From: a virus | IMG/VR virus record: IMGVR_UViG_3300043540_000173 | Coordinates: 1 to 27,418 of that record | Length of the DNA stretch: 27,418 nt | Strand: one strand, 5' to 3' | In this document: positions 1 through 27,418 of the stretch, one piece after another | Numbering within the stretch: position 1 is the first letter of the stretch | Layout of the letters: each line of letters opens with the position of its first letter | The notes under the pieces: generated by a model | Databases searched by the model: none | Seen by the model: the letters and a program-made list of their open reading frames with translations, nothing else | What the model was told of the DNA's origin: nothing | Program-made: the position numbers and the translations under genes

Positions 1-101
1 TAAATCAAATTATCAATCCAGAACCTTCTATCGCTGCCGATTATGAAAACCTGTACCAGAAATTTCGACAGCTATATCCTGCTCTAAAACCATATTATTG
101 A
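1..101 (+). CDS. C-terminal end of an FGGY carbohydrate kinase (xylulokinase-like), partial
   Basis: An open frame entering from the left edge (first full codon at 3) ends at TGA 99-101. Its last 32 residues finish in YENLYQKFRQLYPALKPYY. The pattern of Tyr/Glu, then YxxFRxLYPALK, is the usual C-terminus of xylulokinases and related FGGY sugar kinases, which phosphorylate a sugar in the cytoplasm using ATP. Only the tail is present, so substrate specificity cannot be read. It is on the same strand as the integrase remnant and the tRNA, and is the best evidence that the left side is host chromosome rather than phage. The call rests on a short motif and could be wrong at subfamily level. Confidence 0.6.
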   Translation, partial: NQIINPEPSIAADYENLYQKFRQLYPALKPYY

Positions 102-123
102 TTGTATTAAAAATTCTTCAATC

Positions 124-444
124 ATGACGCATCGAGTCTTCCCCAGGGCTCAAGAGATGAATTCAATGGGACATCCGTCTAAACGGTATTGTCAGCATGC
201 CAGCCACATCCGAAGACATTTTCACAAATCCCTTGCCAAAGTAAGGCTTCCGAGGGTAAAATTCCATTCACTTAGACATTCCTACGCTTCTCTTCAGCTT
301 CTTTCCGGGACGCACCCGAAAGTCGTGCAGGAGGCTCTTGGACACAGCTCCATTGAACGGACGCTTGACACCTACTCGCACCTCCTTCCAAACTTTCAGA
401 AAGAAGCGGCGGACAAAATAGATAGCCTGTTTCGAAAACCGTAG
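124..444 (+). pseudogene. Truncated tyrosine recombinase (phage integrase), catalytic C-terminus only
   Basis: The 106-residue product carries the C-terminal catalytic signature of tyrosine recombinases: HSLRHSYAS (His48, Arg51), LGHSSIERT (His74) and the nucleophile region LDTYSHLL (Tyr84). Full integrases have about 350-400 residues. The arm-binding and core-binding domains and the first catalytic Arg/Lys are absent, and only 22 bases separate this gene from the sugar kinase stop. It therefore looks like a deletion remnant rather than a working enzyme. The stretch after the first Met (VFPRAQ...GHP) resembles the region just before the HxxR motif in full-length homologues, so the reading frame itself is intact. 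It lies on the chromosomal side of the tRNA, so it probably belongs to an earlier integration event at this tRNA and not to the prophage on the right. Confidence 0.8.
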
Positions 445-551
445 GAATCAGGATAGATATAATGGAAAGAAAGGAGTTAATAGACAAAACCAATATCTAC
501 TATACATAATAATCAGCGGTTTATTGGACATTTTAGCTATATTTGACGTAT

Positions 552-624
552 GCCCCCGTAGCTCAACGGACAGAGCGCCTGACTTCGGATCAGATGGTTG
601 TGAGTTCGAATCTCGCCGGGGGCG
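552..624 (+). tRNA. tRNA-Arg (anticodon TCG)
   Basis: The cloverleaf can be drawn by hand. The acceptor arm is 552-558 GCCCCCG paired with 617-623 CGGGGGC. The D-arm is GCTC/GAGC. The anticodon loop is CTTCGGA, with T33 and anticodon TCG reading CGA (Arg). The T-arm is GTGAG/CTCGC around TTCGAAT. The discriminator base is G624. The outermost anticodon-stem pair is a C-A mismatch. CCA is not encoded: the next bases are CCT. The 3' end faces the phage-like genes, the normal geometry for a tRNA 3'-end attachment site. No second copy of the tRNA 3' end is present in the window. Confidence 0.95.
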
Positions 625-741
625 CCTATATATAAGGATTATTGCATCTAAATACCTGATATATAGGGGGTTAAGTCTTCCTTATAAACCAATAGTAGCA
701 ATAACCGTAGCAATTGTAAAATTTGCCTCGCACAATAATTT
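625..741. other. Junction between tRNA and element: candidate att flank with repeats
   Basis: This non-coding stretch begins directly after the tRNA discriminator base. It holds a 9-bp inverted repeat (CCTATATAT at 625-633 and ATATATAGG at 659-667) and two direct copies of GTAGCAAT (695-702 and 707-714) spaced 12 bp apart. Direct repeats at about one helical turn beside a tRNA are compatible with integrase or excisionase arm sites, but this is inference. No T-tract terminator is visible for the minus-strand genes that end at 742. Confidence 0.4.
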
Positions 742-945
742 TTAAACTTCAAAAACCCTCTTCGCTTCTTCAACTACTCTCGCCGAATTTTTTTGTTCTT
801 CTTCTTTTAAAACAGTAAAATATCTCATTAGGACTTTCTGAATCCTATCTTTATCTCCACTTCTGATAGTTGAGATTACATATTCTTTTATTTCTTCTGG
901 GTTAGTTAGTTTTTTCATACAATGTCGCACAATATTAGCTTCCAC
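742..945 (-). CDS. Small charged protein, last gene of the replication operon
   Basis: The 67-residue product has no recognisable domain. It is mostly amphipathic helix with many Lys, Arg and Glu residues. The frame opens at GTG 945, overlapping the stop of the preceding gene by 11 bp, which suggests translational coupling. An ATG at 918 (MKKLTNPEEIKEYV...) is an alternative start and would give 58 residues. Neither has a convincing ribosome-binding site. It is the gene nearest the tRNA and the last of the leftward series of replication and control genes. Small basic proteins at this position are sometimes excisionases or plasmid control factors, but nothing in the sequence supports a specific role. 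Confidence 0.5.
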   Translation of the reverse strand: MEANIVRHCMKKLTNPEEIKEYVISTIRSGDKDRIQKVLMRYFTVLKEEEQKNSARVVEEAKRVFEV

Positions 946-1594
946 CCGTTAGTTTATTCTGAGCATACTTTTTCATACGGTAGCTAAAAACTCTTGCTGG
1001 ATTCTCTGCTCCGTCTTGCCTGATTTCTGCTAGCGTTTTTCTGATAATGTGCTCAGGAATTTTAGAAGCTACCAATCTATAAAAATTCTCTGAATGTTCG
1101 TCTTTTAGTTGTTTTAGAATTTCATCTTTAATGTATTCTATTTTTAGAGAAGGAATTTGTAAGGAAGGTAACTTTTTTAAAAGATTTTTATCACCGTTAT
1201 TAACGGTATTATTATTCTTTTTTACTATATCTTTTTTACTATATTCTTTATTACTAGGGTATTCAAGAAATCCGTCGTCGGAAAATCCGTCGTCCGATTT
1301 TCGGACAACGGATTTTTCAAATAGGATATATGCGTATCCATCCCAAAAACCGTTAGATTTTCGGACAGGTTTGCGAACAAGAAGCCCAACACTTTCTAGC
1401 TCTTTTAATGCTTCTCTGATTGCTGATTTGCCTTCTTTGCATTGTGAGGCTATTCTACTGACGCTAAACCTCCACCCACTAGGTTTGGATTGAAGATAGC
1501 CATAAAGACCTTTTGCTTTTAGGCTTATTTCATTTGAATTCAAAATAGAGTTAGGAACAACACCAAATTTATTTTTTATAATTAGCTTTTGCAT
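935..1594 (-). CDS. Winged-helix DNA-binding protein, replication-initiator-like
   Basis: The product has 219 residues. The N-terminal portion (about 1-95) contains the block GVVPNSIL...EISLKAKGLYGYLQSKP...W.FSVSRIASQCKEGKSAIREALKELESVGLL. This is the winged-helix layout of phage and plasmid replication proteins: a helix-turn-helix followed by a beta wing. A low-complexity Asn/Lys linker (about 117-140) follows, then a helical C-terminus ending in RVFSYRMKKYAQN, reminiscent of DnaD-like or primosome-loading tails. A role in binding the element's replication origin is inferred. The ATG at 1594 lies inside the end of the preceding gene (13-bp overlap) without a clear Shine-Dalgarno, so translation may be coupled. 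It could instead be a transcription regulator. Confidence 0.7.
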   Translation of the reverse strand: MQKLIIKNKFGVVPNSILNSNEISLKAKGLYGYLQSKPSGWRFSVSRIASQCKEGKSAIREALKELESVGLLVRKPVRKSNGFWDGYAYILFEKSVVRKSDDGFSDDGFLEYPSNKEYSKKDIVKKNNNTVNNGDKNLLKKLPSLQIPSLKIEYIKDEILKQLKDEHSENFYRLVASKIPEHIIRKTLAEIRQDGAENPARVFSYRMKKYAQNKLTGGS

Positions 1595-1932
1595 ATTGAA
1601 TTTAAAAATTCTTTCTCAGCCCTTTTTATAGTCGAATAAGGTAAATAGTCCTCGAGAAAACAAGCTAAAGCGTAGATCGTAGCCTGATAGTTACTGTCAA
1701 TTTTTGTCTCATTCCGATACTTATGTGGGTAAAAGACAGAAACCCCTGTCTTACCCCCTTTGGCCGAAGCTAAAAATTTCAATATCTTTCGTTTTACGAG
1801 GTGGTATACCACCCTACCATCTTCTCTTTTTATTGTCGTCATTTTATTATTGGTCGGGTATGAAATAAACCAACTGCCGTTTTTGGCAGTTGGAGTTTTA
1901 ATTTTTATTTTGTAGATTGACTGGGCAGTCAT
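1582..1932 (-). CDS. Hypothetical protein of the replication block
   Basis: The product has 116 residues and no motif I recognise. The N-terminal part is beta-rich (KIKIKTPTAKNGSWFISY, then VVYHLVKRKILKF). The C-terminal part is helical and contains paired aromatic and Tyr residues. The ATG at 1932 follows AAGGGA at a sensible distance and comes 6 bp after the stop of the helix-turn-helix gene. The 3' end overlaps the start of the winged-helix gene by 13 bp, so it belongs to the same transcript. A perfect 9-bp stem-loop lies within its first codons (see 1870-1893). Function unknown; the context suggests replication or copy control. Confidence 0.6.
   Translation of the reverse strand: MTAQSIYKIKIKTPTAKNGSWFISYPTNNKMTTIKREDGRVVYHLVKRKILKFLASAKGGKTGVSVFYPHKYRNETKIDSNYQATIYALACFLEDYLPYSTIKRAEKEFLNSICKS
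1870..1893 (-). repeat. Perfect 9-bp stem-loop inside the start of a gene
   Basis: CCAACTGCC (1870-1878) and GGCAGTTGG (1885-1893) are perfect complements around a 6-base loop. Read on the minus strand the structure is followed by TTTATTTC, so it resembles a weak intrinsic terminator or attenuator. It falls about 13 codons into the 116-residue gene and encodes part of PTAKNGSW. It may be chance, but a perfect 9-bp stem with 5 G-C pairs in AT-rich coding DNA is uncommon. Confidence 0.45.
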
Positions 1933-1938
1933 ATGCTT

Positions 1939-2130
1939 TTATCCCTTAGGACAATTCTCAATAAATTTCTCAACATCACTCCATCTATAAACTCTATCTC
2001 CTCTTGCATTTCTGGCGAAGGCAACAAGCCGACCTTCTTTTTCCCATTTTTTGAGTGTTGGAATGGACACCCTGAAGTATTTTTTAACAAATCTAATGCT
2101 GACGATTTTTCTTTTTTGTGTCATTGTCAT
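1939..2130 (-). CDS. Small helix-turn-helix protein (excisionase/MerR-like)
   Basis: The product has 63 residues from ATG 2130. An in-frame TTG at 2157 would add nine residues but lacks support. It contains VSIRFVKKYFRVSIPTLKKW followed by EKEGRLVAFARNARGDRVYRWSDVEKFI. This is the winged helix-turn-helix pattern of the excisionase/MerR-type family (HTH_17), in which the first helix pair binds DNA and the RxYRW-type wing contacts the minor groove. It would act as an excisionase, a repressor or a copy-control factor. It sits beside a cluster of direct repeats (2166-2235) that is a candidate binding site. The gene next to it on the far side of those repeats (2235-2465) encodes a second protein of the same type. 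Confidence 0.75.
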   Translation of the reverse strand: MTMTQKRKIVSIRFVKKYFRVSIPTLKKWEKEGRLVAFARNARGDRVYRWSDVEKFIENCPKG

Positions 2131-2165
2131 CACTTTATATATATTAAGACTTGTCAATAGGTTAA

Positions 2166-2235
2166 AACTATATCAAACTATATCAATTTTTAGATACTCT
2201 AAGCAGAGTAGATGTATCAAACTATGTCAACTTTT
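2166..2235. repeat. Iterated direct repeats with a central palindrome between two HTH genes
   Basis: The decamer AACTATATCA occurs in tandem at 2166-2175 and 2176-2185, and once more as AACTATGTCA at 2220-2229. In a wider view, 21-bp blocks at 2171-2191 and 2215-2235 match at 19 positions. Between them lies ACTCT-AAGC-AGAGT, a 5-bp inverted repeat. The stretch is non-coding, AT-rich and flanked by two excisionase/MerR-type genes. These are features of an operator, an excisionase binding region or a replication origin with iterons. Which of these applies cannot be decided from sequence alone. Confidence 0.7.
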
Positions 2236-2465
2236 CAATCATTTTGCATTATTTCAAACATCCTGTCTATGGCAAAAACCATCTGGCTTGGCTCTTGCGA
2301 TTTTTTCATCTTCAGCCAGGCCAAAAGATCACTTTGCAGAATTCGTACATTTCGCTGAATTCTGATATGTGGTATTTCGTTCCGCTTAACGAGATAATAG
2401 ACCTTGCTTTTTGAGATTTTTAAAAATTGTGCGACCTCAGGAATTGTGTAAACAATCTCGTTCAT
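2235..2465 (-). CDS. Helix-turn-helix protein (excisionase family)
   Basis: The product has 76 residues. The N-terminal half reads YTIPEVAQFLKISKSKVYYLVKRNEIPHIRIQRNVRILQSDLLAWL, the classic HTH_17 or excisionase-type pattern: xxxEVAxxLxIS..TVYxLVxxxxIP..RI...RI...DLxxWL. It is a DNA-binding protein of either the element's excision machinery or its transcription control. The start overlaps the TGA of the primase gene as ATGA, so the two are translationally coupled. The stop lies at the edge of the direct-repeat cluster, a natural target for this or the neighbouring HTH protein. Confidence 0.85.
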   Translation of the reverse strand: MNEIVYTIPEVAQFLKISKSKVYYLVKRNEIPHIRIQRNVRILQSDLLAWLKMKKSQEPSQMVFAIDRMFEIMQND

Positions 2466-3370
2466 TTTATTCCTAACCTTTCTGCTAAATCACTAACTGC
2501 ATCTTTGAATTCCATATTATTGAGCTTCATCCAAAAATCAATAACCGAACCACCACCGCAACCAGCAAAGCAATGCCAATAATTTTCCTTGATGTTGACT
2601 GAAAAGCTTGGGTGATTGTCGTCGTGAAATGGACATTTTCCTACTCCTTTACTATCTAAATTAACATAGTTTTCAACAAGCTCTAAAACAGTAATTTGTC
2701 TTTTTACTTTCTCCCATAAAGGCAATTCTCCATTCAAAGGATTTCTCTTTAGTGTTTTTTGTGGTTCTTGGTATTGATACTTTAAAATCTCTGGCACTGG
2801 CACTTTTCTTGGATTTGAGAGTTCGTTTATCTGGCCTCTCCAATCTCCTAATCCTTCAAATGGATATCTCTTTCCATTTTTCAGATGGATACCAAAAGGA
2901 AACCTGATACACGAGCCTGGTCCACTACTTTCTGCTTGCTTTGGGAAAACCTCTGCATTGACCGTATATCTTTTAGCGATTTCCAAACCAAAGTTTTTGG
3001 CAACCTTGCCGTTTACTGGTTCGGCAAAGAAAAACCACAAATGCCCTCCTCTCCTTGAAAGTTCCAAGTATGACGGCAGGGGTAGTTTTTCTTGTATATT
3101 TCTTAATTTCTCAAGTTCAATATCATCATCGGCATCGATTACAGCATACTTTGCCATTCCATTTTGATCTAATAGATAAACGCCCAAAGTCATTTTTCCC
3201 TGCAGGTGGCGGATAATGTGATCTGCAGTAAGCTCGCTCCAATTGCAGTAATAACGCCCATCTTTGAGCTGTACAGCAAAGCAATCCGTCCTTGCTACAA
3301 AGGTATTCATCAAGCCTTGTGCTACGGCTTGCATTTCAGTTTTCTTTTCGCTTTCAACTCGCTCTATCAT
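2462..3370 (-). CDS. Primase: archaeo-eukaryotic (PrimPol-type) domain with C-terminal CHC2 zinc finger
   Basis: The product has 302 residues and probably makes RNA or DNA primers for element replication. The N-terminal domain (about 25-200) has the three motifs of archaeo-eukaryotic primases: VIDADDD (Asp79, Asp81), SRRGGHLWFF (His110) and CIRFPFG (Arg156). The C-terminal domain (about 215-302) is a DnaG/CHC2-type zinc finger with Cys246, His249, Cys267 and Cys271 in CPFHDD...HCFAGCGGG, followed by the usual V.DFWM.....F.DAV..LAE.LGI helix. This fusion reverses the domain order of DnaG, where the zinc finger is N-terminal. ATG 3370 follows a strong AAGGAGGT. No replicative helicase or DNA polymerase accompanies it in the window. 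The next gene downstream overlaps its stop (ATGA). Confidence 0.85.
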   Translation of the reverse strand: MIERVESEKKTEMQAVAQGLMNTFVARTDCFAVQLKDGRYYCNWSELTADHIIRHLQGKMTLGVYLLDQNGMAKYAVIDADDDIELEKLRNIQEKLPLPSYLELSRRGGHLWFFFAEPVNGKVAKNFGLEIAKRYTVNAEVFPKQAESSGPGSCIRFPFGIHLKNGKRYPFEGLGDWRGQINELSNPRKVPVPEILKYQYQEPQKTLKRNPLNGELPLWEKVKRQITVLELVENYVNLDSKGVGKCPFHDDNHPSFSVNIKENYWHCFAGCGGGSVIDFWMKLNNMEFKDAVSDLAERLGIK

Positions 3371-3388
3371 TTTTTTCTACCTCCTTTC

Positions 3389-3422
3389 CACGGCCGAGGC
3401 TACGAAAGAGAGCCTGGCCGTG
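3389..3422 (-). repeat. Strong stem-loop just upstream of the primase ribosome-binding site
   Basis: CACGGCC-G-AGGCT (3389-3401) pairs with AGCCT-GGCCGTG (3411-3422), giving 12 base pairs with a single bulged G and a 9-base loop. It fills the gap between the zinc-ribbon gene and the primase and ends just upstream of the AAGGAGGT element. No U-tract follows on either strand, so it is not a standard terminator. It may instead be a processing or translation-control structure. Confidence 0.65.
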
Positions 3423-3427
3423 TTTGT

Positions 3428-3613
3428 CTATGAAATCCACGGCTTTCTGGCAAATGGTTTTGCCCAAACAATCGTGCCACAGCCGTGACACTCAAATCTT
3501 ACCCAACCCTTTTCGCACGCCGTTTTGATAACGGGGTGGTCAAGAACAATTTTCGGCGAAGGCGTCAAATTGTTCCTGCAAAAAGGGCACGGGTGGTATG
3601 GTTGCTCAAACAT
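3428..3613 (-). CDS. Small zinc-ribbon protein
   Basis: The product has 61 residues, starting at ATG 3613 after GGGGGTGA; an upstream in-frame GTG at 3622 overlaps that site and is less likely. Two cysteine knuckles are visible: CPFC near the N-terminus and CHGC near residue 45, about 35 residues apart. This is a standard zinc-ribbon spacing. Such proteins are common in phage and plasmid early regions, where they bind nucleic acid or act as adaptors. Between the knuckles are basic and aromatic residues but no catalytic motif. Stem-loops lie on both sides of the gene (3389-3422 and 3644-3669). Function beyond zinc binding is unknown. Confidence 0.7.
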   Translation of the reverse strand: MFEQPYHPCPFCRNNLTPSPKIVLDHPVIKTACEKGWVRFECHGCGTIVWAKPFARKPWIS

Positions 3614-3643
3614 CGGTCTCACCCCCTTTCCTAGCTCTCGGCT

Positions 3644-3669
3644 GCTTATCGGGATTACCCCGTATAAGC
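3644..3669 (-). repeat. Stem-loop between ATPase and zinc-ribbon genes
   Basis: GCTTAT-CGGG (3644-3653) pairs with CCCG-T-ATAAGC (3659-3669), a 10-bp stem with one bulged T and the loop ATTAC. It occupies the 72-bp gap after the ATPase stop and before the GGGGGTGA of the next gene. There is no following U-tract, so a Rho-independent terminator is unlikely. An mRNA processing or stability element is plausible. Confidence 0.6.
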
Positions 3670-3685
3670 CTAAATTTGTAAGGTA

Positions 3686-5176
3686 CTAAATCTGAGGGGG
3701 CGAGTCGACTGCTTTGGTTTTTAAAAGAACTCGGTTATTCACTATTTCCAAAGCATCACGCACCCTTACACCTCGTTGTTTCAGTAGTCTTTCTTTTATT
3801 TCGTCTAAAGTTTCGGCCATCGGCAAGTCGGTATGTTGCCTAGTCTGCTTGATATGGCGGACATATTTATCCATTCCTTTTTCTGAAAAATATCTTCTAA
3901 CGATACATTCTCTATGAGCCATTCTTTGTATCCAGTTGGCAATGCTTAAATATTGACCTCTGTCGGTTTCAATGATTGGGTTTGAGTTATCTGACCTTGC
4001 TTCCATCTTTACCGTTTGTGGCTCGTATTTAAAAAGTTGTTGTGCTATTTCATAGGCTTCGTCAAAGTTTGAGATTGCAAAACAGACAATATTGCCGATT
4101 GACCAAATCTGCGATCTCAAAGTCGGTGCAAGCTGGGATAAAGACTGAAGAACAATGTAAAGCTCTAATTTTCTGGAGCGATAAAGTGGTGAGAGCATCC
4201 CTACTTCCTCTGCCATACCAGGAATTGATAAAAGCGAATAAACCTCATCCATCACGAGTGCTACAGGTTTATCTTCTGGGTTGCCAGGCGTCCTTTTGTT
4301 GATTTCAGACATAATCAGCGAATAGGCTTGAGTAAATAGATAGTGCTGGGTATTTTTCTGATTTATCAATCTTGCTCCGTTGACAAGAACGATTAATCCA
4401 TTTTTGATTGCTTCCTTCGGTGTCCACCCTGGGCGGTAAAAACCTAGCCTTGCTTTTGTTTCTCTTGGCTCAACAGCTCCAAGTAAAGCAAGAACAGCGT
4501 AGCTTCTAAGTTCTCTCTCCTGTTGCTTTATTTGAAGATATACATTTGAAAAGAACCATTTTGCTTCTGGCACTTTATAGCCATAAATCCCGATTGCATT
4601 TTTAAGTAGTGGTAAAACAGTCATTAGCCTTTTGGCTTCTGTTACTTGCCAAGTCTCATCGTGTTCGTTTGTAATTGCAGTTAGAAGCCTGAAAACTTGA
4701 GGCGCAATTTCTCTTAATCCGAGTCCTGCTAAAAATGGAGCGTCTTTAACCAATTCAGGTGCAAGTTTGACCAAGTTGTTTGCCACCCTTTGCACTTGTT
4801 CCTCATATGAGCCACCATACAAAGGGGAAAATTCAGGCATCGGTATTATCCATTCAGGATGTCCAAGCTCATCATAGACTACTCGTTTTAAAAGTCTTTC
4901 TCTTATTTCGGTTGGTTGTCTTGCAATCAAAGTCAAAATCATATCGGAGATTGAGCCTGACCAATCAAGAACAAATATGGCTCTATCTTGAAATGTCATT
5001 GCATAGTCCACCAAATGCCGTGCAAGAGAGGATGTTTTTCCTGTTCCTTGCCTTCCAATATAAAGCGTTCCCATCGTCAATCCTTCGTAAGGCAAATCAT
5101 CCCCATCTCCATTCGCCATTGAAGGAGATAAACTCTTCTCAAAAAACAGGGAAAAAATATCGCTCCACTTAAGCAT
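3686..5176 (-). CDS. VirD4/TraD-like (HerA-FtsK class) DNA-pumping ATPase
   Basis: The product has 496 residues. Walker A is GRQGTGKTS (41-49) and Walker B is VALVMDE (305-311, Asp310/Glu311). A later block RSRKLELYIVLQSLSQL (333-349) matches the conserved Gln-containing motif of type IV coupling proteins. These ATPases form hexamers that drive DNA through a membrane channel in conjugation. The usual N-terminal membrane anchor is absent here, so the protein is probably soluble or uses the two small membrane proteins encoded upstream. The start overlaps the end of the replication-relaxation gene by 8 bp (ATGCTTAA). It is distinct from the phage packaging ATPase, which is encoded at 17035-18528. 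A role in transfer, partitioning or DNA entry is inferred. Confidence 0.8.
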   Translation of the reverse strand: MLKWSDIFSLFFEKSLSPSMANGDGDDLPYEGLTMGTLYIGRQGTGKTSSLARHLVDYAMTFQDRAIFVLDWSGSISDMILTLIARQPTEIRERLLKRVVYDELGHPEWIIPMPEFSPLYGGSYEEQVQRVANNLVKLAPELVKDAPFLAGLGLREIAPQVFRLLTAITNEHDETWQVTEAKRLMTVLPLLKNAIGIYGYKVPEAKWFFSNVYLQIKQQERELRSYAVLALLGAVEPRETKARLGFYRPGWTPKEAIKNGLIVLVNGARLINQKNTQHYLFTQAYSLIMSEINKRTPGNPEDKPVALVMDEVYSLLSIPGMAEEVGMLSPLYRSRKLELYIVLQSLSQLAPTLRSQIWSIGNIVCFAISNFDEAYEIAQQLFKYEPQTVKMEARSDNSNPIIETDRGQYLSIANWIQRMAHRECIVRRYFSEKGMDKYVRHIKQTRQHTDLPMAETLDEIKERLLKQRGVRVRDALEIVNNRVLLKTKAVDSPPQI

Positions 5177-5870
5177 TTCTCAATGGATAGCTTTCGCCAT
5201 CCCCTCCCCAAATATAGATAGGCTCGGTTATCTGCTTGCCATACGGCACGGAGAGAAAAGTCTGATAATCACAAAACATAAATTTCTCTCCAGCCTTTAG
5301 CTCTTTGATAAACTTTTTGATTTCTTCTCTTGGAGCGTCAATCACAAATAGAACAAATCCATCCTCGCCAAATTTAGAAACCAAGTCATCAAGGTTATTT
5401 TGGTAGCGGGTAATTTTGCTTTTAAAAACCGCTCTCCTTTTGAAGTTGTCCTTTGTGCAGAATTCAAAAAACATTAGTCTTTTATTCGGGTATAAAATTG
5501 CCCATTCAGGGACCATTTGATGTCCTCTGAGATACCTTTCAGCAATCAGCTCACAATTTGGATCAGATACGCAAAATCTGACTAAGGCTTCTGTGCAAGC
5601 TAATCCGTGTTCAATGGTCGGGTAATACTCGTTTCCTGATATTCGCTTTCTGTTTTTTCTTAAGGCGCAATAGACCAACTTCTTGCCGTAATAAGTGGCG
5701 GAGAGTTTTCCTTTCCTCACAAGTCTGGGTAACATTGTCTCTGTCCGTCTGTGGCGTTCAATTTTCTTAGTCAACATCAGGATATAATGCTCTTTTGTTG
5801 CCCAGTGAAAAACTTGTGATAATTCTAGGTATCGTTCTTTGGGTATGGTGCGCATTGTTTTTTTCTCCAT
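5169..5870 (-). CDS. Replication-relaxation family protein (Replic_Relax-like)
   Basis: The product has 233 residues. The N-terminus (about 10-70) is a winged helix with ERHRRTETMLPRLVRKGKLSA and a YYGKKLVY wing. Next come HGLACTEALVRF (about 88-99) and a nuclease-like core MVPEWAILYPNKRLMFFEFCTKDN (about 118-141), followed by a helix with KSKITRYQNNL. This series (HTH, His-rich helix, then D/E...FE-x-CT...K..Y) is that of the replication-relaxation family, found on plasmids and integrative elements of Gram-positive-type bacteria and linked to plasmid DNA relaxation. It is coupled by overlap to the VirD4-like ATPase, which supports a shared DNA-processing job. ATG 5855, preceded by GGAG, is an alternative start five residues in. 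Confidence 0.7.
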   Translation of the reverse strand: MEKKTMRTIPKERYLELSQVFHWATKEHYILMLTKKIERHRRTETMLPRLVRKGKLSATYYGKKLVYCALRKNRKRISGNEYYPTIEHGLACTEALVRFCVSDPNCELIAERYLRGHQMVPEWAILYPNKRLMFFEFCTKDNFKRRAVFKSKITRYQNNLDDLVSKFGEDGFVLFVIDAPREEIKKFIKELKAGEKFMFCDYQTFLSVPYGKQITEPIYIWGGDGESYPLRNA

Positions 5871-5917
5871 TTGCCTTAGGAAACAAACATCTTTCCTACC
5901 AAATTAGCACATTTTTT

Positions 5918-6223
5918 CTAAAAAATCATCCCGACCAAACCAACCGTGATAAAGGCTAAAATTATCCAGCCAGCAATCACGATTGCTGTTGCCAAGCCCA
6001 CAAAAAAGCTATACATCTGTTCCTCGTATTGATTTGAAATACCAGCCTGAACTAATCGTTTGGTCCAAATGTCTGCTAATCGGTTCGTGGTAAAAGGTAT
6101 TCCAAGCCAAAGAGCAGAAACTGCAGTGACGACCATCCTTATCAGATAATCTAATGTTCGGATTATCCAAGAGACAGTCAGACGTACTAGACCGACAGAC
6201 GCACGACTGATAGCCTTTACCAT
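5918..6223 (-). CDS. Small integral membrane protein of the transfer-like block
   Basis: The product has 101 residues from ATG 6223, which follows GGAGGTGATGCG; the frame extends upstream but that site fixes the start. Hydrophobic spans lie at about 11-45 (VGLVRLTVSWIIRTLDYLIRMVVTAVSALWLGI) and 73-101 (SFFVGLATAIVIAGWIILAFITVGLVGMIF), with a basic, polar stretch between them. No enzyme motif is present. It overlaps the end of the gene upstream by 7 bp and is followed by the replication-relaxation gene and the soluble VirD4-like ATPase. It could be the membrane part missing from that ATPase, but this is inference. Confidence 0.6.
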   Translation of the reverse strand: MVKAISRASVGLVRLTVSWIIRTLDYLIRMVVTAVSALWLGIPFTTNRLADIWTKRLVQAGISNQYEEQMYSFFVGLATAIVIAGWIILAFITVGLVGMIF

Positions 6224-6708
6224 CGCATCACCTCCACCCAAGTTCCGTCTTTGAGAACTACAATCAAAACAGGATCGTTTGACAGGCAAACACTAGCAAG
6301 CCCGATTATTAAGACCACACCTAATATGACACCTACAGCACCTGCAATTGTTAGAATTGTTTTTCCAATTATTTTGGCTGTTGGCAAAATAGCTTTGCCA
6401 AATTCAACTGCTTTCCCTAATGCAATTTCGCTAATATGACTTATGGTATCGTTTGTATCTTGTGGTGGGGATTGTACTGGTGGTTCATTCATTCTCGTGG
6501 CTATTACTACCCCCTCAATTTCAACGCCAGCTTGCTTCATTTGCTCCACGCTCTCAATGGCTAATTTTGGTATAATATCTATATACTGTTCGAGCGGGAC
6601 GATATACCAGCCGTTTTTAAAAATTGGCTCGGCGATCATCTTGCCATAACCTACAACAGGGAGCGACCAACTTGTTAGGCTTTGAATTGTTTTTGTGTTT
6701 TCTGACAT
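6217..6708 (-). CDS. Membrane-anchored protein of unknown function
   Basis: The product has 163 residues from ATG 6708, chosen because GGAGGTG lies directly upstream; the frame extends to 6813 without a ribosome-binding site. Residues 1-60 look globular (VVGYGKMIAEPIFKNGWYIVPLEQYIDIIPK). A Pro/Gln-rich linker (about 75-85) follows, then one long hydrophobic segment (about 114-142), then a short hydrophilic tail ending WVEVMRW. It is the first gene of the leftward early block and has its own candidate promoter (6733-6762). The downstream gene overlaps its end. Function unknown; the context suggests it works with the transfer-like ATPase. Confidence 0.55.
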   Translation of the reverse strand: MSENTKTIQSLTSWSLPVVGYGKMIAEPIFKNGWYIVPLEQYIDIIPKLAIESVEQMKQAGVEIEGVVIATRMNEPPVQSPPQDTNDTISHISEIALGKAVEFGKAILPTAKIIGKTILTIAGAVGVILGVVLIIGLASVCLSNDPVLIVVLKDGTWVEVMRW

Positions 6709-6732
6709 CTCACACCTCCGATTTTTGTTTTT

Positions 6733-6762
6733 TAAATACCAGTTTGTTTCCCTAGTTGTAAA
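6733..6762 (-). promoter_or_regulatory. Candidate promoter of the leftward early operon
   Basis: On the minus strand, TTTACA (6757-6762) and TATTTA (6733-6738) are separated by 18 bp, and the -10 is preceded by TGG (extended -10). It lies 25 bp upstream of ATG 6708 and its GGAGGTG. It falls in the divergent gap between the leftward early operon and the rightward cargo gene. Confidence 0.5.
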
Positions 6763-6834
6763 CACAAAAATCCCATCAATCACAACTGAATTTTGCATAA
6801 ATCTTTTAGGCAAAAATCAATTGAGGAGCGAAAA

Positions 6835-8034
6835 ATGAGTGAGAGAAAAATTAGGGAAGGTTTGGAAAAGCTTAGTAAAGACCAAGCAGTAGTACTTTAC
6901 TGGACTTTACAGGGCAAAAGCCCCGATTGGATTGCAGGAGAAATCCTAAAAAAAGAGAGAAAAACCTATGACTACCATATGGGGGAGATTTACACCTACT
7001 TAGGTTTTACAGAAAAAGAACATTGGACTGTCAAGCGGGAGAGATTAATTCGGGAGGTCTACCCGATCTTTAGTGAATTTGTAAAAACTAAAGACGATTT
7101 AGAGAAATGGCAGACAATTAAATACGAGTATGCAAAAGTAAAACCGCCACAAGAACAGTCATCAATTCCTGAAGAACCACAGATTTTTATCAAAGACGAA
7201 ACTCCTGCTAGTGGTCAAAAACAACAAAGCCAAACACAACAACCAAGACAACCAACACAAAGAAAGACATCTTGGCCTCTTGTCTTATTGGGTTTTGGTG
7301 CTGGCGCTTTAATTTCTTGTATTGTTATCGGTGTAATATTTACGGCTTTTTTCAGAAATCGTTCCGCAAGCCTAATGCCCACCTTTACAGAAGTACCGAC
7401 ATCGCCAGCAAAACTAGAAAACGTCTCTACAGCCGAGATTACTGATACTCCTCGAATCATTATTAATCCTACTCCCACACTGCCTTCAAATCTTCTATTT
7501 TATGATAACTTTGATAATGGAATAAGTCCACAATGGGAACAAATAGTGGGAACATTTGCATCAGTAAATGGGCGACTTTCTGTAATTGAAGGACAGCCTT
7601 TTTTGTTTAGAGGTAAAAAACTTGCAGTAATGAAAATAGGCGATAATAGTTGGAAAAGATACATCGTTGAGGCATCAATGTATCCTATCTATGGTAGTAA
7701 TTCCAATTGTATGGGCGACGGAATAGGAGTATCAGTTGTGGACCTTAATAATATGCTATTTTTTAATTTGGGTGCGGATGGTAACAATTGGTGGGAAATT
7801 ATAGAGAATTCAGAATGTAAAACAATAGAAAAGTCTTATAATTATAAGAATTATGACGCAAAATTTTTAGGAGTGAGGCTCATTGTTGATAACGGAAAAT
7901 TCACTGCCTTCGTCAATGAAATTAAATCATCAGAAATCATCATTGAGAATGACAAATTTAAATCTGGTGGCGTCATTCTTGTAGCTAGTGAAGATTCAGA
8001 TTGGGATAACTTTTTAGTCTATCCAATACCTTAA
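6835..8034 (+). CDS. One-component membrane regulator: LuxR-type HTH, one TM span, lectin-like outer domain
   Basis: The product has 399 residues from ATG 6835 (GAGGAG upstream). Residues 10-58 (LEKLSKDQAVVLYWTLQGKSPDWIAGEIL...YDYHMGEIYTYLGF) match a LuxR/GerE-type helix-turn-helix. A Gln/Pro-rich linker follows, then a single membrane segment (about 147-173), then a Thr/Pro-rich stalk with NPTPTLP, and from 221 on a domain opening LLFYDNFDNGISPQWEQIVGTF and ending SDWDNFLVY. This last part resembles concanavalin/LamG-like or DUF1080-type sugar-binding folds. The layout is like ToxR or CadC: a DNA-binding head inside, a sensor outside. It is one of few plus-strand genes and sits alone between the early and lysis blocks, so it looks like cargo (lysogenic conversion). 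Confidence 0.65.
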   Translation: MSERKIREGLEKLSKDQAVVLYWTLQGKSPDWIAGEILKKERKTYDYHMGEIYTYLGFTEKEHWTVKRERLIREVYPIFSEFVKTKDDLEKWQTIKYEYAKVKPPQEQSSIPEEPQIFIKDETPASGQKQQSQTQQPRQPTQRKTSWPLVLLGFGAGALISCIVIGVIFTAFFRNRSASLMPTFTEVPTSPAKLENVSTAEITDTPRIIINPTPTLPSNLLFYDNFDNGISPQWEQIVGTFASVNGRLSVIEGQPFLFRGKKLAVMKIGDNSWKRYIVEASMYPIYGSNSNCMGDGIGVSVVDLNNMLFFNLGADGNNWWEIIENSECKTIEKSYNYKNYDAKFLGVRLIVDNGKFTAFVNEIKSSEIIIENDKFKSGGVILVASEDSDWDNFLVYPIP

Positions 8035-8053
8035 TTTAAACTTATAGGAATAG

Positions 8054-8359
8054 TTATCTCCCATTTATAGCACTCAAGTATTCATCTAGGGTAACAGTTT
8101 TACCACTTACAATTTTACAGGCTAGCTGTTTTCGTTTTGGTGTTGTTCTATCTTTTTCGGTATGGCAAGGTCTTGAAAGCCATTGCAGATTTTCAGGTGC
8201 ATCAGTCTGCTTTCTATTCCAACCCCACATTTTAGCTATGCACTTTGGAGTAAAGTGGTCAACGTTGGTAGCATTACAACCATCACAGGTCGTCCTTTTA
8301 CAAGTCTGACAAGGACAACCATCAGCGTGAACTGGTGCTTGGCATTCCCTTTCTCTCAC
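8054..8359 (-). CDS. HNH-type zinc-finger nuclease-like protein
   Basis: The product has 101 residues. CQTCKRTTCDGC provides two Cys pairs. It is followed by NVDHFTPKCIAKM (the DH of the first His motif), then N-x-QWLSRPCHTEKDRTT, which supplies the Asn, CH and closing Lys/Asp. This is the order expected of an HNH (beta-beta-alpha metal) endonuclease. The start is GTG 8359, overlapping the TGA of the upstream gene as GTGA. In many tailed phages an HNH protein assists the terminase, but here it is at the end of the lysis block, far from the terminase genes. It may instead be a free-standing homing-type enzyme. Confidence 0.75.
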   Translation of the reverse strand: MRERECQAPVHADGCPCQTCKRTTCDGCNATNVDHFTPKCIAKMWGWNRKQTDAPENLQWLSRPCHTEKDRTTPKRKQLACKIVSGKTVTLDEYLSAINGR

Positions 8360-8559
8360 TTTGAGTCTTTTTTAATTTCAAATAATTTTTTCTTTAACTC
8401 CTCTATTTTTCCTTCTTTCATTTGTTTATTGTGTTTTTGTATTTCTTGCCACACTTTTTCAATCGAATTATCTACTCTCCAACCCTTATCTTCTAGGCTG
8501 TATAACTCTTCTAGTTTTTCGTGCAGTATCTCAAGCCGATCATTTAATCTCCTTTCCAT
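8356..8559 (-). CDS. Small coiled-coil protein in the lysis block
   Basis: The product has 67 residues from ATG 8559 (MERRLNDRLEILHEKLEELYSLEDKGW...); an ATG at 8613 in the same frame would add 18 residues. Neither has a clear ribosome-binding site, and both overlap the gene upstream. The sequence is a heptad-rich helix from about 5 to 25 and again from 35 to 65 with many Lys and Glu residues and no membrane segment. By position it could be an accessory or control protein for lysis, but nothing in the sequence proves it. Its stop forms GTGA with the HNH gene start. Confidence 0.5.
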   Translation of the reverse strand: MERRLNDRLEILHEKLEELYSLEDKGWRVDNSIEKVWQEIQKHNKQMKEGKIEELKKKLFEIKKDSK

Positions 8560-8812
8560 AATCTGTGTATCTTGTCTCACTTGCCCATTTTCTAAAAAAG
8601 TCAAGCAAGACATTTATCACATAAAGTATCATTGCTCCTACTACTACTAGGTTAGGTCTAAAATCTTCCCAAGTAAAGCCGTCTTTTTCTATCTCTGTTG
8701 CCACAAAAGAGAGATAAATTACTGCCAATGGTGCAAAGAAAATCAGAGCATTCTTACCCACCTTTTGTAGGTCTTCTTTTCTTACTTGAAATCTTTTACT
8801 TACTACTATCAT
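8540..8812 (-). CDS. Two-span membrane protein, holin candidate
   Basis: The product has 90 residues with two predicted membrane helices, about 22-40 (KNALIFFAPLAVIYLSFVA) and 53-72 (NLVVVGAMILYVINVLLDFF). The N-terminus and C-terminus are charged. Size, two spans and a charged tail fit class II holins, which make holes in the inner membrane so the endolysin can reach the wall. It lies directly after the CHAP endolysin, and its strong AGGGAGGTGA ribosome-binding site overlaps the endolysin stop codon. Several other small membrane proteins sit on the other side of the endolysin, so which one is the pore-former is unclear. Confidence 0.6.
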   Translation of the reverse strand: MIVVSKRFQVRKEDLQKVGKNALIFFAPLAVIYLSFVATEIEKDGFTWEDFRPNLVVVGAMILYVINVLLDFFRKWASETRYTDYGKEIK

Positions 8813-8818
8813 CTTATT

Positions 8819-9676
8819 TCACCTCCCTAAAATACGCATAGTGATTGCCGTAATCAATTCTGAAAGGGGTATCTTATTCAAGACGTCTATATTATCGTCT
8901 TTAAGTCGTTTAATTTCATCATCTTTGGCTAGTATAGCGGCTTGTGCCTTTTCCAACTCCTTCTGTGTTCTTTCAAGTGTTATATTTGTAAGTCTTAATT
9001 GATATTCAAATTCGTCTTTCGCTTTGTTTGCGTCATTTAACGCTTTCTTTAAGTCTTCTTTTTCTCCTTCCAGTTTTTCTACTTTTTCTGTCAACATAGA
9101 AACTTCTGTGAATTTAGGCCCAACTATTTCATTCAGTCTTTTAATTTGTTCACGAAGGTCGGTAATATCTTTGTCATATTTAATTGCCTTTTCCCAAAAG
9201 TCACGAAACTCTCCTTCCCTATCAAGGGACAAACCTCGCTCTTGAAGCAATGTTTTGAACCATTCGGGTATTTCCATAGATTTAATTATCGGTTTTAGCC
9301 AGCCCAAAACTCCTGTATAAGTATGCTCCTGTATATGACATAGTGTTCCTGTCGGGTAGTTCTGGTCAAAGCTCTTAAACTTCTTTGTATCTCCTTCTAA
9401 AAAGATAGCAACGTGTCCATACTTACCTATTTTCGTTCCCCAAATTACAATGTCTCCTTTTTCAGGCACTCCGTATGGCGTGTTCTCAATTCTCTTGTAA
9501 TACTCGGGTAAATATGTATCCCAAATATCTTTAGCTCCCTCAACTGGCGGGCTTTGAGGAAAGCCCAAGACTTCCTTGACATATTGCCGATATAGATCAG
9601 TACATTGGGTTGAGAACTTATTGTCATAGTCAATCCCCTTGCCGTTGTATTTTTCGACAAATTCATCAAGTGTCAT
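8819..9676 (-). CDS. CHAP-domain endolysin with C-terminal coiled coil
   Basis: The product has 285 residues from ATG 9676. That start is favoured because it overlaps the stop of the small gene upstream as ATGA; an in-frame GTG at 9712 is less likely. Residues 1-140 form a CHAP amidase/peptidase domain: the nucleophile Cys25 in FSTQCTDLYRQYV, the catalytic His88 in KYGHVAIF, and a polar third residue in FDQNYP (Asp104/Asn106). It would cut peptidoglycan peptides during lysis. From about 165 to 265 the protein is a long coiled coil instead of the SH3 or LysM wall-binding domain usual in CHAP endolysins. It could therefore multimerise, or be a virion-associated hydrolase. Confidence 0.85.
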   Translation of the reverse strand: MTLDEFVEKYNGKGIDYDNKFSTQCTDLYRQYVKEVLGFPQSPPVEGAKDIWDTYLPEYYKRIENTPYGVPEKGDIVIWGTKIGKYGHVAIFLEGDTKKFKSFDQNYPTGTLCHIQEHTYTGVLGWLKPIIKSMEIPEWFKTLLQERGLSLDREGEFRDFWEKAIKYDKDITDLREQIKRLNEIVGPKFTEVSMLTEKVEKLEGEKEDLKKALNDANKAKDEFEYQLRLTNITLERTQKELEKAQAAILAKDDEIKRLKDDNIDVLNKIPLSELITAITMRILGR

Positions 9677-9804
9677 AACACAGAATTTATTATCTGCAGA
9701 ATAATCTGCCACAACTTAGCATACAAAGGGGCAAGCAATACCCCAATGCTTTTACCAAACTTCCATTCAAAAAAGCCGATAATGAAAATCCAAAGAAATA
9801 TCAT
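9673..9804 (-). CDS. Tiny membrane protein (43 aa) before the endolysin
   Basis: A 43-residue frame, MIFLWIFIIGFFEWKFGKSI..., has one strong hydrophobic segment at the N-terminus (about 2-13) and an amphipathic, mostly non-polar remainder. It overlaps the gene upstream (ATGA at 9801-9804) and the endolysin downstream (ATGA at 9673-9676), so translation of all three is probably linked. Tight coupling on both sides argues that it is real despite its size. A role in lysis, such as pinholin or lysis control, is inferred from position only. Confidence 0.55.
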   Translation of the reverse strand: MIFLWIFIIGFFEWKFGKSIGVLLAPLYAKLWQIILQIINSVL

Positions 9805-9950
9805 CTTAAATATTGTATAAGACCAGTCAACAATAAAAAACCCCCAATTATGCCACTAATCAAAGCAAGGGGAATTAAACCTGCAAATGAAAACATCAGC
9901 CCAAAAATACACATTATTCCGCCTATTACTATTTTTTGAGATTGACTCAT
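9801..9950 (-). CDS. Tiny two-span membrane protein (49 aa)
   Basis: The 49-residue product is almost entirely hydrophobic: two spans (IVIGGIMCIFGLMFSFAGLI and PLALISGIIGGFLLLTGLIQYL) with a short turn and Gly-rich faces. ATG 9950 is preceded by AGGGGGTGA at good spacing. The stop overlaps the next small gene as ATGA. Gly-rich double-span peptides of this size next to an endolysin suggest a holin or antiholin, but no family signature can be named. Confidence 0.6.
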   Translation of the reverse strand: MSQSQKIVIGGIMCIFGLMFSFAGLIPLALISGIIGGFLLLTGLIQYLR

Positions 9951-9976
9951 TTTTTTCACCCCCTATTCTCTAAATC

Positions 9977-10315
9977 TTATATCCTTTTCTTTTTGTCTTC
10001 CTGCTGATCTTCAGTTGATTTCAGATAAAAGCCCGTAACACCAACTGCCAGTAAAAAGGCTGGCACTACTAGTATTGACACCATAAACTTATATCTCTCA
10101 ATGTCGCCAAGAATGTAAGACAAAGATGACATACAAAGAACAGCAAACATAAAAGATAGAGTTAGCAAAAATATCTTAAGTGATTGAATTATAGGAGTTG
10201 TCTTAAACTTCCAGTAAGCTCTGTAATAGAGAATAGTGAGAATAGAGGAGGTAAGGCAAATGTAGAAGTAAAGTATCGTTCTCAAGATGGCTGATAATTG
10301 ATACCAAGTTTCCAT
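9977..10315 (-). CDS. Three-span membrane protein in the lysis block
   Basis: The product has 112 residues. Hydrophobic segments lie at about 8-30 (AILRTILYFYICLTSSILTILYY), 45-68 (SLKIFLLTLSFMFAVLCMSSLSYIL) and 77-97 (FMVSILVVPAFLLAVGVTGFYL). The tail is polar and charged (STEDQQEDKKKRI). Three spans with a charged C-terminus is the layout of class I holins, though no sequence family is recognised. It starts 3 bp after the stop of the preceding coiled-coil/TM gene and lacks a clear ribosome-binding site. Holin is one possibility among several membrane proteins here. Confidence 0.55.
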   Translation of the reverse strand: METWYQLSAILRTILYFYICLTSSILTILYYRAYWKFKTTPIIQSLKIFLLTLSFMFAVLCMSSLSYILGDIERYKFMVSILVVPAFLLAVGVTGFYLKSTEDQQEDKKKRI

Positions 10316-10318
10316 AAG

Positions 10319-10570
10319 CTACAAAAACTTCAAGACTTTTTCAGCCCCAGCTAAAACCACAAGAGCAAGAATTGCGATAAAGAAAACATACCATATCCGA
10401 TTAAATGATTTTGTCATCTCTTTAGTAGCTTGGGTGTTAGCCTCTATGGCTTGTGCGTGGAGTTTGTTTTGGTCATTTAATTCTCTTAGAACCATAGATA
10501 CGCCATCCAAGAATGAGTTGGTTTTTTCATTCAGGTCTATGAATTTTTCAATAAGTTGGTCTTTAGTCAT
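10319..10570 (-). CDS. Coiled coil plus C-terminal membrane anchor (XhlA-like)
   Basis: The product has 83 residues. Residues 1-55 are a polar, helical segment (LIEKFIDLNEKTNSFLDGVSMVLRELNDQNKLHAQAIEANTQAT). A single membrane span at the C-terminus (IWYVFFIAILALVVLAGAE) is followed by KVLKFL. This order matches the XhlA/hemolysin-type accessory proteins found next to holins and endolysins, which sit in the inner membrane facing the cytoplasm. It is the first gene after the tail fibre and opens the lysis block. Family assignment is by architecture, not by a clear sequence motif. Confidence 0.6.
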   Translation of the reverse strand: MTKDQLIEKFIDLNEKTNSFLDGVSMVLRELNDQNKLHAQAIEANTQATKEMTKSFNRIWYVFFIAILALVVLAGAEKVLKFL

Positions 10571-10614
10571 ATTTTTTATATTTTTATAGGAAATTGTGAA
10601 AAAAGATACTCATA

Positions 10615-12561
10615 TTAAAAACTACCCCAACCAGCTATATAAAAATAGTCACCATTAACAAGAGTAAATGGACTTGATGCATTAAAAGCGTATGGACTCG
10701 CACTATAATAAAGCCAACCACCTGTGCCCTGTGAGCCAATAACGCTTCTCCCATAAGGAGATGCGGCTTGGTTGACCATACCAGTAAATACTGCGTCGGT
10801 AGATGATATCGGGTGGCCAGCAAAGTAATAAGCATAACCAGCATCTCCAAAGGTGGTAGTGCTTCCAGCTGTAACCTTAATATAATAATAAACAGCATTG
10901 CCAACAACCATCATTTTTCCAACGATTGTGCCATTTCCAATACTTGGTGGAGTCCCGCTTTTACTCCAAGTTGGTGTCCAATTAAAAAAGGTTGGATATC
11001 CTTGTGGATTAGCCTGATATGAGTAATAGGGATTAGTAATAGTAGCATTTGCTAGTGTATAATCTGACCCACCCGTAATGTTGACGGTTGTATTAGTAGA
11101 GAATGAAGACGAAGTAACTACAAAATATTTATCTGTTGTTTGAGTTAATTTTATTCTTGTGCCTTTAGTAAAGATTGCTGTTCTATCTACCCCTGAAATA
11201 GTAAATGAAGTTGCAGAAGCATACGTCCAAGTGTCTCCCGATGAAACCCAACCATTAGTGTTAATGGGGTCAATATAGGATGAGCCATCATATAATTTGA
11301 CTCTCCCAGTTCCCTTACCCTTGAGATATAAATTGATGTTGGTATCATCTCCCGAAGCCTCAATGGTTGGATTTACGCCTGTTGCCGCATTTGTGATTTT
11401 GATTTGATTTACAGCCGATGTGGTAGCAGGCGTTTCAATGATTTCATTACCGTTAGTGTCAAGGATGGCTGTTTCTATTTTAGGAGAGGTGAGTTTTTTG
11501 TTGGTTAATGTCTGTGTATCGGTTGTTCCTACCAGATTTCCACTTACTCCGTGAGTAGAGGTTGAAGATGCGTGAGTTGAAACAGCTCCTGCTGACTCGA
11601 AGCTTGAGGCTGAAAACCCACTATCTTTTATTAGCTTTCCAGTCGTGCCATCAAAAGCTGCAAAGTTATTATTTGTTGCCGATGAGGGACCAACGACATC
11701 TCCAGCACCACTTCCATCTGTTCCTTTATTGCCAGTCCGAGAGAAAAGAACGGACAGAATATCACTTGCCGAGAAACTTCCAGACGAGGAGACGTGGCTG
11801 ACAGTTACTTTCCTGTATCCCGTTCCATTTACAACCAAACCTGTTATGTTGAAAACTGCGAAATTGTTCTCTGCTCCCCTTTTGGTAATTTTTATTATCC
11901 CCTTGACATTTGGGTCTGTCGAGTCGTCCCAAGTATCAATAAAAGAGGAAACATTACCACCGCCGTTTTCAAGGTTATCTATAAAAATCTGAGTAACAGA
12001 GGATATAGTGGCATTGTTAAATTTAAGCTGACCATTTCCAGGGTCGCTATCGGTTGTATCAGTATTAAAAGCATAAAGAAGTCCAGCCGAAACTCCAGCA
12101 TCTCCTTGAGGCCCCTGAGGCCCTTGCACCCCTTGTGGCCCCTGCGGGCCTTGTGATCCCGTGTCTCCCTTTTGAGCTATTAATTCCCAGTAAGAGGTGT
12201 TTGTCGGGGTTTGTCCAGTATTTGCTTGTATACAAACATAAGATGAGCCATTATAATAAACGGCGTCATCAACAGAATAAGCAGTTGAGTTGGACCAAGT
12301 TCCTCGCCAATTTAGTCCTTTATCTCCTTTGTCCCCCTTGTCTCCTTTTAAGCCTTGAGGCCCTTGAGGCCCCTGATCACCAGTATTACCTTTTTGTGCC
12401 ACCAATCGCCAGTAGGTAGTATTAGTTGGTGCTGTTCCTACAGGCGGATATAATATGCAGGTATAAGTTGAGCCATTATAGGAGACAGTATCGCTAACCT
12501 CGTATTGAGTTGAGGCATTATATTCTCCTTTCCACAGCTCTGACCATTTTTTGTCTTGCAT
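10615..12561 (-). CDS. Collagen-like tail fibre / receptor-binding protein
   Basis: The product has 648 residues. Two related modules of about 45-50 residues (6-55 and 84-128) share W.G.W/Y...Y...D.V.YNGS.Y.CI.....G..PTNT.YW.L.AQKG, resembling carbohydrate-binding CBM5/12-type folds. Each is followed by Gly-X-Y collagen-like repeats (58-82, GPQGPQ and GDKGDKGDK; and 132-156). A long beta-rich region and an aromatic C-terminal domain ending DYFYIAGWGSF follow. Collagen repeats form trimeric shafts, so this is probably a trimeric fibre binding the host surface. The ATG follows a 19-base stem-loop with no ribosome-binding site, and the gene has its own extended -10 promoter (12562-12595). No chaperone gene follows. 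Confidence 0.8.
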   Translation of the reverse strand: MQDKKWSELWKGEYNASTQYEVSDTVSYNGSTYTCILYPPVGTAPTNTTYWRLVAQKGNTGDQGPQGPQGLKGDKGDKGDKGLNWRGTWSNSTAYSVDDAVYYNGSSYVCIQANTGQTPTNTSYWELIAQKGDTGSQGPQGPQGVQGPQGPQGDAGVSAGLLYAFNTDTTDSDPGNGQLKFNNATISSVTQIFIDNLENGGGNVSSFIDTWDDSTDPNVKGIIKITKRGAENNFAVFNITGLVVNGTGYRKVTVSHVSSSGSFSASDILSVLFSRTGNKGTDGSGAGDVVGPSSATNNNFAAFDGTTGKLIKDSGFSASSFESAGAVSTHASSTSTHGVSGNLVGTTDTQTLTNKKLTSPKIETAILDTNGNEIIETPATTSAVNQIKITNAATGVNPTIEASGDDTNINLYLKGKGTGRVKLYDGSSYIDPINTNGWVSSGDTWTYASATSFTISGVDRTAIFTKGTRIKLTQTTDKYFVVTSSSFSTNTTVNITGGSDYTLANATITNPYYSYQANPQGYPTFFNWTPTWSKSGTPPSIGNGTIVGKMMVVGNAVYYYIKVTAGSTTTFGDAGYAYYFAGHPISSTDAVFTGMVNQAASPYGRSVIGSQGTGGWLYYSASPYAFNASSPFTLVNGDYFYIAGWGSF

Positions 12562-12595
12562 AAGCGTTTACACAACGCTTTTATTGATTATAACA
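12562..12595 (-). promoter_or_regulatory. Extended -10 promoter with 5'-terminal stem-loop leader (tail fibre)
   Basis: On the minus strand, TGTTATAAT (-10 hexamer at 12587-12592) is followed, after CAATAA, by AAGCGTT-GTGTA-AACGCTT (12580 down to 12562). This is a perfect 7-bp stem whose last base is immediately before ATG 12561. The expected start site is about 12580, so the entire untranslated leader would be the stem-loop. No Shine-Dalgarno is present. The promoter overlaps the end of the preceding gene. Confidence 0.75.
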
Positions 12596-12597
12596 AA

Positions 12598-12780
12598 TCA
12601 AGATTTTGTTTTAAAACTCCATTTAGTCGCTTCCTCTTGAGAAATCAAAACCATATTCTCACTATTGCCAACCAATATTTGTTTGCCGTCGTGAGTGAGA
12701 ATACGGGTTCGTTCAAAGGTAGTTGGTATCTTCGACTTATTTTGAGAGGAAGATGATGTTTTTGTTTTGTTTGTCCACAT
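12598..12780 (-). CDS. Small virion-region protein (60 aa)
   Basis: The product has 60 residues. The N-terminus is Lys/Thr/Ser-rich and disordered (TNKTKTSSSSQNKSK). The rest is a compact beta pattern (RILTHDGKQILVGNSENMVLISQEEATKWSF). It starts at ATG 12780 inside the stop of the gene upstream (TAATG), so translation is coupled to that head gene. It ends just before the tail-fibre promoter. Function is unknown; position suggests a small head or fibre-attachment part. Confidence 0.6.
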   Translation of the reverse strand: MWTNKTKTSSSSQNKSKIPTTFERTRILTHDGKQILVGNSENMVLISQEEATKWSFKTKS

Positions 12781-13121
12781 TAGAATTCAACAATTTCCGT
12801 ATAAATTGAAACAGAACTTGTAATCCCAGTTCCTCCAGCAGGTGCAGTAACATCAACAGTATCATCTTCCAAGAGAATTACTTCTCCATTAGGGACATAT
12901 ACCGTATATCTAGCGTTTGCAGAGCCAGTGCTTAAAACCGTATCGTATGCAGCTCCAGCCCCAGAGTTTAAAGTCACAGTAACTCCGCTGTGAGTTGGAG
13001 TATTAGAATAAGCCACTAGCACCTGCAAAAGCCTCCTCACTGCTCCAGTAGGAGTAGATACGGTTTGAGCCGTATTTGCAGCTGATGTTCCGACTGTTCT
13101 TTGTTTACTTCCTCTACTCAT
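12780..13121 (-). CDS. Small beta-rich structural protein, head decoration candidate
   Basis: The product has 113 residues from ATG 13121, which follows a strong AAGGAGGTGG; an upstream GTG at 13130 overlaps that site and is rejected. The chain is rich in Val, Thr, Gly and Ala with alternating hydrophobic residues (RRLLQVLVAYSNTPTH, VTVTLNSGAGAAYDTVL, ARYTVYVPNGEVILLEDDTV, SSVSIYTEIVEF). This is typical of a jelly-roll or Ig-like phage structural fold. It lies two genes downstream of the major capsid protein and one after the other beta-rich head protein. A capsid decoration or head-fibre role is inferred. Confidence 0.6.
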   Translation of the reverse strand: MSRGSKQRTVGTSAANTAQTVSTPTGAVRRLLQVLVAYSNTPTHSGVTVTLNSGAGAAYDTVLSTGSANARYTVYVPNGEVILLEDDTVDVTAPAGGTGITSSVSIYTEIVEF

Positions 13122-13185
13122 ATTTACCACCTCCTTTTTGACTGTTTATTTCTGTCCCGATTGACGGGACAGAGTAAGCAGTCAA

Positions 13186-13584
13186 CTAGCTATTGACCGC
13201 CCTGATAATGGCAAAATTTATCGTCATTGCGGCGTTCAAAGCAGTTGATGCGTGAAGGTTGGTAATAACAACCTTAAATGAGCCATTAGCCACGCCTTTA
13301 ACCGACACAGCTGGTGTTCCAGCACCGCCATAAGTAGTTGAAACAACCACAACATCGGTAGCTTTGACTTTATCATTATTTACGGTAAATTCTTCCTCAG
13401 CACCAGCAGCGGTTGTCAAGGCAACAGTTGTAATTTGCCCTGCATACTTATTGATGGTGACAGGCGTTGATGCTGAAGTTGTCTGTGTTACAGTCCCTCC
13501 AACATTTTTACCAGCAATAAAACCGAGAGATTTTCCAACCTCAAGGTCGCCATAAACTCGTAATCCTCTATTTAGTATTTTCAT
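13186..13584 (-). CDS. Capsid-associated beta-rich protein (head decoration-like)
   Basis: The product has 132 residues. The block GKNVGGTVTQTTSASTPVTINKYAGQITTVALTTAAGAEEEFTVNNDKVKATDVVVVSTTYGG, then NGSFKVVITNLHASTALNAAMTINFAIIRAV, is a pattern I have often seen in short phage proteins encoded directly after the major capsid gene. It forms a beta-sandwich-like structural protein. It would coat or stabilise the capsid surface. ATG 13584 has only a weak upstream AAAGGG, which lies within a hairpin. The 138-bp gap between this gene and the capsid gene is packed with stem-loops, so its dosage relative to the capsid may be set there. Confidence 0.6.
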   Translation of the reverse strand: MKILNRGLRVYGDLEVGKSLGFIAGKNVGGTVTQTTSASTPVTINKYAGQITTVALTTAAGAEEEFTVNNDKVKATDVVVVSTTYGGAGTPAVSVKGVANGSFKVVITNLHASTALNAAMTINFAIIRAVNS

Positions 13585-13596
13585 AGTTTTTTACGA

Positions 13597-13712
13597 GAGC
13601 CCTTTTAAAAAGGGTCTTACCTCTTTTTGTCTCACCCCCTTTCGCTTAGTGAGGAGATAATGACGCTTATCTCCTCTAAAGCGAGTCTAGGTTGAGTTAC
13701 AAACCCCTAGAC
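13597..13712 (-). repeat. Three consecutive stem-loops between major capsid and decoration genes
   Basis: On the minus strand, transcription out of the capsid gene meets three structures. The first is GTCTAGG/CCTAGAC (13685-13691 with 13706-13712). The second is a long hairpin in which GAGGAGATAA (13651-13660) pairs perfectly with TTATCTCCTC (13667-13676) around a 6-base loop, extended by TCGCTT/AAGCGA (13642-13647 with 13679-13684). The third is CCCTTTT/AAAAGGG (13600-13614), just upstream of ATG 13584. None has a U-tract. They could be processing sites, 3'-end stabilisers for capsid mRNA, or partial attenuators. Confidence 0.65.
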
Positions 13713-13722
13713 CAGGGTTCGT

Positions 13723-14880
13723 TTAAAAGCCGCTTACATCCTGCTCGAGTTTTACAGCCAAGACCGCTCCATCGTCAAACATCTTAGCTCCAACTCCGAT
13801 GATACCTTTCGGCAAATCGGCGAAGCCTTTTTCTTTGTCGGCGACTTTGAGGTCAACAAACTGCAAAACCAAGTCGATAGCCCCTCGGATCATAAAGACG
13901 GCTTGCTGTTTCTGGTTTGTCCAACCATCAGCAGAGGCAGTCAGAGTTTCGCTGACTGATATATCACCAAAGCCTGTGAAGGCCATAGCAGCATCAGCTG
14001 TGCAGCGAACATATCTCTTTCTCCTCAGGATAAACTTATCCCTAATGCTGAGGTCAACATAAGTTAAACCAGCTCCAGAGCCACCTTCTACTGCAGCCTT
14101 CAAGTTTGCTCTTGAAGCAGCAGCGTTAGCACCAATCAGGACATTGCCAGGAGTTGTACCCAAAGTAGATACGAAAGTGAATTTGACGCCAGAAATCGTT
14201 ACGGTATCTCCGTTGGTTGGATTAGTGGCAATGTTCAATGTGGCGCTCCAGGGAAGGTTGTTGTTTTCAACAACAGTCCAACCCATCCAAGGTCCGACGA
14301 CACCGTTTTCCAGTGTCTCGTCTCCGAGTCGGCTCTCTCTGTCAGCTTTAGCCCTCCTCAGTTTTGCAACTGTTCTTGGGCCAAGAACTGCAGCCCTTAG
14401 AGAAGTCTCATAAGGGGCATCGAATGCACCGAGCTTACCTTCTGCCTCCTCAAGGATATCAAGGATATTTGCACTCGTAACAGTTACAGGCGAACCTGAA
14501 ATCGAGTGGAAGGCATTGGAGATTTGACCCATATAAACCTGCTCCACTCTGTTCATCAAACCTCTGCGGATTGATTCAAGAGAGTGATTGAGTAAGTCAT
14601 ATGGAGTCTGATTTTTCTCGGTGATGTCGATCTCCTCAGCAGCGTATTCGAATGTATCAACCTCAAGAGTTTGCTTTGAAGCCTTCTTTTGGTCGAATGT
14701 AATATCGTTGTGAGGAGTATAAGTTCCAGTCTGCGGATGAGAGAGAATCGGCTTGTGAGCCTTGCGACCATCCTGACGGATTATGTTTTCGAGCGACTGG
14801 TTAGCCAAATACACAGCAGTATTAGCCGTGTATAGATCGGCTTGCAGATCACCCCAAAACTCTTGTCTTATGTCATCCAT
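13723..14880 (-). CDS. Major capsid protein (HK97-fold type) with inserted beta domain
   Basis: The product has 385 residues. The N-terminal region (1-130) has acidic helices followed by VEQVYMGQISNAF. Residues 140-210 (ILDILEEAEGKL.AFDAP....RAAVLGPRTVAKLRR...) read like the long-helix and core segments of phage coat proteins. Residues about 215-320 are an inserted beta domain: GDTVTISGVKFTFVSTLGTTPGNVLIGANAAASRANLKAAVEGG is a recurring decoration-type insert. The core resumes at about 325 (QAVFMIRGAIDLVLQFVDL) and ends with GFADLPKGIIGVGAKMF.DGAVLAVKL. It follows the scaffold gene and has GGGGGTGA before the ATG. The shell-building role is inferred from position, size and fold pattern. Confidence 0.75.
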   Translation of the reverse strand: MDDIRQEFWGDLQADLYTANTAVYLANQSLENIIRQDGRKAHKPILSHPQTGTYTPHNDITFDQKKASKQTLEVDTFEYAAEEIDITEKNQTPYDLLNHSLESIRRGLMNRVEQVYMGQISNAFHSISGSPVTVTSANILDILEEAEGKLGAFDAPYETSLRAAVLGPRTVAKLRRAKADRESRLGDETLENGVVGPWMGWTVVENNNLPWSATLNIATNPTNGDTVTISGVKFTFVSTLGTTPGNVLIGANAAASRANLKAAVEGGSGAGLTYVDLSIRDKFILRRKRYVRCTADAAMAFTGFGDISVSETLTASADGWTNQKQQAVFMIRGAIDLVLQFVDLKVADKEKGFADLPKGIIGVGAKMFDDGAVLAVKLEQDVSGF

Positions 14881-14905
14881 ATTTTCTATTTTTCACCCCC
14901 TTTCA

Positions 14906-14935
14906 AAATTACTCAATTTTAAAAATTGAGGTCAA
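14906..14935 (-). promoter_or_regulatory. Candidate capsid promoter with a 19-bp palindrome in its spacer
   Basis: On the minus strand, TTGACC (14930-14935) and TAATTT (14906-14911) are 18 bp apart. The spacer and its edge hold CTCAATTTTTAAAATTGAG (14912-14930), a 19-bp palindrome with one central base. A repressor bound there would block RNA polymerase; alternatively, transcribed as RNA, it would fold into a 7-bp hairpin. The start site would fall just before the GGGGGTGA of the capsid gene. AT-richness lowers the significance. Confidence 0.4.
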
Positions 14936-14971
14936 ACTAATTTTGTAAAGTAAGAGAGGTGATTTTGGGGT

Positions 14972-15673
14972 TTACTGCTTCTGTTGAGCTAGATACTTTT
15001 GCCTCGCAGCCCTTGCTTCCTTCCAGGCTTTAATGCCTTCCTCAGTGTTAAAGTCAAAATCCGCAGGATTCAAAGGCTTTGAGGGATCATAATTCATAGC
15101 ATACGACCCCTTGTTTGAGCGCTTAGGAGTTGCGTTTTTTATCCGCTCTTCCCTTTCAATTTCTTCCTTTCTCGCTTGGATATAAGGAAGTTGCGCTGCC
15201 TCTCTTACAGAAATACCTTTTAATTTTGCTAAATCTTTGACTTCGGCTTTCAGCTCGTCAGGTAAAGCAAGTTCTTCAAGTTCTCTTGCCTCCAAACGCT
15301 CCGCAAGCTTCTTTTCAATCAAAGATTCAATGTCAGGTGTTTCCTGTGTTTGGGTGTTACCCTCCTTAGGATTTTCCTTCGGTTTCTCGGAAGCTTTTAG
15401 GGCTTTTTCTCTCCAGTTAATCTTTTGCTTAATCGCTCCAGATAACTTTTCCCTGTAAGATTTTTCCCTTTCGACGAGTTTGTCAAGAAGCTCGCTTTGT
15501 TCCTCAGGGTCTATCCCTAATTCCCCAGCGATTTTACTTCTGATCTCGTCTTCAGCCACTTCCTTTTGAAACTCCTTGTCGGCTTCTAGCTCTTCAGGAG
15601 TTACTTTTAAATCTTCTTCTTTATTCTGTTGTGTTTGATCGTCCATAGGACCAAATTTTTGCCAGTATGGCAT
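14972..15673 (-). CDS. Capsid scaffolding protein
   Basis: The product has 233 residues. It is very rich in Glu and Lys, helical and coiled-coil throughout, with Pro/Glu/Thr-rich breaks (about 105-115). It includes SELLDKLVEREKSYREKLSGAIKQKINWREKALKA and LEARELEELALPDELKAEVKDLAKLKGISVREA. A short C-terminal part with DYDPSKPLNPADFDF is followed by the basic stretch EARAARQKYLAQQKQ, as expected for the coat-binding end of scaffolds. Its position directly before the major capsid gene is the usual one. ATG 15673 has no Shine-Dalgarno; a small hairpin touches it, and an intrinsic terminator lies 21 bp upstream, so expression may need read-through or antitermination. Confidence 0.75.
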   Translation of the reverse strand: MPYWQKFGPMDDQTQQNKEEDLKVTPEELEADKEFQKEVAEDEIRSKIAGELGIDPEEQSELLDKLVEREKSYREKLSGAIKQKINWREKALKASEKPKENPKEGNTQTQETPDIESLIEKKLAERLEARELEELALPDELKAEVKDLAKLKGISVREAAQLPYIQARKEEIEREERIKNATPKRSNKGSYAMNYDPSKPLNPADFDFNTEEGIKAWKEARAARQKYLAQQKQ

Positions 15674-15685
15674 CTACATAAGTAG
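15674..15685 (-). repeat. Small hairpin abutting the scaffold start codon
   Basis: On the minus strand CTAC-TTAT-GTAG immediately precedes ATG 15673, and the A of the ATG can add a fifth pair. The sequence differs from the AGCGTT-type stems at three other starts, but the arrangement (hairpin touching ATG, no ribosome-binding site) is the same. A 4-5 bp stem alone is weak evidence. Confidence 0.4.
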
Positions 15686-15693
15686 AAATCAAA

Positions 15694-15717
15694 TCAAAAA
15701 ACCGCCCTTTGGCGGTC
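15694..15717 (-). terminator. Intrinsic terminator upstream of the scaffold gene
   Basis: On the minus strand ACCGCC-AAAG-GGCGGT (15716 down to 15701) is a perfect 6-bp GC-rich stem with a 4-base loop. It is followed by a run of T (overlapping the stem end) and then GATTT. This is a textbook Rho-independent terminator oriented to end the leftward transcript starting near 15802. Confidence 0.9.
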
Positions 15718-15802
15718 AAGTCGGGGAGCAAGAAAGCGTTGTGACGAACTTGCACCCCTACTAAACCGTCAAGCTTCACAACGCTTTCTATGTCAATTTG
15801 CT
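15694..15802 (-). ncRNA. Putative small RNA or attenuated leader with 14-bp arms
   Basis: A transcript from the extended -10 promoter at 15809-15817 would start near 15802 and end at the terminator at 15694-15717, giving about 105 nt with no convincing reading frame. Its main structure is a perfect 14-bp stem (15776-15789 with 15731-15744). Inside it, after an internal loop, CTTG/CAAG pairs around a 17-base apical loop containing GTAGGGGTG. The 3' arm includes CACAACGCTTT, an 11-base perfect complement of the leaders at 12562-12580 and 22834-22855. It may act in trans on those mRNAs, or in cis as an attenuator of the scaffold/capsid operon. No known RNA family is recognised. Confidence 0.6.
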
Positions 15803-15808
15803 GATTTA

Positions 15809-15817
15809 ATTATATCA
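15809..15817 (-). promoter_or_regulatory. Extended -10 promoter of the putative small RNA
   Basis: On the minus strand TGATATAAT (hexamer at 15809-15814) matches the extended -10 consensus perfectly. It is the same as the boxes upstream of the 22831, 18913 and 12561 genes. There is no good -35 at 17 bp; a TTGACA lies too close. It lies just downstream of the stop of the preceding gene. Confidence 0.7.
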
Positions 15818-15822
15818 GATTG

Positions 15823-16206
15823 TCAAGACAAATGAAACACATATCCACAAGACGGACATCTGATACCTTCTTCAACAAATTTCATTTCAACTCTATAATC
15901 ATTTTTCTTTGCAAATTCCTCTGCAAGTTTTGCCCACTTCTCTCCGTGCATCTCTAACGAGTATCTTCTTACTTCCCTTCCTTCTTTGTTTATAATAACT
16001 GCTGTATTGTAAGAAACCTCTTTGGCGGGAGCAGTCGCTTCGGGTTCACTAGACATTTTTTCTGATTGAGCTAGTGCCTCATCGTTAGCCACCACATCGC
16101 TAGAGGCTTCTTTCTCTTTTATTGCTTTTTCAAGGTCTGAACGGGAGACACCAATGTAAGGAAGTCCAAGCTCTTTGGCTTTTTTCTGAAGGTCTTTATA
16201 ATCCAT
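15823..16206 (-). CDS. SAP/Rho-N-like protein with C-terminal zinc knuckle
   Basis: The product has 127 residues. Residues 1-32 (YKDLQKKAKELGLPYIGVSRSDLEKAIKEKE) match the helix-extended-loop-helix of SAP/HeH/Rho-N domains, common in small phage proteins encoded near the capsid genes. The middle (35-60) is low-complexity Ser/Glu/Ala. The C-terminal part is a folded region with YNTAVIINKEGREVRRYSLEMHGEKWAKLAEEF, ending CPSCGYVFH, a single CxxC plus His. Head-tail joining or nucleic-acid binding is possible. ATG 16206 has no ribosome-binding site; TTGACA and TATAGA lie upstream with 15-bp spacing as a weak promoter. Confidence 0.6.
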   Translation of the reverse strand: MDYKDLQKKAKELGLPYIGVSRSDLEKAIKEKEASSDVVANDEALAQSEKMSSEPEATAPAKEVSYNTAVIINKEGREVRRYSLEMHGEKWAKLAEEFAKKNDYRVEMKFVEEGIRCPSCGYVFHLS

Positions 16207-16226
16207 ACTGGTTGTAGTCTATAACT

Positions 16227-16358
16227 TCAAGATACCTTTGTCAATACTATCTTTTGCTCTTTTTTGCTTAGCTTTTTAAAAGCATTCTTAGCCATCTTGT
16301 AAGGCACACCATATTTCTTAGCTTCTTTGCGAAGTAGTTTGTATACTTTTCCACTCAT
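16227..16358 (-). CDS. Tiny basic protein (43 aa)
   Basis: A 43-residue frame, MSGKVYKLLRKEAKKYGVPYK..., contains 14 Lys residues and is helical. Its ATG overlaps the stop of the preceding tiny gene as ATGA. It may bind nucleic acid given its charge, but no family is recognised. Support comes mainly from the chain of stop/start overlaps. Confidence 0.5.
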   Translation of the reverse strand: MSGKVYKLLRKEAKKYGVPYKMAKNAFKKLSKKEQKIVLTKVS

Positions 16359-16498
16359 AGGCCATAGAATTTAGACACCTTTTTTCTCCTCTCTTCCCTT
16401 TCCCGTTTGATTTTTTCTCTCGGATCGGGATTTTGTGCTTTTCTGATTGCCTCTTCAAGCCAAGCACGGATTTGTTGTTTAGTCGCTTCGTTGCTCAT
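16355..16498 (-). CDS. Tiny charged helical protein (47 aa)
   Basis: A 47-residue frame, MSNEATKQQIRAWLEEAIRK..., is one long charged helix with KIKRERERRKK-like Arg/Lys/Glu repeats near the end. It overlaps both neighbours by ATGA junctions (16495-16498 and 16355-16358), the best evidence that it is translated. Function is unknown. Confidence 0.5.
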   Translation of the reverse strand: MSNEATKQQIRAWLEEAIRKAQNPDPREKIKREREERRKKVSKFYGL

Positions 16499-16644
16499 TT
16501 TCTCTTGTTCTCAGCCGCATATCTTGCCCTGACACTTGCCTCAGCTTTAGCCTTAGTCGTAGAAGAACCAACCACTTTACCAGTTGTAGTTTTGACAATT
16601 TTCCAAGGTCTTGAGCCTGAGCGTTTTACAACCTTCCAAGGCAT
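16495..16644 (-). CDS. Small conserved-type phage protein (49 aa)
   Basis: The 49-residue product reads PWKVVKRSGSRPWKIVKTTTGKVVG, then TTKAKAEASVRARYAAEN. A short W.VVK...GK+V pattern followed by a KA.A..RA.YA helix is typical of a small protein often found among phage packaging genes. The internal repeat PWKVVK/PWKIVK is notable. ATG 16644 has GGGGGTGA upstream. The stop overlaps the next gene as ATGA. Confidence 0.65.
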   Translation of the reverse strand: MPWKVVKRSGSRPWKIVKTTTGKVVGSSTTKAKAEASVRARYAAENKRK

Positions 16645-16660
16645 ATTTATCACCCCCTAT

Positions 16661-16924
16661 TTACAAGCCAAACTTTTCTTCGGCTTTTTTGATTTCTTCG
16701 TCTGTTGGCTCTCTTTTTCCTCTAAATTCAATAAAAGGTTTTAAAATCTCATTCAGCCTGTCTTTAACCTTGCTTCTGATTTTGGCTTCTTCCCCTGCTT
16801 GTTCGTTTGATAGATTTTCCAAACCATTAACCGTATCTATTTCTTCTATTTTTTCAAGGACATAATTCAGAAACTCAATGAAGGCTGGGTCTGACTTTAG
16901 CTTTTTTATGAGGTCGTCATCCAT
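16661..16924 (-). CDS. Small acidic helical protein after the terminase
   Basis: The product has 87 residues and is all helix, with an acidic N-terminus (MDDDLIKKLKSDPAFIEFLNYVLEKIEEIDTVNGLENL) and RSKVKDRLNEILKPFIEFRGKREPTDEEIKKAEEKFGL at the end. No motif is recognised. It is preceded by its own candidate promoter whose expected start site is about two bases before the ATG, so the mRNA may be leaderless, and no ribosome-binding site is present. It lies between terminase and scaffold, where small packaging or head-completion helpers are common. Confidence 0.6.
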   Translation of the reverse strand: MDDDLIKKLKSDPAFIEFLNYVLEKIEEIDTVNGLENLSNEQAGEEAKIRSKVKDRLNEILKPFIEFRGKREPTDEEIKKAEEKFGL

Positions 16925-16932
16925 ATACTAAT

Positions 16933-16962
16933 ATAATATCAAACCATATTTAAAAAGTCCAA
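16933..16962 (-). promoter_or_regulatory. Promoter with TTGGAC / TGATATTAT, probably leaderless
   Basis: On the minus strand TTGGAC (16957-16962) and TATTAT (16933-16938) are 18 bp apart, with TGA forming an extended -10. The ATG at 16924 begins only 8 bases after the -10, so the start site should be at or within two bases of the initiation codon. Confidence 0.6.
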
Positions 16963-17000
16963 TTTAGCCTCAATAGGGTAGGGTAGAGGTAGTAGGGAAG

Positions 17001-17022
17001 TGCGGGGAAGTGTTTTCCCGCA
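17001..17022 (-). repeat. Stem-loop just after the terminase large subunit gene
   Basis: TGCGGGGAA (17001-17009) pairs with TTTTCCCGCA-type bases at 17014-17022, a 9-bp stem with one G-T pair and the loop GTGT. It begins 12 bases past the terminase stop. There is no U-tract on the minus strand, so it is probably not an intrinsic terminator. Confidence 0.5.
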
Positions 17023-17034
17023 TAATTAACGCAT

Positions 17035-18528
17035 TCACAATCCATAGTTTTTTTGAATAATACCCTTTCTTGCTTCTCTTTGTTGCCTTAATACCGCTTG
17101 TTTATACTCGTCAATCGGTGCTTCTGCTATCTCAAGTTGCATTGCTAAACTATCAAGCGTGTCATCGTGTGCTCCTTTAGGAAAAACTACCATTTCTTTC
17201 TCTAAATCTCCGCATTCTCCTTCAATGTGGAAAATTCCTCCTGAAGCGTAGCGTGGTATAAGCCCTCTAATCCTTACCTCTTTTTGAGTCTTGTTGTGTT
17301 TTAATGGCACTATGTTTGGAAACTTATCTCGCCTTAAACATTCCTCATCTAAAAATGGTTTAATTGCTTTCAAGTAAACTGTCTCCTCAATTCCGATTTT
17401 CTCAAATCCTTCATCGTGCAAAGCGAAGATATAATTTATCAGCTCTTTTGAGTCAAAATGCACTCTCATTGCTTTTAAATTCCATTTATTTTGTTTATCA
17501 ACATAATTCCTGACAATTCCTGTATAGTCATTGTCTGCTTCTTTTCCACCTGGGTCGATTGTGGCAAATTTACGGGTATCTAAAGCCTCAACCTCAGCCC
17601 AAGACCGATATTTTATCCAAGTCTCTTTGAATTCTTGATTTTCTGAAGTAATAGGTGTGCCTTGATACAAAGCTGAAAACTCATAAGGTCCAAGAGTGCT
17701 TTCTGTTCTCCTTATCTTCTCAATGGGAAACTTTTCTGGCCATAATGCTTCCCCTTTTTTCCTAAAAGTCTCATCTTCAGTTGCAATTGCAGGAAAGTTG
17801 ATAATCTTCCATTTATCATAATTTTCAGTATCTTCTGCCTCATCCTGTTTTTGCTTTTCAATTAGTCTCCCCACAAGGTCATCGGTGTGCCAGCGGGTGT
17901 TGATAACAATAATTGCAGTTGCACCTTCTTGTCGGGTATAGAAAGTAGAGCGAAACCAATCCCACCTTGAATTACGGATCACTTCCGACTCTGCTTCCTC
18001 TCGGTTCTTGAAAATATCATCAACTATCCCAATCTTAAAACCTGAACCAGTAAAAGCACCTCCAGCACCAGTAGCCATATAGCTTCCACCTTCTCCTGTC
18101 TTCCAATATCCTTTTGCTTTGGTATCAGCTCTTAATCGAGTTGAAAATATTTTCTGGTATTGAGGCGTTTGCATTACATCTCTTGTCTCTTGACCAAATT
18201 TAGTGGCAAGCTCTCCTGAGTAAGAGGCTACAATAATCGGCCAATCGGGATGGTGGCCAAGAACCCAAGCGGGAAACTTGATGGTGGCTATGTTGCTTTT
18301 TCCGTGCCGTGGTGGACATTGAATGATAATTCTTGCATCTTCTCCCCTCTCTACTTTCTCAAGAGCAGATTGCAAGATAGTAGCCAACGACTCGTGAAAC
18401 CAAGTATCCTGATAATTGCGGTCTATGGCTATCGCAAAATCAATCAGATTTTTCTTTGCTTGATGTATTACTATCGCCTCGCCCTTTTGCAAGGATACGC
18501 TCGGCGATTCTTTGGATTTGTTTTTCAT
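17035..18528 (-). CDS. Terminase large subunit
   Basis: The product has 497 residues and is the ATP-driven DNA packaging motor and nuclease. ATPase domain: Walker A-like CPPRHGKSN (71-79), Walker B GIVDD (167-171) and the coupling-type motif NTRWHTDDLV (210-219). RNase H-like nuclease domain: Asp325 in FATIDPGG, Glu381/Glu382 in GIEETVY and Asp455/Asp456 in HDDTLDSLA. Length is normal for the family. ATG 18528 lies well inside the 3' end of the small-subunit gene (89-bp overlap) and has no ribosome-binding site. A TTG at 18531 precedes it. Translation may therefore be coupled, or the true start may be an unusual codon downstream. Confidence 0.95.
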   Translation of the reverse strand: MKNKSKESPSVSLQKGEAIVIHQAKKNLIDFAIAIDRNYQDTWFHESLATILQSALEKVERGEDARIIIQCPPRHGKSNIATIKFPAWVLGHHPDWPIIVASYSGELATKFGQETRDVMQTPQYQKIFSTRLRADTKAKGYWKTGEGGSYMATGAGGAFTGSGFKIGIVDDIFKNREEAESEVIRNSRWDWFRSTFYTRQEGATAIIVINTRWHTDDLVGRLIEKQKQDEAEDTENYDKWKIINFPAIATEDETFRKKGEALWPEKFPIEKIRRTESTLGPYEFSALYQGTPITSENQEFKETWIKYRSWAEVEALDTRKFATIDPGGKEADNDYTGIVRNYVDKQNKWNLKAMRVHFDSKELINYIFALHDEGFEKIGIEETVYLKAIKPFLDEECLRRDKFPNIVPLKHNKTQKEVRIRGLIPRYASGGIFHIEGECGDLEKEMVVFPKGAHDDTLDSLAMQLEIAEAPIDEYKQAVLRQQREARKGIIQKNYGL

Positions 18529-18913
18529 CAAAGGTATGGGTTATTTCCCCTTTTAGTTTTGTCTCCTCCTCCATTCCGTGATTTGCAGACAAAATTAGTT
18601 TGGTGATGGTTGGGTTATAGTATCCTGCTAATCCTTCGTCTATCAGTCGCTGAAATTGCTCTTGTTTTATCAGTTCCAATCCCTTTGCTACTTTAGGGTG
18701 AGCTTCTTCCCAATTAAATAGTGTTTGTTTGGTAACGCCCAAAAAACGAGCAAAGCCTTCAATTGTTGGAAGTTTTACTCTGAGACGGACAACGGGAGAG
18801 TGCTTGCCATCCCTCACAACTTCAGTCTCGTCTTGTCGTGAAGCAAGGTATTTTTCTACTTTTTTGAGAAATGTCTTACTGTTGAATTTTGTTGGTCTGC
18901 CACCTTTTTTCAT
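18440..18913 (-). CDS. Terminase small subunit
   Basis: The product has 157 residues. The N-terminus is basic (KKGGRPTKFNSKTFLKKVEKYLASR). Residues 50-75 hold a helix-turn-helix (LPTIEGFARFLGVTKQTLFNWEEAHPKVAKGLELI), which would recognise the packaging site. A helical middle (GLAGYYNPTITKLILSANHGMEEETKLKGEITHTFDEKQIQRIAERIL) is typical of terminase small subunits, including the NP-TKLILSAN-GM motif. It lies directly before and overlaps the large-subunit gene. ATG 18913 is touched by a stem-loop leader with an extended -10 promoter. The product forms a ring that loads the large subunit onto DNA. Confidence 0.9.
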   Translation of the reverse strand: MKKGGRPTKFNSKTFLKKVEKYLASRQDETEVVRDGKHSPVVRLRVKLPTIEGFARFLGVTKQTLFNWEEAHPKVAKGLELIKQEQFQRLIDEGLAGYYNPTITKLILSANHGMEEETKLKGEITHTFDEKQIQRIAERILAKGRGDSNTSSKEKSD

Positions 18914-18964
18914 AGCGTTATGCTGGGTTTGATAACCTTTCCAACGCTTTAGTCTATTATAGCA
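18914..18964 (-). promoter_or_regulatory. Extended -10 promoter with stem-loop leader (terminase)
   Basis: On the minus strand TGCTATAAT (hexamer 18956-18961) is followed, after AGACTA, by AAGCGTTGG near the expected start site (about 18949). The 5' AGCGTT (18943-18948) pairs with AACGCT (18914-18919), which immediately precedes ATG 18913. The 23-base loop has an inner GGTT/AACC hairpin and contains GGAAAGG. This is the long-loop version of the leaders at the 12561 and 22831 genes. Confidence 0.7.
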
Positions 18965-18997
18965 AATCTGTTCTAATTGTGCTAAAGTATTCTTGAT

Positions 18998-19183
18998 ATG
19001 GGAGACTTATTGAAGTTGCTAATTTTCCTCTTTGTCTTTGCTCTTGCATTTGTCATTTTAAAACTTCTAAGGAAGATTAAAGGCTGGGATAAACTTGTCG
19101 GCACGAGACCGTGGTATAAAGATATTTGGAAAACAATCTCATTTCTTGCCTTTCTTCAACTTGTGCGATATTTAATCAAGTAG
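18998..19183 (+). CDS. Small plus-strand membrane protein (61 aa)
   Basis: The 61-residue product has a strong N-terminal membrane span (LLKLLIFLFVFALAFVILKLL), a basic/aromatic middle (RKIKGWDKLVGTRPWYKDIW) and a second weaker span (ISFLAFLQLVRYLI). It lies on the strand opposite all other virion genes and neatly fills the 270-bp gap between the terminase promoter and the 3' end of the 730-residue gene; its stop is 2 bp from that gene's stop. There is no clear ribosome-binding site. TGCTAAAGT upstream could be a weak extended -10 giving a leaderless mRNA. It could be a superinfection-exclusion or lysogeny gene, or spurious. Confidence 0.45.
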   Translation: MGDLLKLLIFLFVFALAFVILKLLRKIKGWDKLVGTRPWYKDIWKTISFLAFLQLVRYLIK

Positions 19184-19184
19184 T

Positions 19185-21377
19185 CTATTTATAAAGTCCT
19201 ACTCCGATAAGTGATGGGTCAATGCCGTAGCGTTGTGCCAAGCCTTGATAGTATGCGTCTATTGGAGCTTGTCGCTGTTGATGAACCTGAAAAACTCGTT
19301 CTGCCTCTTTTCTATATGCTGCTCTCTGAGCTGGGGTTAGCCGATCTCCTTTAAGAGCTTTGTTATACTGCAGTCTGATTTTTTCAGGAATACCAGCTGT
19401 ATTTTCAGCCGTTGCAAATTCACCTTCCCTAACCACACTTCCAGGATCAAGTAACTTCATAAAAGCAAAGATGAGCGAAACATCACCAGCAGCCGTATCG
19501 GTGGTGTTGATAACTTTGTTATAGGCATTAACAATATCAAGCCAACCATTTTCTTGAGTCCTCTTAAAGTATTCGGTTCGTAGAGTATCAGCAATCTTCA
19601 TATTCTCCTCACTGACTACACTATCATCTGAAGCAAGCATATCGTAGATTTTTCCTACTTCTTCTAGATCTTTGGTTGATGCTCCGTTGGTGAGAGCTAA
19701 AGCTAAAACCTGTCTTTTTGTCAACCCGCCAAAAGGATTTAGTGGGTTTGGTTTGTTTGAAAGTGATGTAGTTATCTGTTCTTCAACTGGTGTTGTAGTA
19801 GGAAGCAGATTTTGTTTTAGTTCCTCAACTTTTTGAATATCACTATCGCTTAATCCTTGTTCCTTTAGTGCAGCAGGCGTCAATGCAGCCAACTTCTCAA
19901 GAGTAGACTTCTGAAGTGCTTCTCCCTCTGGTAGTTTTTCTACACCTAGACCTATTTTCTTTAAGACTGCTTGGCCCAAATCTCTTAATTTCTGAGTAAT
20001 TGATGCAGGGACAGAAGTTCCTGCCACTCTAAATGTTGGCGGGTTAAATCTTGCAGAGGCTAAAGGTTGAGCTGCACGATAGAGATTGCTTTCGTCCAAA
20101 AGAAGCTCTTTTATTTCAGGAGACACATCTTTTATTGCCTCATCAAGACTATCCCAAGCCGCTGCAATTACCTTCTCACGGGGATTGAGTGATGAGCCAT
20201 TTTCTATCTTTTTAAAAACACTTGCATAGTCTTGATTGAGAATTTTCTTCATCTCCCGCAAGGTAGAAAGTGGTATTTCTTTTACCCCACTTTTTACCAG
20301 TTCTTGACCAGTTGCACCTTCAGCTCCTTTAGCTGCCATCAGTAAATCGTTGAGATAGCCGTTAATTTCGTTTATGGCTTGTTTTTGAGTTAAATCCCTT
20401 GTTCTCAAAGAGCTTTTGAGGTTGTCCATAAAAGCGTCTTTGATTTTGTCGGCTGATACTGATAAGTCTGGGTTCTTCTGAATAAAATCTTGAATTTTGT
20501 TTTCTACCTCATTCAAGGTTGGTTCTAGCATCTCGTATTGTTTTTGTGCCGAACCTTTAAAGCCATATTTATTAAGGGTTTCGTTTATAGCTTGCTCTTG
20601 CTTTGCCCCAAAAACTGATGGCTTTACCTTAATTTTTCTTGTGTCTTCAGCTAACTTTTCACTTTGCCTGATGATTTCCCCATTTTTTCCTTTTACCCAA
20701 GAAAGCATACCACCAACGCCTTCAATTGCACCTGCAGTCAACGCCCCCGACACACCAGATTCGAGAACAGACTCAGGTGTTGCTCCTTCTTTTGACGCCT
20801 CAAACAATGCCCCTGAAGCAAAGCCAGGAATAAACACTTTAGACATTAAAGATGTTCCTTCTCCAAACGGGATAGCGTAAGACGCAGCACCAGCAGTAGC
20901 TTTTGCTCCAGTTATAGCAATTTTTCCCCTGTCTGATAGTTTTTTCTGCGCTTCTTCTTCAGAATAGAATAAAGTTGCTTTTTGCGAGGCTAATTTCTTT
21001 TCTTCTTCTGGTGTTAGTTTTTCTCCTAAAACAGCTTTCCTGAACAGTGGGTCAAAAGCAAATCTTCCAGCCTGATAGCCTGCTTCCCCCACAAACTTGC
21101 CATATTCAATTGCTGGTTGGACAAGATTTTTTATGAAGTTGACAATAAATCCGCCACTTTCTCCGCCAGTAACATCTCCGACTTGTGTTTGGGTTTTTGA
21201 TGGTGCAGAAGGTGCAGAAACAGTCCCCATTGTGGTGGTATTTGCCTGAGCCAATGGTGAAGTTGTTCCTTCAAATTCCCTTGCTTTCTTTTCAATTTCT
21301 TGTCTTATTTGGTCATCAGTAAGACCAGCTAGTCTTGCTCGCCTTGTAAATTCTGCTATCTGTTGTTCGGTTAGCAT
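19185..21377 (-). CDS. Large internal virion / DNA-ejection protein candidate
   Basis: The product has 730 residues, mostly helical, with Gly/Ala-rich hydrophobic stretches at about 155-225 (GAKATAGAASYAIPFGEGTSL, GFASGALFEASKEG, GVSGALTAGAIEGVGGML). These resemble the membrane-active parts of podovirus ejection proteins. The C-terminal 100 residues contain AAGDVSLIFAFMKLLDPGSVVREGEFATAENTAGIPE.., RLTPAQRAAY, then a helix. The LDPGSVVREGEFATA motif recurs in phage internal or ejection proteins. ATG 21377 follows a strong GGGGGG-type site. Such proteins leave the virion first and form a conduit across the envelope. No lytic transglycosylase motif is seen, and a tape-measure role is less likely because tail-tube genes are absent. 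Confidence 0.65.
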   Translation of the reverse strand: MLTEQQIAEFTRRARLAGLTDDQIRQEIEKKAREFEGTTSPLAQANTTTMGTVSAPSAPSKTQTQVGDVTGGESGGFIVNFIKNLVQPAIEYGKFVGEAGYQAGRFAFDPLFRKAVLGEKLTPEEEKKLASQKATLFYSEEEAQKKLSDRGKIAITGAKATAGAASYAIPFGEGTSLMSKVFIPGFASGALFEASKEGATPESVLESGVSGALTAGAIEGVGGMLSWVKGKNGEIIRQSEKLAEDTRKIKVKPSVFGAKQEQAINETLNKYGFKGSAQKQYEMLEPTLNEVENKIQDFIQKNPDLSVSADKIKDAFMDNLKSSLRTRDLTQKQAINEINGYLNDLLMAAKGAEGATGQELVKSGVKEIPLSTLREMKKILNQDYASVFKKIENGSSLNPREKVIAAAWDSLDEAIKDVSPEIKELLLDESNLYRAAQPLASARFNPPTFRVAGTSVPASITQKLRDLGQAVLKKIGLGVEKLPEGEALQKSTLEKLAALTPAALKEQGLSDSDIQKVEELKQNLLPTTTPVEEQITTSLSNKPNPLNPFGGLTKRQVLALALTNGASTKDLEEVGKIYDMLASDDSVVSEENMKIADTLRTEYFKRTQENGWLDIVNAYNKVINTTDTAAGDVSLIFAFMKLLDPGSVVREGEFATAENTAGIPEKIRLQYNKALKGDRLTPAQRAAYRKEAERVFQVHQQRQAPIDAYYQGLAQRYGIDPSLIGVGLYK

Positions 21378-21403
21378 ATTTCCCCCCTTTCTAAATTATA
21401 TAC

Positions 21404-22831
21404 TTATGAATTAGTCATTTTCCAGCCGTTGACGGTATAAATCCATTTTTTACCAGTTGAGTCTTTCCATACTGTGCCAACACCGCCAGCAGGTGAAAAT
21501 GCAGGTGCGCCTGCCATCGTTCCTATTGAATTGCCAAACACCTCATCCCATATAAGGTCTACATTGACTTGTGGAATTTTTGTTTCCGTTGTCGTTGGCG
21601 TTCCTCCGCTTACTTTGTATCCTGCTTCCCTAAGTTTATCTCTTAAGAACGAGGTTGTATCAAAGCTACTTTCTCCAGTAACTGCTTTCCTGTAATAGTA
21701 TTTGTTCCCTTTGCTGTCTGTAATCGTAATAAGTTGATTTTGAGGAACACTTTTGGGATCAACGACGGCAACATATCCCGAGGTTGACATTTTATTTGAT
21801 AAATCTCTGACTTCATTAGCGTATTGAACATCGGCAAGTTTTTTGTTGACTGTTTCTATACTATCGTTGAGCGTTACTCCTGATTGAGCCAACAGTAGGG
21901 CTGTATCAGGATTAACCATCAATTGCTTGATATAATCTGCTGTTTTAGTGGTCTGCTCTAGGTCAAACTTGAGTAGATTGATTTGTTCTTTTGCTACTTC
22001 TTGACTCTTGTTATCAAGATTAATAATGTCTCGGTTTGCTAAATTTAAAACTGTATCATAGTAAGCTAGTCTATCTTTTCTATCCTGAGCTATTGCGTTT
22101 ACCGACCTATCTATTGATTGATAGGCATTTGCAAGATAAGTATTTTGCAGGCTTACTACAGCATTAATAACTCCTGCTCGTGCCGCAATGTCGTCCATTG
22201 TCTTTTGGATGCGTGGGTTACGGATTGCAGCCAAGCCTGTCACTTCTTTTTGTTGTCTGATAAGTTGATTTCCTTCTGTTAAGAGTTGATCTAATTCGTC
22301 TAAAAGTTGTCTTTGTTGAGATAAAACTACATCCGTTCCTAATCTTTCCCTTTCTGTTTTTTCTAAAGTTTCCCTAAATGGGGTTGTCAAGGTGCTTACC
22401 CCCTGCACAGCCTCAGCTTCTCTTTTCTTTGCTGCTTCAAGTTCGGCCTGCGTTTGAGCTTGGTCTTGTGCAAGTCTTTGCTCTAAGGCTTTCCTTGCAG
22501 CTTCAACTTCGGCATTTAATCCTGAAACATAATTTTGTGTTGAGCCCGTGATATAAGATGGAGTTACAGGAGCTTGAATGTTGGCTACACTCACTTTGTC
22601 CAAGTAGTCATTGAATTGTTGAAGTGAAACACCTTGAGCTGCAGCAGATTGAGCTTTTACTTCCTGCGAAACCGCTTGTCCTGCTCCTTGTTGGTTGGAC
22701 CAAGGATGAATAACACCTGGATCTGAAAACGTCCCATTCCAATATTGACGGCCTTGATACCATCCCCCTGTTTGAAAACCACCTGCTGGAGGTTTTATTC
22801 CCAATTGTTCTGGTGTGTAAATTCCCGACAT
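21404..22831 (-). CDS. Coiled-coil virion protein, second ejection-protein candidate
   Basis: The product has 475 residues. The N-terminus is Gly/Pro/Gln-rich (about 1-60). The centre (about 100-330) is a long Ala/Gln/Glu coiled coil (EVEAARKALEQRLAQDQAQTQAELEAAKKREAEAV; then LDELDQLLTEGNQLIRQQKEVTG). The C-terminal region (about 340-475) is globular with SKGNKYYYRKAV and a terminal DSTGKKWIYTVNGWKM. Paired with the 730-residue gene downstream, it fits the podovirus pattern of two or three internal proteins, but no sequence family is recognised. It has its own extended -10 promoter, and a stem-loop ends two bases before the ATG without a ribosome-binding site. Confidence 0.6.
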   Translation of the reverse strand: MSGIYTPEQLGIKPPAGGFQTGGWYQGRQYWNGTFSDPGVIHPWSNQQGAGQAVSQEVKAQSAAAQGVSLQQFNDYLDKVSVANIQAPVTPSYITGSTQNYVSGLNAEVEAARKALEQRLAQDQAQTQAELEAAKKREAEAVQGVSTLTTPFRETLEKTERERLGTDVVLSQQRQLLDELDQLLTEGNQLIRQQKEVTGLAAIRNPRIQKTMDDIAARAGVINAVVSLQNTYLANAYQSIDRSVNAIAQDRKDRLAYYDTVLNLANRDIINLDNKSQEVAKEQINLLKFDLEQTTKTADYIKQLMVNPDTALLLAQSGVTLNDSIETVNKKLADVQYANEVRDLSNKMSTSGYVAVVDPKSVPQNQLITITDSKGNKYYYRKAVTGESSFDTTSFLRDKLREAGYKVSGGTPTTTETKIPQVNVDLIWDEVFGNSIGTMAGAPAFSPAGGVGTVWKDSTGKKWIYTVNGWKMTNS

Positions 22832-22833
22832 AT

Positions 22834-22870
22834 GCGTTGTCTAACACAACGCTTTTATTAAATTATATCA
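22834..22870 (-). promoter_or_regulatory. Extended -10 promoter with 5' stem-loop leader (475-aa virion gene)
   Basis: On the minus strand TGATATAAT (hexamer 22862-22867) precedes TTAATAAAAGCGTTGTG. GCGTTGT and ACAACGC (22846-22852 with 22834-22840) form a perfect 7-bp stem with loop GTTAG. The stem ends two bases before ATG 22831. The expected start site is about 22855, two to three bases before the stem. No Shine-Dalgarno is present. Confidence 0.75.
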
Positions 22871-22917
22871 ATTTACATCTAACAAAAATAGCTCCTTAGT
22901 TAAGATAAAGATATTTT

Positions 22918-23682
22918 TCATTTTCCCATAAGAATATAACCTAAAATACAATCACTCCTGTTAATTTGACCTGTATCACTGCTAAATAAAACTTTAAACT
23001 GTAACTTTACTGTGTGTGTCCCCGGCGACAATTCTACAAGTTCCTGAGTTGATGAAGTTGAGTCAATATGAGCACCAGACGACGAAAAATATCTTCCAGG
23101 CATATACATAGTAGCTCCTACCTGTACAGAATTGTCCAATAAAATCCTCCCATTCAACACATTAACGCTATTTCCCGACATTATCACACCAACCATAGTA
23201 GCAAATATAAATACCTTTTGAGTTCTATCAACAGTTATATTGATTGACAACCCACTAACATCAACATAGGAGGTGCTTGTTGTCGTTTGTGAACCGCTTC
23301 CCTTAACCATATCTGAAGAAAAATTAGCCGTGCTTACAAGACCTTTCGCATCTATAAAAGTTTGGTCGTTTTCGTCAACCAAAGTAACACTTTTCATCTC
23401 CGCTTCGCCTGACATATTGACTTTAAATTTACCTTTGTCATAATCAGACCCTCCAAGCCAAATGCCATTTTCATCAGAGCCAAAAACCTTATCACCATAA
23501 CCACGCTTAAAGACATTAGAAAACATCTGAAGTCCACCGATAGTTTCGCCCAATGGACGCTCACCAGGAATGTATGGTGTTATCAATTCCTGTTCAGCTG
23601 GCAAAGGTCTATTATTTGGCGTTAAATCAATCATAACTTTTAAAACCAAAAGTATTATCAGTCCAAATACTATCTTTTTCAC
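22918..23682 (-). CDS. Tail/fibre-type protein with N-terminal hydrophobic segment
   Basis: The product has 254 residues. Residues 1-20 (KKIVFGLIILLVLKVMIDL) are a hydrophobic helix, either a membrane anchor or a signal-like segment. Residues 55-115 (NVFKRGYGDKVFGSDENGIWLGGSDYDKGKFKVNMSGEAEMKSVTLVDENDQTFIDAKGL) match the GIWLG...F.V...GE.....V motif common in phage tail and baseplate fibres. The rest is beta-rich, with a jelly-roll-like C-terminus (SPGTHTVKLQFKV...GYILMGK). It starts at GTG, overlapping the TGA of the previous gene (GTGA). A short-tail adaptor or fibre that inserts into the membrane is plausible. Confidence 0.6.
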   Translation of the reverse strand: MKKIVFGLIILLVLKVMIDLTPNNRPLPAEQELITPYIPGERPLGETIGGLQMFSNVFKRGYGDKVFGSDENGIWLGGSDYDKGKFKVNMSGEAEMKSVTLVDENDQTFIDAKGLVSTANFSSDMVKGSGSQTTTSTSYVDVSGLSINITVDRTQKVFIFATMVGVIMSGNSVNVLNGRILLDNSVQVGATMYMPGRYFSSSGAHIDSTSSTQELVELSPGTHTVKLQFKVLFSSDTGQINRSDCILGYILMGK

Positions 23683-25637
23683 CTTTCAACAAAATTACCT
23701 AAGCAAACAATTTTTCTAATCGGACAATTAGCACTCGTGCTTCCATTCTGATAATCAACAATTACCCTCATATCTTCAACTGCTGGTAAATTGATTGTTC
23801 TAAACACGTGTCTTGTCTTATTTGCCCCCGTTATTTGCATTGTATTTGAGGTCTTGCTTCCTTGATTACCTTCTATCGTCAAATCAGCTCTTGCTCCTGA
23901 AGACAGGGCTTTGGTATTTACGATCACGGTATGTATCTTCCCCAAGCTCCTGTTTTTGGTAACATCAACAAATACGGATTTCCAATTACTGCTGGTCGAA
24001 AGACCACTAAATTTTGCTAGTCTGTAATTACTGCCACTATATGAGGCAACCATCGGTGTTCCAAAAGGAGCGGCAATACCTTCAACATTTGCATATCCGC
24101 CACTTGTTAGTCTTGAAATCTGTATCGGCAACTGCTCAACTGGTGCACCAAAAGAATAAATATCGCTTCCTGAGACAAAAAGAATTGTGCTTTTATATAG
24201 TGTCTTTTGCTTGTGGTCTGGCAATGTTCCCGAGAAATATCGGAGAGGTTTTATTTGTCTTCCGCTAACCCAACCAATCGCAAAGCCATCTGCCGTCAAG
24301 TCATCATAGGCGACATAAACAATACCATTTAGGACATACAAAAATCCAATTTTCTGACTTCCAAGTCCAACCTCATCGGATAGAATATTACTCATTGCAG
24401 AGCCGTCATATAGATAGATTTGGCTTCTTCGTCCTTCTCCATAATTTACAGCTATCCACCACATATTAGCGTGAAAGACTACATCGGCAACCTCAGCCCC
24501 CTCGCCAAAATCTAATCTTTTTTCGTCAAACTCACTAGAGCCCTCAATATAAACTCCCAAATACCTACCGTTTCCAAAAACCATAATATCTTCTTTGGCT
24601 GAGACTGGGTGTTTTGTTTTTTCCAATGAAATAGTTTGGTCGTGATAATCAATATAGTCCAGCCACGAATCTATAACTTGCGATTCAGATTCGGAGCTGC
24701 TAGTGTAAAAAATAGACACTTCTACGTGATCTATATATGCAATGTTGTTGAGGATTTCAACTGAGATGGCAACCCCAAAATTAGAAGCATTGACATCACT
24801 TGGCGTTAAGGTGGTTTTCCACAAATCTGAAGAAGATCCATAGCTGTAATAAGTTTCTGTACCCCAAGTACCCCAAATATCTCCCTTTGATTTATTGCTT
24901 GCTGGAACAATAGCTCCATTTTTTACTAGGAAGATGTATTTGTCTTTAATATAATAATTTGATGATGGTGCGGTGTCCGCATAACGCCTAATTTTCACTT
25001 GGACACCTTTTATCGTTGCGTCGCTTGGCACATTGAATCCAAAATTAGTCAGTTTTAAATAGTTTGATATTTTCACTGTACCACTAGTATCTTCTGCGTA
25101 AGCGTGAAGATTGTTTTTTGTTTTCGCCTCGTCAACCTCTTGCCAAGCTATTGTTCCGATGCCCGTATCGTTTGCTGCTGTCTGTGGGCTACGATACTGC
25201 AATTGCGCATCTACAGGCATTGCCGCAATTTTCCCAGCGGTTGATGTATTGTAAAAAACATACAAATTGTTTTTAAGGCGGATTATTGATTCTCCTTCTA
25301 CCATACTTGATATGCTCTTCGGCCACCCACTACTTGCCACCGTTGTAGAACTCAATTTAAAAAGTTTTGTTGTTCCGACCGCAAAAGTCGTGTCTGAAGC
25401 TGTTGGTTTGTCCAAAATGAACCTTATCGGCTCGGTTACTACTCCTGCTTGATTTCCATTAGTCAAATCCGCTAAAGCTGGTGATTGTTGAATAAAGCCA
25501 GGATTTGATATTAAATCAGCTTTCATCTCCGAAGCTTGACCTTTTGAACCCTTAAAGGTCTTGTTGTCAATATGAGCCAAAGGAGAAAATCCATCTTCAA
25601 AATTTTCAAATGTTACGACAAAATCTGTGTCTGACAT
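23679..25637 (-). CDS. Beta-rich tail hub / nozzle-like protein
   Basis: The product has 652 residues, almost all beta strand. Repeated blade-like units are visible from about 300 to 560 (DIMVFGNGRYLGVYI, VVFHANMWWIAVNYGEGRRSQIYLYDGSAM, IGFLYVLNGIVYVAYDDL, STILFVSGSDIYSFG, MVASYSGSNYRLAKFSG), suggesting a beta-propeller. An inserted carbohydrate-like module lies at about 155-320. Podovirus tail nozzles (T7 gp12 and P22 gp10 types) contain propellers, and the gene follows the portal by 1 bp, so a nozzle or hub role is inferred. No enzymatic motif is present. Other possible roles are a minor tail or receptor-binding protein. Confidence 0.55.
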   Translation of the reverse strand: MSDTDFVVTFENFEDGFSPLAHIDNKTFKGSKGQASEMKADLISNPGFIQQSPALADLTNGNQAGVVTEPIRFILDKPTASDTTFAVGTTKLFKLSSTTVASSGWPKSISSMVEGESIIRLKNNLYVFYNTSTAGKIAAMPVDAQLQYRSPQTAANDTGIGTIAWQEVDEAKTKNNLHAYAEDTSGTVKISNYLKLTNFGFNVPSDATIKGVQVKIRRYADTAPSSNYYIKDKYIFLVKNGAIVPASNKSKGDIWGTWGTETYYSYGSSSDLWKTTLTPSDVNASNFGVAISVEILNNIAYIDHVEVSIFYTSSSESESQVIDSWLDYIDYHDQTISLEKTKHPVSAKEDIMVFGNGRYLGVYIEGSSEFDEKRLDFGEGAEVADVVFHANMWWIAVNYGEGRRSQIYLYDGSAMSNILSDEVGLGSQKIGFLYVLNGIVYVAYDDLTADGFAIGWVSGRQIKPLRYFSGTLPDHKQKTLYKSTILFVSGSDIYSFGAPVEQLPIQISRLTSGGYANVEGIAAPFGTPMVASYSGSNYRLAKFSGLSTSSNWKSVFVDVTKNRSLGKIHTVIVNTKALSSGARADLTIEGNQGSKTSNTMQITGANKTRHVFRTINLPAVEDMRVIVDYQNGSTSANCPIRKIVCLGNFVER

Positions 25638-25638
25638 T

Positions 25639-27303
25639 TTACTGGTTAGCTACCACTTCCTGCTGATTACCTGCTGGTGTTCCCGATTCTGGTGCTCCGA
25701 TTTCTGGCGTCATTGTTGCTTGCCTTCCCGTTTTTGTCAAAGATTGCATTGGCTCTGCTGGCTTTTCCTCTCGTTTTGGTGGAATAGGAATATTGCGAAT
25801 TCTATAAATCTGGTCAAGTATCCAACTAATTCTTTCTGGGTCTTGTTCAAGTCCAACCAATTGAACCAAATCCTGAACTTGTTCTGTAAATTCGTAATTC
25901 TCACCTGTTATGGTTACAAATAATCTCGGTAAAACACCATCCCAAATCTCTTTTGAATTTTTAATTGCTGGGTCAACCTTTCTAATTTCGTCAAGTTTTT
26001 CTTGCTTAATTGCATCTGCTACTTCTTTGGTGTGCGGGCCAATAGCAACTAAATTCTGTGCATACCAGTTTTCAACAAGAATTTGCCTCAGTTGGTCTAA
26101 AACTTCAGTATCGCCTGTAAACATAAACATTTTCTCGCCTGATAAATCCTTAACTAACTCTGGTAAAACCCAATCCCTGAATACCTGCTTATACGGAATA
26201 GTAATTTTCTGGCGGTTTAGGACAAACAACTTTCCTGCATTTTCGTCCATTAGAAGTCCCATTCTGAATGGTGTTCCTGATGGCAAAGTTTCACCTCTCA
26301 CAATCTCATAGGAATTAGACAATCTATCGGCGTCATTCATCAATCTGTTCCAATCTGCAATGAGTTGGTCTAACCCTCGCATTCTGACATCTACTTGATC
26401 TAAATCTTCAGTAATAATTACATCTCCATTGTCTAAATCTGCTCTTATATTCTGCAACACTTTTGAGTCTTTGCTTCTGAAGATAACCTTTGATGCCCAC
26501 TCAAGTCCTCTTGCCAACTGATTACCGATTTCGTTGGCCCTAATCTGGTGGTCAAAGAGAAGCTCATACATTCCAACCCGCCAAAATCTACCTTCGTATC
26601 TACCACGATGAGCATAAAGGTAATAATCAGATAACTTACCTGACAATCTCTCAGCAAAGAGGGTAAACTTTTCACCCGTCCCATTTTCTTTCAAACCTGC
26701 AACTACAACTTTTGCAAGAAAGTATTTATTTTCGTCTCCACCTTCTAATCCTCTTACCTGATTGAATTCTTTTTCATTCACTTCACCTGTAAATTCAAAA
26801 ATCTCATATCTTTTCTGTGATGAAGGAATAGGAGTAGTCATCTCTGAAGCTTTAAATGATTTGTTTCCTAATTCCTTTATAACCCTATCAACAACATCCT
26901 GATCCCATTCAGTCATTCTTTTGAGTTGTGAAGCTGTCATTTCGTGGCGTTCGATAATGTCTGTATCATCTACCGTTTCTGCTCTTTGGTTGGTAATATA
27001 AGTATTAAGCGGATCAACAATCTCATATCCTCCTTTTATTCTTTTAAAACCGACATTGCCGTTGGCTACAAATTCTTCTACGGCAGTTTTTAGTTTGATG
27101 GCCTCTTGATTTTTGTTCATCCAAGATTTTAAAGAGGCGTTGGCAATGAAAACTGCTGCAAAGTCCTTAATCGGATTTTGAGAGAAAATCATAATATGCT
27201 TAGTATCAAACCTCAAATTCTTGACTTCCCCGTCAACTCGTGGAGAGATAATGTCAAAGTAGTAGTTATAGCTCAAATCAGAGTTAATCTTTGAGGTGGT
27301 CAA
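25639..27303 (-). CDS. Portal protein (main part; possible frame disruption at N-terminus)
   Basis: The product has 554 residues. N-terminal SYNYYFDIISPRVDGEVKNLRFDTKHI, then GNVGFKRIKGGYEIVDPLNTYITNQRAETVDDTDIIERHEMTASQLKRM, fits the clip and wing regions of podovirus-type portals (the DP.N...IE.HEMT..QL pattern). The middle contains YYLYAHRGRYEGRFWRVGMYELLFDHQIRANEIGNQLARGLEWASK, and the crown-like tail is Pro/Glu-rich. The portal is the dodecameric vertex through which DNA is packed and ejected. The frame opens at TTG 27303, only 9 bases past an in-frame stop, and overlaps the TGA of an upstream frame. Upstream residues look like more portal sequence (see 27300-27418), so the N-terminus may be incomplete. 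Confidence 0.75.
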   Translation of the reverse strand: MTTSKINSDLSYNYYFDIISPRVDGEVKNLRFDTKHIMIFSQNPIKDFAAVFIANASLKSWMNKNQEAIKLKTAVEEFVANGNVGFKRIKGGYEIVDPLNTYITNQRAETVDDTDIIERHEMTASQLKRMTEWDQDVVDRVIKELGNKSFKASEMTTPIPSSQKRYEIFEFTGEVNEKEFNQVRGLEGGDENKYFLAKVVVAGLKENGTGEKFTLFAERLSGKLSDYYLYAHRGRYEGRFWRVGMYELLFDHQIRANEIGNQLARGLEWASKVIFRSKDSKVLQNIRADLDNGDVIITEDLDQVDVRMRGLDQLIADWNRLMNDADRLSNSYEIVRGETLPSGTPFRMGLLMDENAGKLFVLNRQKITIPYKQVFRDWVLPELVKDLSGEKMFMFTGDTEVLDQLRQILVENWYAQNLVAIGPHTKEVADAIKQEKLDEIRKVDPAIKNSKEIWDGVLPRLFVTITGENYEFTEQVQDLVQLVGLEQDPERISWILDQIYRIRNIPIPPKREEKPAEPMQSLTKTGRQATMTPEIGAPESGTPAGNQQEVVANQ

Positions 27304-27418
27304 GACTCTTTAGACAGAAAAACAGGCTGGTTTAAGGTGTAATTTTCTTTTCTGAATTTTTTAACATTGATAGCTCTGTTTTGAACCTTAACAAATTCGA
27401 TCAATCTGTTTCTCTTGG
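27300..27418 (-). CDS. Partial upstream frame ending at the portal start (portal N-terminus or separate gene)
   Basis: Thirty-eight residues from the right edge end at TGA 27300-27302, which overlaps the TTG of the portal frame. The sequence RLIEFVKVQNRAINVKKF.KENYTLNQPVFLSKES looks like the amphipathic N-terminal segment of a portal. The next frame continues LTTSKINSDLSYNYYF without a natural gap. Either this is the same gene interrupted by a one-base frameshift (mutation, error or programmed -1 slip), or it is the end of a small gene translationally coupled to the portal. The window edge prevents a decision. Confidence 0.5.
   Translation of the reverse strand, partial: KRNRLIEFVKVQNRAINVKKFRKENYTLNQPVFLSKES

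Follow-up and report, generated by a model that had tools for sequence, protein, structure and literature searches.

The class III transcripts of T7 share a 5′ stem-loop, which is followed by a Shine-Dalgarno site and a spacer. The C4 antisense RNA of P1 and P7 and the CI RNA of satellite P4 are small RNAs derived from leaders that pair with complementary phage RNA, and they act on immunity/antirepressor or early leader functions. The gene 32 leader pseudoknot and the RegA operators of T4 control translation from within the mRNA, as structures or sites that lie at the AUG or further upstream, and a T4 review suggests that the gene 32 element may be the sole viral pseudoknot employed for translational autoregulation (PMC3014915). 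The HK022 put RNA is ∼70 nt long, consists of two stem-loops, belongs to early operons, lies near promoters, and acts on RNA polymerase (PMC9378689). Its effect is to suppress termination by way of the β′ zinc-binding domain of the polymerase. Known kinds of element include structured leaders, translational operators of phages (PMC3014915), and antisense leader RNAs. In a limited open-access literature search, we found no description of the combination reported here: many virion mRNAs with the same fixed 5′ end, stems at the start codon, and a capsid pseudoknot that holds the complement.

The window analyzed is the whole of IMG/VR virus record IMGVR_UViG_3300043540_000173 (27,418 bases), in which all leaders lie on the minus strand. 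As in T7 class III transcripts, a common hairpin stands at the late transcript 5′ ends, which are predicted here, but the stem meets the AUG and there is no Shine-Dalgarno site. The likeness to T4 gene 32 and RegA is that of a phage mRNA structure near the AUG; in contrast to them, one 5′ motif recurs across several late operons and its stem abuts the AUG, the capsid pseudoknot holds the complement of other mRNAs, and no gp32-like regulator is known. Like put, the elements are structured nascent RNA near phage promoters, but they consist of a single (sometimes nested) start-codon hairpin on late virion operons and do not have the put structure. Unlike the targets of C4 and CI, the candidate partners here are transcripts of late virion genes, and the sequence bears no relation to C4 or CI RNA (no such Rfam match in the window). 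We are confident that the elements described below constitute an RNA-level regulon of late (virion) operons.

A sequence-only reading of the window had claimed promoters, leaders, and stems before the genes that start at 22831, 18913, and 12561, and we found all of them in place and as described (leader spans by direct reading, 22870-22831, 18964-18913, and 12595-12561; Table 1). Upstream of AAAGCGTTG, these genes carry TGATATAAT-N6, TGCTATAAT-N5, and TGTTATAAT-N5, respectively. The loops measure 5, 23, and 5 bases and the gaps between stem and ATG 2, 0, and 0 nt, confirming the claim that loop length varies while contact with the ATG is kept; within the 23-nt loop of the terminase small-subunit leader, a hairpin GGTT/AACC is nested. 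The pattern TATAAT-N3-9-AAAGCGTTG has exactly three occurrences in the window, and a reversed-pattern control has none. In an IMG/VR scan with the same pattern, the combination of pattern, hairpin, and abutting ATG was found, among the matches listed, only in the window and in L004 (one lineage). Copies of AAAGCGTTG at a contig end (G001:52-60) and in G002 were set aside because they lie inside coding sequence and look like chance. PHROGs assigned the 18913 gene to the terminase small subunit and the 12561 gene to a tail-fibre protein, and returned no family match for the 475-aa gene. Homologous terminase small-subunit leaders occur in L004, L130, L131, L134, L147, and L173, and homologous tail-fibre leaders occur in L129, L004, L149, L159, L172, and L155. 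In L004, the terminase small-subunit leader sequence GTTGTGAAATGTT (14880-14896) resembles a universal 16S rRNA stretch, presumably by chance.

Table 1. Features of the late-operon leaders and the capsid leader in the window (z, hairpin stability relative to shuffles that keep the 5′ arm)
Feature	Position	Strand	Remark
Extended −10 TGATATAAT, 475-aa virion gene operon	22862..22870	-	
5′ leader of 475-aa gene (start 22831), begins AAAGCGTTGTG	22832..22855	-	z −4.7; homologous leader in L004
Stem in 475-aa gene leader, GCGTTGT/ACAACGC	22852-22846/22840-22834	-	ATG 2 nt further
Extended −10 TGCTATAAT, terminase small-subunit operon	18956..18964	-	
5′ leader of terminase small subunit (start 18913)	18914..18950	-	z −2.4; outer stem AGCGTT/AACGCT reaches ATG
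Extended −10 TGTTATAAT, tail-fibre gene	12587..12595	-	
5′ leader of tail-fibre gene (start 12561)	12562..12581	-	z −4.7; stem AAGCGTT/AACGCTT reaches ATG
Extended −10 TGATATAAT upstream of capsid leader	15809..15817	-	21 nt before AAAGCG
P1 5′ arm AAAGCGTTGTGA, sharing its motif with the three predicted mRNA 5′ ends	15776..15787	-	
P2 5′ arm GTAGGGGTGCAAG	15749..15761	-	In relatives can also pair with upstream CTCTGAC segment
P1 3′ arm TCACAACGCTTT, complement of late mRNA 5′ ends (predicted), within P2 loop	15733..15744	-	
P2 3′ arm CTTGCTCCCCGAC	15720..15732	-	
Intrinsic terminator CCGCCAAAGGGCGGTTTTTT, between pseudoknot and scaffold gene	15696..15715	-	Direct reading
Mini-hairpin GTCC-TAT-GGAC around likely scaffold start (ATG 15646-15644)	15641..15651	-	Stem covaries in relatives

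Relatives of the phage, about 45 viral contigs, were gathered through terminase and capsid alignments, and from ten phages we collected 31 leaders, each on a gene that opens a late operon (TerS, the 475-aa family, fibre, an ∼238-aa gene upstream of the portal, and others). Their common layout is a −10 box, usually about 6 nt, AAGCGTTGTG, and a hairpin toward the start codon. The distance from the −10 box to AAGCG is 6 nt in 17 of the 31 leaders and 25 have the TG extension; given this tight spacing and the extended promoter type, the motif should be the 5′ end of the late mRNAs. Compared with shuffles that keep the 5′ arm, the 31 hairpins have a mean z of −3.2, with p ≤ 0.05 in 24, and the stem runs up to the base preceding the start codon in 23 and to no more than 2 nt from it in 29. 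The 3′ arms are variable and contain many G-U pairs, as expected of RNA pairing. The 5′ arm is near-constant (12 deviations in 310 letters) and is thus conserved in sequence beyond the needs of pairing. In two p238 leaders AAGCGTTGTG is retained but no hairpin precedes the ATG, and their 5′ motif pairs with the coding sequence no better than shuffles do; a few other leaders form weak hairpins only.

A Shine-Dalgarno-like complement 5 to 15 nt before the start is present in 2 of the 31 leaders versus 30 of 97 other conserved genes. The earlier statement that most other genes use strong Shine-Dalgarno sites was thus not borne out, since only about one-third of them do. In relatives that lack the motif, the homologous late genes mostly have a TGnTATAAT-like box 5 to 7 nt before the ATG, and their mRNAs are predicted to be mostly leaderless. 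Because these homologues carry the same −10 type near the ATG, the hairpin leader, a folded stretch of 18 to 46 nt, appears to intervene between such a promoter and its start codon.

The three elements first noted are real, but a fourth and larger copy of the arms had been overlooked. It precedes the scaffold/capsid genes (15787-15733, minus strand), and its arms enclose 31 nt. A helix formed by GTAGGGGTGCAAG and CTTGCTCCCCGAC (P2) crosses the helix formed by AAAGCGTTGTGA and TCACAACGCTTT (P1), which makes the structure a pseudoknot. In an alignment of 14 sequences, whose kinship inflates this and every other covariation or swap test of the capsid leader, 87.4% of P1 and P2 cells were paired and 14 of 25 pairs had changed on both sides, a result matched by none of 500 shuffles, while slid structures were only 44 to 55% paired. 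P2 pairing was −20.2 kcal/mol within the same phage versus −12.6 kcal/mol when strands were swapped between these related phages (0/20000 permutations). A covariance model recovered L181 and L182, which were outside the training set, at 59 to 64 bits. Rfam covariance models at the gathering score identified only a tRNA-Arg in the window, and for the capsid leader the best Rfam E value was 0.32, with biologically irrelevant families. The capsid pseudoknot is therefore a new, well-covarying RNA family without an Rfam match, and its covarying helices lie in a 5′ leader, as in structured cis-regulatory leaders. An HDV-ribozyme-like topology was considered and dropped, as P1 is too long and Rfam gave no match.

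The P2 5′ strand can also take part in a local hairpin, CTCTGAC...GTTNGAG, which passes the swap test among these kindred sequences (0/20000); since the two structures share a strand, the capsid leader may be bistable. A classical attenuator, formed by the upstream TCTGAC segment and the 5′ half of the terminator, was rejected by the same kind of test (6948/20000). The near-identical phages L181 and L182 differ in the P2 5′ strand (9158-9245): L182 has an ∼20-bp perfect P2, while L181 has a weaker P2 and a stronger alternative hairpin, and the pair constitutes a natural test of a bistable leader. In about half of the phages, the capsid leader is followed by a T-run terminator, and in several this lies between the pseudoknot and the scaffold gene with little space for a second promoter. 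Seven capsid leaders have no T-run, so release of a small RNA would not be universal. The spacing from the −10 box to the motif is loose in capsid leaders, from 0 to more than 20 nt.

These comparisons uphold the view that the elements act as RNA rather than DNA: hairpins in relatives contact the start codon, differ in their loops, and contain G-U pairs, and the capsid pseudoknot covaries. The expected covariation in homologues was seen on the 3′ side and as wobble pairs in the leaders, and as double changes in the capsid leader. The RNA element proposed by the sequence-only reading is well supported, but the strongest one is the capsid leader with its complement, not the three hairpins. The 5′ arm, however, is conserved in sequence beyond the demands of pairing, and the motif changes jointly at separate loci of one phage.

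Such joint change is clearest in L181 and L182 (G019 and G020). Their P1 is AAAGCATTGTA/TACAATGCTTT, with two compensatory changes that leave the arms complementary, and their portal-like late gene has TATAAT-N8-AAAGCATTGTAGCCAATAG directly before the ATG, where the motif is also AAAGCATTGTA; the other late first genes of these phages (136, 238, and 434 aa) look leaderless. The joint change to AAAGCATTGTA in the capsid arms and at another late mRNA 5′ end suggests that the motif is read in trans. Likewise, a change of GTTGTG to GTTGTA is common to the fibre leader and both capsid arms of L172. In G008, the capsid arm GTTCACAGCGCTC and the terminase small-subunit mRNA start GAGCGTTGTGAAC form a 13-nt match with one G-U pair; the 5′ arm of that capsid leader has itself drifted to GAGCGCAACAT. 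The capsid 3′ arm is retained in G001, G005, and G008 despite decay of its own 5′ partner, and over all capsid leaders it deviates less than the 5′ arm (5 versus 16 of 150; Fisher p 0.02). It forms predicted duplexes with the other late mRNA 5′ ends in each of 10 phages, with energies from −12.6 to −22.7 kcal/mol. Natural matched pairs are AAGCGUUGUG with CACAACGCUU and AAAGCAUUGUA with UACAAUGCUUU. Complementarity has thus been kept through sequence change, as for an antisense RNA, in few independent cases. All 12 contigs with the pseudoknot also carry leaders, and none of the 8 contigs without it does, a pattern that, with at least three changes in pseudoknot presence on the capsid tree, comprises only one to three independent pseudoknot/leader pairs, too few for a test.

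We tentatively propose, with somewhat less than even confidence, that the capsid-leader RNA is the trans reader and that its antisense pairing with late mRNA 5′ ends remodels the start-codon hairpins. Late mRNAs would begin with the same ∼11 nt, (A)AAGCGUUGUG, which in cis would pair with a variable segment ending at the start codon to form a 5′-terminal hairpin without a Shine-Dalgarno site. The scaffold/capsid leader would carry the same 5′ sequence together with the long stem P2, whose loop would expose the exact complement, (U)CACAACGCUUU, for pairing either with its own 5′ end (the pseudoknot) or with the 5′ ends of other late mRNAs. The terminator behind the capsid leader would, probably and in many phages, release an RNA of ∼110 nt. 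This putative antisense RNA would capture the AAGCGUUGUG strand, open the hairpin that abuts the AUG, and so switch the virion genes together, with activation preferred over repression as the direction. In its full form, as an RNA-only late switch in which a small capsid-leader antisense RNA coordinates all virion operons of a Patescibacteria phage by strand exchange at the common 5′ end, opening start-codon hairpins on otherwise leaderless-type mRNAs, the proposal is slightly more doubtful. Most phages are explicable without trans pairing, the capsid loop fitting its own 5′ arm, often one base further. The capsid leaders without a T-run and the hairpin-less p238 leaders also argue against it, as does the small number of independent tree changes behind the co-occurrence of pseudoknot and leaders.

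The main rival is a phage or host protein that recognizes the leader hairpin or the AAGCGUUGUG helix in every late mRNA. By binding there, it would either repress or activate translation from the AUG next to the stem, the site serving as an autogenous or late-switch operator and the capsid pseudoknot being a stronger version of it; we regard this as a serious possibility, though one we would not expect to prevail. The sequence-conserved 5′ arm, the contact between stem and AUG, and the lack of a Shine-Dalgarno site all fit an RNA operator, for which T4 offers precedents in the gene 32 pseudoknot and in the RegA sites, which lie at the AUG or immediately before it (PMC3014915). Altered protein specificity can also drive concerted change, and a protein reading the duplex or the 5′ sequence would force it just as antisense pairing does. 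The better conservation of the capsid 3′ arm is, however, not predicted by duplex recognition. Nor did a binder stand out by gene presence or absence: among the families confined to element-bearing contigs is a small protein that resembles ribbon-helix-helix regulators, but the close kinship of these contigs confounds all such candidates. A small early ribbon-helix-helix-like protein that could be a regulator is encoded in four element-bearing phages (L004 3705-3926, L189 7863-8066, L192, and L188).

The remaining readings explain less. Action of the 5′ element on transcription, whether by modifying RNA polymerase in the manner of put or by attenuation that permits passage of a terminator such as the one behind the capsid pseudoknot, is unlikely. 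It would suit the position of the element at the predicted 5′ ends of late operons, the terminators that leave little promoter room before the scaffold gene, the alternative upstream pairing of the P2 5′ strand, and the likewise promoter-proximal location of put (PMC9378689). It leaves the start-codon contact of the leaders unexplained, terminator control based on TCTGAC fails the swap test, seven capsid leaders have no T-run, and put differs in its two stem-loops and length. Even less probable is that the hairpins merely shield late mRNA 5′ ends from decay. Stem-loops at 5′ termini protect mRNAs elsewhere, and the hairpins lie at or a few bases from the predicted 5′ end; protection would need neither a fixed sequence nor contact with the AUG nor concerted change between loci. 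We consider it very improbable that AAAGCGTTGTGA serves a late transcription factor as its DNA site and that the hairpins are incidental: the tight −10 spacing of most leaders would suit it, but variable arm spacing, G-U pairs, P2 covariation, and the loose spacing in capsid leaders argue against it.

A further structure surrounds the scaffold start codon, which at about 34 related loci, found by a search that took the best-scoring ATG and is therefore somewhat biased, stands in a mini-hairpin NNNC-UAU-GNNN. Its stem variants are GTCC/GGAC, GACC/GGTC, ATCC/GGAT, TACC/GGTA, GGGC/GCCC, GCCC/GGGC, TTCC/GGAA, and TATTC/GAATA, and it is found in relatives both with and without the pseudoknot. In L144, L149, L150, and L169, for example, a second small hairpin (GCCC-TAC-GGGC, with covarying versions) and then A-rich sequence precede the start-codon hairpin.

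The capsid protein has matches in two metagenome bins, one assigned to Candidatus Shapirobacteria (L172) and the other to Patescibacteria UBA924 (L173), and from the binning of these two we conclude that the host is probably a member of the Patescibacteria, bacteria of tiny size. A nucleotide-level search with the phage DNA gave no match, TerL had only distant matches among GenBank phages, and a genome scan with the portal protein found nothing. Searches of 374 genomes with the RNA model and of 380 with the capsid protein returned essentially only the known bin; L219, a 35-bit match from the genome search, is without the motif and was set aside. At 124-444 (plus strand), the window encodes the C-terminal part of an apparent tyrosine recombinase, adjoining a tRNA-Arg(tcg) at 552-626 (plus strand); this arrangement suggests an attachment site, and the phage is probably temperate. 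On the minus strand, a coupling-protein-like ATPase with a GRQGTGKT motif (3686-5176) lies beside a small basic protein (5169-5870). Both are conserved in G001, G003 to G005, and G016 and may be conjugation-like genes carried by a tailed phage.

Phages usually switch their late genes through proteins that act on transcription. Virion operons with one common 5′ RNA sequence, whose complement lies in the capsid leader, would, if true, be a different solution. The probable hosts are bacteria whose translation start is little studied, and relatives of the phage appear to use leaderless mRNAs. The natural concerted variants are ready-made tests of RNA-RNA versus RNA-protein recognition. Together, these findings point to an undescribed RNA system that controls virion genes together.

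Follow-up and report, generated by a model that had tools for sequence, protein, structure and literature searches.

The leader described here lies on the minus strand of a virus record of 27.4 kb (the window, meaning the whole stretch of DNA analyzed), directly upstream of the genes for a putative scaffold and the major head protein (Table 1). It opens with an extended -10 promoter element, from which a transcription start at approximately 15802 is predicted, and this is followed by a perfect 14-bp stem with a 31-nt loop and then by an intrinsic terminator, all three being oriented on the minus strand. These elements had been described in an earlier note on this DNA and each was found to be present. 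Although the terminator pattern by itself occurs at chance density in the window (3 found vs. 2.3 expected), it is kept in relatives. The absence of evident coding capacity, also claimed there, was upheld; the longest frame is of 29 codons, starts with GTG, runs off the end and has no Shine-Dalgarno sequence. When the fold of the 110-nt RNA was compared to that of 200 dinucleotide shuffles, a z of -4.1 was obtained and none of the shuffles was as good.

Table 1. Features of the scaffold-capsid leader, its downstream genes and other A-leaders in the window.
Feature	Position	Strand	Sequence or remark
Extended -10 promoter element	15809..15817	-	TGATATAAT; TATAAT at 15814-15809
Segment A	15776..15789	-	AGAAAGCGTTGTGA; 5' arm of 14-bp stem; core AAGCGTTGTG is the recurrent 5'-leader motif of the phage
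Segment B	15749..15772	-	TTGACGGTTTAGTAGGGGTGCAAG; within A:A' loop; self-folds (a:b) or pairs with B'
Segment A'	15731..15744	-	TCACAACGCTTTCT; 3' arm of 14-bp stem; in apical loop of B:B'
Segment B'	15709..15732	-	CTTGCTCCCCGACTTGACCGCCAA; complement of B; 3' end is the terminator 5' arm
P3 intrinsic terminator hairpin and six-T run	15696..15717	-	hairpin GACCGCCAAAGGGCGGTT at 15717-15700, then six T
Cas12a-repeat-like hairpin	15672..15689	-	ATTTCTACTTATGTAGAT; in 19-nt insertion absent from L002
Small hairpin	15661..15671	-	GCCATACTGGC; then A-rich stretch and AGTCCTATGGAC-type start; common to most relatives
Putative scaffold gene	14972..15646	-	probable start ATG 15646; position before major head protein
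Major head (capsid) protein	13723..14880	-	phrog_267, E 9.3e-17
Standard A-leader, 475-aa ORF (21404-22831)	22832..22867	-	TATAAT, AAGCGTTGTGttagACAACGC, ATG
Standard A-leader, terminase small subunit (18440-18913)	18914..18961	-	TATAAT, AAGCGTTGGA..TAACGCT, ATG
Standard A-leader, tail-fibre-like ORF (10615-12561)	12562..12592	-	TATAAT, AAGCGTTGTGTAAACGCTT, ATG

A covariance-model search of the whole window with Rfam 15 at gathering score returned a tRNA as the sole match, and a search with the predicted element matched no family, with nothing credible at E values up to 10. Nothing on the leader was found among openly licensed papers. The conserved leader RNA appears to be previously uncatalogued. 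An element on the antisense strand was also considered and rejected, as the covariance model scored 81 bits in the forward direction against 20 in reverse and the promoter and U-tract are found on the sense strand. A hammerhead-like CUGACGA in one relative (L023) was likewise rejected, being neither conserved nor matched in Rfam.

The protein encoded next to the leader had no family match and is labeled as scaffold solely by its position before the major head protein. Its start is probably the ATG at 15646, the AGTCCTATGGAC context of which is common to most relatives, rather than an ATG further upstream in the same frame (15673), which falls within a 19-nt insertion missing from the close relative L002. 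The earlier statement that the scaffold ATG is without a ribosome-binding site is borne out, in that no Shine-Dalgarno sequence precedes ATG 15646. The start context (window 15640-15650) is strongly conserved and is itself a small inverted repeat (GTCC-TAT-GGAC). In most relatives the scaffold start has no Shine-Dalgarno sequence; GGAGG is present in four of them (L019, L023, L064, L070).

The capsid protein and the stem served as queries in searches for relatives. The element was identified at the same place, ahead of the genes for the putative scaffold and the capsid protein and 8-46 nt past the stop codon of the upstream gene, in 20 distinct phage relatives. It is composed of two interleaved inverted repeats in the order A-B-A'-B', the 3' end of which overlaps a third hairpin (P3), with B-B' complementarity spanning 24-30 positions between the loop of the stem and the sequence just 3' of the stem. 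By an automatic joint score of A-B-A'-B', members reached 70-86, the best of all shuffles 62 and non-members no more than 59. P3 is a U-tailed terminator in the window and in L006, L024, L028, L045, L046, L065, L069, and L073/L074, and the leader of L081 also has a T-run; nine of the 20 members have no U-tract terminator. The intrinsic terminator sits between promoter and gene in the window and in about half of the members.

To assess covariation, 17 members were aligned with MAFFT without any fitting to the structure, and the alignment was compared with 500 shuffles of it. Pairs changed on both sides numbered 18 (11.2 in shuffles) and cells changed on both sides numbered 63 (24.7 in shuffles), values reached by none of the 500 shuffles. 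Paired cells amounted to 87%, falling to 33-43% when the segments were slid by 1-3 columns. Both helices (A:A' and B:B') covary, B:B' strongly so with double changes at 14 of its 20 pairs, and B:B' was independently selected by RNAalifold. A point against is that G.U and A.C occur about equally often in B:B', except when column 36 is left out of the count. The same architecture, with different A and B sequences, occurs in a diverged AACCCTTGTAA clade (L024, L046, L081) whose capsid proteins are approximately 50% identical. Promoter-like sequences accompany the element, with -10 boxes scoring at least 7 just 5' of A in 50% of members against 8% of shuffles. The second helix and the recurrence of the stem's 5' arm, which is treated below, were both absent from the earlier reading. 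The leader is more than a hairpin and a terminator.

No copy of the element was found elsewhere in relatives that lack it before the scaffold gene. When placed on a capsid tree of 36 phages, the element requires 4-6 changes, a pattern consistent with an old element that has undergone several losses or replacements. Inverted repeats of the type AACCCTTGTAA..TTACAAGGGTT were also observed in four apparently unrelated contigs (L099, L100, L101, and L102); these palindromes were rejected as further members because B:B' is absent. Phages related to MW202577.1 (L031, L077, L084, and L076) have a different layout before the scaffold gene, namely two hairpins, one long and one terminator-like, that share CAGTG as the 3' arm of the former and the 5' arm of the latter, the T-run being weaker in L076. 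In these leaders too, competing structures appear to precede the scaffold gene.

The host of the phage is probably a member of the Patescibacteria. Among the relatives, L045 comes from a 39-kb contig assigned by binning to Candidatus Shapirobacteria and a second one from a short contig assigned to Clostridiales, binning being no proof of host in either case. A search of 380 patescibacterial genomes found the element in the Shapirobacteria MAG only, and no relative turned up when genome contigs were initially scanned for terminase.

Between the leader and the scaffold gene, the hairpin at 15672-15689 is identical in 17 of its 18 positions to the 3' end of a Cas12a repeat. This repeat belongs to an array found beside Cas12a in a genome (G415) of the same order as the Shapirobacteria MAG, the presumed host order. 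The chance expectation of such a match in the window is 0.003. The hairpin is solitary and intergenic and represents a partial repeat with the 3' handle only. Cas12a is present in one of 43 genomes of the presumed host order. The exact ATTTCTACTTATGTAGAT hairpin was not found in the 380 patescibacterial genomes, and it occurs in five other IMG/VR contigs, in several apparently inside genes. Solitary repeat units (Racr) have been shown to inhibit type V-A CRISPR (PMC10651486), and the hairpin in the window may be such a unit, an RNA anti-CRISPR of the type V-A kind. It resembles Racr in that its 18-nt hairpin corresponds to the 3' portion of a genuine Cas12a repeat, but differs in having the 3' handle alone, and it is separate from the leader RNA. 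Two adjacent Cas12a-like repeats, forming a mini-array, were also seen in a 224-kb phage contig (L097, 7542-7608).

Segment A was found to recur well beyond the capsid leader. Across eight phage genomes, AGCGTTG occurs 3-12 nt after a -10 box at 26 sites, with 0.5 expected from shuffles. All but three of these (23/26) precede another late gene rather than capsid, 15-45 nt before the ATG of a long ORF, and the usual form is a short hairpin at the 5' end, AAGCGUUG..CAACGCUU, with the AUG immediately after it. In most of the non-capsid leaders the 3' arm (AACGCTT, ACAACGC) abuts the ATG, and 22 of the 23 have no Shine-Dalgarno sequence. Four A-leaders, counting the capsid copy, are found in the window. 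All three sites of G001 have GTAA and both of those in G007 have GCATTG. Such concerted variation within a genome suggests either a trans partner common to the sites or their homogenization. A role for A solely as a promoter DNA element was rejected, as its distance from the -10 box ranges from 4 to 25 nt; in the capsid leaders of the window and L006 this distance is 20-25 nt compared to the usual 6-7, which argues that A acts as RNA and not only as promoter DNA. Sharing of A with other late messages suggests an RNA-level control system for the structural genes of these phages.

Where relatives lack A, the -10 box and the ATG are frequently separated by 3-14 nt (up to approximately 40% of ORFs in G003, G007, and W01), which suggests that leaderless transcripts are widespread among them. 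Given this layout, an A-hairpin resembles a leader that has been added between a promoter and its AUG. Boxes resembling TGnTATAAT were noted 3-14 nt before the ATG of many genes in L031, L124-L125 (G003), and L128-L129 (G007).

The distance from A' to B' is 0-2 nt in members, with an overlap of 2 nt in the window. Because B' begins right after A', full A:A' and B:B' pairing is sterically incompatible; the two can hardly coexist and the leader therefore looks bistable, a prediction well supported by sequence. When folding was forced, fold A consisted of A:A', with B self-folded as a:b, followed by P3, and fold B of the B:B' hairpin with A' inside a loop of 14-17 nt. The energy gap between them is at most approximately 9 kcal/mol in 18 of the 20 members. 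Predicted barriers between the folds are large, so that the choice of fold would be made during transcription. Forcing fold B abolishes the terminator hairpin in L006, L024, L028, L045, L046, L073, and L074, while P3 persists in the window, in L065 and L069, and largely in L081. The in-loop a:b hairpin is kept in members (mean z -1.7). B:B' has a single conserved mismatch, A.C at columns 36/101; its A belongs to the a:b hairpin and its C to P3, as would be expected if both folds were selected.

A promoter, a covarying A-B-A'-B' arrangement, a terminator overlapping it in about half of the members and the recurrence of A after -10 boxes can all be read from the genomes. From these we infer attenuation, switching, a trigger and a trans factor reading A, and propose that the scaffold-capsid leader is an elaborated copy of a phage-wide 5' leader that would work as a bistable attenuator, a proposal in which our confidence is evenly balanced. 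A:A' would form first on the emerging RNA, with B self-folded in its loop. B' would then be left unpaired and its end would make the terminator, giving an RNA of approximately 105 nt. If A or A:A' were engaged, either by a phage factor recognizing A or by the ribosome finishing the upstream gene, B would pair with B', the terminator would be lost in most of the members that bear one, and polymerase would reach the capsid genes. Against the proposal stand the persistence of P3 under forced fold B in the window, L065, L069, and largely L081, the preference of the window sequence for fold A, and the nine members that lack a U-tract terminator. Given these nine, termination can be only part of the function, and in them the switch would instead bear on the stability of the leader or on translation.

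Several other explanations were weighed against a bistable attenuator. The leader could be a non-switching 5' stabilizer or translation leader, the A hairpin protecting the 5' end or positioning the AUG and the capsid copy being merely larger. Standard A-leaders are indeed short 5' hairpins ending at AUG, relatives without A are leaderless-like, half of the capsid leaders have no terminator and the phage is mostly without Shine-Dalgarno sites. However, the interleaved, covarying second helix of 24-30 nt and the double constraint at column 36 are both left unexplained, and we consider this explanation unlikely.

The segment order A, B, A', B' interleaves the helices as required for an H-type pseudoknot, and covariation in both helices would also agree with a long pseudoknot serving as an autoregulatory operator bound by a phage protein (e.g., the scaffold, the capsid or a small protein whose gene lies immediately 5'). 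By known geometry, the loop length is insufficient for both helices at once, the 0-2 nt between A' and B' being too short to cross a stem of 9-14 bp unless the outer part of A:A' opens; partial pairing may occur. No RNA-binding family was found among the neighboring proteins, and the pseudoknot operator seems quite unlikely.

The earlier note had proposed a small RNA or an attenuator. In the window, fold A, the terminator fold, is favored by 17 kcal/mol and the antiterminator-like fold is weak, and given this clear dominance mostly the RNA of approximately 105 nt would be expected. With its own promoter and strong terminator, this RNA could be a free, trans-acting regulatory small RNA, the capsid gene being downstream by positional accident. 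That would be very unlikely given that the element is always immediately 5' of the same gene, that nine members have no terminator and that A recurs within mRNA leaders. The earlier interpretation is thus supported in part. Of the two proposals, an attenuator before the capsid genes fits better, the element being syntenic and B:B' competing with the stem, and the small RNA fits less.

A pair of relatives, L073 and L074, have the same sequence over 3 kb to each side of the leader (at least 6 kb in total) and show four differences, all in B. B of L074 is a perfect complement of B', and fold B is predicted to win by 20 kcal/mol, whereas in L073 fold A wins by 5. The difference may have arisen by a template switch or be an assembly artefact. 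That B:B' complementarity in general stems from template-switch correction of imperfect palindromes at replication, rather than from selection on RNA structure, would be in line with this pair but is highly improbable. In all other members B:B' complementarity is intermediate, the mismatches are conserved and the a:b hairpin, which perfect correction destroys, is kept. As natural alleles in which four changes shift the predicted balance by 25 kcal/mol, L073 and L074 make the switch model directly testable.

A broader and more tentative possibility, doubtful at present, extends the bistable attenuator to the other A-leaders. Late messages would share an RNA tag, AAGCGUUGUG, in the form of an AUG-abutting hairpin that replaces the Shine-Dalgarno sequence and is read by a co-evolving phage factor, and the capsid copy would be a two-state switch through which the same factor times capsid expression. 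To our knowledge, next to nothing has been learned about how late genes are controlled in phages whose hosts are uncultivated and probably patescibacterial. A capsid-linked RNA without an Rfam family, sharing its first strand with the leaders of other structural genes, represents a concrete and testable control element, and the A motif offers a way to recognize late transcription units in this phage group.

Among known systems, the leader can be compared with attenuators that have mutually exclusive terminator and antiterminator hairpins (trp/tna, T-box, riboswitches). It resembles these in being a 5' leader with mutually exclusive helices, located just 5' of the regulated gene, in which the 5' arm of the terminator is shared with an alternative helix. 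It differs from them in having no leader peptide, T-box or known aptamer, in its interleaved A-B-A'-B' order, in a terminator that is dispensable in half of the members and in preceding a capsid operon. Leaders and stabilizers of the ompA type also place a short hairpin at the extreme 5' end of the mRNA, but in the phage many genes share one conserved 5'-strand sequence and the hairpin is followed at once by an AUG that has no Shine-Dalgarno sequence. The antitermination leaders nut of lambda and put of HK022 are recurrent RNA elements near the 5' end of phage operons with a terminator downstream. The phage element would be like them in recurring as a 5' RNA element before a terminator; unlike them, it directly adjoins AUGs, and no resemblance to the box elements or the put hairpins was established.

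Follow-up and report, generated by a model that had tools for sequence, protein, structure and literature searches.

The window, by which we mean the whole stretch of DNA analysed here, is a 27,418-base IMG/VR virus record of an uncultivated phage and is probably a fragment of a genome. All genes under study lie on its minus strand (Table 1), and the small terminase, large terminase, major head protein and fibre are recognised by PHROGs. The 475-aa protein had been called an ejection protein in an earlier, sequence-only reading of this DNA, a label for which the family libraries give no support. Elsewhere in the record are a tRNA gene near its end (552-624, +), a 413-aa open reading frame opposite to the minus-strand gene array and without a Pfam match (6793-8034, +), and a 496-aa protein (3686-5176, -) that weakly matches ATPases of the TraG/TraD and terminase types and is distinct from the true large terminase at 17035-18531.

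Between a putative RNA element and the major head protein gene lies a gene whose true start is probably ATG 15646 and not ATG 15673, because the close relative L124 has TAG at the 15673 position; in what we call the scaffold/major-head unit, the label "scaffold" is given by position only. The start codon of this gene lies inside a short conserved hairpin (GTCC-TAT-GGAC; 15640-15673, -) that is preceded by a second hairpin of the GCCCTACGGGC type; both are found in relatives with or without the RNA element, and the pair is a possible translational control site.

Table 1. Positions of the genes, tagged leaders and RNA segments in the window
Feature	Position	Strand	Basis or content
Gene orthologous to the 594-aa portal-like gene of G029/G030	25639-27303		
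Tagged leader, 475-aa gene	22829..22870	-	TGATATAAT, tag 22854-22845, hairpin, ATG 22831
475-aa protein gene, virion region	21404-22831	-	
Tagged leader, small terminase	18911..18964	-	TGCTATAAT, tag 18949-18942 (AAGCGTTG), hairpin, ATG 18913
Small terminase gene	18440-18913	-	PHROGs
Large terminase gene	17035-18531	-	PHROGs
Extended -10 (TGATATAAT) 5' of RNA element	15809..15817	-	sequence
RNA element	15787-15707	-	contains exact complement of leader tag
Segment A, 5' copy of leader tag (AAAGCGTTGTGA)	15776..15787	-	varies among relatives
Segment B, 5' side of long covarying stem	15749..15774	-	
Segment A' (CACAACGCTT), apical loop, complements leader tags	15734..15743	-	nearly invariant
Segment B', 3' side of long stem	15707..15732	-	end overlaps terminator 5' arm
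Intrinsic-terminator-like hairpin, GACCGCC-AAAG-GGCGGTTTTTT	15696..15717	-	sequence and fold
Gene 3' of RNA element, 5' of major head protein	14972..15646	-	start inferred from relative L124
Major head protein gene	13723-14880	-	PHROGs
Tagged leader, fibre gene	12559..12595	-	TGTTATAAT, tag 12580-12571, hairpin, ATG 12561
Fibre gene	10615-12561	-	PHROGs

The element has the segment order A-B-A'-B', in which A and A' can form a simple hairpin and B and B' a much longer imperfect stem. When the long stem is drawn, A' lies in an apical loop of roughly 14-20 nt, separated by 3-6 nt from B and by 0-2 nt from B', and presents the complement sequence CACAACGCUU. Most members have a -10-like promoter 5' of the element, and about half have a U-run terminator. 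The earlier reading had described a small RNA on the plus strand, with A/A' as its hairpin and the complement in its 3' arm: the complement is indeed there, but its conserved form is the apical loop of the larger stem, and the near-palindromic hairpin spells the same letters on either strand. Gene direction and synteny, along with the promoter and the U-run terminator, assign the RNA to the minus strand, which is also mildly favoured by the excess of G-U over A-C cells (20 vs 10) in the B/B' alignment. Fold prediction ranks A/A' first in some members, including the window, and B/B' in others; since a linker of 1-8 nt keeps A from the loop once the whole B stem has formed, these should be alternative folds, and the RNA is probably bistable, with A either paired to the loop strand or displaced by the full stem. 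A full pseudoknot of both stems was rejected on geometry (1-8 nt linker vs a stem of ~20 bp). A search with the 4227 covariance models of Rfam, at gathering and permissive thresholds, gave no match within 15700-15820, even with E allowed to reach 10.

Segment A has exact counterparts elsewhere in the window. AAAGCGTTGTG occurs at 12571-12581, 22845-22855 and 15777-15787, all on the minus strand, and its complement lies on the same strand at 15733-15743, so that both the 11-base complementarity proposed for two leaders and the leader sense sequence proposed for the 5' arm of the element are borne out by exact match. The 9-base match to a third leader, that of the small terminase, is likewise present (AAAGCGTTG) but at 18942-18950 (-), one base from where it had been placed. 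The core AAGCGTTG(TG) stands just 3' of three extended -10 promoters, those of the 475-aa gene, the small terminase and the fibre: each tag lies 5-7 nt past TGnTATAAT, closes a hairpin abutting the ATG start codon that follows, and is accompanied by no Shine-Dalgarno sequence in these three leaders. The reversed tag pattern has 0 occurrences in the whole record. When energies of pairing with the loop of the RNA were scanned along the window, the two exact leaders ranked, among minus-strand sites, just below the element's own 5' copy and an off-target site at 9049, which is as good as the leaders.

The earlier reading had itself offered common descent of a mobile stem sequence as an alternative, and an 11-nt match is short, with 2-mismatch tag matches only mildly over-represented in the window; relatives argue strongly against either this or chance. 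About 40 contigs were fetched by terminase and head-protein searches. Counting the window, 15 distinct sequences carry the element at a single syntenic position, and other relatives lack it there; the position was identified as the gap between genes orthologous to 15823-16206 and 14972-15646 or, in G006, by the element itself. A covariance model search returned one copy per element-bearing phage, with E no worse than about 1e-12, and no copy in the relatives that lack the element. In the alignment of the 15 sequences, 88.5% of B/B' cells are paired, 12 of the 18 core pairs have changed on both sides, and double-change cells number 49 vs 19.7 in shuffles; the covariation score of 0.484 falls to 0.243 in shuffles and to 0.184 or less when the strands are slid, which also lowers pairing to at most 48%. 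Double changes in A/A' come mainly from the G029/30 lineage, with a single outer-pair case, and the other departures arise through A.

Tag and element also occur together. Element-bearing phages hold 40 copies of AAGCGTTGTG in 309 kb, 27 of them promoter-proximal and the remainder mostly the reverse reading of A', vs 1 copy in about 300 kb of element-less relatives, with 0 promoter-proximal. Element-bearing and element-less phages are intermixed on the head-protein tree, where near neighbours differ in the element (G029/30 and G015, G004 and G017, G006 and G005/G036), so that the link between tag and element is not just a property of one clade; by parsimony the label changes at least 6 times, of which well-supported branches force only two, on a tree of partial contigs from phages that exchange modules. 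G011-G013 have the element, and no tagged leader was found in their (partial) contigs. Over viral contigs, a stricter promoter-tag-hairpin pattern matched only members of this phage family and a looser promoter-plus-tag pattern gave mostly coding chance matches; over genome contigs, the pattern scan gave 52 scattered matches vs roughly 59 estimated by chance, and no host or prophage.

A joint change of loop and leader is seen in one lineage. The loop of G029 and G030 is TACAATGCTT, changed at two positions, and AAGCATTGTA occurs three times per contig: as the element's A, as the reverse of A', and in one leader. This only copy outside the element is promoter-proximal, with a TATAAT ahead of it and, 8 nt further on, the ATG of a gene for 594 aa that we call portal-like, a label that is tentative because the gene has a weak PHROG match to a head-tail adaptor. 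An exact copy at such a leader position has a chance probability of about 3e-4, for what is one evolutionary event in two close relatives. Stem covariation, tag co-occurrence and this estimate together contradict chance or a mobile stem, which we regard as highly improbable: the same loop is kept in elements with widely different stem sequences, and orthologous leaders keep the tag while their loops and 3' arms differ. The leaders share only about 10 nt, their loops and spacers being unrelated, and unlike copies of an insertion-like repeat they have no sequence in common beyond the pairing arm. Comparative evidence of this kind favours base-pairing in trans over both.

Thirty-one tagged leaders were collected from eleven phages; they precede the genes for the small terminase, an SU10-family adaptor (PF24175), the 475-aa protein, the fibre and others. 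All 31 can pair with the loop of their own phage (duplexes of -12.6 to -19.4 kcal/mol), so that the apical loop is complementary to the 5' region of phage mRNAs, as in RNAs of the c4 and sar kind; the leaders were found through the tag, and its conservation among them is thus partly due to how they were selected. The strand of the element that is conserved is the loop. A' carries no substitutions outside two lineages (G029/30 and G031), and A carries about six (in G002, G007, two in G010, one common to G013/G032, and in G034), several of which break the local A/A' pair; in G007, G010, G032 and G034 the leaders match A', partly by G-U, and not A. Independent divergence of arm and leaders, which would speak against the earlier proposal, was not seen when co-variation across relatives was checked.

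In most leaders the tag strand is also part of a local hairpin, which alone could conserve that strand. Taken with the position of the element directly ahead of the head-gene unit, the extended -10 promoter at the same spot in the element-less L217, L226 and L279, and a U-run at the end of only about half of the elements, this would fit a purely cis-acting arrangement, in which AAGCGUUGUG and its local complement form a 5' hairpin that stabilises or insulates the mRNA, the element is a leader or attenuator of the scaffold/major-head unit, and no pairing in trans takes place. We consider it unlikely. Five of the 31 leaders (the G010 and G034 adaptor, G032 terminase and G029/30 portal-like leaders) keep a complementary tag without a stable local hairpin; the leader of G029/30 changed along with the loop despite belonging to this group; the strand conserved in the element is the loop and not the 5' copy; and the tags vanish where the element is absent.

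The promoter-proximal position of every leader would also suit a DNA site, AAGCGTTGTG being bound by a phage transcription factor just past late promoters, with an inverted copy in the element; a changed factor could then explain the changed site in G029/30. This reading is improbable, as the tag stands anywhere between about 3 and 11 nt past the -10, all leaders have a single orientation, and the inverted copy falls exactly in the loop of a strongly covarying RNA stem. Internal tag changes are, moreover, mostly of a kind tolerated by G-U pairing (4 of 5 in the 31 leaders keep pairing in this way: A to G twice, C to T twice).

Two other roles were considered for the loop and its copy. A sponge or decoy for a tag-reading protein is disfavoured, the tag-like strand in the element being the variable one. 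A similar stretch, AAGCGUUGU, is present in 16S rRNA; pairing with that of the host is disfavoured too, G029/30 having changed both partners away from it.

We therefore propose, as the probable explanation of these sequence comparisons, that the element encodes a structured phage RNA acting in trans. The apical loop of its long imperfect hairpin would expose CACAACGCUU and pair with the AAGCGUUGUG tag at the 5' end of several virion-gene mRNAs, placing the tagged genes under common control: small terminase, SU10-type adaptor, 475-aa protein and fibre, with the portal-like protein in one lineage. The earlier idea that one RNA might pair with several virion leaders is in this respect supported by tag-element co-occurrence, one-sided conservation and the joint change in one lineage. 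We infer that such pairing occurs in the cell and affects the translation or the stability of the tagged mRNAs. Our slight preference is for repression or delay, because the paired region would lie about 8-40 nt or less from a start codon mostly without a Shine-Dalgarno sequence; activation, through opening of the hairpin that the leader itself forms, is nearly as probable. Leaders without a hairpin favour repression, with pairing 8 nt upstream of the ATG and inside the ribosome footprint, and leaders with a hairpin favour activation, since pairing would open it.

Leaderless mRNAs appear to be widespread in this phage family, judging from promoter spacing. In element-less phages, extended -10 sites that precede an open reading frame lie mostly 5-9 nt from its start, and in L128, L234, L235, L237, L283 and L284 many genes have their start codon 5-9 nt past a TGnTATAAT. 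Where phages lack the tag, the orthologues of tagged genes have no leader or almost none, and the tag thus resembles a regulatory leader that was added.

A role in cis is also possible for the element, which heads the scaffold/major-head unit at a spot where element-less relatives can have a promoter; in the window, B' overlaps the 5' arm of the terminator. A two-state attenuator that senses RNA is a further, rather unlikely reading, in which the tagged messages would be regulated in turn. Tagged mRNA bound to the loop strand would block the closed form made by the 5' copy and the loop strand, the long stem would then form and its outer part would take the 5' arm of the terminator in members that have one, and head-protein expression would thereby be matched to the other virion messages.

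Other phages have antisense RNAs that act on immunity or development genes, and a trans-acting RNA. The c4 RNA of P1 and P7, whose loop sequences are believed to complement a stretch of phage mRNA close to its ribosome-binding site (review PMC12197685), resembles the element in being a phage RNA with a loop complementary to a phage mRNA 5' region; c4 acts on ant (immunity), whereas here one loop would match a tag common to several virion transcription units. The sar RNA of P22 and OOP RNA of lambda are described there as small phage antisense RNAs on phage mRNAs (PMC12197685); they control the antirepressor or cII, in contrast to the multi-gene virion set with a repeated 5' tag proposed here. 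VpdS of phage VP882, a phage trans-acting RNA affecting phage mRNAs, is Hfq-dependent, linked to quorum-sensing control and about 50 nt long, and the passages on it describe no 5'-end tag shared by its targets (PMC12197685). Among open-licence papers, we found no description of a shared 5' virion-mRNA tag matched by one RNA loop. The element is thus a putative phage antisense-type RNA whose shared-tag design appears to be new.

Phage late genes are usually co-ordinated by transcription, through late activators, antiterminators or phage polymerases. If our proposal is true, terminase, adaptor, fibre and head genes would be co-ordinated post-transcriptionally via a private 5' tag, in phages that otherwise appear largely reliant on leaderless mRNAs. 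The system would constitute a regulon open to direct test, its partner bases being defined and G029/G030 serving as a naturally occurring compensatory variant.
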